This document shows positions 1 through 64,000 of a stretch of 64,000 bases of DNA, piece after piece. Source of the stretch: Gracilaria domingensis (lineage: Eukaryota; Rhodophyta; Florideophyceae; Gracilariales; Gracilariaceae); contig VCMS01000039.1 of the NCBI GenBank assembly GCA_022539475.1, forward strand, positions 1 through 64,000, in the 5' to 3' direction. How positions within the stretch are numbered: position 1 is the stretch's first letter; the number at the start of each line of letters is the position of its first letter. The position numbers and the translations under genes are program-made. The notes below the pieces were generated by a model. It ran no database searches and was not told the origin of the DNA. It saw nothing but the letters and a program-made list of their open reading frames with translations.

Positions 1-1
1 A

Positions 2-1011
2 CTCAGAGGTACGGAGTTTACAGTTCCGTCGGTCAAGAAGTGGCTGTTCCTTTCGGTCATCACAGACTGGTCAGATACGCCCGGCTTTCTGTGGTTCAAT
101 CCTCACTCAGGGCAGTTTCTCCCGATGCCGGTCAATGCTGCAGGAGCCCCTGCTATCGTTCAACGCCTGCTGCCTGAGTCCGCACGGCCGTTATGGAAGT
201 TCTCCGAGGTAGAGGATTTTTATCCGCTCGGTTTCATGGATCCTAACAAGCCGAGATCGAAGAGAATGTCGAGAGGGTTCCGTCCAAAGGTCTGGGCCGG
301 ATTCTACCCTCTGCTACATCCAAGGAGTCTGGGGTGCAGACTGATCCGATCGGTGCGGAAGAGAATGCTGCTCTCTTGCGATTGCAAGAGACCTGTCGCG
401 ATGCGGATGAGGGGGCCCCGACGTCGGTGCTGGATGCTTTGAACTGTGCCAAGAGGTGGATAACGCGGCTCGTCTTGGTGGAAAGATTTGTCCAAGTCGA
501 CTACGATGACCTTCTTGACGTCATCATCTTCATGACCGGTATGGCGCACGACCTGATAGATCGTTACACACAGGTATTTCACGACGTTCCGGTCGGTCCG
601 CACAGACTGAGGTTGGGAGAGTTGCTTCAGAGATAAAACCAGACCGCATCGGAGGTAAACCCTGCGCATCAACGAAGCCGCGAATGGTACAACAACGTCC
701 GTACAGCATTGAATTCTATTGCTCCAGATGTTCCGCTCGGCAGGGAAGCGTCGGCCGCGATGGCGGCGATAACTGCCGCCGGGTTACATCAACCCGCTGC
801 TACGAGTTCGGCACCGTTGGTGTCTCATGCGTCAATCTCGCAAGCTGTTCCGAGCGGTAGTTCTGCGCCGCCCGTACAGTCTGTCGCAGTTCTCCTGGCT
901 TTCAGCTCAGTTGGTATACCCGTTCCAGTGACTTCCGCGTCAACTACCGTACCAGCCGCGTCATCCCAGGTGCCTACAAGTAGTCATCCGACTGGTTTCC
1001 GCGCTGGTACC
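2..1011 (+). pseudogene. Antisense accessory ORF of Gypsy-B, broken (left part)
   Basis: The reading frame is open from base 2 to 442, then the protein-like sequence continues in another frame (about 304-636, ending in TAA) and again in a Ser/Ala/Pro/Val-rich stretch up to the insertion at 1011. The first part has a hydrophobic-aromatic stretch around bases 86-115 (PGFLWFNPHSG) that aligns with GVWVYYDPWER in the antisense ORF of Gypsy-A at about 3660-3693. It runs opposite to gag and pol. Frame changes indicate decay. I recognise no known domain and give no function. Confidence 0.5.
1007..1011. repeat. Target-site duplication GTACC, left copy
   Basis: Five bases directly before the TG of the left LTR of Gypsy-A, repeated at 13317-13321. 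A 5-bp duplication is usual for Ty3/gypsy integrases. Confidence 0.93.
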
Positions 1012-2001
1012 TGTAGAGCAAAACCCTGCGCTTGGCGCGATGGGGAATCTCCACTAGGATGTCAGTGTCCTACTCCCTGGATGAGATAGAAACAGCGGCA
1101 GAACCCTCTGTCCGTGCTCGAGTCGCGAGACAAGCCGGGTGTAAGACCGGAGACGGTGACTGGATATACCTACAGAGGTGAGATGCAAAGAACGGTGTAG
1201 ATCCAGAGGTGAAGTGTGATCCGAACCTGGAGAGATGGAGAAAAAGGGGACCGTGTCAACGGGGGGGGAAGCTCACGGTGCAACCCACCGGAGCGAAGCT
1301 ACGGACCGTGCCAACCGGCGGAAACAGGTCCGATAGCGGAGCGACGCACAAAGGCGTGCCAAAAATATACCCAACACTGGGGCGGAAGCAATACCTGAAC
1401 CAGGTGAACGGGTGACAACAACAGTCACGAAAGTGAACAACAAAATACGACGACAACAACAAGGGACCGATACGACGGTAGATATAACAAAGATTCCAGA
1501 GATGGCAAAATGCAAGCTTCCTAAGTGACCCTGAGGGGTAGTAGTGCCGAAACCAATCGTGGTTACTCTCCGAGGGGAGTGGTAAACCTACGTAGGCAGC
1601 TATCTACTATAGCCCGATCCTGAACAGGACGCGACTCAGTTGTCCATTTACTCGTCGGCTCCAGGGTGAGATCACCCGAGCATATATACTATTACTACTA
1701 CGGTATCTACAATGCACACCTCCCGAGGGTCATACACGTGGACGACCCACTGTCAGGGTGTGGGGTATTCCCCAACGGGCGTGGCACAAATATCTAACTA
1801 GCCAGCTCCACCACGTGGCCTACTATCACACCCACTAGGCACTTCCCATGCAGGGTCTACCTATTAAGGGTCCAACCAAACCATCCCAACAATACCCAAA
1901 ATTAACGGGAGTTTTCATAACTTAGCCACGTCACCGGCCATCGGTACCATCTCACTATGAGAACCGTGATGCATCCGATAGCGGAAAGCCGTTGCTCCAC
2001 A
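1012..2001 (-). repeat. Gypsy-A 3' LTR (990 bp)
   Basis: On the plus strand it reads TGTAGAGCAA ... TTGCTCCACA, imperfect terminal inverted repeats with TG/CA ends. A TATA-like run (TATATA on the minus strand near 1683-1690) would place U3 at 2001 to about 1655. A short stem-loop at 1134-1150 (CCGG arms around GTGTAAGA) recurs in other LTRs of the window. Confidence 0.93.
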
Positions 2002-2017
2002 TCTCCCCCTCCTTAGG
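2002..2017 (-). other. Polypurine tract of Gypsy-A
   Basis: On the element strand it reads CCTAAGGAGGGGGAGA and abuts the TG of the 3' LTR, the normal place for the plus-strand primer. The core CCTAAGGAGGGGGA occurs again twice inside pol (5822-5839 and 9011-9028). A short GCGCGA repeat follows at about 2021-2041. Confidence 0.85.
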
Positions 2018-2070
2018 TTCAAGCGCGAGCGCGAGCGCGACGGCGAAGTACCGTCATCGGGAGTATAAAT

Positions 2071-4125
2071 ATGACGTCCCCTCAGGGTTCTACCGACCAC
2101 TTGGTTCTTCCACGCAAGCGGCTTTCGCCTCCGACTTCGGATATAACTCCTCCTTCTCCTCCGATACCTCGGCGTTCGCTGCCAGTCTCAACTGCTTCTT
2201 CTCCTCCTTTAGCAGGAATGAATCCGAACCCGTTCCATACCAACCCGCTCCCGGGGAACTCGTCGTCAGCTCCGCAAGCGGCGTCTGAGGTGCCCTCGGG
2301 CAGTGCGTCACAACAAGGACATCCTCCTCAAGGCCCCTCCCAATACTTTGGTGGGTTTCAGTCAGCTCCTCTCCCTCAAGGGAATCCGTACGGTGGTCCG
2401 CTCAACCAACCCTACGCGGGGTACAACCATCTCGGATTCTTCCCTTCTCAAGCGCAAGCTCCGGTCCCGCAAGCGGTGGCTCCTTTCAGCTTCTACGAGG
2501 CGTATCCCCATCCGGGTGCTTCTCTTCCGATGCCTCCGGCTCCTCCAGTTGCTCCTACTCAGCAGGCTTTCGATCCTAACGCCATTGCTTGTAATGCCGA
2601 GCAGGCTGTCCCGTTGACGGTGAACCCCCGTGGGTGGATTAGTCGTGAGTCCCTCGTGAATCGGGATATACGCCGCGAGGGCCTTATCTTCTCCCGCGCG
2701 CCGTGGTTCCACCCGACAGCGGTTGCCGATGAGGCTCTCATCGATTCTTACGCCGTGAACGGAATGCTCCCAGGTGGGATCCCCCGAGATGCAGTACGCT
2801 CCCGCGAGTGGCGAACCCGCATTGCGGTAGAACCTCACTTGCTCCGATGTGAACGCGGGGAGTCCCTTGACTAAGCGCGTGGGGAGATGGCTCGTTTGGC
2901 TTACTCCAGGGTTGGAAGGTTGCGATATGATCATCCGATTCCGGCAGAATTCGACTTCGACGTGTCGCACTATCGTACCTACGGGGAGGTTTCATATGGC
3001 AACGCGTTGGCGGAGTTTCCGGAAGCGGAGCATCGGTATCACTTGGGTGAAGTGGATCCTGATATCCTCCTGTGGAGTCGTCCCTTGCTGAGGGCAGAGT
3101 TCCGATACCTGTCACGGAGTAGGCGTCACAACCGTGATCTCTATGATTTCGAGAGGCGGGTCCGGTTTGAGCGGAATGCGCGCTCCCGTCGGGGACTTCT
3201 GATTCCGTATCCAAATTTGGAGGTCGATCGTTTGCGCTTCGATGCCTTACCGTCCCGATACGTGGGCCCTCCATCGTGGTGGAGTCGGGTAGAGGTCCCT
3301 GCGGGGTGTTTTGCTGAACTCCCGCCGAGCATCTACTATATCGGCTGGCGGTTGATAGACAATCTCGACTCGGGCTATTGGTCGTTGGTACTCGCCGAGT
3401 GGGGTGCCCGCGTCGCGGTTCACCTCCTGTGGGATGTCTATGATCACTTCCGCTTGTGGTATCTTCCTCCAGATTTGAGGTGGCTCCTTCGAAGGATTGA
3501 TCTTTACCCCTTGGGTTCCGAGGCTAACCAGGAAGAGGTTGGGGAGTTGTTGGATGTAATCGACAGGGTCGATTGGGACCGAGTTCCGGTAGCTTGGCAG
3601 CCTGACAGGCGACAGCGTTTTCGCGACCGATCACCGGGGCGAATTTCCACCCGTTCCGGGGTCTGGGTGTACTACGACCCGTGGGAGCGCCAGCTCATCT
3701 CTCAAGAGCAAGCGAACGCGATGGCCGCACTTCCCCGCGCTATGCCGGTAGGTCACCCAGTTGGGTTTGTGTTCCCTGAGGACTATGCCGTGCCCTCGGA
3801 TGTCCCTGATCCAATGGTGGATAATGATGAGATCGCCGTCGTTGCCGGAACAGGCCAACTCACTGGCATTCCGAATACGGACCCGAACGCAACTGCGGTC
3901 CCAACGGAGGGCGCTCCTGCCCCTGAGGGATGGTCCTTGATAGCTCCCACCGCACAACCGGCAAATTGGGCCGGAAGCGTGGCTTCCCTTCGGGCCGATC
4001 TCAAGGCTCATGGCGTGCCAATCCCTCCGGGCGTGAACACCATCGCAGGGCTAGCTGCCCTCGCGAGCGAGTACTTCTCACAGAATCCCAACGCGGGAAG
4101 CGGGGCTCCTCCGACCAGCGGCTAA
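2071..4125 (+). CDS. Antisense ORF of Gypsy-A (about 684 codons, one in-frame stop)
   Basis: Starts with ATG at 2071 and runs on the strand opposite gag-pol to TAA at 4123-4125. One in-frame TAA at 2872-2874 splits it into 267 codons and a second part whose first ATG is at 2887 (412 residues). The first part is Pro/Ser/Gln-rich and looks disordered; the second is rich in Arg, Trp and Tyr in its first half (many WY, LW, RW pairs) and Ala/Pro-rich at the end. No known domain is recognised. A related, decayed ORF is in Gypsy-B in the same place and orientation, so it is an old property of this lineage rather than chance. Some plant gypsy elements also carry antisense ORFs in this position. A TATAAAT string lies just before the ATG, too close to be its promoter. 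Confidence 0.7.
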
Positions 4126-4558
4126 ACCTTATAGAGGTCTTACTCTCCCCACCATAGTATCTTGAGGTAGTACTGAGTAAAGCCAGCTAGTGGCGCCTTC
4201 TTCTTAGCCCTTTTAGGGATTCTTCTCGGCAACGAGCTTCTGCTTCATCTCCTTCTTCATCTTCCTTCTTCAGGACCTTCTCCTTCTTCCTTCCATAGGA
4301 TTCTCAGCATCCTTCTTCTCTTCCATTCCATGGCTTCTCGGCGTAGATATCTTCTTTCTCCTTTTTAGGCATTTTCTACTTTTCCGCAATGCGGCATTGT
4401 CCCGATAATTCGGTGGTTACTACTACTAACACTTCTCTCCTATTATACAGAGGATCTCTTCCTACTTCTTGACTTCATCTTCTCTTCTCGAGCGTCACTC
4501 TTCTCTTCTTCAAACCGCAGAGCGGGCACGAGAACTGTAAACTGCACCAGTTAACGGG
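4126..4558. other. Non-coding pyrimidine-rich spacer of Gypsy-A
   Basis: Between the antisense ORF and the chromodomain ORF. It is dominated by TTC/CTTCT runs (4195-4510) on the plus strand, meaning long GA-rich purine stretches on the element strand. I see no gene. Confidence 0.6.
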
Positions 4559-4807
4559 CTACCCCACCATCGCATTGTCCAACGTTGGAGGCAATGGTGT
4601 CCGAGACCGGCGATGATACGACAACACCTTGGACCTAGGGAGGTGTTCAATTGGCTCCCAAGTGTCCTCCTCTGAGGAATAGCCGTACCAACGGACTCTA
4701 TACAGTAGCTTCCCTTCGGGGCTTTTCTCGTGTTCCACGATACGATCTACCACGAATTCCTGTGGGTATACGCCATCCTTGGCATCTCTTGGTGCTTCTC
4801 CCGACAT
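4559..4807 (-). CDS. Stand-alone chromodomain ORF of Gypsy-A (82 aa)
   Basis: From ATG at 4807 the product has a chromodomain: FVVDRIVEHE, then LLYRVRWYGY, then EEDTWEP and a final helix (HLPRSKVLSYHRR). In chromoviruses this domain reads histone marks and steers integration, and it is normally the C-terminus of integrase. Here it is about 700 bp downstream of the pol stop, in an ORF of its own; the frame is open upstream to about 4939. In Gypsy-B a chromodomain is fused directly to the integrase. A spliced or frameshifted pol-chromodomain product is possible: a CCCACAG 3'-splice-like site stands just before the domain at about 4758-4764. Confidence 0.72.
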   Translation of the reverse strand: MSGEAPRDAKDGVYPQEFVVDRIVEHEKSPEGKLLYRVRWYGYSSEEDTWEPIEHLPRSKVLSYHRRSRTPLPPTLDNAMVG

Positions 4808-5511
4808 TGGGCAGTGATGTCCAGTGGTACCCACGCGGGTTAGTGGTCCTTGGAGGCGTTGAACCGATCTTCGGGGCGGTGGACAGGTGGACTTCGGTCT
4901 TCTCAAGCTGTCCTGACGGAGTGCGCTAACTCCCGACACGGGCGTACAATTGCCTCACAAGTGAGTTCAACCGAAAACTCTCGATCTCCGGAGTCCGGCG
5001 AGCTCCTTTCTTTCCCAAACGGGCGGCCTACCGACGAACGGTAGCGTCCGTTTTGCGGAACCACTTTCACTTTGGTCGCAGAAGAGCCGTTGCGACGGAG
5101 AAGTAGCCTACAGCACTCCCTGCGCAGGGCGGGGGAACGCTGGGCCACGGCACATATCCGGCCGTGCACTCCATTTTCATTGGATGGTGGCGCGCGCGTG
5201 TGTGCCACACATCCCGTGAACGGTATCTACAGTGTCAGTTTCCGACAAGCGGTCGCTAAGCGGCGGGCACCACTCTCCAGCAATGGCATGGGATTACAGT
5301 ATTCAATCTCGAATCTCCCGCCATAGGGCTGCGCATGCGCACTGCGCGCGGTGCCATTTACCGTAATTCCGGGTCCGACGCACTATAGCGTTCCGTCTGC
5401 TAAGCAGCGCCCTTCATGGGACTTCTCCACTTCCCGACCAAGGCTTTCCAGCACAATCCACAAGGATTCTTTTCTTCTTAACTCTCCCACTGCGGGCCAT
5501 TCCCAGGTGGG
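4808..5511. other. Spacer between the chromodomain ORF and pol in Gypsy-A
   Basis: No convincing coding sequence; frames here are open for at most about 100 codons and do not resemble known proteins. Could be an intron or a 3' untranslated part of the pol message. Confidence 0.5.
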
Positions 5512-8500
5512 CTATGCGTCACTTTCCATGCCGCTTCGTCCCGCGAAGGGGTCAGCGGATACTGCACGTTCGCGCGAGCGAGTTACAGCGCGTTCCAGCG
5601 ACTTGGATTGCATCCCAACGGGGCCACTAACATCCTTAGCAGCACCACTCGCAGCAGGGGATTCTTCACTTCTTCTGACTTCGTTCCTCGCCGAGGTTTC
5701 GGAATCACGCGACGTAGCGCCAGCGCGATCGTTCCCAGCGGGGGATTCCATCTCACTCTGAGACTCAGCACCTCGGGTAGGTCCAGCGGATGCCGGAGCA
5801 ACCGGAGCGCGATTTACACTGTCCTCCCCCTCCTTAGGGTGCGATACGGCTTCCGCATTTCGCGCCAATACCGTAGACGAGGGGTGAACCTCATGTAACT
5901 CAGTAGAGGGTGTAGGTGTAACCCGTGAGAGTCCGGGGTTATCCTTGAGCAACTCTGTTGTTTCAGGCAAGTCAGCGAGACCGCGCTGCGGGTGGGGCAA
6001 AACTGATGGATGGTTTGCTGCAGTACCCGTCTGTTCGGTAACTTGATGCGACGATGGACCGCTTCCGGTATCCGGCGCGGCGATAACTTCCTGTATAGGG
6101 CTCGGTGCGCGATATACTCGATCTCGCGATACCCGCTCGCGCTGATTATCGATATCAAGCACGACGGTAGTCTCCTGTATGGATACAACCCGATAGGGGC
6201 CACTGGCGATTGGAGAGAGCTTATGGCGCTTCTCCTTCTCAGGATTGTAGTACTCCTTCCTGAGGAACACATAATCACCAACCCGAAGCTGCGGTAGCGG
6301 CCTACGGATTCGGCTATCGAAATTGCGCTTGTAGGCGAGTTGAGCTTTCTCCATAGAGCGCTTAGCAATAGGCACCATCGTGGTTAACCATTTCTTCCAC
6401 GCTTCGCGGTGTAGCCTCGGTGTCGAGTACTCGTCCATGGTTGGCTGTGCCTCAATGGCAAGAGGAGGTGGTCTCTTTGACAGGACTAACTCGAAAGGGG
6501 ATAACGACGTTACCCGATGTACCTGGGTGTTGTACGCGTATGTAATGGCGTCTGTGTACAAATCCCAAGTCTTGGGGTGTTCCGCAACGTAGGATCTCAA
6601 TGCACCAAGAATGGTTCGATTAAATCTCTCTGCCTGACCATTAGTTTGGGGGTGATACGTTGTTGTGAACAGGTTCCTAATGTCGAGGATGCGACAAACG
6701 TCTTGGAAGAATTTCGACGTGAACTGGGAGCCGTTGTCGGAGAGCACGTGTACTGGTGGTCCATAGACAAAGACCCAGTGGGTAACAAACGCCTGAGCCA
6801 CAGCAGCAGCAGTTATCCGCTTGAGCGGCACAGTCCGTACCAGCTTTGAGAAGCGATCGGTGATCACCAAGAGGTATTGATTCCCTTGCGAGGTTTTGAT
6901 CAATTCGCCAAGAATGTCAATGGCGACAGACTCTAGCGGCGCCCTTGCAGGGAATAACTTCAACTTCTTTGAATGCTTCCTCAGCTTGATGTCGTTTTTG
7001 GCACATTCCTGACAGGATCGACGTACTGCATAGCAGTCGAATGCCATTGCAGGCCAGTAAAAATCCTTTCTCAATGTGAGATACAACTTTCTTCCTCCCG
7101 GATGGGCTCCCAACTTCACATAGTGAGAGAGGTGAAGAACCCGACTCTGTAAGGAGTGCGGCACCACTATTTGTGGGTTCGGTGACACCTTTCTTATTAA
7201 GTAGCCTTGATTATTCACCTGAAAGGGCAAGTGGTATCCACCGTTCAGACAGGCTCGTACCTGTGTACAGAAGGGGTCCATCTGCTGTTCCCGTATCATC
7301 TCCTCGGGCGTGATGGGTATAAATGACCCGGTACCCGGTTCAGTGGGTCGTGTGACAAGTATATCGTCACAAACGTCATCCGTCACAATTTCCATACTCC
7401 CCTCGAGGTCGCCAACCATAAAACATGGGATTTCGTCGTCCTCGGTAGGCTCGGCTTCAGCTGATGTGCCCAAACGGGATAGGGCGTCCGCCTGGAGGTT
7501 AAGGGAGCCTTTCTTGTACACTACTTCGAAGTCGAATTCCGACAGTCGGAGTCTCCACCGCATCAGGCGTCCCGATGGTTCGGAGATTTCCATCAGCCAG
7601 CGAAGGCATTTGTGGTCGGTGTGTACACGAAAGTGGGTCCCCATCAAATATGGTCTTAGTGTCGACAATGCCCAGACTACGGCAAGACATTCCTTCTCGG
7701 AAACTGAGTAATTCCGCTCATGGACGTTTAGCGATCTCGACCAGTACCCAATAGGGTGTCGTTCCCCGGTCTCATCGGTTTGAAACAAACCGCACCCAAC
7801 CTGGTTTGCGCCAGCGTCAGTGTCGACCTCATAGGGTAGCCCAGGTTTGGGGAGAGCCAGAATTGGCGGAGACGTCACGGCTTCAACCAATGCCGCGAAC
7901 GCGGAGGCCTCTTCGCCTCCAAAGGGGTGCAATTCAACAGGTTTTCCTTTCGTAAGGAGCTTTTTCAACGGTGAAGCAATGTCCGCGAAGTTCGGAACGA
8001 AACGTCGGTATACGTTACACAGTCCTAAGAAGGATCGCAGCTCTGTTTGAGTTCTCGGGTGTTTCGCCTCCTTCAAGGATTTGACCCGCACTTCATCGAC
8101 TGAAAGCTTTCCGGGACGGATTATGTGACCCAGATACTTGACCGATTCGGTGAAGAACTCGCACTTCTTGAGTTTCAATGTTATCCCTGCGTCACGCAGT
8201 ACTCTCATAACGTCCCGCACATGGGTCAGATGATCATCCAGATTGTTGGAAAAAAAGACGATATCGTCCAGATACACCAAACATGTGGTCCACTTAAATC
8301 GCGCCAGTAGGATATCGACCGCACGCTGGAATGTAGCGGGTGCATTAGTTAACCCAAAGGGGATTCTCCGGAAACGGTATAGGCCTTGATGGCATACGAA
8401 CGCCGTCTTATCCCGGTCTTTCTCCCTAATGGGAACCTGCCAGTATCCCCAGTTAGCGTCAAGGGTGGTGAACACGTTCGCGCTCCCAAGAGAATCGATA

Positions 8501-10002
8501 TATTCGTCCATCCGGGGTATCGGATATACATCTTTCACTGTCACCGCATTCAACTTTCGGTAATCGATACAAAATCTCCAAGATCCATCCGGTTTCGGAA
8601 CTAGCACTACTGGTGACGCCCAAGGGGATTGAGCGGCCTCAATAACGCCAGCCCACAACATCTTCTCAACTTGAGACTTCTCTTCCTCCCGAGACTTCGG
8701 TCCGGCCCGATAGGGGTGTTGTGCAATCGGCCGAGTGTTCGGAAGTAAGTCAATGCAATGCTCAGTTATTCCAATCGTTCCTAGAGTTCCGTCCCACATG
8801 GGAGTGAATTCCCGCAGCATCTCGCGAAGCTTCTCCCGATGGGATTCCGGTACATGCTCCAAATCAAGCTTCATCAATTTCTCAACAGGATCCTTCAAAT
8901 CACTGCCAGGTGGCACAGGACTAACCTCTAGAGGTCTCGGATTGTCTGAACCCGAGTCTTCTTGGGCTTCTTCCGTATTCACGGCTTCAACAACTTGCGG
9001 TTCGGCGCTCTCTTCCCCCTCCTTAGGGTCAGACACTCCGAGAACCTTGTCGATAGGTATTTTCGTCGGAACGACCGCAGTCGGGTGTGGCAGCACAGTA
9101 CCAATTACTTGGTTCTTTACCAGCCACTGAGTGGATTTTCCCAAGTTGGCGACCATGACCTTGAAGGGTTGATCTGGTTGGATAGTGACCACTCCATTAG
9201 CGAGAGCGATTTGGCGCTGTTCATATAAAGCCGGTAACGGTTGTATCGTGTGGAGGCCCCATTGTTTGGTGTTGACGTCGACCCATACCTGGGATTCTGG
9301 GGGCAACTGCACGGACTTCGTGACGTGTAGTTTTGTCGACCCCATGCCATCGTTGGAGGCTTGTTGCGCGGCCGGCAGCGGTACGTGCTTCCGCGTAGCG
9401 GCTCGCAACGGTTTCCGAACAGTCGGCAGTATCGACCCGTCTTCCATTTCCACTTGGCGTTTCCGCGGACGGATGGCTTCCACGAACCGATCGCAGAAGT
9501 CACAACCGAAAATAATCGGTGCAGCCAATGAGTCACAGACGACAAAATCAAGTTGTACCAAACAATTTCCTAATCGTACAAGGAGTGTAATATAACCAGC
9601 CGTTCTCAACGGATTATTGTTCGCATCGGCGAGATTTAGAGCAGGGCCGAAACGGATTGTCTCCCGAAGAGTGGGCGGGATTAGCTTCTTGTTGATCAAG
9701 TTGGGGGCAGCTCCTGTATCCAGGACAGCTAATTGCCTAACCATGAATTGGGTGGACAGGCCAAGGTCGGCATACACCTTGTAGTTCCTCTTAGCCATTA
9801 CCAGGATTCTATATGGGGCACGGGAATTTCGGGACCGTACCCACGGGCGACGAAGAACACCACAGTGTTTCGAATCCACGTCAGTGGCAGCCATCTTCCT
9901 TGTTAGGATTCTAACAGCCGGGGAGTGAAGCGGAGGCGCCTCGGGCGTCTTCAGCTTCGGCTCAGAAGACGCCCCTCCCGTTGGGGAGACTCCCAAGTCT
10001 AG
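5512..10002 (-). CDS. pol: Gypsy-A Pol polyprotein (protease, RT, RNase H, integrase)
   Basis: About 1,495 residues, entered by -1 frameshift from gag. Numbering from 9996: aspartic protease DTGA at 93-96; reverse transcriptase with LDANWGYWQ around 513 and catalytic YLDD at 575-578; RNase H with VDTDAG around 725 and ADALS around 838; integrase zinc finger H958, H965, C995, C998 (HX6HX29CX2C) and catalytic D1027, D1087, E1123 (DX35E). A GPY-type motif (ASGPYRVV) follows, then a disordered Ser/Pro/Glu-rich tail of roughly 200 residues without a chromodomain. All catalytic residues are present and the frame is unbroken, so the element may be competent. The tail between GPY and the stop holds a repeat of the polypurine motif. 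Confidence 0.96.
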   Translation of the reverse strand, partial: LDLGVSPTGGASSEPKLKTPEAPPLHSPAVRILTRKMAATDVDSKHCGVLRRPWVRSRNSRAPYRILVMAKRNYKVYADLGLSTQFMVRQLAVLDTGAAPNLINKKLIPPTLRETIRFGPALNLADANNNPLRTAGYITLLVRLGNCLVQLDFVVCDSLAAPIIFGCDFCDRFVEAIRPRKRQVEMEDGSILPTVRKPLRAATRKHVPLPAAQQASNDGMGSTKLHVTKSVQLPPESQVWVDVNTKQWGLHTIQPLPALYEQRQIALANGVVTIQPDQPFKVMVANLGKSTQWLVKNQVIGTVLPHPTAVVPTKIPIDKVLGVSDPKEGEESAEPQVVEAVNTEEAQEDSGSDNPRPLEVSPVPPGSDLKDPVEKLMKLDLEHVPESHREKLREMLREFTPMWDGTLGTIGITEHCIDLLPNTRPIAQHPYRAGPKSREEEKSQVEKMLWAGVIEAAQSPWASPVVLVPKPDGSWRFCIDYRKLNAVTVKDVYPIPRMDEYIDSLGSANVFTTLDANWGYWQVPIREKDRDKTAFVCHQGLYRFRRIPFGLTNAPATFQRAVDILLARFKWTTCLVYLDDIVFFSNNLDDHLTHVRDVMRVLRDAGITLKLKKCEFFTESVKYLGHIIRPGKLSVDEVRVKSLKEAKHPRTQTELRSFLGLCNVYRRFVPNFADIASPLKKLLTKGKPVELHPFGGEEASAFAALVEAVTSPPILALPKPGLPYEVDTDAGANQVGCGLFQTDETGERHPIGYWSRSLNVHERNYSVSEKECLAVVWALSTLRPYLMGTHFRVHTDHKCLRWLMEISEPSGRLMRWRLRLSEFDFEVVYKKGSLNLQADALSRLGTSAEAEPTEDDEIPCFMVGDLEGSMEIVTDDVCDDILVTRPTEPGTGSFIPITPEEMIREQQMDPFCTQVRACLNGGYHLPFQVNNQGYLIRKVSPNPQIVVPHSLQSRVLHLSHYVKLGAHPGGRKLYLTLRKDFYWPAMAFDCYAVRRSCQECAKNDIKLRKHSKKLKLFPARAPLESVAIDILGELIKTSQGNQYLLVITDRFSKLVRTVPLKRITAAAVAQAFVTHWVFVYGPPVHVLSDNGSQFTSKFFQDVCRILDIRNLFTTTYHPQTNGQAERFNRTILGALRSYVAEHPKTWDLYTDAITYAYNTQVHRVTSLSPFELVLSKRPPPLAIEAQPTMDEYSTPRLHREAWKKWLTTMVPIAKRSMEKAQLAYKRNFDSRIRRPLPQLRVGDYVFLRKEYYNPEKEKRHKLSPIASGPYRVVSIQETTVVLDIDNQRERVSRDRVYRAPSPIQEVIAAPDTGSGPSSHQVTEQTGTAANHPSVLPHPQRGLADLPETTELLKDNPGLSRVTPTPSTELHEVHPSSTVLARNAEAVSHPKEGEDSVNRAPVAPASAGPTRGAESQSEMESPAGNDRAGATSRDSETSARNEVRRSEESPAASGAAKDVSGPVGMQSKSLERAVTRSRERAVSADPFAGRSGMESDA
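5822..5839 (-). other. Internal copy of the polypurine tract (3' end of pol)
   Basis: Plus strand TCCTCCCCCTCCTTAGGG; the element strand carries the same CCTAAGGAGGGGGA core as the true PPT at 2002. It lies in the coding region (PKEGED). It could serve as a second plus-strand primer, as central PPTs do in lentiviruses; this role is inferred only. Confidence 0.5.
9011..9028 (-). other. Internal copy of the polypurine tract (between protease and RT)
   Basis: Plus strand TCTTCCCCCTCCTTAGGG, coding for PKEGEE at residues 324-329 of Pol. Gypsy-B has a similar purine run at the matching place (18493-18505, plus strand CCCCCATCCTTAG), which argues for retention. Confidence 0.5.
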
Positions 10003-12110
10003 TTTTTCGGAGCAGGACCAGCCTGTCGTGGCCGATTCCCGTCCTGGGCACCAACTTGATGACCGTTCGCGGGTTCAACTCTTCCCTCCATATTCTGGCC
10101 TACCACAGGAGCGGCTTGATTCGCCATAGATCCACCACTCAAATGAACTGCCATTGCGTGCTTTGCGCCTTCGTAGGAAGTTCTCGGCACACGAGCTTGG
10201 TTCTCTGGGGAGAGAGATTCGAACTGAGCGATGATTTTCGACCTTTCCCGCGAAGGGAGCGTACACTGCGTTGAGATATGCCCATATTGGTAACATTCAT
10301 AACAGATAACTGGGGTCGAATAGTCCTGTGGACCTCTATCCACACGACTCTGCGGGGTGTTATCCCTCCATCCTGGGCGAGTAAATCTCATGCCACGACC
10401 TCCATAGGGAATTGGCGCTGCCGGAACCCGGTGTCCTTGCGCATAGAATGCGGGATCCGTTTCCGAAGACGGGACAGAGGTGGACGGGAGGTCAGAAGTA
10501 CCCATAGAGTCGGGGTTGCTACCGACGAGGTTAACGTTATCGTGATCCAGATTGGAACCATTCCCGTCAACATGGGCAGAAGAATAATCCGATTCTTCGG
10601 CGAAGAGTACCTTACGAGGTTTCGTTCTAGCTGGATGCCTAGCTCGGAGCGTGTCACCTTCGGCTTGGGCATACTGTACTAATTCCAGGTAGGTCATCTT
10701 CCTATTATTCTCCCGATGTCGGGCGACAAGTGCCCGTATTTGGGGATCCAACCCATCCACGAACAGGGAACATCTCTCTCCAGAGGAATGTACATTACCG
10801 CAGCGGTGGAAAGCCTTATTCAGGCGCGTTGAATAAGCTGTTTCCGTTTCTCCCGGACGTTGCTTCGTATCCCTTAAGGCGGAAGTCGCCTTTTGGATGG
10901 CATGACCAGTAGCATATGACCTTAGGAGGTAGTGTACCGCTTCGGGCCAACATGTAACTCCCCCTTCCGAGGCTCTTGACGATCCGCGGACGGAATTAAA
11001 CTGATCTTCTGCCAAACCTTTGAGGTAATACGGGAGGGCTACATACGCCTGGCCCTCGCTCATTCCGAGTATATCGGCTTCTTGAACAAACCTTGCGAGG
11101 AAGTCCAGGACCAGGATAGGGTCCTCTCCTGCAAACTCTCTCTTATTCAGAGTAACGCCGAGTTTTCGGATGTAGTCCCGGACCTTTCCGGTTCCCCTTG
11201 AGGTCCGAACTTCGGAAGTATCCTTAAGTCGATAATAGCGATATGAAAGCAACTTCCGATACAGCGGATTAGATGGCTTCAACTCCTTCAAGCCAGGGTG
11301 CTTCTTCCCCTTCTCCCGGGTGCGGATTGCTCCCTGAGAGGTAAAAGTAGCCTTGGACCGTGACTTCGATGAACCGGGACGCCGACGTCGGCTATCATCC
11401 GAAGAGTCGGAGGACGACGACGAGGACGAACTGTCCGAACTACTTCCGGAGTCGGAGTCAGACACATCCGAGTAATTACGGGAATCCTTCATGGACCTAC
11501 GACGGCTTCTCCTAGTGGATTGGCGAACTGAACTTTCGTTCTCCGAACTATTCCGCCCGGCGGCTTCTGCTTCCTCGTCCATCCGAATGGTGGCTTCGAG
11601 GGTGTCCAAGCATGCCTGGATCCGTTCCACGGCGGCTTGAGTATCCTCTAGTACGAGGCGGTTTTCCTCCACATAAGCCCTTGGGGAGCCGAAGCACTCC
11701 ATGAGTGAATTCATCTCCTGCCTCAGGATACGCACCTCTCCTGAGACGTCCTTATCTAGGAGTTTATAAACCTGTCGACGGAGTTCCTCGACTGACTCAA
11801 TGAGGGATATGTGGGCAGCGCTAGCAATACTAAGGCGAGTGCCCAGATTACTGTACTCCTGAGAGTCAAGTCTTTCCGGCGGTGCGGCAGAGGGTGTCTC
11901 CACGACTGGAACTTCCTCTTCAGGTTGTGGTACTGCCTGCGGAGGGAGTTCTATAATCTCCTGTCCATCAACTGATGCATTCCGGTTCTCGGAGTTGTCG
12001 CGATTACTTCCCGATCCAGGGACCGATATTCTCGACCGGGTACCACCTGACCGCGCAGGGGCATTCGAGGTAACCGATCTTCCTTTCGAGGACGTAGCTC
12101 GGCGTGGCAT
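9999..12110 (-). CDS. gag: Gypsy-A Gag polyprotein (703 aa)
   Basis: ATG at 12110, the first ATG in the frame, about 195 nt after the PBS. The N-terminal 90 residues are basic and disordered; a heptad-like helical part follows (about 90-140); an RS/acidic domain (RRSRRRS then a Ser/Asp run) spans about 195-255; the capsid-like gag domain follows (LVLDFLARF ... YYLKGLAEDQF); a CCHC zinc knuckle CYECYQYGHISTQC is at 603-616. The stop is TAG at 9999-10001 with the slippery site directly before it. The RS-type domain, like that of splicing factors, is unusual for gypsy Gag and is also present in Gypsy-B. Confidence 0.92.
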   Translation of the reverse strand: MPRRATSSKGRSVTSNAPARSGGTRSRISVPGSGSNRDNSENRNASVDGQEIIELPPQAVPQPEEEVPVVETPSAAPPERLDSQEYSNLGTRLSIASAAHISLIESVEELRRQVYKLLDKDVSGEVRILRQEMNSLMECFGSPRAYVEENRLVLEDTQAAVERIQACLDTLEATIRMDEEAEAAGRNSSENESSVRQSTRRSRRRSMKDSRNYSDVSDSDSGSSSDSSSSSSSSDSSDDSRRRRPGSSKSRSKATFTSQGAIRTREKGKKHPGLKELKPSNPLYRKLLSYRYYRLKDTSEVRTSRGTGKVRDYIRKLGVTLNKREFAGEDPILVLDFLARFVQEADILGMSEGQAYVALPYYLKGLAEDQFNSVRGSSRASEGGVTCWPEAVHYLLRSYATGHAIQKATSALRDTKQRPGETETAYSTRLNKAFHRCGNVHSSGERCSLFVDGLDPQIRALVARHRENNRKMTYLELVQYAQAEGDTLRARHPARTKPRKVLFAEESDYSSAHVDGNGSNLDHDNVNLVGSNPDSMGTSDLPSTSVPSSETDPAFYAQGHRVPAAPIPYGGRGMRFTRPGWRDNTPQSRVDRGPQDYSTPVICYECYQYGHISTQCTLPSRERSKIIAQFESLSPENQARVPRTSYEGAKHAMAVHLSGGSMANQAAPVVGQNMEGRVEPANGHQVGAQDGNRPRQAGPAPKN
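10002..10008 (-). promoter_or_regulatory. Putative -1 ribosomal frameshift site gag/pol
   Basis: The last gag codons read CCG AAA AAC TAG on the minus strand, giving GAAAAAC right before the stop. pol is in the -1 frame and is open across this point. It is close to the A-AAA-AAC class of slippery heptamers, with G in the first place. In Gypsy-B pol is also -1 relative to the end of gag. Confidence 0.65.
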
Positions 12111-12304
12111 ACTGCAGCTTGCCAACCGAACTCGGGGGCTATTACGCGAACAAGTGCGAGACTTCCAAACTGCAGCCAAAAAGGGGTGAGAGATCTCGTA
12201 TCACAACCAGGTGAACGGGGCCGCGACCTTCAATCTCCCAAAAAGGGAATTCCAAGTGTCCAGATTCCAAGCGACACAACAAACCCAGTTATGGTTCTCC
12301 ACCG

Positions 12305-12322
12305 TTCTAGGTCGGGAGACCA
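12305..12322 (-). other. Primer binding site of Gypsy-A
   Basis: Element-strand TGGTCTCCCGACCTAGAA, three bases inside the 5' LTR. It begins with TGG as expected for pairing with a tRNA CCA end. The identical 18 nt are the PBS of Gypsy-B. It is not the usual initiator-Met type (TGGTATCAGAGC); which tRNA pairs with it is not settled here. Confidence 0.75.
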
Positions 12323-12325
12323 AAA

Positions 12326-13316
12326 TGTAGAGCAAAACCCTGCGCTTGGCGCGATGGGGAATCTCCACTAGGATGTCCGTGTCCTACTCCCTGGATGAGA
12401 TAGAAACAGCGGCAGAACCCTCTGTCCGTGCTCGAGTCGCGAGACAAGCCGGGTGTAAGACCGGAGACGGTGACTGGATATACCTACAGAGGTGAGATGC
12501 AAAGAACGGTGTAGATCCAGAGGTGAAGTGTGATCCGAACCTGGAGAGATGGAGAAAAAGGGGACCGTGTCAACGGGGGGGGGAAGCTCACGGTGCAACC
12601 CACCGGAGCGAAGCTACGGACCGTGCCAACCGGCGGAAACAGGTCCGATAGCGGAGCGACGCACAAAGGCGTGCCAAAAATATACCCAACACTGGGGCGG
12701 AAGCAATACCTGAACCAGGTGAACGGGTGACAACAACAGTCACGAAAGTGAACAACAAAATACGACGACAACAACAAGGGACCGATACGACGGTAGATAT
12801 AACAAAGATTCCAGAGATGGCAAGATGCAAGCTTCCTAAGTGACCCTGAGGGGTAGTAGTGCCGAAACCAATCGTGGTTACTCTCCGAGGGGAGTGGTAA
12901 ACCTACGTAGGCAGCTATCTACTATAGCCCGATCCTGAACAGGACGCGACTCAGTTGTCCATTTACTCGTCGGCTCCAGGGTGAGATCACCCGAGCATAT
13001 ATACTATTACTACTACGGTATCTACAATGCACACCTCCCGAGGGTCATACACGTGGACGACCCACTGTCAGGGTGTGGGGTATTCCCCAACGGGCGTGGC
13101 ACAAATATCTAACTAGCCAGCTCCACCACGTGGCCTACTATCACACCCACTAGGCACTTCCCATGCAGGGTCTACCTATTAAGGGTCCAACCAAACCATC
13201 CCAACAATACCCAAAATTAAGGGGAGTTTTCATAACTTAGCCACGTCACCGGCCATCGGTACCATCTCATTATGAGAACCGTGATGCATCCGGTAGCGGA
13301 AAGCCGTTGCTCCACA
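12326..13316 (-). repeat. Gypsy-A 5' LTR (991 bp)
   Basis: Promoter LTR of the element, since gag lies inward of it on the minus strand. The TATA-like run is at about 12997-13004. The conserved stem-loop is at 12448-12464, in the predicted U5 part about 120 nt before the PBS. Confidence 0.93.
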
Positions 13317-13321
13317 GTACC
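13317..13321. repeat. Target-site duplication GTACC, right copy
   Basis: Directly after the CA end of the right LTR of Gypsy-A; matches 1007-1011. Confidence 0.93.
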
Positions 13322-13790
13322 CTCGTTCGGCGTACGACACTTACACCGTCGGATGCGGTTCCGCCCGGTGGTAGCATCTTCCGCCATCGAGACTCACTCT
13401 GTCCGGGCAGTTGAAGGAATCTGGGAGCTCCGCGATGCCGAGCGGGTCCGCAGGCCCGACGCACACGTCTGCGATCGCCACTTTGGCCGGACAGGGCCCC
13501 TCGGCGTCATCTAGAGGAACGCCAGCCAGTAGTGAGGCGCGAGGAGGGCGAAGACTCGTGCATGCGCGTGTGGGGCACAGCCTTTTCCAGCCGAGTAGTT
13601 CCAGTCGGGGTTCGGACTCTGCGTCGCACGCACTGACGCGAGGTCGTGCCATGGTGGCGGCGTCTGGCGCAAGCAGTAGTCGTTGCCCCCGTGGCGGTCA
13701 TGGTTCTCGCGGCGGTCGCGGTGGTACGCCTGGTGTCCGTGGCGGCATCTCAAAGACGCTCCCCACACCTGGGAAGCGCATCCCCTAGCG
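13322..13790 (+). pseudogene. Antisense accessory ORF of Gypsy-B, broken (right part)
   Basis: Continues the remnant at 2-1011. The frame reaching the insertion site meets TGA near 13411, while another frame is open from there to 13788 and codes a Ser/Arg/Gly-rich sequence ending with an RGG-rich patch (RGGHGSRGGRGG). RGG patches often bind RNA, but nothing else supports that here. Confidence 0.4.
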
Positions 13791-15212
13791 GACTTGTTAC
13801 CGCGCCCATACGGCGTCATTTAATAAAGATCAGTGTTTTTGTGGTGGCCATGATTGCATCTCCGAGCGGCACTTGGACTTCCAGAAACGGCGCGTGCTGT
13901 GGGAAGCGGTAGCGCTCTCCGAGTCTACACAACTCCGCTGGCAACAACGCGGAGAGCACGCTCGCCGTCCGTGCCGTGTGTCTCGCGTGCCGGCAGGCGG
14001 CGCAATCCGAAAATTTCGGTATTAGTCCTGGTCGGAGTGCATGCGCGCCACACGCTGTTGAGTAGCCAATTCAGTATACATTATTGCACTTAATGGCGTG
14101 CGCGTGCCAGCCAAAAAATTTCTAAATGTTTGACGGTGCAGAGAGTGCAAATCGGCCATTTTCAGCCCCTGAAACGCCGCCGTTCCGGAGATACGAGCCA
14201 AACACTGCATCGGCGTTTTTGACCCCGTACGGGCAGGCAATTTCCGCATCGATTTTTTTGATTCGCCTTGCAAGTAACCGTGCGCTGCGGCGTCGCGCGC
14301 TCGCCGTATACCGCCGTAGGGAGTATGCAGTGCGCTCGAATTGGGCAGCGCTGCACTCCGTGTACGCCTGGGTTCCAGCGCAGCTCCTTGTGCCGCTATT
14401 CCGTTCGTTACTTGGGCGCTAAAATTGGCATTCCAAGATCGGTGTATCCGTCTTGGTCAACGTGCGAGCGGTCGGTAGTGTCGGCCGTGCGTGCCGGTAC
14501 AGCCGTCCGGTGTAGATCTACCCTAGAGTAGAAGTAGTAGGCGCCCCAGAGGCTGTCGCTAAGTTAGCCCGTTCGGTTACTAGTGCGTTAGAGAAACGGG
14601 GTGCCCCCGAACTTTGGCGTAGTTCCCACCGATCGGTGTTTGTTCAACGCAGGGCGTGTGGGTACACAGAGCCATGCGGTGTTGCCACCGGGACCATATC
14701 TCCACGGAGGGGCGTTCAAGAAACGTCTACGAAGCCGTTCGGTGTGTCAAGCCTGGAAAGGGCGGGGGGAGACTATGTCAGTTCCCATACGGAGGACATA
14801 CTACATTGTAAACCCGCGCGTTGACTCCACTCCTCCTGACGTTCGTGGCGTTCTGTAGTTTACGAAGTTAGCTCAGTAAGCGCCGTGCGGAATTGTCGAG
14901 AGTACCGAACATCCATTCGAAGTCGGTGCCGTCTGAAAACCTCGGTTCGGCTTCACGGCGTTCCGAGCAAGCCTAGGAGGGATTAAAAAACCGTTCGGAG
15001 TTCAAGCCCCGTCCGGGGCGGGAAGAAACTCTGCCCAATTTCCGCGCGGGTTCCTTAATGGTTGAGGAGGTCCATGCGGTTGCTTGGACGAGACTAGTCT
15101 GTGCGTGAGATAGTTGTTAGAATGTCAGTAGTTAGCCGAGATTCCCTCTCTTCCAGAGCGCTAACGCTCGGAGCTCCAAAAGAAAGAGAAGGCAGTGATC
15201 CCCCCTCCTGCA
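13791..15212. other. Non-coding spacer of Gypsy-B
   Basis: Corresponds to the spacer of Gypsy-A between antisense ORF and pol. No gene recognised. A purine-rich run on the element strand (plus strand GATCCCCCCTCC near 15198) follows the chromodomain end. Confidence 0.5.
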
Positions 15213-18200
15213 TTAAGGCGACTGCGTTCGGCTTACGCGCTTCCAGTATCGCGCAAGAAAGTGCTGCGGGATGTTTTCCGGCGGTTCTTAGGAGTCACCT
15301 GCAGTACCGTATCCACACCACCGCACGCGGTAAACCATTCCGTGCGGAGGATCGTCAGCAATCCCGTGAGCGAGAATTTTGTCGAAAATCCCGGTAGTAT
15401 CCGAGAGGTGTCCTGTAGAGTCAGAAGCTCCAGTGGGAGTATTAGTCTGGTCCGAAACGCGCTCGTCAGCATCAGGGCCTTCCGGGTCGGCTTGTACGCC
15501 GCGCTGTCGTTCGGTTGTCACCGGTTGGGACCGGTTCCGAGCGGGAGCCAGGGTGACGCGGTCAATGCTGACGGCATCGTGTATACCGTCCACATCGATT
15601 GTCACCGTATCGTTCGTAGCCGAGACAACCTTGTAGGGCCCTGTTGTCTTTGGCAACAGCTTCCGCGACGTACGCTCATGCTCTTCGAGAACACCTCCGG
15701 TCGGAGTAGTCTTAGGACGGTCAAGGAAAACTTCCTCTCCCGCAGTGAAACGTGGAGTCACCCGTACGGCTTTGTCGAAGTTCTCCTTATACCTGCGTTG
15801 TGCGTTTGTGAGACGGTATCGCGCGGATTGAAGCGTAGCCTTTACAAGGCGTAGTGTGTAACGCTTCATCTGACCCGGGGTAGGTTGCGTCGGCGTAGCA
15901 GGATCCGTAGCGGAGCTTGGCTCGTCTAGAACAACATTCGGCGGAACACGGGTTAACGCCAAGTCGAATGGTGTGGTGCCCGTGCTTCGGTGAACCTGTA
16001 GATTGTATCTGTACGTAAGCGGTTGTACGTATGCGTGCCAGTTCGACTGGTGATCCGCAACGTAATGTCGCAAGCGTTGTAGTAGCGTACGATTGAACCG
16101 CTCGGCCTGGCCATTCGTCTGCGGATGGTATGCCGTTGTTGTGACGTGTTTCGTACCCAGCGAGGGACATACTTCCTCGAAGAACTTCGCGACGAATTGA
16201 AGGCCGTTATCGGTGAGTAGGTAGTTAGGGATCCCGTACGGATAGACCCAGTTCTCCAGAAATGTTTTGGCCACAACTGGAGCAGTGGTAGACCGTAGCG
16301 GGATAGCTCTGCAGAGCTTCGTGAACCGGTCGGTGATCACCAAAATGTATTCAGCCCCATTCACGGACTTCGGAAAAAGACCGAAAATGTCCATAGCCAC
16401 GAACTCGAGTGGGCCCGTTGCGGCAAAGAGCTTCAGTCTTTTCTGAAAACGGTGTCGTGTGCCGCGGACAGCAGCGCACGAGCGGCAATCACGAACGGTT
16501 TGGTATACATCATTGGCCATCTGTGACCAGTAGAAGTCCCTGCGGAGAGTGTTGTACATACGAGTTCTGCCCGGGTGTCCTTCCAAACGCGGATAGTGCG
16601 ATAGATAGAGAACGCGCGGAACAAGGGAGCGAGGCACTACCTTCTGTAGTGCTCCGTCCAGGGGGGAGCGGCGAATAAGTACTCCGTGGCGGTTAACGTC
16701 GAAGAGGGTAATACTGTTACCCACGTCTTTCCGTACAGACTTGCAGTACTCATCCTCAGCCTGAGCTCAAATGAGCTCTTCCAGAGTAACCGGTTGGACT
16801 TCCGTTTCCTCTTCTACAAAAGCCATAACCTCGGGGCATCCGATGGGTGCGTTCCCGTCGCACCAGTCAATAGCGACGTCCTTCAAGACCTCGCCGTCAA
16901 CTAAGACGTCTGCTATGAGGTCTTTGTCATCTTCTGCTCGGTTTTCAACCAAGAGGCAGGGAACCTCTTTGTCAAGAGGTGTCTGGTCCTCTCCGTCCGT
17001 TTGGATGCGTGATAGCGCATCGGGGGCCCGGTGTTTTATGCCCGGTCGCTGTACGATATCGAAGTAGTACTCCATCAGACGGAGACGCCAGCGAGCGAGA
17101 CGTCCAGAGGCGTCCGCCAGGTTGAGTATCCACCTCAGCGCATGGTGATCCGTTCGGAGGGTGAACCTGCCCATCTCCAGGTAGGGTCGAAGGTGCAGTA
17201 TTGCCCACACTACAGCGAGGCATTCCCGTTCGGTTGTAGAGTAAGCCCGTTCGGCTTTCGTCAATGAGCGACTCCAGTATCCGATTGGGAGAAGATCACC
17301 GTCCGGTTGCTTCTGTAACAAGACGCATCCGACTTGTTTGTCGCAAGCGTCGGTATCCAGAACGTACGGCATATCCGGGCGTGGAATAGCCAGGATAGGA
17401 GGCCGTATTAACCGGCTACGGAGCTCATCAAATGCTTCATATTCCGTATCGTTCAGTGTCTCGAAGTTGATGGGTTGGCCTTTCTCGAGTTTGCGGTTCA
17501 GAGGAGCCGCAATTCGGGCAAAGTTCTGCACGAAGCTTCGGAAGACGTTGCAGAGTCCCAAGAACGACCGGAGCCCCGTTTGGTTGGTGGGTAGTTTAGC
17601 CGCTTGGAAAGCATCTTGAGTCTTCGTACAGACCTGTAGCTTTCCTGGACGGATAACGTGGGCCCAAGTAATCTACAGTACCACTCAAGAAGTAGCACTT
17701 ATCCAGACGTATAGTTATTCCAGCCGATCGGAGGAGTGATAAGATAGTCCGAACATGGTCGTAATGTTCAGCGACCGTACGGGAGTAGATGATAACGTCG
17801 TCGAGATAGACCAACGCGTACTGCCATTTCACACGAGACAGTATGATATCCAGCGCTCTCTGTAAAGTCGCTGGTGCGTTCTTCAACCGGAACGGCATTC
17901 GGGTATACCGATACAGTCCGATGTGGAGATAAACGTCGTCTTATTCCGGTCGGCTTCATCCACTTCGGTCTGCCAATATTCTCTGTTGGCATCCAGGGTG
18001 AAGAATATCTTCGCGTCCCCCAGTGAATCGATACACTCGTCCATTCTCGGTAACGGATAAGTGTCCCGAACGGTAACTGCGTTAAGACGGCGGTAATCCA
18101 CACAGAAGCGGAGGCTGCCGTCCTTCTTTTGAGCGAACACGACCGGGCTAGCCCACCCGGCCGATGAGGGCTCAATTACACCCATCTCCAGCTGCTTGCT

Positions 18201-19355
18201 GACCTCCTTGCGTTCAAGTTCGCGACATGCAGGGCCCGCTCGGTATGGCATCTGGTAGATAGGTTTCGTACCAGGTTTCAATTGGATGCGGTGCTTCGCG
18301 GCAGCGATACGGCCTAAGTGGCCGTCCCACATATCTTGAAACGGTCTGAGCAGCTCGATAACCTTATCTCGTTCGGGTCGGAACTCGGAAGACAACTGTA
18401 CCTTTGAGGTCCAATCCTCTTCAATGCTCGTCGGTGGCTTCTGTCCGGTTGGGTCATCCGTGTCGGCATCGGAAAAAGACTCGGAGTTGGGGCCCCCATC
18501 CTTAGTTTCGTCGCTCCGAGACGAAAATAGCGGAGATATCAGAGCGATTGGAGATGGAAGGGCAAGTCCCACGATGGTGCCTTTATGTAGGCGTACCGGA
18601 CGGTCGGAAAAGTTAGCCATCTGAACATAGAAAGGAATATCCGGTCGGAGTTCCAGTACACCATTAGCAAGGAGAGTGAGCTCTTCTTTGTGTGCCGTGC
18701 GGTGATGTCCTTGAATAAACATGAGACCTGTGGCCTTGGAGGTTACCAGGACGTGAGATTCCGACATCGGGGGTATCATTACCGGGCGGGCAACGCGAAT
18801 TTTGTTTGAAGGCGTTGACCGGTCGGTAGTTGGAGTAGGGTTCTGAGAATATCCGGGCGGAGTTGTAATTCGTCCAGACGCGGATTGAATTGCCACTGGA
18901 TGTGTGTGGTGTAGCACGACAGTCCGTTTTGGAGGTAGTATCGCCAAAACATATCTGTCGATAAACGAGGTACCGAGGATGCAGCTGGCCGCAAGGTTAC
19001 TTGCTACCAAGAACGGTACCCGTACGTGCAGAGCTCCAATTCGTACCAGAAGAGGAACAACACCCAGAATATCCATCCGATTACGGGAGGCATCCCTAAT
19101 GTTCTTGACCTTTCGGGGTTGTAAGTGTGTCTTCCAGTGCGGCGGGAGATGCCGCTCATGAATGAGATTTAGACCAGCGCCAGTGTCGAGAACGCTCGTA
19201 AGTGGATACATTACCGATCGGGAAAAGCCGACGGAGAAATTCACTTTATAATGGACGCTGCTCATCAACATAACTGGCGTGGCCGACTCATACTCACCCA
19301 AAGCGTGTAAAAGCGACTGCTCGTCCGGATCGGAGGCAGGATCCGTACAGTTCAC
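15213..19355 (-). pseudogene. pol: Gypsy-B pol, broken (protease, RT, RNase H, integrase, chromodomain)
   Basis: Protease VLDTGAG and most of RT are in one frame (19355 to about 17940). A one-base loss just before the RT motif at about 17935 and a one-base gain in a C run at about 17663 shift the frame twice; catalytic YLDD lies between them. RNase H follows to an in-frame TGA at 16767-16769. Integrase with the D,D,E motif (ITDRFTK, TDNGLQF, QTNGQAERFNR) runs to 15288, where TAA replaces the conserved Trp of a fused chromodomain; chromodomain-like sequence goes on in frame to 15213. At least four lesions make a functional polyprotein unlikely. Confidence 0.9.
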
Positions 19356-19393
19356 TTCGGTGAGGCGCTTCGGCCCTGGAGGACGGTGGGCCT

Positions 19394-21636
19394 CTACGCG
19401 TCCTCCGTTCCGTTTTCCTGCTCCACTGTAGCGTTCTCTTCAACAACAATGACCGGTCGGGGAGCAACAGTGCCTCCCGCAGGAGCAGCGCGGACGGGAG
19501 TAGTCGAACGGACACCACTAGATATCCGAGTAAAGCTGTCACGGTTATAGTAACCCTCCTCCCGACGGAGGTGGTAGTTCTTCTCCCATGCGGCAAGCAG
19601 AGCTTCACGAACACCGTGCGGGATCCTCTTGCAATGATCCGGTTCTTTGGAAAGGCAAATCCGACACGGGCGATCCATCAGGCGCCCTTGAGAATGCGCT
19701 GGCTGCGCAGCCGTTTGGGGCATAATGGCAGTTGCCGTGCGGTAAGAGTCCGACCGCGAATAATTTGAAGGTGACGACGGCGTCGTCGGCACCGACGGAG
19801 CGGAGGTACCTTGCCCGAATGCAAGTACTGCTTCACCATCGTCCGAGTCCGTGGCGAAAGATTCCGTTTCGGTGTTCTGCAAGCTCAAGATCTTCCGTCC
19901 CGTGGAGCGGTTTGCTGCTGCCTTAGTTCCAGACGGACGCAACGTTGGCGTGTCAACCCGAACGGATTGACGTTTCGCCGAACGTTGCGTGTCGCCATAT
20001 GACTCGGCGTACCTCGCGAGCGCATCATAGCCAATAGACGGATGCGTCGTGAGATGGTTACGCACCTTCGCCCGTATGGAAGGCAGTACCCCTCCACAAA
20101 GAGGGACTTCAATCTCCGATCGGAGAAGACATTGCCGCAGCGGAGAGCCTTCGTCCACAGTTTCTGAGAGTATTCCGTTTCGGACATCCCAGAAGACTGG
20201 CGGTACAGAGTGACATCCTCATAGGCGTCAGCAATGACTTCATCCGTAGCGTACGTAGTCAACAAGAAGTTGACAACCTCCGAGTACGTACGGAGCATCT
20301 CACCCCGACGTACATCAACGGCGCCCGTTTCTCCCAGAAGCCTAGACTGGATCAAAGCATGAGCCGGTCCGGTCAGGTAGAATTGGAAGCACCAAAGTGC
20401 TGCTCCCTCGGACAGTCCGTTGTGCTTGCAAGCGGTCTTGAACCGTTGCAGAAAGTTCTAGACTGATATAGAATCCGCCCCGGAGAAGGAATGTCCCTTC
20501 ATCTGGACATTCAACTTCTTCTGGTAGCGCCCAATCTTGCGCGCTACCCTCGCATTGTACCGGTGACTGCGGTTGTCCAACCGATACGTACGGTAGTCCA
20601 CTACCTTGATGAACAGTTTGTTCAGCGGTCTGATGCGCCTGGGCGCAGCCTTCTTCGAACGGGAATGATGCCGATCGGAGCGGCGTTTGCGCGCAGAACG
20701 GTCCGAGTCCTCGTCACTGTCAGTTCTGGAAACGGCATCAGAACTATCCGAGCGGTCAGAATCAGTATCCGAATCGGAAGAGCGTCGTTTCTGTCTACGA
20801 CGACGTCGGTTCTTCCGGGCGCGGGGTCGATCCGAACCGGAGAAATCATCAGCTCTACCGCCCTTCTTGCGGCGGCCTTTTCTCTCGTCTTCAGAAGAGT
20901 CGTCTGAATCTCCGTTCGGGTCATCTCGATCAGGAACCGCCGGGAGGACAGGAGCCATGAGGGCACTCTGCTGGCCCCCTTCTGGGTGCGGCTCATTGTT
21001 CCGCTCGGCGGGTAAATAGTCAGCGGCTAAGTCCAGTCGGCCAAGCAAAGACTTGGAAAGGGGTGGCAACGTTGCCTTTGCCGTGTAAACTGCCGGTTGG
21101 CCTTCCTGATCACCTTCGCCAAATCCGATCAGTATCAACTGTTGTATAATCGCCTCGGCACTCTCGCCGACTGTCGGGTTGATTACTTCGGTCAACAACT
21201 CCGGAAGGCGTTCATGAAGATAACGCTCAACCCGAACGGGAACACGAGCTTCGATCTCGTTCTTCAGCTTGTAATGCCAGTAAGGCTCAAGCTGTTTCCA
21301 CAGTTCTGGAAGAGTCTTCGGTGTACGTTCGGAATCGTTCTGTCCGGTTGGAACAGAGAGTTGCGGAAGCGACTCTGCTCCGTCCAAACTCACTGGAGCT
21401 TCATTATTCCGGTCGGAAGAAGCGGCGGTGGCCCTAGAGGGCCTCGAGGACTTGCGCAAAAGTACCTCGGGGTTCTCCGTGCGGAAATCGGGGGCAGGTG
21501 CAGTGCCACAGGCACTTCGGCGGCCAACCGAAGCGGTATCCGAAGCGGTCTGCGAAGGAGGCTCGACGGACTGAGCCAATTCTTTTTCGACATCAACCCT
21601 TACGGTCGGTTCCACAGTTGCGTCACGTGCATTCAT
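19394..21636 (-). pseudogene. gag: Gypsy-B gag, broken
   Basis: ATG at 21636. The N-terminal 390 codons hold a basic, RS/Asp-Ser-rich region like that of Gypsy-A Gag. An in-frame TAG at 20458 falls at the start of the capsid-like domain, where Gypsy-A has Leu in VLDFLARF. The frame then continues to about 20090, where one extra G in a G run shifts it; the final part (to 19394) contains CRIC...DHC, a poor match to a CCHC knuckle. Confidence 0.85.
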
Positions 21637-21692
21637 CACGAGATATCTTCGTCAGATCGGTTGGTATTCCGTACGGAAAACACGAATCCCAC

Positions 21693-21710
21693 TTCTAGGT
21701 CGGGAGACCA
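21693..21710 (-). other. Primer binding site of Gypsy-B
   Basis: Same 18 nt as the PBS of Gypsy-A, one base inside the LTR end at 21712. Confidence 0.75.
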
Positions 21711-21711
21711 A

Positions 21712-22090
21712 TGTGAGATAGCGCCGTCAGGCGAAAGAGTCCTAGAGGCGCGATCCGTGAACGGTTCGTAAGCGGGGCGTGTAGTCCCGTGATCCGGTCG
21801 GTTGTAGAGTGTGACGCGTGGAAATGATCGCCAGCACCGGGCGGTCGTAGGAAGACTGGGCGGTTGGGTACGTCAGGGGCGTTCGAGAAACGCGCGTTGA
21901 GTCCGAACGGCTTGGAAACCTAATAGTTGTCCGTCGCGGTCTAGTCGCAGGTCTGACTTAGCGAAAAGATAGTTCAGGACGGTGGTGCTTACCCTTTACT
22001 AGTTGGGTGTACGGGAGGAGCGGAGGTGCATAAGTGGCACCTCGACGCTGCAACTCACCGCGTACAGTCCGAATCGGCACCTTGCTCACA
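21712..22090 (-). repeat. Gypsy-B 5' LTR (about 379 bp, outer edge tentative)
   Basis: Plus strand TGTGAGATAG ... TTGCTCACA; the 6-bp ends TGTGAG/CTCACA are perfect inverted repeats. A stem-loop like that of Gypsy-A is at 21772-21790 (CGGG/CCCG arms around GCGTGTAGT). Without the second LTR in view, the outer end is a best guess. Confidence 0.6.
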
Positions 22091-22295
22091 TGTCGAAAAT
22101 ATCCAGAGGTGGAGCGGGTGCCATCTATCTACAACTGTGCTACGTGTAATTCCTATGGTACACGTTCGCACGGTGTGCCATCTCGGCGCATGTGGGACAC
22201 TTTGCGTTTCCCGACAGCTTCCGACGCACCCCTTCTTACCTCCCATACCGATCGGATCACCCATACAACAACGCTGACCTCACTATACTACATCT

Positions 22296-22980
22296 ATATG
22301 GTCGTATTTATTTCACGACCACTTATCTATGTTCCATATTACAATTCTCTAGTCCTATATAAAGGTATCGTAGTGAGAGCTTCCCATCTCTCACTACGAG
22401 ACAACTCTTTTGTCGTATCCACTCTTCTTTCTCTGATATGCTTAAACGGGTGCTAATCTATGTAAATGGGTGCCACCTAATGTACAGTACTACTGACACC
22501 CCCTCTCGATCAGTACGGGTTTAAAGTTGTAGGACTGTGAAGTGGTTGGCGGTCGAAATCTACAATAGGAGTGCCCCACATTTGAACTTTTCTGTTCAGT
22601 GTTAAGAAATAGGCCAAGAATTACAGTCATTGAAGTAATCCAGCAAAATAAATATAGTGCTTACAGTGATATTTCTGTTCCCCCATAGAGAATATATTTG
22701 TTGTGCTTTGTTCACCACACTCAGTTCCTTATGGTCTGCTGTAAATGTTTGGTGCGTGGCTCAACACAATCTTCTTTGGTTCGTATTGAAAGCGATTCCA
22801 ATAGTACCGTCTGAAAAGCACGATGGGCCCATAACCTATCAGAGAAAGAAGAGTAGATACGACAAAAGGGTTGTCTCGGAGTGAGAGATGGGAAGCTCTC
22901 ACTACGAGACCCTTATACAGGACTAGGGAATTGTAATATAGAACATAGATAAGTGGTGGTGAAATAAATACGACCATATA
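22296..22980. repeat. Inverted repeat pair, arms about 142 bp
   Basis: The arm at 22296-22437 and the arm at 22837-22980 are reverse complements at roughly 90% by eye. Each holds a TATA-like string (TATATAAAGG in the left arm) followed by a small palindrome GTGAGAG...CTCTCAC. The 400 bp between the arms shows no gene. It could be a non-autonomous DNA element or two opposed LTR ends; no target duplication was found. Confidence 0.7.
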
Positions 22981-24438
22981 AACAGGTGTAGTCAATGAGA
23001 TTCATAATGTGAGAGGTCAAAATGCCGACATGAGATGAGTCACACCACCAGCGCCTGTCAAACATTGCCAAGTAGGGCCACAGCCTCAATTATCACAACA
23101 TCCGCGAGCCAAACACGTCTTATGTGAAACGAGCTCTATAGTTTGATCTTTATTCTCGTCAAGCTGCACGTTTCGCCGTGGTCGAGTGAGGCTGAGTGCG
23201 GCACTGGAGTGTTGTGCGTTCGGGGCTCGTCAATGAGTTTCTAAAGCACCACGGTGTTTGCAGTCATACGCAGTTCGAAATCTTCTGTAGTCATACCTAT
23301 TCAACCTATCTACGTAAGCTCCAGGTCTACCCATAGCCTAAACGGTCGAACTTCACCTTCATCCGATACGGTCTACTTCTGGCCTCCACTATGAACTTCC
23401 ACCTGGGCTACACACACTCCATTCACTCTCCGTGTCCGTCTTGCCACCTATGTTAAACCAGCTCCTTACATATTTCCAAACGGATTCGAAAATAAACGAA
23501 CCACTTAGAAGACCGATACAAAAGCAATACGAAGTTCAGCGATAGTTTTTTAAACCCGTACAATCGCTGCAGCTTCAACGTGTCAAGGGAAACCTTTATA
23601 AGCTTCCGTACCGGCTGTAAGATACTGAGCCGTGACGGTTGCAGTGGATGCACTGTAAGCAAACCGGCTGGTCGGATGTTTTTGTTGTAGTAGACATAGT
23701 AGTAGTAGTAGTTCACGTGTATGTCAGTGACAGCTAGTGCCCCGTAGTCGGTAAGTCTTACACGTGTGTGGCGGCGCCAGACTAGATATTTATTTCTGCC
23801 ACGTCGGCGCTAGCCCCCAAGACAGTAAACCAAGGTGCTTCCTACTAGGTTTCTCGTCTTGTTTTTCGTGGCACGGATTCTAAGTCGTAGTAGGAACTCA
23901 GCTTGTCTAAGACCTGCACAGGCTGTTAATCAGCGATATCACTAGCGTTGTACCGGCTCTATGCTTAGGCGTGTGGTACCACCTTGAACTGCATGTGTCT
24001 CCGTACTCGGTTTCACCACGGAGTGCCGTGAGCTACTCTGCATCTTCAACGACCGTCTTTTCCGAGTCGGCAGCTCACACGGCTTTACACCCCGTATGCC
24101 GCCCATCCACACCACCCTTCCCGGACATATTCACTGAGGAGACGCCGGCCCGTACTTTCAAATACCGGCACGAAACAGCCCGTCATTTCTACTCGCCGCG
24201 CAAGCATCATTGATACGCCACACGTTGACGGTGCGCTCCTCTATCACTTACGGCTTCCTTAGAACTTTTCATGTATGTGCTTCCTATCATCGTCACCCTG
24301 TTCCCTTCATTTTCACCTCAATCGGAGACGTTCACCACAGGAAGGAGAGAAACATCATCCTTCGTATCGTATTCAAAGTAACAACTTCTGTAGATCTGTC
24401 TAGCGCATCTGCAATACTGGACTGATTGAGTTCAGATT
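22981..24438. other. No recognised gene
   Basis: Mixed-composition intergenic DNA; includes a TAG trinucleotide run (about 23694-23710). Only short open frames with no family resemblance. Confidence 0.5.
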
Positions 24439-24443
24439 CTAGG

Positions 24444-25298
24444 TGTAGAGCAAAACGCACTTTGTGGGGAGGCACCGAGGTGTTTTTCATAGTTTGTTGA
24501 TCCGTTGCCGGCTTCGACACCTCATGTTATGAAAGGCTACGGTAGTAGTGGCCCTAATTTTGGGTATGCCTAGGAAGGGTAGTTTTTCTGCACACGTGTG
24601 CTGAGTTGGCCGGATGCAGGGTGCGCCGTGGCAAGCCTGCCACGGTTTCACAGGTGTAGGATGTTGGCCGGCAGCGCCGGATAGTTAGATATTTATAGTT
24701 GATATTTTTAAGTGCCCTATATAGGTGGCGGCACTTGCCGCCACTGTACGGGAAGTACACCTCAAGGAGGCTTCTGGCTCCGACTTTCTTGCCGCTTGTG
24801 AACCGTCTTCGTCCCTAATCGGGCAAGCCGCCACAATTCCGGGCTAGTCATCCGACCTCTACCACTGAGGAGTTCTAGACCGTCGTCACGGCATCTTTTA
24901 TTGTTTCTTTGTTATTATTTCTGTCATACGGCTCTCGTTTCTCTGCCCTGTTATACAGGTTTTTGCCCACTAGTCCCAGGACTTATTCCCGTTTATCACG
25001 AGTCAGCGCTGCGCAGTGCGTCTCGTTTGTTGATCTCCTGTCACTCCGTACCGTTAGGCTGGATATCTTTACTGGCTGTCGCTTGCGGGAACAACCGGAT
25101 ACCTACGTCGATTCTTCCCCTTCACCTCTGACTGCACGCTCAGATCGGGGCCACCCGGACTTACACCCGGCATCGCGCTGGCCCTATCAGAGGGTTCTAC
25201 TGCTGCATCTACCCCTATAGAGAGCAGGTTTTGAACACCTTCTCGGTGCGCTTTCCGCCACGCGGCTCTTGTTTGCCCTCTCGTGGGATTGCACCACA
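24444..25298 (+). mobile_element. Solo LTR of a Gypsy-A relative (855 bp)
   Basis: Plus strand starts TGTAGAGCAAAA and ends TTGCACCACA, with direct repeats CTAGG on both sides (24439-24443 and 25299-25303). The stem-loop motif (CCGGACTTACACCCGGC at 25155-25171) is in the opposite sense to that of Gypsy-A, so this LTR lies in the other orientation (transcript sense is plus). No internal sequence remains, as expected after LTR-LTR recombination. Confidence 0.88.
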
Positions 25299-25571
25299 CT
25301 AGGCCAGCAGAGGTGCTTATTAATGTTTGTTCTCAAATCTTTCCCACAAATACTCTCCACTTCTTTTCATTTCCAGCGGACTTGTGGGAGGAAAGACGAT
25401 CGTTCATAGCGCAAAAAACGAGCATTTGATCCTTCTCATCCGCAAGTCGGTTTGTTGTTTGCGTACAAATTCGTTGCTGCAGACTAAAGCTGTGCTCAGC
25501 AGTCACAGACGACGGACTTGAACAAAGTTTTCAAAGAGCGAAAGAACGTAATTGCGACTTCTTCTCACACT

Positions 25572-26543
25572 TTAACCAATACACAACTGGCATAGACAAA
25601 ACATAGAAACAACGTTAATAGATGAGTGGTTACTTGTAAGGTCTTCTTTCCAGCTCGCACAACGAAGAGTGAGTTCTTTAAAAATACTCTGCACAACGCC
25701 ATTAACCCCTCCTTGCTCCTCAATTTTTTCACTATCCGGGAAAACTGAAGAATGAAGGAAAGTCTCAATTGATTTCATTATACGAACATCTGATTCCGTA
25801 GACTCGACAAGCGTACTGCGTAGATCAAGAAAAAACGAAACATAATTCGTATCTTGCAACAGAGGTGTTTTTCTTCCCTCACCATTAAAACGTTTTTCGA
25901 AAGCAGCAAGCATTTTTGATCGCCGCTCTGACGTATAGAAGGGTGTAAAAGGCAGATCTGAAAGCTTTGCGCAAGATTAGGGTAAGCGGAAGTACTTCGG
26001 AAGTCAAAGAAGATTCGTCGTCGAAGAATCTGAGATATTGTCTCACAATGCGCATTGTATGAAATATATCCAACGCATTATCATAAAAATCGTCATCAAA
26101 AACTGTTGCGATGAAACTTTGGCAGCGTAGTGTGTCTCTGGCGCCAAACAGGTTTTGGGTAAAATCATGACGGACAACGAGTTCTCTTTCAAAACAGTAC
26201 GCCATCTTAGAAAAGCAGATAGCATCATCTCACAAGAAGCAAATCGAGTTGCTGCCATTGTTTTAGGAAGAACAGCGATTTTTGGAACTTGCATTCGGTT
26301 GTACGCCTCCGTATCTTCTGTGTGATCAGCTTCCTACCGCAGGAATAAGTTAGCATTGTACCTTTCTTTCGCGACTTTGAGCGCATGATATAGCTTTGAT
26401 TGATTTCGTACGTCTGACGTGACCATTGCAACTTGCTTCACGTCGTTCTCAATCCAAATCAACCGGCCGAGATCTTCTATAAGAAGAATAGCACGATGCC
26501 CTTGGTTCTGGCAGGAGATTAAAAAGACATATCTCATCTTCAA
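25572..26543 (-). pseudogene. hAT-like transposase remnant
   Basis: Read from 26543 leftward in three frames. The pieces hold an ILLIEDLGRLIW stretch, a KTMAATRFAS stretch and a FDDDFYDNALDIFH stretch, spaced as in the RNase H-like core of hAT family transposases (CxxH...LEDIG, TRF, and the following insertion region). At least two frame changes, near 26150 and 25910, show it is dead. Recognition is by motif order only. Confidence 0.5.
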
Positions 26544-26693
26544 TTTTCTTTCGCACTAACGTAACTACTTGCGTTATGGCTGAAAACCCTACATATGTTT
26601 TGAATTGCTCCAAACGCTATTATCGCTTCTTCAAAGGCATCCGCGTAGAACATTCCGTTACATCTTTAAGATCCAGTCATAGTCATTATGGAC

Positions 26694-27509
26694 TGTTGTG
26701 CAAAACCCAGCGATGGGGAAAGACACGCAAAGGCGGTTCAGACCCTCTCTCAAGAGGCGAGCACAGGAGTAGAGCGCTCCCACAGGTACGACACGGCAAT
26801 GCCGGGTGTAAGACCGGGGTCGACCCTTCCCAAGTAATGGAGGGAGCGAAGCGGCGAAGAAGAAGCGTCCAGCGGTAGAGAACACACGACACAAGTCGGC
26901 AGTAGCGTCACGTGCGTAGCACGCGGTACCCACGAGTGTGGCGATGACACGCGAGAGCGGTAATAGCCCACGCGAGTGTGTCGAGCCACGAACGGTATGC
27001 ACCGGTACACCAAGTAGTGCTACCTGTATAACAGGGACAGAAATAAAGAAAACACACACAAAGTAAACACGCGAAAGCGGTAGTGGTGTTAATGATGCCG
27101 CGAGGCGGATGATGAGCCCTGCACAAGGTGCCGACTCTCCGGGAGGAGGATATCGGTCACCAAGGGTGAAACATCAGAGCCGAACACTCGGTTGGTTCGT
27201 TTACTTCCCCGACAATGGGTGCAGCTCAACCTGCTAAGTAGTGTAGAGTGCCAACCCACTGTCAAGCGGTGTAGCGAAAATATCTAGAATAAACATCTAA
27301 AATACCCCAACTAATGGGTGCAAACTTCCCACACGTGTGTGACCCACCGGCTAAGCCGTGCGCCTCATAACACTAATTCTAATATTAAGTATACCCAAGA
27401 ATGGGCTGATCTCACCAGTTACTCATACTGTGTGCCACCACCTCCCGGCATCGCCGTGCATGTTATGAATCGCATCAGCGAAGGAGTCCCGCAATCGCGT
27501 TGCACTACA
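26694..27509 (-). mobile_element. Solo LTR of a Gypsy-A relative (816 bp)
   Basis: Plus strand TGTTGTGCAA ... TTGCACTACA, with TGGAC duplicated on both sides (26689-26693 and 27510-27514). The conserved GCCGGGTGTAAGACCGG is at 26801-26817. Same orientation as Gypsy-A. It lies upstream of the hAT-like remains. Confidence 0.9.
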
Positions 27510-27514
27510 TGGAC

Positions 27515-30500
27515 TTTAAGAAGAGTGTCTTCCTTGCTTTGTGCCTTCAAGATACTGAATGTAAAACGTTAAAAATGCTGGCACCAGTGCAGTATGTCCA
27601 ATCATCAAATACTAAAGTACTATAACCCTCCTAAAAAGCATTCGACACAGAACTAGACGCAATATTCTTCATATATTGATGATAGTTCTTCAAGTAGACC
27701 TCACTCATCTACATCAAAATGTAAAAGTCTTCAGCCACTTTCGGGTTCAACAATTGCAGAACCCGTAAGAAGTAGTCCTCACCTTTCGAACGAGAAATTA
27801 AAGAAAAACGAAGTAATCGATTAACATTAACTTCGTTATTTTCTCTTGAAACTGTTCTCCTTAAATAAGGCAATCAGTCGACGGGCCAGCGCTGGTCCGC
27901 AACATACTTTGCGTTTTTATGGCGTCATATACAGTCATCGAGCACAGCGGTTCTATGCTTCATACCGAGTTTAATCGGAGTCAGCTGATAATTTAAAACA
28001 CTAGAATTCGGACTTATTTTATTATAGCGCTCCTCTAGACGTTTTTATGCAATAAGGGCTACTTTGTTTCAGTGCCAATTGCATCTTAGATAAGTAGACG
28101 CTAGTCAAAACGTTACGCGTAAAATTTGGTGCTTCTGGAACGGTTTTTGCACTTTGTGCACGCCCATGAAAGAAAAGCACCTTGATCGGTAGATAATGGT
28201 ATGGCGCTAAGTTGAAAGTTTTGATTTATCTAATATTTTTTTGGGACGATCAACCTATACTCTAAAATACAAAGTGCCGTCGTTTGAAGTAGTATTGGTT
28301 TGGTCTACAGGCATGTAGAACTGTTTTAGTTACGGAAGTTAGCAGACTAGGGCGCTAATTCGTTGAATGTGTTGATACAGGCACCGAGCAGTCTTTGGTG
28401 ACCAACGAGGTTTGCAAATCGTGCTTTGACTAGAAAGATTAGGAAGATAGTTCAGGAAGGTTTAAAAGAGATAGAAAACGGCAGAATGTAATGAGTAAAA
28501 TTTTTTTCTTTAGTTGTACAATATGACGAAAAAAGCCAAGGTCACAAGAAGGAGAGTAAACTTTATCCTAATCTGCCACTAAGAGCACAGAATGATATAT
28601 TTGCAGTTTTGCAGCTATAAAGGTTACAGGGAAGAGCGGAAAATGGCAGAAGAACTAGATTTGACTGTCAAGCGCTCTAGTCAAATAGCATTGCAGTATT
28701 TCAGTAGCTTTTACAGTAAATTCAGATATGCTGACAGTTTACAGTGGCCTTATTCTGAAGCACATTTGACCGCGTTGCTACTCTGGCCGAGGGAATCCCC
28801 TTTGATTTGGGAAAGAGTTCACTTTTCCGGAATATTTTTAAATTGGAACGCCTTAACATTTACGAGCAAGATCATCTAAGTGTTCAAAGTGAAGTACAAG
28901 GACAGTATTATTGTAAAGCAAGTAGAGAATCTATGCATGGTTGTAGTATGAATGTGGTAGAACAAGAAGTTCTGTACCTCAAAACGCGGTATATACTAAT
29001 TTAATCGCTATATTCTTGTGTTGTGTACGGCATACTTTTATTGATGAAATACTTTGCTTGAATTTAAAATTGGGTACTATACTCACAAAAGATGCGTTCA
29101 AGTAAAATGTGTTTTGTTCTGAACCTAAAAGGGTTCACAAAAATTTCTACAGACGTTCTCATTTTTTCCAAGAAGTATCCTTCTCGAAAGCCTTATCTTG
29201 TACGTGGCGTAATTATTTACATAGACAATTTTTTAAAAAACTTAAATGCAATACACTAGTTCGGTCTGCGCGTATTCAGCACTACGCGAAGCAGGGGGAA
29301 GCTAATTTTCACGACTATGTTGTGAGATCGCGTCGTTTAGAGATAATGTAGCTCTCTATTTGGCTTATAGCATAGTGGAAATGTTATATATATTTGTTAC
29401 AATGAAGAGTGCGGTGCATTGAAATGATTTTCTACTTTTTGTGTGTAAATCGACCCTCAAGTGATGGATAATTTTTCTAAAAGTAGCAAACAAGCAACAT
29501 TTAGCAGAAGATCCAATCAAAAGTTTGACTTAAACATCTCTTGGCACTTTGAAGAAAAAAGTTTTTTTCAATAAAAATTTAAGAAGCCCACAAAGTAACT
29601 GAAGAAAAGTTTAATTGAACTATATTTGTTACTCCAGGTATTCATTACCTTTAATTATTGTTTTTTCCATACCTTATTAATGTTACGGGATGCAAATGTA
29701 GTAGAAAAAATAATAACGAGACGGAACATATACAAAGTGCCCAGGCTCTACTGCAGGGGTCTCTAGCGTTGAAAACAAAGTTTGCGCTGCGAACATGGAC
29801 CGTCGGCAGTTTACAGAATTATATCCGACGATTGAAAAGAGTGATGCAGACGGTAGAAATAGGCATGGAAATTCATGTCTAAATTATTTGAAAAACTGGA
29901 TTTTTGCAGTGTCCATAAATGTCCAGAATTAAGCCTGAGAAAAGGATACCATCGACATTTCGAAATGTTTCCACATCTTCGGAGATGTACATGTACATCT
30001 CGTTAGCACACACTACTGTTCTGTAATGCTGCTATGCTACAAAGTGCAACATATTTCAAAACTTTTGATATTTTTTACGATCACTGAATGGCGCAAAAAG
30101 ATTTTTTTGGCAGTAGTCCTAAACTTTCGCTATTTCCCGCGCTCTCCAGTGTTTCTTTAAAAACTGTAAAACTGACGTTGAAAGGTCGTACATCTTTCTT
30201 GAAAGAACGTTTTCAAAAACTTTGTGTTGTCTTCGTAATAAATTGAGCAAGGAGGTGCACAGAAAGCTATATATTTCCGGTGTGTAGTACATTGATCCTT
30301 ACTATGGATCACTTTGAGAAGTATGAAGTAACGGAACAATCATAGCATGAAGTGTTAATGAGAAGGGATGTAAATTTCGTTTTCACAGATTCTTGGGTGC
30401 GCAGACATTTCTATCATGCACAAAAGCAATATGCAAAGCGTAAATGTACAATTCATGCATATATAAGCATTGCTGTATATAAAAAATCTTTGCTGGGCTT

Positions 30501-31323
30501 CTTCTTGTTTTGAAGTATAGCTGAACTTTTTGTGCCAGAGGGTTTTTGGAATAGCCCCTTTTCCAAATAGAATAGCTCTTCCACGTGCATTCTTCTACGG
30601 GTATGTGTACAGGGAAGAGATCTCTGTCATGTTTGCAAGGGGTTTTGGTTACACATGTGCCTCAAATTCCTGGCAACCCAGAAGCAACCTTTCTGCTCGG
30701 GAGCAGTACTTCAAGGCTTTGGTTCATGTTCCCGTCTGCATACCAGTCCCTCATCGTCGCACTACCGTGTTAACCTTCAGGTTTTCTTACTCGTTTCGAT
30801 GCAAAACAAGTTTTGTTTCTACTTTTCCACCCACCCTGCATTCTCGAGATATTTCTCGTGTAGAGCTCTTGATCTCTTGTCCTACTGCGTCGATCGAGAC
30901 GAGCAACTGTCTCGGTTTCTCGAGAACACCGTTATAGCATAGCCACGACGAAAGAACGCATCCTTTCCGAGTGCGGACGTTCCCAAAACGAGTTAAGGAC
31001 AAGACTCTGTTCTGTACCTCGCAGCCAAGCTGAGTCTGTTCTGGCGAAGCGTATGTAGTGGAATTAATAATATAGGAAGCTCAGAGTTGAGATAATTGTT
31101 AGGAATAAGACCACATGCACGTAAAAGAGCAATCTGGCTGTGAAGATTTGGCAAAGTTTGAACTTCTGGCTTGTAGACGTAAAGATAGAATGATACTTGG
31201 GCAAGCTAGCTATTCCATGTTTGCTAACATGGGTGAGTTGTTCTTCGGCAGTCTAAGGCTGTTTGACACTCTAGAAACAGTCTAAAGGATTGAACTCTTC
31301 ACACTTATTAGAAGCCAGAACCT
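27515..31323. other. AT-rich gene-poor region
   Basis: Composition drops markedly (one 60-base line at 29521 has only about a quarter G+C). Open frames of 60-135 codons exist but none has a recognisable domain, and the frames at 28592-29004 overlap as if derived from a broken gene. GC rises again near 30530. Confidence 0.55.
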
Positions 31324-33123
31324 TCACTCTGCCTTCAAGAGGACTGGAAGCCCTCCCGGAAGCTTAGGAATAGGGACTGGGCGCGGCAGAGGAAGTGGAA
31401 GCGGCAAAGGGAGGGGACGACTGATCCTTTTGCAGCGTCGTCCAGTACACGAGCTCGAGATGCATCGCCCACACGGCCCACATCTTTGGCCAATCCTGCG
31501 TGAACGTTTGCACACACCTCTCACGCATGAGGAGCCCGTGGGACACTTCTTCTTCGCCGAGCATTTGCGACATTTACCTGGGCCGGGGGCGGGAGGTGAC
31601 GGTGGTGACGGCATTGAGGATTCATCTGTATTGCAGGTAGGAGCAGTGAGAGCGCACAGCGTTCCGAGTCGAATCTCGAACAGTTCTCCCACAAGAATCT
31701 TCTCCTGTGTCACCTCTCCGTTCTTCAGTAATTGCACTCCCAGGTCCTTTCCCTTGATCTTCAGGGCGCCCCTCAGTCTGTGACACTGATCACACTCTCC
31801 GATCTTCAGCCCACCGCCACTAAACGGAGTGAACGGTGGGTTCTTAAAGGTAGTCGATGCCTCCAGACCAAGCTTGGCGCCAATATTTCCTTCTACTCCC
31901 TTCTTTCCAAGCGTTAGCTCCACCCCGATCGCTGGCCTCAGTCCTACGAAGCCTGTGATTCCGGCCTGCGCCTCGTTCTCGAACGTCAGGCTGGACCTTC
32001 CGGAGCTTCCGGCGTTGTTCGGCAAAAGGTTTCGCGACTCGAAACGGGGCGGAATTATCCTGGCTGTCACCCTCTGCTTGTTGTGGTGGGATGCGTGGAT
32101 ACTGGCGCGCAGCGCTGCTTCCACTTCTACCTCGGCCACCCACTCCACCTTTCCGAAAGCTCCGGCTCTAATGCGCCCAACGAACGGGATTCTGGCAGAG
32201 AAACCAAACTTGGGGATTGGCTTTCGGAAAATCTCCCCACTTCTCTCACCCTCGAACTTCGCTGCCACAGTCAGCTCTGCATCCAATCGAGCTTCCAGAT
32301 TCTGTTCCCATTGAACCTCCGTCTTGAACAGACGTTTCACTTTGAACTTGTTTATGCTTGCAGAAAGGGATGCATCCACCTCTAGTTCGGCACCCTTGAA
32401 CAAGGTCACCTTGGTCTTGGCAGATATGCTTGGGCGAGTGACCACCGGCAATGTGTCGTTGAATATCAATGTGCGGGCAGTAGCAAGCAAGGACTCGGTG
32501 GTGGCGAACAAGGGGCTGTCGTCGAACACTACTTTCTTCGGTAGCGAAGTGACAAACGCTGCTTCCTCACGGATGTCAATATCCACATTCGGCGCAACTT
32601 CCGACCCGGAAACAATATCCATTTCCAAGAACACAGTTTGCTCGTCGGAACTCATGTTGTTGATCACGTAAAACAGCGCATCATCAGCCTCGTCAACTCC
32701 TTCGACGGGAAGTACTCGTGCGCAGTTCTTCTCCCATTCATCCACGTCGATGACGAACGCAGTACCCTTGTCGAAGTCGGAAGAGTCTAGGCTGTCACCG
32801 CCGAGACGAATAGTGGCCTTGCGAGCGGCCGCATCACGGGAGCATGAAATCACGTGGACTCCGTCCTCGACTAGCTCATCGAACAGAACCGCGTCTTGTT
32901 TCAGTTCTACTGCAAATTCGAGAACACGCTGAGTGGGAGCCTGGAGAAGCTGGAGATTGGGCGAGCCGGAATTGGTCTCTGCTGGCGCCGCTCCGATAAG
33001 CGTTCTTCCCCGCAGAACAGTTGGAGAACCTGTTGATGATGATCCAAGATGAAGTTTTGAGGTAGCGCCAGCTTGGAAAATGAGCCCTAGCGAAAAGATC
33101 AGCAGGACCAGTTTGTTGATCAT
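31324..33123 (-). CDS. Secreted protein with beta-rich core and Cys-rich tail (599 aa)
   Basis: ATG at 33123 is chosen over an upstream in-frame start at 33201 because it begins a clear signal peptide (MINKLVLLIFSLGLIFQAGA). Residues about 25-230 form a variable region. Residues about 230-490 alternate hydrophobic and polar residues as in large beta barrels or sheets, with an isolated CDQCH. A Pro-rich hinge leads to a cysteine cluster (CRKCSAKKKC, GSSCVRGVC, CGPCGRC) spaced like small disulfide-knotted modules, then a PLPLPLPLP run and a basic end. No enzyme motif. An extracellular matrix or defence role is possible but not shown. Confidence 0.8.
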   Translation of the reverse strand: MINKLVLLIFSLGLIFQAGATSKLHLGSSSTGSPTVLRGRTLIGAAPAETNSGSPNLQLLQAPTQRVLEFAVELKQDAVLFDELVEDGVHVISCSRDAAARKATIRLGGDSLDSSDFDKGTAFVIDVDEWEKNCARVLPVEGVDEADDALFYVINNMSSDEQTVFLEMDIVSGSEVAPNVDIDIREEAAFVTSLPKKVVFDDSPLFATTESLLATARTLIFNDTLPVVTRPSISAKTKVTLFKGAELEVDASLSASINKFKVKRLFKTEVQWEQNLEARLDAELTVAAKFEGERSGEIFRKPIPKFGFSARIPFVGRIRAGAFGKVEWVAEVEVEAALRASIHASHHNKQRVTARIIPPRFESRNLLPNNAGSSGRSSLTFENEAQAGITGFVGLRPAIGVELTLGKKGVEGNIGAKLGLEASTTFKNPPFTPFSGGGLKIGECDQCHRLRGALKIKGKDLGVQLLKNGEVTQEKILVGELFEIRLGTLCALTAPTCNTDESSMPSPPSPPAPGPGKCRKCSAKKKCPTGSSCVRGVCKRSRRIGQRCGPCGRCISSSCTGRRCKRISRPLPLPLPLPLPRPVPIPKLPGGLPVLLKAE

Positions 33124-33240
33124 GATGGAAAATTCCAAGGTTGTGCGTGCACGACGATAGAAATGAAATGTAAACGTTTTTGAATGATGTTCTAGGCACA
33201 CTTAATGGAAAGTGCGCCGACGGGTAATTTGGTGTCCAGG

Positions 33241-33249
33241 GTTTTTATC
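33241..33249 (-). promoter_or_regulatory. TATA-like box of the 599-aa gene
   Basis: GATAAAAAC about 120 bp before the ATG at 33123. Similar boxes stand 105-130 bp before three genes of the tandem unit. Confidence 0.4.
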
Positions 33250-34087
33250 TCAATGGGTTCGGGAACGAGTTTTATATCCGACTAGGAATTGAAGAAGAAC
33301 TGGGTTATGATCACGTCATTGTTGAAGGCGAGCTACAAGAAGAACATGGTGACGGATGAATTGAACTATGTCATCGAGAAAGAGATGTGGCTGCCATCGG
33401 CAGGTTATGGTCCTCTACAGGCGAGCTGAGTGCGACATCTCTAGGAAGAAGAAGAGGTGAGAATGATACATACATAAGGAGTTCTTGCATCATTCTGATT
33501 GGGAAATTATTGGAGGCAGCTCATCTGTAATTATGCTCTAGTGGATCACTACTACAAGGACGGAGCAATGTTGTGCACCACCACAAGTGATTGCTCTGTT
33601 CCGCCCAAGCACCAGTTTCATACATTTCAGTATTGAGCCCATATGTGTACAGGTCTGTGAGGTGTAAAGTTGCTGCGCGTCCCGGTAACGGAATCACCGT
33701 CTATTCTTGCATAGGTGGCAGGCGTGCAAAGCAACGTTTCCATGAAACGAGGGGACAGCAATGCCTGTGTGGAAAATACCAGACTGGTCCTTCCGGCTGG
33801 AGCACGAGTGGAACATTTTTAGAAAATGTCATCATGTGAATGGCAAACATCTTTAGCATTTGCGCCCAAATCATGCAATTCAAAATTTTTGTCAAAATTT
33901 GACAGTACCTTCGATACCTCCTATATGGTCCTGAACACGTCATTGTTAGGTGAATCACCTATCCGTCAGCATTTAAGGCGGTACCAGGCGGTCAATACCA
34001 TCTTGCACAAGCATTGTGGAAAGCCGTCACACACACACAATTTCAATACTTCTACTCCCACACGAGAAGTGCCACTTTGGCATTGAT
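33250..34087. other. Intergenic, no recognised gene
   Basis: Divergently flanked on neither side (both neighbours are minus-strand). No domain-bearing frame seen. Confidence 0.5.
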
Positions 34088-35050
34088 TCATTCATGCACA
34101 GCTTGCCACTGTGATTCGTGTACTCTACGAATTCTGAAGCCAAACATGGCAAGCTGCGCATCATCCGGAAACGCCTCGGTCAGCGGAAACATGTTGAACT
34201 GTGGATCACCAATAACTAATCTATCACCCCCCAGGGCAATCGTCCCGGGCGTACCGAATTCCGATGACGTGATTTGTTGCACGAAGCTGGCACTCACATT
34301 GCTTCCCATCTCGTTTAAGCGCCAAATTGAAACAACAGCCAAAGCGCCTTGCGCGATGAACAAAGTAGCTCCGCCGCCGTCCGTATCCTCTTTGATCTCC
34401 AGACCGCCTGCCCCTTGGAGAGCATTATCTGGCAAGATCTGTTGAACAGAGTCGGTGCGAAGGTCAATGAAAAACAGGCTTCCCACGGCGGAGTTTGTGA
34501 CCAATAACCCAGATGCAAACCGCACAATTCCATTAGTGGTGAGCGACGGAGGCCCACGAGCAAACAAGTCCCGAGGTAGCTCAATCACGCGGAAGTCACA
34601 TCGGGGAAGTGAGGCCAACCGCAACGCGTAGACATTGCCCAGGAACGAGTCCGTGTAGTAGGCAAACTGATCATCGGCAATCACGTCATTCACAAGCGCG
34701 CCAAACGGAGCATCGCATGCGGCAATAGTGCTGCCAGACAAAACGTCGTACACAAACATGCGCGGTGGACGCAGCAGAACCGAGCCACCTCCGCCCGCGA
34801 CGAAGATACTGCCATTTCTGGCGGCGAGGCCGGTGGCAAGGCGGTCGAAAGCGGGCGGTACTATTGTAGTGGTGAAACCTGTGGCGAAGTCAATGAGCAG
34901 AATACTGCCGCGGCGAAAGTCGCCGGCAAAGAAGAGCGAGCCGGCGGCATGGGCTACTCCCTCTACTTGCGTGCCGTTTGGAAGGGGTATCCTCTGTGGG
35001 AACACGGCGCAGATGAGCGTCTGGAGGAAGACGGCAAGGACGGTGCGCAT
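34088..35050 (-). CDS. Secreted SMP-30/NHL-like beta-propeller protein (320 aa)
   Basis: ATG at 35050 opens a signal peptide (MRTVLAVFLQTLICAVFPQ); an in-frame ATG further upstream would bury it. The mature part has repeated blade-like units: EGVAHAAGSLFFAGDFRRG, NGSIFVAGGGG, GALVNDVIADDQFAYYTDS and LLVTNSAVGSLFFID. The VNDV...YYTDS pattern is typical of six-bladed SMP-30/gluconolactonase-like propellers of plants and bacteria. The substrate is unknown; the family includes lactonases, and the metal ligands cannot be assigned by eye. Confidence 0.72.
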   Translation of the reverse strand: MRTVLAVFLQTLICAVFPQRIPLPNGTQVEGVAHAAGSLFFAGDFRRGSILLIDFATGFTTTIVPPAFDRLATGLAARNGSIFVAGGGGSVLLRPPRMFVYDVLSGSTIAACDAPFGALVNDVIADDQFAYYTDSFLGNVYALRLASLPRCDFRVIELPRDLFARGPPSLTTNGIVRFASGLLVTNSAVGSLFFIDLRTDSVQQILPDNALQGAGGLEIKEDTDGGGATLFIAQGALAVVSIWRLNEMGSNVSASFVQQITSSEFGTPGTIALGGDRLVIGDPQFNMFPLTEAFPDDAQLAMFGFRIRRVHESQWQAVHE

Positions 35051-36515
35051 GACGAAGGTTGGCGAGAAACGTGCGATATCAGCGATAAGGCCGGAATGTT
35101 TGAGCGATGTGAAAGGAATCAGGAAGAGGACAAAGCTGCGCTGACGTGTGTAACCTTTCGAGCCCAGCACGAGGTTACACCTTCGATCTCGGCGACAGCA
35201 GCATTACAATTCCGGACACTGTAATGCTACTGTCGAGCACGTGTCACTCGCATACACGGCGGAACCAGACGAATTTGTTTCAGTGGCCTACAAATGTTTG
35301 TTGCACTGAATCAAAACTCAAGGGACTTGTCGCCTTCGGAAATGACTTGTGAAGCTCGCGCCTTCCACCGACGGCTGCTTGATACGAGCATAACCAAACG
35401 ATTGTTCAACCTCTTGCCTTCTTGTTCGTATGCTTACTTGGCCAACCTCCGGATGCTGTTCCAGGCTGGCGGTTGCACCCTGTGAGAAGCTCGTGTTCTC
35501 ATCTAATGACAGCATCGTGTCGTGTCAGAACTTCTGTTCCCCGCAAAGTGCAAATTTACGATTAGTGGCGGCCACAAACGCGGAGAGTTAAAAACGCTTT
35601 TGACGTCCTTGGATGCTCCTGACAGCAAAAGAAGCGTTTCAAGGCGTTGCACCAGCACAAAGTCTCACAGTAAGGTGACGTCGGAGTTGAGGGCGAACGT
35701 TTTTGGTCGGGCTCGCCTTTGACGCGCCAGGGCGGGCGCTGCCGGTACGCCCTTACATGTCCACGGTACACGTTCGCGTAGCTGTCACAAGCTATTGGCT
35801 GGACATGCCATAAATAGATTCTGTAAAGCACACTTTGGCAAGTTTCCGGAATGTATCACGAGAGCGCATGAAGTTACTACATATGCGCTTTGTGCTTGGT
35901 CAATCAAGTTAGAACGATTATCCATATGTTGAGAATGCGCAAAGGCCCGGTACGGGGCCTTCCCACCTCAATCTCTCTTTCATGTGCGATGCATACATGA
36001 ATAAGGAGTTCGCACCAAAGTGTTGCAAATGCAAAAGGCGAATCGGCACAAATACCTCTGGAATCGGAAGAACTCGAAGCCACAATAGCAATTCAAAGCC
36101 CATCTGGTTCTTACAGAAACTCATAAAATTTCCAGAGAGGCTAAACGAGCGCTAAGGTTATGACGGTGTACGACGGCGTTGGGAACGCCATTCCAAGTCA
36201 AGCTCCGTAAAAACTGCAAGTAAGAGCAAAGAATGGGGACTTCCAATAAAGAACCTTCAAAGCAAGATTCCAGAGAGGAGCTGAGAAAGCCTCACAGGCC
36301 TTCGAGTATTATCTCGAGTGTCCAAGGGAAAAGTATTCGTGTACGCGACCCGCGATCTCGTTCACAGCAATGTTCAGGTTGCCAACTGGATACTATGGCA
36401 CAATCATCTCGTGATTATGCGACGCTGCATTATGATAGATGCGCGCAAGGCGTCCTCGTCGACTCATCTCTCCGTCCAGCACAAGTGGACCGCCTCCCAT
36501 CATCTCTAGCTCCTA
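35051..36515. other. Divergent intergenic region
   Basis: Upstream of both the propeller gene (minus) and the NB-ARC gene (plus), so it should hold both promoters. No clear TATA box found for either, and no coding frame with a recognisable domain. Confidence 0.45.
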
Positions 36516-39500
36516 ATGGCCGACCCAATCTCCGCAGCCACTGCCGTCGCTAGCGCGGCGCCGACCGCCCTCGCTTACGTCGAGGACAAACTCAACGCCC
36601 CTCTTCGGCGCCACGATTTGGCATGCGACAACCGCCACAGATTTGGGATGGTTCAAAAATTGCTTCAAGAACATCTCCAACTCATTGAAAGCTGGGTCGC
36701 GGATTCGAACGGCGTACGGTGCTGGACGCACACACTACGCACTTGGAGCATTAGGCTGCAGCATGCCAACGACCAATGTATGCAGGTGTCGTCAACCATT
36801 ACGAAGGCTACTCCGTTCAGTCGAGTGCAGCGAGTGGACCAAATTCTCTCTCAAGTAGAAGCAACGGTGAGAGAGTTTGCGTGGTTTGCTGCTGAAGAGA
36901 GAAAACGTATGGAAGAAGCAGACGCTGCCAATGCATCTCCAACTGATGCCAAGTTTTGGCATGGCGGAACTGTGCCACCCAATCCCCTCCGCCTCACATT
37001 GGACTACAATTCCCCCCATACGTTCGAGGGACAGCTTAGAGCAGCCGTACTGGAACAATCGGCACATAGAGTGCTGGCAGTTGTGGCTGCGGGTAGGGGA
37101 GGAGTTGGGAAGACGAGCGCGCTTCGAGGCTTGAACGATGTAGATGATGTTAGGTCAAGGTTTCCAGATGGTGTCCAGTTTTTGCCATTGGGAAAGGACG
37201 CCGGAATAGATGATCTCATCAAGCAGATTGCTAGAATAGTAGAACGAACTGGAAACCGAACACTGGGGAAGGACATTCGTGGACAGAAGCACTTGCAAGG
37301 GGCTGTAGATAAGGCAAGAGAGTGGTTTGTAGATCGCAGATGTCTGTTTTTGGTTGATGATGTGTGGAAGGCGAATGGTTTCGATTTCGATGTCTTTTAC
37401 TTGCTTGCTGAGATGGTTAACGATCGCAGTCGTCTAGTGTACACAACCAGGGAGACTGAGTTTGCGTTGAAAGCTGACAAATCGATAGAGTTTGCGCCGA
37501 GAAACGAGAAAGACTCTCGAGCAATGCTCTTGAGACACTCTGGTCTGGAGTCCTGCACGATTTCGAAGAAGGCCAACACTGAGGCGTTGGAAGGGATTTT
37601 GGAAGCATGCCAGGGTGTTCCATTGCTGTTGGGCGTTACTGGGTCAGGTGTTCGAGAGTATTTCTCATCATTGAAGGGCCGCAAGGAAGATGCTCTTAGA
37701 CTCTATCACGAGAAATTGAGGAGAGAACCGGATATAATCATTGAGGGAGCTTTCGAGGGGTATGGGGTAGTGCGGAATGTGACAAATGCATCAATCTCGG
37801 TGCTGGAGCTGCGTTGGGCAGAGAAGCCAGAAACGTTTCCTCTATCCATTAGAGAAATGCATCGATCTCTTTGTGTGTTGCAGAAACAGCAAGAAGTTCC
37901 TGTGTCGATGCTTCGAAGGCTGTGGGGTTTGAAAGAGGACAGGCAAGCGTTGGAAGTGATGAAGGCGTTGAATTCAGTGGTAGTTGTTGATTTAACGATT
38001 CCAGAGAACGAGGGGGAACTGAGTTCTGTGCTGCGCGTACACGATGACATCCTTGAGACGCTATATGTTGATACAAGGAATACAAGAAAAGCACACATTC
38101 GTCGCTTGTTGGACAACTACTGGCAGGGTTGTGGCGATGCTGCTGACGCTCGGCACAATATGATTTCTATGAAAGCTCATGAGCCAGAAATTGAGAGTTC
38201 TGGTCGTTGGGGTAACCTTAAGAAGTTATGTTGCTGGACGTCTAACAAGATCGAAAAAGCGGGAGAAGGAGATGTCAAAGCCAAGACGACAGTTGCAAAT
38301 TATACATTAGAACGTAAGAGAAGAAAATGGTGGAGTGTAGAGGACGAAGATAGATATGTGGATAACAACGTTTGCCGTCTTCTCAAAGAAGCGGAGGAAG
38401 ATAAGGAATTGGTTTGGCTCTTGTTGAAACCTCAATGGATCACGACGCGTCTTACGCAGGACGGAATACATGCTGTTGAGAATGACATTCTGAGTGGACA
38501 AACAGTATTCGACCGTTCGGAGGTAGAAAAGAAGGAAGAGAAGAAGAGGGCACTGGATGTAATTGCACAGGCGGCCCGACTGAGCCATACAAGAGTGGCT
38601 CGAAATGAACAAGAGGTATTTTTCCAACTGTATGGAAGATTGATAACGTATTCGGAGAAGTGCGCAACGACTCGAAAGTTCTTGGAGGAAATTGCAGAGA
38701 CTGCAGAGAGTGCAGAAGGGCCATGGTTGAAGGCAGGAAAAGGGATCTTGACTGCTGCAGGCGGGGCTGTTTTGGAAAGCATAGAAGTGGAAGCTGGAGT
38801 GCGAGATATTCGAAAGCATGGAAACGAGTTGATGATCCTGGTAAGTGCGGACCGGAATGATGTGTTGCTAGTGAAGTACAACCTGAAACACGGCAGCAGA
38901 AGCACTTTTGTGTTGGATGGAAGGGCTAAAGACGCAGTATTGTCGAACGACGGACGAACAGTTGTGTACGTAAACGAGGATAATAATGTGAAGAAGTGGG
39001 ACGCTGCGAGAGAGGAAGAGATTGTTGTTGGAACGATTACAGATTCGATTGCGTGCATTTGTTTGAGCGAAGACTCGAGATGGGTTGCATGTGGGTTGTT
39101 CAACATTGGAAAGGTGGTATTGTGGGACCTGCAAAGCAATGGTGCCGCTCGTGAATTTGTGAGTGGAAAGGAGCGGTTTATGAAGTGCGTTGCAATTAGT
39201 TCGACGGCTTTGAAGGTTGCATGTGGGTTTTGGTGGGGTGGGGTTGTCGTATGGGATGTGAAAAGTGGCGAAAAGATCTGGGAGGCATCAGAGACAATCG
39301 GAGTGTCTGACGTAGCGTTCAGCGAGAACGGGGATTTGATTGCCACAGGATCAGAGGACAAGACGATTCGTTTGTGGGAGGCAAAGAACGGGAGTTGCTT
39401 GAAGTGTGTTAAGATTGAAGATTCGGTGACAAGGGTGGCGTTTGCCGAAGCAGGTAGAACTATTTTATGGGGTTTAAAGAATGGAGACTACGGCGTGTGG

Positions 39501-40499
39501 GCGCATGAGAGCGGGGAGAGCTCGACAAAGGTGGGTACTATCGGTAGGGGACGGGATAGATGGGGGGGTGAAGTGCGGTACTTGAGTGCCTGTGAAGACG
39601 GCTCGGTCGGGCTTTGCGGAGCGGAGGACGGCAGCGTTCGAGTGTGGGATTTGCGGGGCGCGGAGTCAGAGAGCGACAGCCGCGATGGCGGCGCGCATGA
39701 AGAGGAGATACACATTGTGTGTGTGAGTGCGGACGGGCAGCGGATTGCATCGGGCTCGTGGGACGGGACGGTGCGGCTGTGGGACGGCGCCAGCGGCGCG
39801 CTGCGGCCGCAGGTGCTGCGCGCGCACTCGGGAACGGTGTGGGGGCTTGCGTTCAGCGCGGACGCGCGGCTGCTCGCGTCCAGCGGCATGGACTCTGCGG
39901 TGCGCGTGTGGGACGTGCGCAGCGGCGGCGCCGTGTGCGACGCGCTGTTTGGTCACGGCTGCTCCGTGGGTTGCGTGGCGCTGTGCGCGGACGGCTCGCG
40001 TGTGGCGTCGGGCGCCGACCGCGGCGACGTGCGCGTGTGGGACACGCGCCGCGGCGCCGCTGTCGGCGACCCGCTGACACTGCGCGGGCATGCGGAGCCG
40101 GTCGTGTGCGTGGCCATGTCGGACGACGGCGCGCGTGTGGGGGCGGGATACGAGGACAACGTGGTCGCTGTGTGGGACGTGGCGGCGCGCGTGGCCACGC
40201 ACCGCTTCTCTTTCGGCTTGAGTGTTCATTTCGTTTCCTTCCGCGGGTGCTACGTCGAAGGTATGCTTGCGCTTGCCTCTGCGTTTCGGTTCAACTTGGA
40301 GCACTCGACGTTCGAGGAGGACCCCACGCTGCACGAGCTGCCCTCGTGGTGGACGCAGTCGCCGATATTGACGTTTGACGACTCGCGCAACCGCCAGCAG
40401 TGGCTTGGCACAGCCGACCACTACTGCACACGCTATAAGTTCGGCTTCTTTTCTTATCATCAGAACAAACGTCTTCAGTTCTGTCTTGTACAGCAATAA
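36516..40499 (+). CDS. NLR-like NB-ARC ATPase with C-terminal WD40 propeller (1,327 aa)
   Basis: Single exon from ATG at 36516. Residues 1-150 are helical with no named domain. NB-ARC: Walker A GRGGVGKTS at 193-201, Walker B LFLVDDVW at 277-284, RNBS-B-like SRLVYTTRE at 305-313, GLPL-like GVPLLL at 367-372, and VHD (MHD equivalent) at 508-510. A charged helical linker (about 520-770) precedes about ten WD40 repeats (about 785-1222; VRVWD, VRLWD, VVVWD ends). The architecture matches Apaf-1-like STAND proteins, which assemble on ligand binding and act in immunity or cell death; the trigger here is unknown. From about base 39600 the last blades are much more GC-rich (44 of 60 at 39901-39960, versus 27 of 60 at 38641-38700). 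The stop TAA overlaps an AATAAA string. Confidence 0.92.
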   Translation: MADPISAATAVASAAPTALAYVEDKLNAPLRRHDLACDNRHRFGMVQKLLQEHLQLIESWVADSNGVRCWTHTLRTWSIRLQHANDQCMQVSSTITKATPFSRVQRVDQILSQVEATVREFAWFAAEERKRMEEADAANASPTDAKFWHGGTVPPNPLRLTLDYNSPHTFEGQLRAAVLEQSAHRVLAVVAAGRGGVGKTSALRGLNDVDDVRSRFPDGVQFLPLGKDAGIDDLIKQIARIVERTGNRTLGKDIRGQKHLQGAVDKAREWFVDRRCLFLVDDVWKANGFDFDVFYLLAEMVNDRSRLVYTTRETEFALKADKSIEFAPRNEKDSRAMLLRHSGLESCTISKKANTEALEGILEACQGVPLLLGVTGSGVREYFSSLKGRKEDALRLYHEKLRREPDIIIEGAFEGYGVVRNVTNASISVLELRWAEKPETFPLSIREMHRSLCVLQKQQEVPVSMLRRLWGLKEDRQALEVMKALNSVVVVDLTIPENEGELSSVLRVHDDILETLYVDTRNTRKAHIRRLLDNYWQGCGDAADARHNMISMKAHEPEIESSGRWGNLKKLCCWTSNKIEKAGEGDVKAKTTVANYTLERKRRKWWSVEDEDRYVDNNVCRLLKEAEEDKELVWLLLKPQWITTRLTQDGIHAVENDILSGQTVFDRSEVEKKEEKKRALDVIAQAARLSHTRVARNEQEVFFQLYGRLITYSEKCATTRKFLEEIAETAESAEGPWLKAGKGILTAAGGAVLESIEVEAGVRDIRKHGNELMILVSADRNDVLLVKYNLKHGSRSTFVLDGRAKDAVLSNDGRTVVYVNEDNNVKKWDAAREEEIVVGTITDSIACICLSEDSRWVACGLFNIGKVVLWDLQSNGAAREFVSGKERFMKCVAISSTALKVACGFWWGGVVVWDVKSGEKIWEASETIGVSDVAFSENGDLIATGSEDKTIRLWEAKNGSCLKCVKIEDSVTRVAFAEAGRTILWGLKNGDYGVWAHESGESSTKVGTIGRGRDRWGGEVRYLSACEDGSVGLCGAEDGSVRVWDLRGAESESDSRDGGAHEEEIHIVCVSADGQRIASGSWDGTVRLWDGASGALRPQVLRAHSGTVWGLAFSADARLLASSGMDSAVRVWDVRSGGAVCDALFGHGCSVGCVALCADGSRVASGADRGDVRVWDTRRGAAVGDPLTLRGHAEPVVCVAMSDDGARVGAGYEDNVVAVWDVAARVATHRFSFGLSVHFVSFRGCYVEGMLALASAFRFNLEHSTFEEDPTLHELPSWWTQSPILTFDDSRNRQQWLGTADHYCTRYKFGFFSYHQNKRLQFCLVQQ

Positions 40500-40825
40500 A
40501 CGCCATCCATCATGTCGACGGAGAGCTCCTCTAGAATCTTACTACCCACATATGTTTGAGTTAAAGGCTACAACGATAACGATACCTTTCGCCAACTGTC
40601 TGGCCAACAAACTTGCGTAGTGCTGCCTGTCTGCTTAGTCGCCACGAGCATACACTCGTTTCGAACAGCACGTAAACTGCCTTTTTGTTGTAACCGCTGC
40701 GGGTAATTTTGCGATCGTGCTGGCCTCGGGCCACACAGAATGTGTGAGACGCATCTAGCCTCAACGAGCCTCCAACCCTTCAACGCTTCCTCGCGGTTCA
40801 GCCACAGACACTCAACTGATTGACG

Positions 40826-41329
40826 ATGCCACGCTGTTTCTCCTGCGTGTTGCTCAGTTCTCTCACTGTTCGCCCTACCGCTCCGGGGATCATCGCCCGT
40901 ACATCTAACTCCATCAACGACAGGCCCTTCGAGCTCCGTCAACCCTGGGAACCACTGGAGTCAATGGAGCTGCCAGACGCATCCGAGGAGCCCATCATAT
41001 CCGAGGAACCCCAGCCGTTCGAGATTCTTGCTAGTCAGGAAGACGGCTGCTGCTTCTCCCAAGCAGACGCGCGAGAATTCACCTGCCTGCCACAATCTGC
41101 GTCGCCCGCCGAAGACACGGTGTCTTTTCTGCTGGTAGAGCCCAAAGACGACACACAGTTTGAGGTGATATTCGACGCCGTAGTGCTGCGGGCGCAGGTG
41201 GACGACGGCTTTGTCAACGCCATTCGGTGGAGGAGAACTGAGGGTGGATCAGCCCAAACGATATTGAGTATTGAAGAAGAGCCTGAAGAGGAACCACCGA
41301 GTTCAATCAATCCCTTACTGTTGCCCTAA
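40826..41329 (+). CDS. Small acidic protein of unknown function (167 aa), doubtful
   Basis: ATG at 40826. The N-terminus (MPRCFSCVLLSSLTVRP) could be a weak signal peptide; the rest is acidic with many Glu/Pro pairs and a possible beta-rich core (QFEVIFDAVVLRAQVDD). It lies 330 bp after the NB-ARC gene on the same strand. No homologue recognised. Confidence 0.4.
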   Translation: MPRCFSCVLLSSLTVRPTAPGIIARTSNSINDRPFELRQPWEPLESMELPDASEEPIISEEPQPFEILASQEDGCCFSQADAREFTCLPQSASPAEDTVSFLLVEPKDDTQFEVIFDAVVLRAQVDDGFVNAIRWRRTEGGSAQTILSIEEEPEEEPPSSINPLLLP

Positions 41330-41806
41330 AACGTTGGGCTTTCTTTCGGTGCTTGTTGTGGCCGGTGCTCGCGGAGGCGCACCCGCATGGTCCCGGCGCC
41401 GTTCTCGTGTTGTCTTGCATGCTTTTCAACAAAGAAAGAGCAAATCTTTCAAGTCAGGAAGGTTGATTCTCAGAAATACCGATATCGGAAGCCTCTGGCG
41501 CTTTTTTGTTGTACAAGAAAGCAAAATCCTTTGCTTCGCAGCAAGTGAATAAATTTAAATGGCTTGAAATACACAAAACTTTCTCGAAATACAAAGCACG
41601 TCAATATCAATACGTAATTGAATTTCTTCCGTTTAATTGAGAGTTAGCTACGTGTACACTTCGAAACTCAGAAAATAAGAGCATTGGATTGGATCAAAAC
41701 ACCGCGATTGACGCAATGGCTCAAAAAAGCAGCTACACCCAGTGACTGCAATTAATGAGGGCTACACTAATTTCGCACACTTTTTTTAGGAGCAGAAAAC
41801 TGGTAT

Positions 41807-42159
41807 TAATGTGGCCCACTAAAAATTGGGTCCCACATTATTTAAGGTTCAAACTTAAATATTGAGGACCACATTAATTAAAAACGGCAAAAATAATGTG
41901 GGCTTCTGGCTGCTTAAATTTAATTGAAAAACTACATAGGGAAAGATCGAGCTTGAAGACAAACATAGTTGTTACTCATATGGCACAAAATTGCTATGGA
42001 AAGAGTTGCTTTAGCATCTAATCATAAAACGAAGCCTAAATAATGTCTTTCGGAGACATTGCAACATCGTATTCGACAATATTCTAAAATTAGTTAAGGA
42101 GCTTAACCCGGCCAAAAACCTGTTTTAATGTGGGCCACATCAAATCTGTTACCACATTA
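41807..42159. repeat. Three hairpins with the same stem TAATGTGG/CCACATTA
   Basis: Inverted pairs at 41807-41840, 41869-41901 (arms in reverse order) and 42126-42159, in an AT-rich gap without genes. The repeated stem suggests a small fold-back element or its nested copies. Confidence 0.6.
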
Positions 42160-42310
42160 TTTTTGAACGCACTAGGTGTACCTTCCTACCTTCGTATTTC
42201 GTTTGGCTCTCAAGGCGTAGTGTTACAGATTGGATTAATTCTTTGAAAGATATTTTCTTCCCATTCTTTAGAGCGCAACCAAATCGAGAGAACTGGTACG
42301 CATCATTGAT

Positions 42311-43127
42311 TTACGGGATTGTCAATCTTGTGACATTGAGCTGTTTTAGCAACTCGTCCACTTCCTTTCGGTCATGAATTGTGTAACAATCCTCAGGAGG
42401 TACATCTTGATTCGACCGCTTCAACGCTCTGCAGTGCCATTTCCAAGATAATGTATCCCAATTTGAATAATACGTTTGAAAAAAGTCACTCACAACCCCC
42501 TGATCTTGTACCGCTTTGCGTTTGTACAGCATGGCTCTCATAATGTTGTAATCCACATGTGGCACCCGACGAATGAACATGAGCCCGCTGTTCATGTTCC
42601 TCAAGTACTCTCCAGTGTTCACGTCTGCATGTCCATACGACGCGAGAAAGTCATGCGCACGAGAACGGTGCAGCATATGATCCAAGAACTGCGATTTCAT
42701 GATCAAAAGGTCACTATCCAGGAACACGAACGCGCCATAGTGACGGATGGCATATATGAGGAACTCCAGCTTGTCGCAGTGGTTTGTTTTTGTGCAGCCA
42801 TTTGGCCCTTGCGGGCAGGGGCACCCAGATGAACGGAAGCGAATGCAGGTGCACACGGAGCAGTACGGCTGGGTCACATCGTCCGTGTGGACGAAGAGCT
42901 TGTGTGGCGTGGCGGAGATGACGCGGCAGTTGTGCGCTATGTTCCTGTGATTGTGTCTGGCCGTAGGTTAAAGTGACGACGTTGAGGTAGGAATGCGGAG
43001 TTACGAGCCATCGCGTCTTCGAGAGAAGGCGGCCAAAGCCGAGGAAGACGGTGGACAACGCGGCCAGGAAGATGAGCAGAATGAGCGAAAGAGTTGTGAC
43101 TTGGAGGCGTTTAGACTTGATCATCAT
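42311..43127 (-). pseudogene. Glycosyltransferase (GT-A fold, DxD) with one frame break
   Basis: The N-terminal part from ATG 43127 has a single membrane anchor (LSLILLIFLAALSTVFLGF) and NVVTLTYG. A one-base shift near 42960 is needed to join it to the catalytic part, which has a Cys-rich insert (CSVCTC, GCPCPQGPNGC), the metal-binding FLDSDLLIM (nucleotides 42718-42710), MNSGLMFIR and QDQGVVSDFF. DxD, NSG and DQ together are typical of Golgi type II nucleotide-sugar transferases such as GT8-like enzymes. The shift may be a true lesion, a small unrecognised intron or a sequencing error. Donor and acceptor sugars are unknown. Confidence 0.65.
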
Positions 43128-43277
43128 CAAAACTTGGAAAGTTGTCGTCTGCGAGGTGTCTACAATAACGTTGGAGCGAGCTATCCGTGGGTGTGATGCT
43201 CAAGTTCGTGAACTGCATGAACTGCGAAGGTCCCATTAGGCTGCTTCTTGGCCCCAGGTATCTAGATATTTTGCGGT

Positions 43278-43520
43278 TTATTTCGCTTCTGAGAAGTGCT
43301 TTGATGGAATGGCGCGAATAAGGCTTTTGAGGGAAAACGGCCTCATCACGAGGCCCGACGGCAAACGCGCGGAGGTTTCCGTGGCGCGCACCAATACCAT
43401 CGCAGGCGTTCCATGCTTGTCAACGCTGGTGCTTATCGGTGGGAACGAGGACGGACTGCTAGTGGCGAGCAAGAGCGACAGAAGAATCAGAGAGCGTACG
43501 TGCTTACCAGTGAGATTCAT
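43278..43520 (-). CDS. Possible small secreted protein (80 aa), doubtful
   Basis: ATG at 43520 starts a signal-peptide-like run (VRSLILLSLLLATSSPSSF), then a short polar chain with no Cys. It lies 256 bp downstream of the reductase gene on the same strand. A GTAAGC donor-like string falls just after the fifth codon, so the true gene model may differ. Confidence 0.3.
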   Translation of the reverse strand: MNLTGKHVRSLILLSLLLATSSPSSFPPISTSVDKHGTPAMVLVRATETSARLPSGLVMRPFSLKSLIRAIPSKHFSEAK

Positions 43521-43776
43521 CTATTGCACGAAGTTTCATTGCTGCATCGAAATCAGAGTCTCACGACGGCGGACAGCTCATGGGTGGCGGCTCTGCGCTG
43601 GCTGCTTTTCTCAGCAGCACGAGTCGGCGCCGCTCTCCGGGCTGCGGACGGGGGCGTTATCGACGTCGGTGTGACGATGGACGTGTCTCGCGAGCCCGAG
43701 GGGCCCAGCGCATTGAAGGTACGAGGGGGTGAACCACACAGGGTCCACGTGCACACGATGCGCACGGGTCCAGCGT

Positions 43777-44517
43777 TTACACGAGGTGGCGGCCGCCGTC
43801 CAGGTGCACGACCTCGCCGGTGATGTAGGCGGGGCCGGCGAGCAGAAACCCCAGCGCGTGCTGCAGCTCGGCGGCGTCGCACCAGCGCGCGGCCGGCACG
43901 CGCGCCAGCGGCGCGTCGCCGCCGCCGCCGCCGCCGCCGCCGCCGTCGGCGGGCGGCAGCACGGCGCCCAGCGCCAGCGCGTTGACGGCGACGCGCGGCG
44001 CCAGCGCCGCCGCCATGGCGCGCGTCACGGCCGCCAGCGCCGCCTTGCTCACGCCGTACGCAAAGTGCGCGCCGTCGCCGCCGGGCCGCAGCGCGCGCCA
44101 GTCCACCACGTTCACCACGCGCGCGCCCGCGCGCGCCGACGCCGCAAACGCCTGGCTCAGCAGGAACGGCGCCGTCACGTTGATGTCCAGGTGGCGCTGC
44201 CACGCCGCCAGCGACGTGTCCGCCGCGCCGCCGCGCTCGAAGATGGACGCGCTGTTCACCAGCGCGTGCAGCCGCGACAGCTGCGTCGCGCGCGCGATCA
44301 GCTGCGCGACGGTGTCGGGCTGCGTGAAGTCGCACTGCAGCACCCACGCGCGCCGCCCCAGCCGCTCGATTTCTTGCCGTACCGCGTCGGCTTCCGTGGG
44401 CGAGTGCGCGTGGTGCACGATCACGTCCGCGCCCTGTGCGGCGCACCCCAGCGCGAACAGACGCCCGACGCGCCGCGCGCCGCCGGTCACGAGCACCGTC
44501 TTGCCGTCCAGACTCAT
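43777..44517 (-). CDS. Pteridine-reductase-type short-chain dehydrogenase (FolM/PTR1-like, 246 aa)
   Basis: Classical SDR fold. The nucleotide-binding motif is TGGARRVG at 11-18, the TGX3RXG signature of pteridine reductases; LVNSASIF at 87-94 replaces NNAG; the usual catalytic Ser is replaced by Asp (VVDW, D139), as in PTR1 and FolM; YGVSK at 154-158 gives the Tyr and Lys. The end GEVVHLDGG is typical. Such enzymes use NADPH to reduce dihydropterins or dihydrofolate. folK and folB lie upstream on the same strand, so a pterin role fits. No targeting peptide seen, so cytosolic. The gene is extremely GC-rich (50 of 60 bases at 43981-44040) and a CCG repeat encodes nine Gly in a row. Substrate is inferred, not shown. 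Confidence 0.85.
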   Translation of the reverse strand: MSLDGKTVLVTGGARRVGRLFALGCAAQGADVIVHHAHSPTEADAVRQEIERLGRRAWVLQCDFTQPDTVAQLIARATQLSRLHALVNSASIFERGGAADTSLAAWQRHLDINVTAPFLLSQAFAASARAGARVVNVVDWRALRPGGDGAHFAYGVSKAALAAVTRAMAAALAPRVAVNALALGAVLPPADGGGGGGGGGDAPLARVPAARWCDAAELQHALGFLLAGPAYITGEVVHLDGGRHLV

Positions 44518-45175
44518 CTCACCGCAGCTTCTTCCGCTTTCGGGACGCGCCTTGCAGAGTGGCGCGGCCTACCGAAGCACGTTCTTCAACCGCAGTAGAC
44601 GCGCGGTAAGCCCATTTGCTTTCCGGCACATTCGATGCAAATTCTGCGCGTCGCGTGCGCTGTCAACGAGATCGAACGAGGTGCGTCCGGCTTCTCCTAC
44701 CCTTGTACAGCGTAACAGATTCTTACAGCTACCACTCGTTTCCTACAGATAATCTCGTCCTATGAGCCTTCATCTCCCAGTTAGGGCCACTCAAATTCAC
44801 ACTGAACATTCATGTTGCTTGCAATCTTGCAACAGGATAAGTGAGGGCAACTTACCCTCAACGTAAATAGCTCGACGCCATCACATCAGCGAAGGTAAAC
44901 ATGCTCCTTCCCAGAAGAGCATTTCTCAAAAGTATCGGGAGCTGATCACAGCTTGAGGTATGCAGTTTGTCCACCTTCAACAAACACCATACTTGCCATC
45001 TATCGCATTATCGACATGTCCATCACCTAGTGGACCGCTCAAACATTGTCTCATGCAGCTTGCTGTTTAATCATATTCTACAGAAGCTAGCAACCGCGAC
45101 CTTCGTTGTCGACGAAAAACCGCTTTGAGGACACATTCTTGATCTCAGGTGGCAGAAACATCCTTGATATCTCCT
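44518..45175. other. Spacer between folK copy 1 and the reductase gene
   Basis: No gene. It holds the left border of the tandem array at 44654, only 137 bp before the reductase start codon, so the reductase promoter spans the array edge or lies in the array. Confidence 0.6.
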
Positions 45176-45754
45176 CTACAACGCTAACAGCGCTTCGGAT
45201 GAGCGCAGACGTTTGTCTGCAATTCTTTGGTTCTCCTTAACCTTTGCCTGCATCTGCCGCGAAACGGTAACGTCCTCTCGTTTTCGCATCCATACTTGAT
45301 CACGCATTTTCGCAGCCACCTCCGCAACCTTTTGCTGCTGGCGGTCACGCGAGTTGCGAATGGGGTACTCGTAATCGGGTATTAACTCAGAGAGTGGTAC
45401 CAAACAGAAAGCCTGTTTCCAAGAACTGAGGTCGAGCGGAATCCCATTAAACAGCTCAATGTCTATATCTATGGGACGAGGAGCATTCCGATTAGAACAA
45501 CGCTTCCGCCCGAGCTGAGCCTCAATGGGTCGAATGACACTGGCCTTGAATTCATCCGCGTTCTTTGACGTCAACACAAACATCGCTGCGTTCAAAAAGT
45601 TCGGGCCATCGCAACCCACAGATTCGGTTTCCCACGCAGACGACACAGACTTCACTTCACAAAAGTTGCTGAGTAGCAAGATGCCTCTGGGCAAGTTTTG
45701 CTCTGGATTGATATTGGACCCGAGGCTGAGATACGCATGATGCAACTCACTCAT
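45176..45754 (-). CDS. folK: HPPK, 6-hydroxymethyl-7,8-dihydropterin pyrophosphokinase, unit 1 (192 aa)
   Basis: Transfers pyrophosphate from ATP to 6-hydroxymethyl-dihydropterin in folate synthesis. Seen: SLGSN at 10-14, GPNFLNAA at 50-57, LGRKR at 81-85 and RPIDIDI at 93-99 with the two Mg-binding Asp (96, 98), then LVPLSELIPD at 118-127. The loop that normally carries a PH(P/Y) motif and catalytic His/Arg before FVLxPL is shortened to LSSWKQAF, so activity may be altered. A charged helical tail of about 60 residues is extra. Its ATG (45754-45752) overlaps the end of folB by 8 nt (ATGAGTGA), so it is probably translated from the same mRNA. No transit peptide; in plants the enzyme is a mitochondrial HPPK-DHPS fusion, in fungi part of a DHNA-HPPK-DHPS protein. 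Confidence 0.88.
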   Translation of the reverse strand: MSELHHAYLSLGSNINPEQNLPRGILLLSNFCEVKSVSSAWETESVGCDGPNFLNAAMFVLTSKNADEFKASVIRPIEAQLGRKRCSNRNAPRPIDIDIELFNGIPLDLSSWKQAFCLVPLSELIPDYEYPIRNSRDRQQQKVAEVAAKMRDQVWMRKREDVTVSRQMQAKVKENQRIADKRLRSSEALLAL

Positions 45755-46103
45755 CTCGATGGCGCTCTATCTCCACGCCGACTGACCTAGAGAAGCGAAC
45801 AGCGCCTGGTTTCTCAACGTAGACCAAAACCTTTCGAGCGAGCTTTTCCTGCAGACAGATGCGAGCCAAATCGTTCGCCAACGCTTCGACGGTTCGACGC
45901 TTTGCACACTCGGCGTGTGCCTTCACTTTCTTTGCGACAGCGCTGTAGTCAACACAGTCACCAATGTCGTCGCTGTGTGCTGCCCTGGTGGTGTCGGTGA
46001 AGATGGTAATGTTGATGAGAATATCCTGCTCCTTCTCACGTTCCCAGTGCCTTATTCCGAGGATGGCACGAACGAGCAAGTCCTTGATTACGACCTTGTC
46101 CAT
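45747..46103 (-). CDS. folB: Dihydroneopterin aldolase, unit 1 (118 aa)
   Basis: Cleaves 7,8-dihydroneopterin to 6-hydroxymethyl-dihydropterin and glycolaldehyde; many members also epimerise at C2'. The length equals that of bacterial FolB. Conserved residues: WER at 20-22 (Glu21), VDYSAV with Tyr53, TVEALAN with Glu73, and VEKPGAV with Lys98 as the catalytic base. The end RSVGVEIER is typical of bacterial FolB. ATG at 46103 is about 110 bp after a TATA-like box. The stop TGA (45749-45747) is inside the folK start region, with folK in the +1 frame. Together with folK this resembles a bacterial operon pair. Confidence 0.93.
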   Translation of the reverse strand: MDKVVIKDLLVRAILGIRHWEREKEQDILINITIFTDTTRAAHSDDIGDCVDYSAVAKKVKAHAECAKRRTVEALANDLARICLQEKLARKVLVYVEKPGAVRFSRSVGVEIERHRDE

Positions 46104-46210
46104 GAGACTTGAGCTCGTGCACCATGAGCTGTAGATTTAGTATCCATGGACCATCACAAGGAGATGACGTCTCCCGTGTTGGCAAAGAGCGCGCGAAAGA
46201 ATCCGGAAGG

Positions 46211-46220
46211 TTTATATGCC
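46211..46220 (-). promoter_or_regulatory. TATA-like box of folB
   Basis: GGCATATAAA on the minus strand, 108-117 bp before the folB ATG. It argues that transcription starts close to folB and covers folB and folK. Same at 52498-52507 and 58785-58794. Confidence 0.5.
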
Positions 46221-46449
46221 TTGCAAATATCTTATCTTGTGAAGCACTTTGGCACGAGATATCTGTACGTATAGAAGCTTCAGGGCATACAGTGAAGGCA
46301 GCCTGACCAAGAATGTTACATACGCCTGAAGAACGACAGAACGTCAGTTTGCGGCAGCGTGGAATTGCGCGATGCGGCAGTAACGACGTGCTCCGAAAGG
46401 GAACGATTTCTGAACATATCTTCGCAGCCCTCGTGCTGAGAATTGACAT

Positions 46450-46504
46450 GTACACGTAGTCAACCAGAACTCGTTAGCAACGAGTTCTGGTTGACTACGT
46501 GTAC
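46450..46504. repeat. Perfect 26-bp-stem hairpin, unit 1
   Basis: Arms 46450-46475 and 46479-46504 are exact reverse complements with a 3-nt loop (AGC); outer bases GTACACGTAG/CTACGTGTAC. TTGAC occurs on both sides (46443-46447 and 46508-46512), a possible duplication. It lies between the folB promoter and the divergent 255-aa gene. Too short a loop for an ordinary bacterial terminator context; it could be a fold-back insertion, a recombination hot spot or a transcribed hairpin. Confidence 0.95.
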
Positions 46505-46711
46505 TTTTTGACTGAATCTAGAAGACAGAGTAAAAAACGTACGCCCCTGATTATCATAAATACAAATCATAGAATTAAAATATTGAGAGAATGATTATAT
46601 GGAACGTTTTACTGCAAGTTGAAAATTACAAAATTTGCGCGAACTTTTGAAAAGGAAGCGTAACAATTTGTAAATATATTGTCATTTTTTCGGAAGCTTT
46701 GATTGGCAATC

Positions 46712-46744
46712 GAGTTTGACCTTGGAACTTCCAAGGTCAAACTC
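46712..46744. repeat. Perfect 15-bp-stem hairpin, unit 1
   Basis: Arms 46712-46726 and 46730-46744 (GAGTTTGACCTTGGA and its complement) around the loop ACT. Imperfect pairing continues outward (GATTG at 46701 with CAATC at 46754). Same at 52999-53031 and 59286-59318. Confidence 0.93.
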
Positions 46745-46929
46745 AAGTTGGAAGCAATCGCCCGGCGTGACGCCTCTACACCCCAAAACAAAGTCGCGTG
46801 ACTGCCACAGCCTCGCCCACAACCAGTCCGCGTTCTAACCTGGAGCTTCGCAAGACCTCACAATTCACTCCCACAGCTTTTCCCAAGCCTAACCTCCGGC
46901 CATGCTTCGACGCCAGCGCTGCAATCTGC

Positions 46930-46937
46930 CATAAAAA
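46930..46937 (+). promoter_or_regulatory. TATA-like box of the 255-aa gene
   Basis: CATAAAAA about 105 bp before the ATG at 47039; repeated at 53217-53224 and 59504-59511. Confidence 0.45.
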
Positions 46938-47038
46938 GAGCTCAAGCTCCCATCGAGAACAAGAAATCGTGGGTCCCCTCCCAAACGCGCAGTACAGCGC
47001 CAGTTTTCACACTCAAGCTTTCCCCATCACGACGTACA

Positions 47039-47806
47039 ATGCGTTGCTCCACACTCGCTATCCTCGCCACCTTCACGGCGCTCAATGTATTCGTCGAAGC
47101 CGCCGCCGCCACCGTCAGCGGAGCCTTCGACACGGACACCCTGGAGCTGACGCGCGTCTTCAACCTGGCCAATCTTGACACGTACGCACTCATCTGCAAG
47201 CGCGCTCCGGATATTGCCGACGCGTTTGTGTTCACCGAGGTGCCGCCACCGGCGATGGACACCCTTGGCAGAAGCAGTGCCACCGTACACTGCATCGCTC
47301 GCGTGCATCACAAGCTGAAAGCAAACTGCACACAGCTAAACTCAACTCAGTTCGAGCTCTACGCGCAGCCTGTTTTGGAACGATGCGTGCACCGACCGCC
47401 GCTTTCCACAGCGGACGCCGGAGATACACGTCCGTTCTCGTTTGATCGTTCGAGGTGCAAGTCCAAGTTGGCGTGGTCTGGCAACGCGGTGCAGTCCACC
47501 GTGACATTCGTGTGCGAATGCTTGCAGATCGGGTTCTACGAGGTGCTGCCGGGCTGGCCACGCCTTTTCTTAAACGGCAGCGAGGCGGAAACGGCGGAAG
47601 AGCGGCAGAAAGTGTTGCAGTGCGCCATGGAGGCTGAGCAGCGCATGAGTGAGCTTTGTCTGCGTAGGCCGGGCGACTATGACGTTTTGGGGTTGCAGGT
47701 GCTTCAGGCGTGCTGCAAGCGCGCGCGTGTGGCATCGGTACGCAAGTTTGATTGCGTACCGGTTGTTCCGCGCGATCTGAGTGCGCTCAAGTACGAGTTT
47801 CGGTGA
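47039..47806 (+). CDS. Secreted Cys-containing protein of unknown function, unit 1 (255 aa)
   Basis: Signal peptide at 1-24 (MRCSTLAILATFTALNVFVEA). The mature chain has more than ten Cys (ICKRAP, VHCIAR, ANCTQ, ERCVHR, FVCECLQ, LQACCKR, FDCVP), suggesting disulfides, two NxT/S sites (NCT, NST) and a further NGS. No known domain recognised. Divergent from folB across 935 bp that hold the two hairpins. Confidence 0.78.
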   Translation: MRCSTLAILATFTALNVFVEAAAATVSGAFDTDTLELTRVFNLANLDTYALICKRAPDIADAFVFTEVPPPAMDTLGRSSATVHCIARVHHKLKANCTQLNSTQFELYAQPVLERCVHRPPLSTADAGDTRPFSFDRSRCKSKLAWSGNAVQSTVTFVCECLQIGFYEVLPGWPRLFLNGSEAETAEERQKVLQCAMEAEQRMSELCLRRPGDYDVLGLQVLQACCKRARVASVRKFDCVPVVPRDLSALKYEFR

Positions 47807-49068
47807 TCGGGATACAAACGTTCTCTCATACCTCGTCTTGTAGTCCGTGAATATTCATCTCTGCAACAATCGTTTATGATTTTCTCTTGTGCCTGAGCTG
47901 CTCTAGAAATCAACACGAAAGCACATGAGCCGATTGAAATCTGCTATACCACCCTGCGGTGTATGTTGTCCGGCGTCACTACAGCGCGATGTACGAGCGG
48001 ACTGCCGAAGTGATAGCAGGGAGACACAGGAAATGGAACAACTTTACCTATAGGATCAAAAGTAATAAATCAAAATATAAAAATAGAACCATAATGTAAT
48101 ATGCAGATTTTAAATAGCTTCTAAAAATTTAAGTACGTCTTTGCGAAATATGTTTTGCTGCACGCAATTTCCCTGGTGCAAGTTTTGTTCAAGGAAACCC
48201 GACGTTTCGAATGGTTGAAATCATGTCCCAACAAAGATACATACTCATTCCTAAACATATAGGCTTAAAATTTTTACTCACCTATTTTTTCACATACGCT
48301 ACATGTGTGATTTCCCGATTTCTCCTGTAAGGCGGTGATGCGAAAGCACCAGACGTGACGTAATAAAGTATCTGAAACAAATTCTAGACAGAAACGATTG
48401 TTTTGTATGCGTTCAGGGTAGGGGCGTATTTGTGACTGACTATTTTGCTATATTGGAAAGTCATAGTCACCACTTGTTTCAAAATCTGTAGAATGTGAGC
48501 AGGTGCACATGTGGAACTATCGCCAATGTGTATGTCCATCTTTGCGCAAACCGGTTTCCCAACTCTCGACTTGCATGCTCAACACCTCCGTGGAAACCTC
48601 CATTGCCGTGGCCGCATCTCTTAGCAGAAAATGACGGTGCAATCCCGGTGCTGCCTATGAGAATTTTCACAGCAACTTTGAACATAATCTCGGACAGGAG
48701 AGAAAGTCCAATTCAAGGATGATCTCATACACGTCCTTCACTCTGCTACACAGTTCACGAGCTACAATCAAATTGGGAAGACATAGCTTCCGTTGAATCA
48801 CTCCTTGTCAAGATACCAAGCATTGAGTGGTGACCATACCTGTCAGTCAACGTTGCCCGCCTAAAACAGAGGTACGCATTTAGAAGGCAGTGCAGCATTA
48901 GAGCTTCAACTCAGCAACATATGTTTATCTCGATTCAGTTTTTGTAACGTGGGCTCTGCTTGAGCCAAGGGCCACATACGATTCTACAGTAGAGCTATTA
49001 GTGTAGATTGAATGGGAAAGCGCAACCAGATGAGTGGTACTTAACTTTCGTCTTCCCCCACTTGCAAA
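47807..49068. other. Intergenic between the two secreted-protein genes, unit 1
   Basis: The flanking genes are convergent. AT-rich at 48040-48480. Short frames (up to 75 codons) near 48480-48720 overlap on both strands and look like chance. Same in units 2 and 3. Confidence 0.55.
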
Positions 49069-49977
49069 TTACGCCTGAGCAATCCAGGCACGAATTGCGT
49101 TGATCCATGGCGCCCAGTCGTTCGTGAACCTTTTGAACGCTGCATATGCGTTCAGAGCTACTTCTCCCTGTGTCCAAAACGTTTGGCCGATTTGATTAAT
49201 AATATTCTGGCACGCTTCCTTGGCAGCTTGAATGGTGTTAGCGGCATCCAAAGCCATTTCCAATCTGGCTATGAGCACCAAAATTGCGTCGGAAAACCTG
49301 TCGAGAATGATATCTGCCAGACCTCGGTCAGACTCGGGGAATTCTGCAATGAGCTCCAGCACTTGCGTGTTAAGTTGCCTGAGCGCTTCCAGCGCTCTTT
49401 CTCCGTTTCTCTTTACGGCTTCAATCGTGTTGGATATCACGGCGCTCCGGAGAGCAGAGAGCACCTGCCCCATCAGAGAAATAACGAACTGAATCTGATT
49501 TGTCAGCGGGTTGGGTCTGTTTTGTCTAGTCACGGATTCGAGCTTCGCAGCCTTCACAGCCTTCACCGGAACAAGTTCACGACCCTTCGCAGGCGATGAT
49601 GCACTGATCGGCTCTATGACGCTCTGTCTGTCAACATGATTCCACGCTCCTCCGCCGAGGGATGCGTCGTTGGGAATCGATGAGCACACCTTGAACCATT
49701 CGACACCATTGTAGCACTTCTTGTATCTTGCCGGCCAGGTGCCTCCCCAGACGCACACACTAGTCGAAGAAACCTTGATGCACTCCACTTGACAGTAATG
49801 GCAGTGATTACGAGCTCGTGCGTTGCCACCGTGGCACCAATATGCCTCATGCTCGCAGCAGCGGGCAGCAGTCGCTCCATCCGCGTGACATTCACCGGGT
49901 GCCCAGGCGTAGACGGAATGAATCAAAATGAGAGAGAGTAAGGCCATGAGGGTCACTTTTGCATGGTGGGCGGCCAT
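49069..49977 (-). CDS. Secreted protein, Cys-rich head and helical tail, unit 1 (302 aa)
   Basis: Signal peptide at 1-25 (VTLMALLSLILIHSVYA). Residues 29-100 hold about a dozen Cys and His (CCEHEAYWCHGG, HCHYCQVECIK, CSSIPND), as in a small disulfide or metal-binding module. Residues about 160-302 are amphipathic helices with heptad-like Leu/Ile (SALRSAVISNTIEAVKR, VLELIAEFPESDRG). No family recognised. ATG at 49977; a TATA box lies 128-136 bp upstream. Confidence 0.78.
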   Translation of the reverse strand: MAAHHAKVTLMALLSLILIHSVYAWAPGECHADGATAARCCEHEAYWCHGGNARARNHCHYCQVECIKVSSTSVCVWGGTWPARYKKCYNGVEWFKVCSSIPNDASLGGGAWNHVDRQSVIEPISASSPAKGRELVPVKAVKAAKLESVTRQNRPNPLTNQIQFVISLMGQVLSALRSAVISNTIEAVKRNGERALEALRQLNTQVLELIAEFPESDRGLADIILDRFSDAILVLIARLEMALDAANTIQAAKEACQNIINQIGQTFWTQGEVALNAYAAFKRFTNDWAPWINAIRAWIAQA

Positions 49978-50104
49978 TCTGCGGGAGGGGGAAAGGAGAA
50001 TATGGATGAAGTCAATCTAGAGCTGTCGGAGTTGTGCCTTTCAAACGTTATTCCTTTCTTTGCTTGGTTTGGAAAGAGAGGAGATGAGAGAGGATGGACG
50101 CTCC

Positions 50105-50113
50105 CCTTTTATA
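50105..50113 (-). promoter_or_regulatory. TATA box of the 302-aa gene
   Basis: TATAAAAGG on the minus strand, the best TATA match in the window. Same at 56392-56400 and 62679-62687. Confidence 0.6.
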
Positions 50114-50617
50114 GCCATCTGTTGCATTCTCATCCTGGCTCTTTGAGCCGTTCATTCGGACGAGTGGCTCTATAGGAGAAAAACGAGAAAGAAGCTCTAT
50201 GAAAACTGTGCTGGTCCAAGGAAGCTGAATTTGGGAGAGAACTAGCCCTTCTTTTTCAATTGTATTAGCGTCGTCGATGAATGAGTCGGCTCTTTCTGTT
50301 CTATCTTTAAGAAAACGCTTCGCAGTTACACTAATGTCGTGTCTAACGCCAATTCGATGGATCTATTTTGACAACTTTAGGAATTGAAAACAACAAAAGC
50401 TTGTTGGTATAGTTGGAAGGCCCAGCTTCATCGTAATAATTCCCAAAGTGAGGTGTACCGACGCACTTTCGGACACAGTTTGGACACTTGCTTCACATCG
50501 GCTTCGACTTTGAGAGGTTCTCGAAAACCTCTTCATGTAACGGCAGTTAACCAGGAGAACCCTACAGATGAGACTATGCCTCCTCGGAGAATTGCTTTAC
50601 GTTGAGACTGCCAAACA
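50114..50617. other. Upstream region of the 302-aa gene, unit 1
   Basis: Contains short inverted repeats (GGCTCTTTGAGCC near 50136) and no gene. Same in units 2 and 3. Confidence 0.45.
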
Positions 50618-50839
50618 TCAGAAAATGTGGGCTTGAACTGTTGGCATGATGAGCTGTCCTAGGTGCAATTGATTTTCTCTCATTTGCTTTGTCAAGGTGC
50701 TTAATTTCTCCTTCATCATTTCTCGCGTAACGACATCTGTTATAGGCCTTTTCATGTCTTCGAAAGAAGTCCGGACAATTTCATAAACCTCTGCATTGGA
50801 TGATTGATACCAACAATATGCCTCTATAACGGCATCCAC
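50618..50839 (-). CDS. Possible truncated ORF at the unit border, unit 1 (about 73 codons)
   Basis: Helical, charged sequence (VVTREMMKEKLSTLTKQMREN) with no good ATG at its 5' end; TGA TGA precedes it. It lies about 100 bp from the unit junction, so it may be the 3' part of a gene cut by the duplication break. Also at 56905-57126 and 63192-63413. Confidence 0.3.
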   Translation of the reverse strand: MDAVIEAYCWYQSSNAEVYEIVRTSFEDMKRPITDVVTREMMKEKLSTLTKQMRENQLHLGQLIMPTVQAHIF

Positions 50840-51462
50840 GACTTTTCATCAGTTCTCAATTTCGACTTCTGCACTTTCCGAATTGCCTTCGGCGAGCGGT
50901 CCAAGAAGACAATCTTCTCCTATGAGTTCTTTCATATGAACGTGCGCTGTCAACGAGATCGAACGAGGTGCGTCCGGCTTCTCCTACCCTTGTACAGCGT
51001 AACAGATTCTTACAGCTACCACTCGTTTCCTACAGATAATCTCGTCCTATGAGCCTTCATCTCCCAGTTAGGGCCACTCAAATTCACACTGAACATTCAT
51101 GTTGCTTGCAATCTTGCAACAGGATAAGTGAGGGCAACTTACCCTCAACGTAAATAGCTCGACGCCATCACATCAGCGAAGGTAAACATGCTCCTTCCCA
51201 GAAGAGCATTTCTCAAAAGTATCGGGAGCTGATCACAGCTTGAGGTATGCAGTTTGTCCACCTTCAACAAACACCATACTTGCCATCTATCGCATTATCG
51301 ACATGTCCATCACCTAGTGGACCGCTCAAACATTGTCTCATGCAGCTTGCTGTTTAATCATATTCTACAGAAGCTAGCAACCGCGACCTTCGTTGTCGAC
51401 GAAAAACCGCTTTGAGGACACATTCTTGATCTCAGGTGGCAGAAACATCCTTGATATCTCCT

Positions 51463-52041
51463 CTACAACGCTAACAGCGCTTCGGATGAGCGCAGACGTT
51501 TGTCTGCAATTCTTTGGTTCTCCTTAACCTTTGCCTGCATCTGCCGCGAAACGGTAACGTCCTCTCGTTTTCGCATCCATACTTGATCACGCATTTTCGC
51601 AGCCACCTCCGCAACCTTTTGCTGCTGGCGGTCACGCGAGTTGCGAATGGGGTACTCGTAATCGGGTATTAACTCAGAGAGTGGTACCAAACAGAAAGCC
51701 TGTTTCCAAGAACTGAGGTCGAGCGGAATCCCATTAAACAGCTCAATGTCTATATCTATGGGACGAGGAGCATTCCGATTAGAACAACGCTTCCGCCCGA
51801 GCTGAGCCTCAATGGGTCGAATGACACTGGCCTTGAATTCATCCGCGTTCTTTGACGTCAACACAAACATCGCTGCGTTCAAAAAGTTCGGGCCATCGCA
51901 ACCCACAGATTCGGTTTCCCACGCAGACGACACAGACTTCACTTCACAAAAGTTGCTGAGTAGCAAGATGCCTCTGGGCAAGTTTTGCTCTGGATTGATA
52001 TTGGACCCGAGGCTGAGATACGCATGATGCAACTCACTCAT
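51463..52041 (-). CDS. folK: HPPK, unit 2
   Basis: Protein identical to the unit 1 copy, including the short catalytic loop; same 8-nt overlap with folB at 52034-52041. Confidence 0.88.
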   Translation of the reverse strand: MSELHHAYLSLGSNINPEQNLPRGILLLSNFCEVKSVSSAWETESVGCDGPNFLNAAMFVLTSKNADEFKASVIRPIEAQLGRKRCSNRNAPRPIDIDIELFNGIPLDLSSWKQAFCLVPLSELIPDYEYPIRNSRDRQQQKVAEVAAKMRDQVWMRKREDVTVSRQMQAKVKENQRIADKRLRSSEALLAL

Positions 52042-52390
52042 CTCGATGGCGCTCTATCTCCACGCCGACTGACCTAGAGAAGCGAACAGCGCCTGGTTTC
52101 TCAACGTAGACCAAAACCTTTCGAGCGAGCTTTTCCTGCAGACAGATGCGAGCCAAATCGTTCGCCAACGCTTCGACGGTTCGACGCTTTGCACACTCGG
52201 CGTGTGCCTTCACTTTCTTTGCGACAGCGCTGTAGTCAACACAGTCACCAATGTCGTCGCTGTGTGCTGCCCTGGTGGTGTCGGTGAAGATGGTAATGTT
52301 GATGAGAATATCCTGCTCCTTCTCACGTTCCCAGTGCCTTATTCCGAGGATGGCACGAACGAGCAAGTCCTTGATTACGACCTTGTCCAT
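52034..52390 (-). CDS. folB: Dihydroneopterin aldolase, unit 2
   Basis: Protein identical to the unit 1 copy; all four conserved residues (Glu21, Tyr53, Glu73, Lys98) are kept. Confidence 0.93.
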   Translation of the reverse strand: MDKVVIKDLLVRAILGIRHWEREKEQDILINITIFTDTTRAAHSDDIGDCVDYSAVAKKVKAHAECAKRRTVEALANDLARICLQEKLARKVLVYVEKPGAVRFSRSVGVEIERHRDE

Positions 52391-52736
52391 GAGACTTGAG
52401 CTCGTGCACCATGAGCTGTAGATTTAGTATCCATGGACCATCACAAGGAGATGACGTCTCCCGTGTTGGCAAAGAGCGCGCGAAAGAATCCGGAAGGTTT
52501 ATATGCCTTGCAAATATCTTATCTTGTGAAGCACTTTGGCACGAGATATCTGTACGTATAGAAGCTTCAGGGCATACAGTGAAGGCAGCCTGACCAAGAA
52601 TGTTACATACGCCTGAAGAACGACAGAACGTCAGTTTGCGGCAGCGTGGAATTGCGCGATGCGGCAGTAACGACGTGCTCCGAAAGGGAACGATTTCTGA
52701 ACATATCTTCGCAGCCCTCGTGCTGAGAATTGACAT

Positions 52737-52791
52737 GTACACGTAGTCAACCAGAACTCGTTAGCAACGAGTTCTGGTTGACTACGTGTAC
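52737..52791. repeat. Perfect 26-bp-stem hairpin, unit 2
   Basis: Both arms unchanged relative to unit 1. Confidence 0.95.
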
Positions 52792-53325
52792 TTTTTGACT
52801 GAATCTAGAAGACAGAGTAAAAAACGTACGCCCCTGATTATCATAAATACAAATCATAGAATTAAAATATTGAGAGAATGATTATATGGAACGTTTTACT
52901 GCAAGTTGAAAATTACAAAATTTGCGCGAACTTTTGAAAAGGAAGCGTAACAATTTGTAAATATATTGTCATTTTTTCGGAAGCTTTGATTGGCAATCGA
53001 GTTTGACCTTGGAACTTCCAAGGTCAAACTCAAGTTGGAAGCAATCGCCCGGCGTGACGCCTCTACACCCCAAAACAAAGTCGCGTGACTGCCACAGCCT
53101 CGCCCACAACCAGTCCGCGTTCTAACCTGGAGCTTCGCAAGACCTCACAATTCACTCCCACAGCTTTTCCCAAGCCTAACCTCCGGCCATGCTTCGACGC
53201 CAGCGCTGCAATCTGCCATAAAAAGAGCTCAAGCTCCCATCGAGAACAAGAAATCGTGGGTCCCCTCCCAAACGCGCAGTACAGCGCCAGTTTTCACACT
53301 CAAGCTTTCCCCATCACGACGTACA

Positions 53326-54093
53326 ATGCGTTGCTCCACACTCGCTATCCTCGCCACCTTCACGGCGCTCAATGTATTCGTCGAAGCCGCCGCCGCCACC
53401 GTCAGCGGAGCCTTCGACACGGACACCCTGGAGCTGACGCGCGTCTTCAACCTGGCCAATCTTGACACGTACGCACTCATCTGCAAGCGCGCTCCGGATA
53501 TTGCCGACGCGTTTGTGTTCACCGAGGTGCCGCCACCGGCGATGGACACCCTTGGCAGAAGCAGTGCCACCGTACACTGCATCGCTCGCGTGCATCACAA
53601 GCTGAAAGCAAACTGCACACAGCTAAACTCAACTCAGTTCGAGCTCTACGCGCAGCCTGTTTTGGAACGATGCGTGCACCGACCGCCGCTTTCCACAGCG
53701 GACGCCGGAGATACACGTCCGTTCTCGTTTGATCGTTCGAGGTGCAAGTCCAAGTTGGCGTGGTCTGGCAACGCGGTGCAGTCCACCGTGACATTCGTGT
53801 GCGAATGCTTGCAGATCGGGTTCTACGAGGTGCTGCCGGGCTGGCCACGCCTTTTCTTAAACGGCAGCGAGGCGGAAACGGCGGAAGAGCGGCAGAAAGT
53901 GTTGCAGTGCGCCATGGAGGCTGAGCAGCGCATGAGTGAGCTTTGTCTGCGTAGGCCGGGCGACTATGACGTTTTGGGGTTGCAGGTGCTTCAGGCGTGC
54001 TGCAAGCGCGCGCGTGTGGCATCGGTACGCAAGTTTGATTGCGTACCGGTTGTTCCGCGCGATCTGAGTGCGCTCAAGTACGAGTTTCGGTGA
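53326..54093 (+). CDS. Secreted Cys-containing protein, unit 2 (255 aa)
   Basis: Identical to the copy at 47039. Confidence 0.78.
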   Translation: MRCSTLAILATFTALNVFVEAAAATVSGAFDTDTLELTRVFNLANLDTYALICKRAPDIADAFVFTEVPPPAMDTLGRSSATVHCIARVHHKLKANCTQLNSTQFELYAQPVLERCVHRPPLSTADAGDTRPFSFDRSRCKSKLAWSGNAVQSTVTFVCECLQIGFYEVLPGWPRLFLNGSEAETAEERQKVLQCAMEAEQRMSELCLRRPGDYDVLGLQVLQACCKRARVASVRKFDCVPVVPRDLSALKYEFR

Positions 54094-55355
54094 TCGGGAT
54101 ACAAACGTTCTCTCATACCTCGTCTTGTAGTCCGTGAATATTCATCTCTGCAACAATCGTTTATGATTTTCTCTTGTGCCTGAGCTGCTCTAGAAATCAA
54201 CACGAAAGCACATGAGCCGATTGAAATCTGCTATACCACCCTGCGGTGTATGTTGTCCGGCGTCACTACAGCGCGATGTACGAGCGGACTGCCGAAGTGA
54301 TAGCAGGGAGACACAGGAAATGGAACAACTTTACCTATAGGATCAAAAGTAATAAATCAAAATATAAAAATAGAACCATAATGTAATATGCAGATTTTAA
54401 ATAGCTTCTAAAAATTTAAGTACGTCTTTGCGAAATATGTTTTGCTGCACGCAATTTCCCTGGTGCAAGTTTTGTTCAAGGAAACCCGACGTTTCGAATG
54501 GTTGAAATCATGTCCCAACAAAGATACATACTCATTCCTAAACATATAGGCTTAAAATTTTTACTCACCTATTTTTTCACATACGCTACATGTGTGATTT
54601 CCCGATTTCTCCTGTAAGGCGGTGATGCGAAAGCACCAGACGTGACGTAATAAAGTATCTGAAACAAATTCTAGACAGAAACGATTGTTTTGTATGCGTT
54701 CAGGGTAGGGGCGTATTTGTGACTGACTATTTTGCTATATTGGAAAGTCATAGTCACCACTTGTTTCAAAATCTGTAGAATGTGAGCAGGTGCACATGTG
54801 GAACTATCGCCAATGTGTATGTCCATCTTTGCGCAAACCGGTTTCCCAACTCTCGACTTGCATGCTCAACACCTCCGTGGAAACCTCCATTGCCGTGGCC
54901 GCATCTCTTAGCAGAAAATGACGGTGCAATCCCGGTGCTGCCTATGAGAATTTTCACAGCAACTTTGAACATAATCTCGGACAGGAGAGAAAGTCCAATT
55001 CAAGGATGATCTCATACACGTCCTTCACTCTGCTACACAGTTCACGAGCTACAATCAAATTGGGAAGACATAGCTTCCGTTGAATCACTCCTTGTCAAGA
55101 TACCAAGCATTGAGTGGTGACCATACCTGTCAGTCAACGTTGCCCGCCTAAAACAGAGGTACGCATTTAGAAGGCAGTGCAGCATTAGAGCTTCAACTCA
55201 GCAACATATGTTTATCTCGATTCAGTTTTTGTAACGTGGGCTCTGCTTGAGCCAAGGGCCACATACGATTCTACAGTAGAGCTATTAGTGTAGATTGAAT
55301 GGGAAAGCGCAACCAGATGAGTGGTACTTAACTTTCGTCTTCCCCCACTTGCAAA

Positions 55356-56264
55356 TTACGCCTGAGCAATCCAGGCACGAATTGCGTTGATCCATGGCGC
55401 CCAGTCGTTCGTGAACCTTTTGAACGCTGCATATGCGTTCAGAGCTACTTCTCCCTGTGTCCAAAACGTTTGGCCGATTTGATTAATAATATTCTGGCAC
55501 GCTTCCTTGGCAGCTTGAATGGTGTTAGCGGCATCCAAAGCCATTTCCAATCTGGCTATGAGCACCAAAATTGCGTCGGAAAACCTGTCGAGAATGATAT
55601 CTGCCAGACCTCGGTCAGACTCGGGGAATTCTGCAATGAGCTCCAGCACTTGCGTGTTAAGTTGCCTGAGCGCTTCCAGCGCTCTTTCTCCGTTTCTCTT
55701 TACGGCTTCAATCGTGTTGGATATCACGGCGCTCCGGAGAGCAGAGAGCACCTGCCCCATCAGAGAAATAACGAACTGAATCTGATTTGTCAGCGGGTTG
55801 GGTCTGTTTTGTCTAGTCACGGATTCGAGCTTCGCAGCCTTCACAGCCTTCACCGGAACAAGTTCACGACCCTTCGCAGGCGATGATGCACTGATCGGCT
55901 CTATGACGCTCTGTCTGTCAACATGATTCCACGCTCCTCCGCCGAGGGATGCGTCGTTGGGAATCGATGAGCACACCTTGAACCATTCGACACCATTGTA
56001 GCACTTCTTGTATCTTGCCGGCCAGGTGCCTCCCCAGACGCACACACTAGTCGAAGAAACCTTGATGCACTCCACTTGACAGTAATGGCAGTGATTACGA
56101 GCTCGTGCGTTGCCACCGTGGCACCAATATGCCTCATGCTCGCAGCAGCGGGCAGCAGTCGCTCCATCCGCGTGACATTCACCGGGTGCCCAGGCGTAGA
56201 CGGAATGAATCAAAATGAGAGAGAGTAAGGCCATGAGGGTCACTTTTGCATGGTGGGCGGCCAT
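55356..56264 (-). CDS. Secreted protein, Cys-rich head and helical tail, unit 2 (302 aa)
   Basis: Identical to the copy at 49069. Confidence 0.78.
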   Translation of the reverse strand: MAAHHAKVTLMALLSLILIHSVYAWAPGECHADGATAARCCEHEAYWCHGGNARARNHCHYCQVECIKVSSTSVCVWGGTWPARYKKCYNGVEWFKVCSSIPNDASLGGGAWNHVDRQSVIEPISASSPAKGRELVPVKAVKAAKLESVTRQNRPNPLTNQIQFVISLMGQVLSALRSAVISNTIEAVKRNGERALEALRQLNTQVLELIAEFPESDRGLADIILDRFSDAILVLIARLEMALDAANTIQAAKEACQNIINQIGQTFWTQGEVALNAYAAFKRFTNDWAPWINAIRAWIAQA

Positions 56265-57749
56265 TCTGCGGGAGGGGGAAAGGAGAATATGGATGAAGTC
56301 AATCTAGAGCTGTCGGAGTTGTGCCTTTCAAACGTTATTCCTTTCTTTGCTTGGTTTGGAAAGAGAGGAGATGAGAGAGGATGGACGCTCCCCTTTTATA
56401 GCCATCTGTTGCATTCTCATCCTGGCTCTTTGAGCCGTTCATTCGGACGAGTGGCTCTATAGGAGAAAAACGAGAAAGAAGCTCTATGAAAACTGTGCTG
56501 GTCCAAGGAAGCTGAATTTGGGAGAGAACTAGCCCTTCTTTTTCAATTGTATTAGCGTCGTCGATGAATGAGTCGGCTCTTTCTGTTCTATCTTTAAGAA
56601 AACGCTTCGCAGTTACACTAATGTCGTGTCTAACGCCAATTCGATGGATCTATTTTGACAACTTTAGGAATTGAAAACAACAAAAGCTTGTTGGTATAGT
56701 TGGAAGGCCCAGCTTCATCGTAATAATTCCCAAAGTGAGGTGTACCGACGCACTTTCGGACACAGTTTGGACACTTGCTTCACATCGGCTTCGACTTTGA
56801 GAGGTTCTCGAAAACCTCTTCATGTAACGGCAGTTAACCAGGAGAACCCTACAGATGAGACTATGCCTCCTCGGAGAATTGCTTTACGTTGAGACTGCCA
56901 AACATCAGAAAATGTGGGCTTGAACTGTTGGCATGATGAGCTGTCCTAGGTGCAATTGATTTTCTCTCATTTGCTTTGTCAAGGTGCTTAATTTCTCCTT
57001 CATCATTTCTCGCGTAACGACATCTGTTATAGGCCTTTTCATGTCTTCGAAAGAAGTCCGGACAATTTCATAAACCTCTGCATTGGATGATTGATACCAA
57101 CAATATGCCTCTATAACGGCATCCACGACTTTTCATCAGTTCTCAATTTCGACTTCTGCACTTTCCGAATTGCCTTCGGCGAGCGGTCCAAGAAGACAAT
57201 CTTCTCCTATGAGTTCTTTCATATGAACGTGCGCTGTCAACGAGATCGAACGAGGTGCGTCCGGCTTCTCCTACCCTTGTACAGCGTAACAGATTCTTAC
57301 AGCTACCACTCGTTTCCTACAGATAATCTCGTCCTATGAGCCTTCATCTCCCAGTTAGGGCCACTCAAATTCACACTGAACATTCATGTTGCTTGCAATC
57401 TTGCAACAGGATAAGTGAGGGCAACTTACCCTCAACGTAAATAGCTCGACGCCATCACATCAGCGAAGGTAAACATGCTCCTTCCCAGAAGAGCATTTCT
57501 CAAAAGTATCGGGAGCTGATCACAGCTTGAGGTATGCAGTTTGTCCACCTTCAACAAACACCATACTTGCCATCTATCGCATTATCGACATGTCCATCAC
57601 CTAGTGGACCGCTCAAACATTGTCTCATGCAGCTTGCTGTTTAATCATATTCTACAGAAGCTAGCAACCGCGACCTTCGTTGTCGACGAAAAACCGCTTT
57701 GAGGACACATTCTTGATCTCAGGTGGCAGAAACATCCTTGATATCTCCT

Positions 57750-58328
57750 CTACAACGCTAACAGCGCTTCGGATGAGCGCAGACGTTTGTCTGCAATTCT
57801 TTGGTTCTCCTTAACCTTTGCCTGCATCTGCCGCGAAACGGTAACGTCCTCTCGTTTTCGCATCCATACTTGATCACGCATTTTCGCAGCCACCTCCGCA
57901 ACCTTTTGCTGCTGGCGGTCACGCGAGTTGCGAATGGGGTACTCGTAATCGGGTATTAACTCAGAGAGTGGTACCAAACAGAAAGCCTGTTTCCAAGAAC
58001 TGAGGTCGAGCGGAATCCCATTAAACAGCTCAATGTCTATATCTATGGGACGAGGAGCATTCCGATTAGAACAACGCTTCCGCCCGAGCTGAGCCTCAAT
58101 GGGTCGAATGACACTGGCCTTGAATTCATCCGCGTTCTTTGACGTCAACACAAACATCGCTGCGTTCAAAAAGTTCGGGCCATCGCAACCCACAGATTCG
58201 GTTTCCCACGCAGACGACACAGACTTCACTTCACAAAAGTTGCTGAGTAGCAAGATGCCTCTGGGCAAGTTTTGCTCTGGATTGATATTGGACCCGAGGC
58301 TGAGATACGCATGATGCAACTCACTCAT
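57750..58328 (-). CDS. folK: HPPK, unit 3
   Basis: Identical to the other copies; overlap with folB at 58321-58328. Confidence 0.88.
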   Translation of the reverse strand: MSELHHAYLSLGSNINPEQNLPRGILLLSNFCEVKSVSSAWETESVGCDGPNFLNAAMFVLTSKNADEFKASVIRPIEAQLGRKRCSNRNAPRPIDIDIELFNGIPLDLSSWKQAFCLVPLSELIPDYEYPIRNSRDRQQQKVAEVAAKMRDQVWMRKREDVTVSRQMQAKVKENQRIADKRLRSSEALLAL

Positions 58329-58677
58329 CTCGATGGCGCTCTATCTCCACGCCGACTGACCTAGAGAAGCGAACAGCGCCTGGTTTCTCAACGTAGACCA
58401 AAACCTTTCGAGCGAGCTTTTCCTGCAGACAGATGCGAGCCAAATCGTTCGCCAACGCTTCGACGGTTCGACGCTTTGCACACTCGGCGTGTGCCTTCAC
58501 TTTCTTTGCGACAGCGCTGTAGTCAACACAGTCACCAATGTCGTCGCTGTGTGCTGCCCTGGTGGTGTCGGTGAAGATGGTAATGTTGATGAGAATATCC
58601 TGCTCCTTCTCACGTTCCCAGTGCCTTATTCCGAGGATGGCACGAACGAGCAAGTCCTTGATTACGACCTTGTCCAT
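58321..58677 (-). CDS. folB: Dihydroneopterin aldolase, unit 3
   Basis: Identical to the other copies. Confidence 0.93.
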   Translation of the reverse strand: MDKVVIKDLLVRAILGIRHWEREKEQDILINITIFTDTTRAAHSDDIGDCVDYSAVAKKVKAHAECAKRRTVEALANDLARICLQEKLARKVLVYVEKPGAVRFSRSVGVEIERHRDE

Positions 58678-59023
58678 GAGACTTGAGCTCGTGCACCATG
58701 AGCTGTAGATTTAGTATCCATGGACCATCACAAGGAGATGACGTCTCCCGTGTTGGCAAAGAGCGCGCGAAAGAATCCGGAAGGTTTATATGCCTTGCAA
58801 ATATCTTATCTTGTGAAGCACTTTGGCACGAGATATCTGTACGTATAGAAGCTTCAGGGCATACAGTGAAGGCAGCCTGACCAAGAATGTTACATACGCC
58901 TGAAGAACGACAGAACGTCAGTTTGCGGCAGCGTGGAATTGCGCGATGCGGCAGTAACGACGTGCTCCGAAAGGGAACGATTTCTGAACATATCTTCGCA
59001 GCCCTCGTGCTGAGAATTGACAT

Positions 59024-59078
59024 GTACACGTAGTCAACCAGAACTCGTTAGCAACGAGTTCTGGTTGACTACGTGTAC
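59024..59078. repeat. Perfect 26-bp-stem hairpin, unit 3
   Basis: Both arms unchanged relative to unit 1. Confidence 0.95.
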
Positions 59079-59612
59079 TTTTTGACTGAATCTAGAAGAC
59101 AGAGTAAAAAACGTACGCCCCTGATTATCATAAATACAAATCATAGAATTAAAATATTGAGAGAATGATTATATGGAACGTTTTACTGCAAGTTGAAAAT
59201 TACAAAATTTGCGCGAACTTTTGAAAAGGAAGCGTAACAATTTGTAAATATATTGTCATTTTTTCGGAAGCTTTGATTGGCAATCGAGTTTGACCTTGGA
59301 ACTTCCAAGGTCAAACTCAAGTTGGAAGCAATCGCCCGGCGTGACGCCTCTACACCCCAAAACAAAGTCGCGTGACTGCCACAGCCTCGCCCACAACCAG
59401 TCCGCGTTCTAACCTGGAGCTTCGCAAGACCTCACAATTCACTCCCACAGCTTTTCCCAAGCCTAACCTCCGGCCATGCTTCGACGCCAGCGCTGCAATC
59501 TGCCATAAAAAGAGCTCAAGCTCCCATCGAGAACAAGAAATCGTGGGTCCCCTCCCAAACGCGCAGTACAGCGCCAGTTTTCACACTCAAGCTTTCCCCA
59601 TCACGACGTACA

Positions 59613-60380
59613 ATGCGTTGCTCCACACTCGCTATCCTCGCCACCTTCACGGCGCTCAATGTATTCGTCGAAGCCGCCGCCGCCACCGTCAGCGGAGCCT
59701 TCGACACGGACACCCTGGAGCTGACGCGCGTCTTCAACCTGGCCAATCTTGACACGTACGCACTCATCTGCAAGCGCGCTCCGGATATTGCCGACGCGTT
59801 TGTGTTCACCGAGGTGCCGCCACCGGCGATGGACACCCTTGGCAGAAGCAGTGCCACCGTACACTGCATCGCTCGCGTGCATCACAAGCTGAAAGCAAAC
59901 TGCACACAGCTAAACTCAACTCAGTTCGAGCTCTACGCGCAGCCTGTTTTGGAACGATGCGTGCACCGACCGCCGCTTTCCACAGCGGACGCCGGAGATA
60001 CACGTCCGTTCTCGTTTGATCGTTCGAGGTGCAAGTCCAAGTTGGCGTGGTCTGGCAACGCGGTGCAGTCCACCGTGACATTCGTGTGCGAATGCTTGCA
60101 GATCGGGTTCTACGAGGTGCTGCCGGGCTGGCCACGCCTTTTCTTAAACGGCAGCGAGGCGGAAACGGCGGAAGAGCGGCAGAAAGTGTTGCAGTGCGCC
60201 ATGGAGGCTGAGCAGCGCATGAGTGAGCTTTGTCTGCGTAGGCCGGGCGACTATGACGTTTTGGGGTTGCAGGTGCTTCAGGCGTGCTGCAAGCGCGCGC
60301 GTGTGGCATCGGTACGCAAGTTTGATTGCGTACCGGTTGTTCCGCGCGATCTGAGTGCGCTCAAGTACGAGTTTCGGTGA
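59613..60380 (+). CDS. Secreted Cys-containing protein, unit 3 (255 aa)
   Basis: Identical to the copy at 47039. Confidence 0.78.
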   Translation: MRCSTLAILATFTALNVFVEAAAATVSGAFDTDTLELTRVFNLANLDTYALICKRAPDIADAFVFTEVPPPAMDTLGRSSATVHCIARVHHKLKANCTQLNSTQFELYAQPVLERCVHRPPLSTADAGDTRPFSFDRSRCKSKLAWSGNAVQSTVTFVCECLQIGFYEVLPGWPRLFLNGSEAETAEERQKVLQCAMEAEQRMSELCLRRPGDYDVLGLQVLQACCKRARVASVRKFDCVPVVPRDLSALKYEFR

Positions 60381-61642
60381 TCGGGATACAAACGTTCTCT
60401 CATACCTCGTCTTGTAGTCCGTGAATATTCATCTCTGCAACAATCGTTTATGATTTTCTCTTGTGCCTGAGCTGCTCTAGAAATCAACACGAAAGCACAT
60501 GAGCCGATTGAAATCTGCTATACCACCCTGCGGTGTATGTTGTCCGGCGTCACTACAGCGCGATGTACGAGCGGACTGCCGAAGTGATAGCAGGGAGACA
60601 CAGGAAATGGAACAACTTTACCTATAGGATCAAAAGTAATAAATCAAAATATAAAAATAGAACCATAATGTAATATGCAGATTTTAAATAGCTTCTAAAA
60701 ATTTAAGTACGTCTTTGCGAAATATGTTTTGCTGCACGCAATTTCCCTGGTGCAAGTTTTGTTCAAGGAAACCCGACGTTTCGAATGGTTGAAATCATGT
60801 CCCAACAAAGATACATACTCATTCCTAAACATATAGGCTTAAAATTTTTACTCACCTATTTTTTCACATACGCTACATGTGTGATTTCCCGATTTCTCCT
60901 GTAAGGCGGTGATGCGAAAGCACCAGACGTGACGTAATAAAGTATCTGAAACAAATTCTAGACAGAAACGATTGTTTTGTATGCGTTCAGGGTAGGGGCG
61001 TATTTGTGACTGACTATTTTGCTATATTGGAAAGTCATAGTCACCACTTGTTTCAAAATCTGTAGAATGTGAGCAGGTGCACATGTGGAACTATCGCCAA
61101 TGTGTATGTCCATCTTTGCGCAAACCGGTTTCCCAACTCTCGACTTGCATGCTCAACACCTCCGTGGAAACCTCCATTGCCGTGGCCGCATCTCTTAGCA
61201 GAAAATGACGGTGCAATCCCGGTGCTGCCTATGAGAATTTTCACAGCAACTTTGAACATAATCTCGGACAGGAGAGAAAGTCCAATTCAAGGATGATCTC
61301 ATACACGTCCTTCACTCTGCTACACAGTTCACGAGCTACAATCAAATTGGGAAGACATAGCTTCCGTTGAATCACTCCTTGTCAAGATACCAAGCATTGA
61401 GTGGTGACCATACCTGTCAGTCAACGTTGCCCGCCTAAAACAGAGGTACGCATTTAGAAGGCAGTGCAGCATTAGAGCTTCAACTCAGCAACATATGTTT
61501 ATCTCGATTCAGTTTTTGTAACGTGGGCTCTGCTTGAGCCAAGGGCCACATACGATTCTACAGTAGAGCTATTAGTGTAGATTGAATGGGAAAGCGCAAC
61601 CAGATGAGTGGTACTTAACTTTCGTCTTCCCCCACTTGCAAA

Positions 61643-62551
61643 TTACGCCTGAGCAATCCAGGCACGAATTGCGTTGATCCATGGCGCCCAGTCGTTCGTG
61701 AACCTTTTGAACGCTGCATATGCGTTCAGAGCTACTTCTCCCTGTGTCCAAAACGTTTGGCCGATTTGATTAATAATATTCTGGCACGCTTCCTTGGCAG
61801 CTTGAATGGTGTTAGCGGCATCCAAAGCCATTTCCAATCTGGCTATGAGCACCAAAATTGCGTCGGAAAACCTGTCGAGAATGATATCTGCCAGACCTCG
61901 GTCAGACTCGGGGAATTCTGCAATGAGCTCCAGCACTTGCGTGTTAAGTTGCCTGAGCGCTTCCAGCGCTCTTTCTCCGTTTCTCTTTACGGCTTCAATC
62001 GTGTTGGATATCACGGCGCTCCGGAGAGCAGAGAGCACCTGCCCCATCAGAGAAATAACGAACTGAATCTGATTTGTCAGCGGGTTGGGTCTGTTTTGTC
62101 TAGTCACGGATTCGAGCTTCGCAGCCTTCACAGCCTTCACCGGAACAAGTTCACGACCCTTCGCAGGCGATGATGCACTGATCGGCTCTATGACGCTCTG
62201 TCTGTCAACATGATTCCACGCTCCTCCGCCGAGGGATGCGTCGTTGGGAATCGATGAGCACACCTTGAACCATTCGACACCATTGTAGCACTTCTTGTAT
62301 CTTGCCGGCCAGGTGCCTCCCCAGACGCACACACTAGTCGAAGAAACCTTGATGCACTCCACTTGACAGTAATGGCAGTGATTACGAGCTCGTGCGTTGC
62401 CACCGTGGCACCAATATGCCTCATGCTCGCAGCAGCGGGCAGCAGTCGCTCCATCCGCGTGACATTCACCGGGTGCCCAGGCGTAGACGGAATGAATCAA
62501 AATGAGAGAGAGTAAGGCCATGAGGGTCACTTTTGCATGGTGGGCGGCCAT
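61643..62551 (-). CDS. Secreted protein, Cys-rich head and helical tail, unit 3 (302 aa)
   Basis: Identical to the copy at 49069. Confidence 0.78.
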   Translation of the reverse strand: MAAHHAKVTLMALLSLILIHSVYAWAPGECHADGATAARCCEHEAYWCHGGNARARNHCHYCQVECIKVSSTSVCVWGGTWPARYKKCYNGVEWFKVCSSIPNDASLGGGAWNHVDRQSVIEPISASSPAKGRELVPVKAVKAAKLESVTRQNRPNPLTNQIQFVISLMGQVLSALRSAVISNTIEAVKRNGERALEALRQLNTQVLELIAEFPESDRGLADIILDRFSDAILVLIARLEMALDAANTIQAAKEACQNIINQIGQTFWTQGEVALNAYAAFKRFTNDWAPWINAIRAWIAQA

Positions 62552-63514
62552 TCTGCGGGAGGGGGAAAGGAGAATATGGATGAAGTCAATCTAGAGCTGT
62601 CGGAGTTGTGCCTTTCAAACGTTATTCCTTTCTTTGCTTGGTTTGGAAAGAGAGGAGATGAGAGAGGATGGACGCTCCCCTTTTATAGCCATCTGTTGCA
62701 TTCTCATCCTGGCTCTTTGAGCCGTTCATTCGGACGAGTGGCTCTATAGGAGAAAAACGAGAAAGAAGCTCTATGAAAACTGTGCTGGTCCAAGGAAGCT
62801 GAATTTGGGAGAGAACTAGCCCTTCTTTTTCAATTGTATTAGCGTCGTCGATGAATGAGTCGGCTCTTTCTGTTCTATCTTTAAGAAAACGCTTCGCAGT
62901 TACACTAATGTCGTGTCTAACGCCAATTCGATGGATCTATTTTGACAACTTTAGGAATTGAAAACAACAAAAGCTTGTTGGTATAGTTGGAAGGCCCAGC
63001 TTCATCGTAATAATTCCCAAAGTGAGGTGTACCGACGCACTTTCGGACACAGTTTGGACACTTGCTTCACATCGGCTTCGACTTTGAGAGGTTCTCGAAA
63101 ACCTCTTCATGTAACGGCAGTTAACCAGGAGAACCCTACAGATGAGACTATGCCTCCTCGGAGAATTGCTTTACGTTGAGACTGCCAAACATCAGAAAAT
63201 GTGGGCTTGAACTGTTGGCATGATGAGCTGTCCTAGGTGCAATTGATTTTCTCTCATTTGCTTTGTCAAGGTGCTTAATTTCTCCTTCATCATTTCTCGC
63301 GTAACGACATCTGTTATAGGCCTTTTCATGTCTTCGAAAGAAGTCCGGACAATTTCATAAACCTCTGCATTGGATGATTGATACCAACAATATGCCTCTA
63401 TAACGGCATCCACGACTTTTCATCAGTTCTCAATTTCGACTTCTGCACTTTCCGAATTGCCTTCGGCGAGCGGTCCAAGAAGACAATCTTCTCCTATGAG
63501 TTCTTTCATATGAA

Positions 63515-64000
63515 CGTGCGCTGTCAACGAGATCGAACGAGGTGCGTCCGGCTTCTCCTACCCTTGTACAGCGTAACAGATTCTTACAGCTACCACTCGT
63601 TTCCTACAGATAATCTCGTCCTATGAGCCTTCATCTCCCAGTTAGGGCCACTCAAATTCACACTGAACATTCATGTTGCTTGCAATCTTGCAACAGGATA
63701 AGTGAGGGCAACTTACCCTCAACGTAAATAGCTCGACGCCATCACATCAGCGAAGGTAAACATGCTCCTTCCCAGAAGAGCATTTCTCAAAAGTATCGGG
63801 AGCTGATCACAGCTTGAGGTATGCAGTTTGTCCACCTTCAACAAACACCATACTTGCCATCTATCGCATTATCGACATGTCCATCACCTAGTGGACCGCT
63901 CAAACATTGTCTCATGCAGCTTGCTGTTTAATCATATTCTACAGAAGCTAGCAACCGCGACCTTCGTTGTCGACGAAAAACCGCTTTGAGGACACATTCT
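63515..64000. repeat. Tandem unit 4, first 486 bp (cut by the window)
   Basis: Matches the first 486 bp of units 1-3; ends before folK. The array therefore has at least a fourth, complete or partial, copy. Confidence 0.95.

Follow-up and report, generated by a model that had tools for sequence, protein, structure and literature searches.

An overlapping folB–folK gene pair of apparent Anaerolineae origin, present in four copies in the nuclear genome of a red alga

Overlaps of a stop codon with the next start codon couple genes in bacteria, and the presence of one between two genes of the red alga Gracilaria domingensis raises the question of how genes packed in the bacterial manner could be expressed from a nuclear genome. 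The pair, a folB-like and a folK-like gene, lies in the 64 kb of DNA analysed here (hereafter the window), which are part of a 291-kb contig (C39) in an assembly of 77.9 Mb. How bacterial operons are activated in eukaryotes is an open question, and a 2025 paper states that none of the transfers it cites kept its polycistronic structure (PMC11952965); the locus offers a natural test. As judged from sequence, it appears to be a bacterial operon junction that outlasted its transfer and now exists four times over in a red alga, a reading that is strongly supported as far as origin is concerned.

The first-pass annotation had described an 8-nt overlap with folK one frame off, and this was confirmed: the folK ATG lies in the +1 frame with respect to folB, whose stop falls inside the same octamer, ATGAGTGA (Table 1). 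Its description of both frames as full length and intact also held, the ORFs of 118 and 192 codons having Pfam FolB and HPPK matches above cut-off. For FolB, both PF02152 and TIGR00526 scored above their cut-offs and the equivalog TIGR00525 fell under its own (66.2 bits vs 72.15); for the folK product, PF01288 and TIGR01498 were above cut-off and the narrower equivalogs PRK10239 and PRK14092 were below theirs. One loop of the algal FolK is shorter than in E. coli HPPK, as is also the case in its closest bacterial relatives. A single-sequence structure model of FolK was uninformative (mean pLDDT 48.5).

Table 1. Coordinates of the features discussed, numbered along the window; the tandem array ends beyond the window on the same contig.
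Feature	Position	Strand	Remarks
FolM/pteridine-reductase-like SDR gene	43777-44517	(-)	246 aa, intact, just outside array
Tandem array	44654-69797 (window part 44654-64000)		unit 6287 bp, four identical copies, end outside window on C39
folK-like gene, copy 1	45754-45176	(-)	192 aa, HPPK family, C-terminal extension, Pfam HPPK 2.3e-19
8-nt overlap ATGAGTGA	45754-45747	(-)	folK start and folB stop
folB-like gene, copy 1	46103-45747	(-)	118 aa, dihydroneopterin aldolase family, Pfam FolB 1.6e-27
Stretch upstream of folB	46104-46154	(-)	three upstream ATGs: -22, -44, -51
302-aa host-family gene within repeat unit	49069-49977	(-)	seven further contigs of assembly carry divergent relatives
folK copy 2	51463-52041	(-)
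folB copy 2	52034-52390	(-)
folK copy 3	57750-58328	(-)
folB copy 3	58321-58677	(-)

Splicing that merges the two frames would have given the overlap an ordinary eukaryotic explanation, a possibility raised in the same annotation. The FolB domain ends at residue 113 (45765) and the FolK domain starts at residue 8 (45733), with 31 nt between them; GTRAG donors are present at positions 46861, 46039 and 45750. A frame-merging intron between the domains was rejected, as 31 nt is too tight and the GT/AG positions there yield no usable intron. The donor at 45750 was likewise rejected as an intron start, being inside the junction, where splicing would break folK.

The window does contain three copies, as counted earlier; the array has four. 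These show zero mismatches over 25 kb and are identical up to the array end, and as identical duplicates they are not independent confirmations of the junction. The octamer is present at every folB–folK copy: after copy 1, the junction recurs within the window at 52041 and 58328, and beyond it at 64615. We take the repeat unit to be host DNA since its 302-aa gene has divergent relatives, some with stops, on seven other contigs (C15, C79, C96, C100, C110, C137 and C164); a fifth copy of this gene, with an identical protein, lies at C39:207868-208773, ~138 kb past the array on the same contig. Mismatch-free repetition on this scale could be an assembly product, and it would favour bacterial contamination or mis-assembly as the source of the locus. 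That explanation is highly improbable given the host relatives of the 302-aa gene, the retroelement-like ORFs seen by eye on the same contig, and the position of the reductase (SDR) gene, which comes after folK here and before folB in 32/38 bacterial loci. Amplification to four copies hints at a dosage benefit without demonstrating one.

Several other features of the contig were recorded. Within the repeat unit, two short inverted repeats (46450-46504 and 46712-46744), with perfect matching over at least 14-mers, are located upstream of folB and could be hairpins or small mobile elements. Long ORFs at 5512-12179 and 15288-21639 resemble, by eye, two Ty3-type retroelements, and a stop-free 1327-aa ORF at 36516-40499 has NB-ARC and WD40 domains. 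To the right of the array on C39 there are, again by eye, a tyrosine recombinase-like ORF (L018:3396-4604) and a piggyBac-type transposase-like ORF (L018:6961-8433).

The SDR gene is found 658 bp downstream of folK on the same strand and is single copy in the genome. Its best PDB match is FolM (5tgd), and it stays below the FolM-type equivalog cut-offs (PRK09134, 197.8 vs 281; PRK09135, 169.4 vs 288); we therefore call the predicted protein FolM-like by best PDB match and do not class it as FolM. A tblastn search of the window with five bacterial SDRs (E up to 1) found no SDR remnant upstream of folB. The GC content of the gene is 76.8%, and 95.5% at third positions, compared with 53% for folB and 50% for folK; the native FolB gene on contig C34 is likewise GC-rich (74%).

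Relatives of this reductase were sought in 84,980 prokaryotic species genomes, which gave at least 30 loci. The best seven among the matches listed (L029-L035) were all from Chloroflexota (Anaerolineaceae or near kin), with 46–56% identity to the algal SDR; in each of them folB and folK come after the reductase, with identities of 56–64% for FolB and 39–47% for FolK. A FolB match (E 1e-5) was present in 182/396 genomes of the Anaerolineae, the class of Bellilinea, with a top identity of 77%; for the phylum to which a Magnetococcales MAG (G008) belongs, 398 genomes gave at most 55%. A Magnetococcales MAG locus (L036) has the same cluster with FolB at 47%, so that the cluster is not confined to Anaerolineae. 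In L074, L075, L076, L078 and L082 the identities were 69–77% for FolB, 56–61% for the SDR and, in four of the five, 47–56% for FolK, with L078 giving both 61% for the SDR and 56% for FolK. Plasmid records contained FolB matches in 45 cases and FolK matches in 11, all below 60% identity (top among the matches listed, 39.8% and 36.4% respectively), and two single-protein pattern scans of viral contigs, sensitive to close relatives only, found no relatives.

The junction itself was tallied in 38 bacterial loci, which are best matches and not a random sample: the eight of 30 reductase-scan loci with a FolB match (seven Chloroflexota, one Magnetococcales) and the 30 best Anaerolineae FolB matches. 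Of these, 37 are distinct, L033 and L097 being the same gene. The reductase is upstream of folB on the same strand in 32/38 and folK adjoins folB in 33/38; in the others (L092, L093, L094, L096 and L098) there is no folK within ~1.8 kb from the folB start. Among the 33 with adjacent folK, 13 have separate ORFs and an in-frame ATG placed precisely 8 nt ahead of the end of folB, and two more have TTG at that position. Two are fused without a stop, both entries being one Bellilinea gene counted twice, and the remaining 16 have other spacings that range from small gaps to overlaps depending on the start chosen. In L076 and L086 the octamer is letter-identical to that of the alga. As both algal frames encode family members and the same ATG overlap recurs in the bacterial loci, the overlap is beyond chance. 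The earlier suggestion of a bacterial-type stop-start overlap is thus borne out, the junction being inherited from bacteria; the fungal DHNA–HPPK fusion, with which the arrangement had also been compared, is not its source, the pair deriving from an Anaerolineae SDR–folB–folK cluster.

A fused form does exist in nature, in that folB–folK of Bellilinea caldifistulae (L033:3735-4577) is a single ORF of 280 aa with the same domain order as in fungi. This lends some plausibility to a +1 frameshift at GAG-TGA-G that would fuse the algal FolB to FolK in frame, but bacterial loci that share this overlap encode the two proteins in separate ORFs, and we regard such a frameshift as extremely unlikely. 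As for the role of the bacterial cluster, all eight genomes behind L029-L036 contain a second, more distant FolK, and a GTP cyclohydrolase I-like ORF (by eye) faces the cluster in L029, L030, L033, L034 and L035; on these two grounds the cluster probably serves pterin or folate synthesis in these bacteria.

Phylogenetic trees were built for each protein, the host's own FolB being the only eukaryotic sequence in them besides the window proteins. The FolB tree had 35 rows and covered 28/38 loci (L032, L081, L092, L093, L094, L096, L098, L100 and L101 were left out, as was L097, the duplicate of L033); the alga fell within a clade of 18, itself counted, at 99/96, and beside L075 at 98/73. In the SDR tree (26 core rows including the alga and nine further reductase-scan loci, 35 rows in all) it was again within a clade of 18, alga counted, at 96/90, near L075, L076 and L078 at only 83/79. 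The FolK tree (26 rows including the alga, no outgroup, algal FolK cut to its first 175 residues) put the alga within a clade of 18 at 97/90 as sister to the other 17 (94/87), on a long branch (0.72), a placement that disagrees with the FolB and SDR trees. When the three genes were joined (24 loci and the alga, 25 rows), the alga was within nested groups of 18 rows (100/99) and 10 rows (99/99), and beside L075 at 94/84.

These trees are best explained by transfer of a single bacterial cluster into the alga, and the bacterial origin of the cluster from an Anaerolineae-type donor is, by these comparisons, almost certain. The order folB–folK was kept and the SDR gene moved to the other side of the pair; the cluster is seated on a host contig, with its retroelement-like ORFs (by eye) and a repeat-unit gene that has divergent relatives elsewhere. 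An Anaerolineae-type bacterium would have given an ancestor of the red alga a piece of an SDR(FolM-like)–folB–folK cluster; in the nucleus the SDR gene would have ended alone downstream and folB and folK would have kept their 8-nt overlap, the folB–folK segment then coming to exist as four identical tandem copies. Among the papers listed by full-text literature searches, none dealt with this locus or with a folate transfer from Chloroflexota to a red alga, which is not proof of absence.

The host also encodes its own FolB (C34) and HPPK-DHPS (C45), the matched pieces of the latter being split by two short gaps at which GTAAGT donors can be seen by eye. One HPPK-DHPS gene is present in most algae and plants covered in PMC6451014, and Archaeplastida FolB is placed inside a bacterial clade, apart from other eukaryotes, in PMC4224340. 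The C34 protein matches 4/8 bacterial FolBs at 30–34% and the window FolB matches 8/8 at 47–64%, which makes the latter a second, foreign FolB. The transferred set would supplement the native pathway with a second FolB, a second HPPK and a FolM-like reductase, and we infer from the sequences that these are active enzymes put to use beside the host's own.

The same native enzymes may make the transferred set redundant, in which case folK or the whole locus could be silent and the overlap a relic. We consider this very unlikely. Both reading frames have stayed open, whereas the two alternative frames of that strand contain 8 and 11 stops across folK and 4 and 6 across folB. FolB keeps E21, Y53, E73 and K98, which are catalytic residues and which are invariant in an eight-row alignment. 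Further, folB third positions are only 38–43% identical to those of six bacterial loci compared with 69–77% for the protein (five loci), a contrast that does not prove that selection acted in the alga, part of the divergence path being bacterial.

Given a functional pair, how might the second gene be translated? Between the folB ATG and the folK ATG (346 nt) there is no ATG in any frame. From base composition by itself 5.3 would be predicted, and 2.1 are expected with the protein fixed and codon use pooled from eight window ORFs (P = 0.07); shuffling synonymous codons within the gene gave P = 0.28 for the absence of ATG. Across the 64 kb, 1.0% of 346-nt stretches on the plus strand and 2.5% on the minus strand are free of ATG. 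In 22 bacterial loci, folB has a mean of 2.4 internal ATGs and three lack them altogether, L075 included, which is the row closest to the alga in the FolB and joined trees. ATG depletion was therefore rejected as proof of selection, the P-value given the protein and the three ATG-free bacterial homologues making it too weak; the trait may have been inherited by luck, as those homologues indicate, and the counts mean that it permits leaky scanning without proving selection for it. The base at -3 is C at folB, a weak context, and G at folK; a purine occupies this position in 5/6 other starts read, a tiny sample of predicted starts that includes the transferred SDR. Of the three ATGs upstream of folB, the one at -51 opens an ORF of 5 codons, that at -44 one of 19 codons and that at -22 one of 29 codons that overlaps the folB start. 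These would tax the folB and folK starts alike if the leader is longer than ~21 nt, and it is speculation that the 5-codon ORF might allow late reinitiation at folK.

Taking these features together, we think it probable that folB and folK share one bicistronic mRNA. The lack of an ATG between the starts and the weak folB context make leaky scanning the likeliest way of using it, and whether this would be the main mode we rate as evenly balanced. One capped mRNA would yield both proteins: some ribosomes would start at the weak folB ATG; others would scan past it and, with no further ATG for 346 nt, start at the folK ATG. The first-pass annotation had favoured termination-reinitiation or a frameshift fusion, modes that the sequence does not specifically support, and leaky scanning fits the same two features at least as well. 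It had also looked to green algae for its bicistronic parallel; the host is a red alga (10/12 phycobiliprotein-type matches on contig C680), and the two proteins for which PDB relatives were sought came closest to chains 2bv8 and 5tjf, both from Gracilaria chilensis. Bicistrons of Chlamydomonas have a median ORF1 of 357 nt, to which the length of folB (357 nt) is equal by coincidence, and the green-algal results described in PMC11291117 support leaky scanning and include some bicistronic loci with overlapping stop and start. For the red alga Cyanidium, PMC9812998 gives polycistronic expression for ~14.5% of genes.

On the same single mRNA, ribosomes could instead reach folK by terminating and reinitiating where stop and start overlap, with zero spacer between them; in a selected yeast strain (PMC11952965), 80S reinitiation dropped as the spacer went from 10 to 50 bp. 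The unselected strain of that study failed to grow on the markers that such a construct carries in cistrons 2 and 3, the effect of ORF1 start context on ORF2 in the green-algal experiments of PMC11291117 was opposite to the reinitiation expectation, and with 118 codons folB is long for a first ORF from which to reinitiate. We regard reinitiation as distinctly unlikely.

A different reading accepts the bacterial origin and gives folK its own transcript from a start site inside folB, so that the overlap is only spatial. After a siderophore operon was transferred into yeasts, new start sites reportedly arose inside coding sequence (Kominek et al. 2019, Cell). The SDR gene, already standing alone 658 bp below folK, also favours separate transcription, as does the want of any retained polycistronic structure among the transferred operons cited in PMC11952965. 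An independent folK transcript would leave both the overlap and the ATG-free stretch as unexplained leftovers, and we consider it unlikely.

Transfer from Anaerolineae, a kept overlap and one mRNA read by leaky scanning would be the best overall explanation, and one that we think slightly likelier to hold than to fail. The fuller proposal, that the bacterial pair works in the nucleus with its overlap kept to the letter, on one mRNA whose ribosomes skip the ATG-free first gene, is tentative and falls a little short of an even chance. If true, a first gene with few ATGs would let a transferred operon be used as soon as it arrives, and this would account for the survival of such transfers until their genes gain their own promoters. 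As the overlap is exactly that of bacterial relatives, and these relatives are at hand, leaky scanning, reinitiation and new-promoter models are testable on one natural locus.

The SDR–folB–folK clusters of Anaerolineae (Chloroflexota) share with the algal locus the same three genes and, in 13/33 loci, the same 8-nt +1 overlap; they differ in that the SDR precedes folB, whereas it follows folK in the alga, where folB–folK is in four nuclear copies and FolK has a longer C-terminus. The yeast siderophore operon and yeast thiamine salvage operons are reportedly bacterial operons transferred into eukaryotes, likewise linked bacterial genes taken as a unit. Those cited in PMC11952965 were rearranged into single units, whereas the algal folB and folK still overlap, and the yeast of that study needed selection before a second cistron was translated. 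The green-algal bicistrons of PMC11291117 have as here a short ORF1 with a weak start context and no ATG; the present pair, known from sequence, differs from them in its red-algal host, its bacterial origin and its three upstream ATGs. A further parallel is the folB–folK fusion of Branchiostoma, which PMC4224340 ascribes to transfer from prokaryotes: there, too, folB and folK were taken jointly into a eukaryote, as one fused gene placed beside a Planctomyces in the folK tree, whereas the alga has two overlapping genes that point to Chloroflexota.
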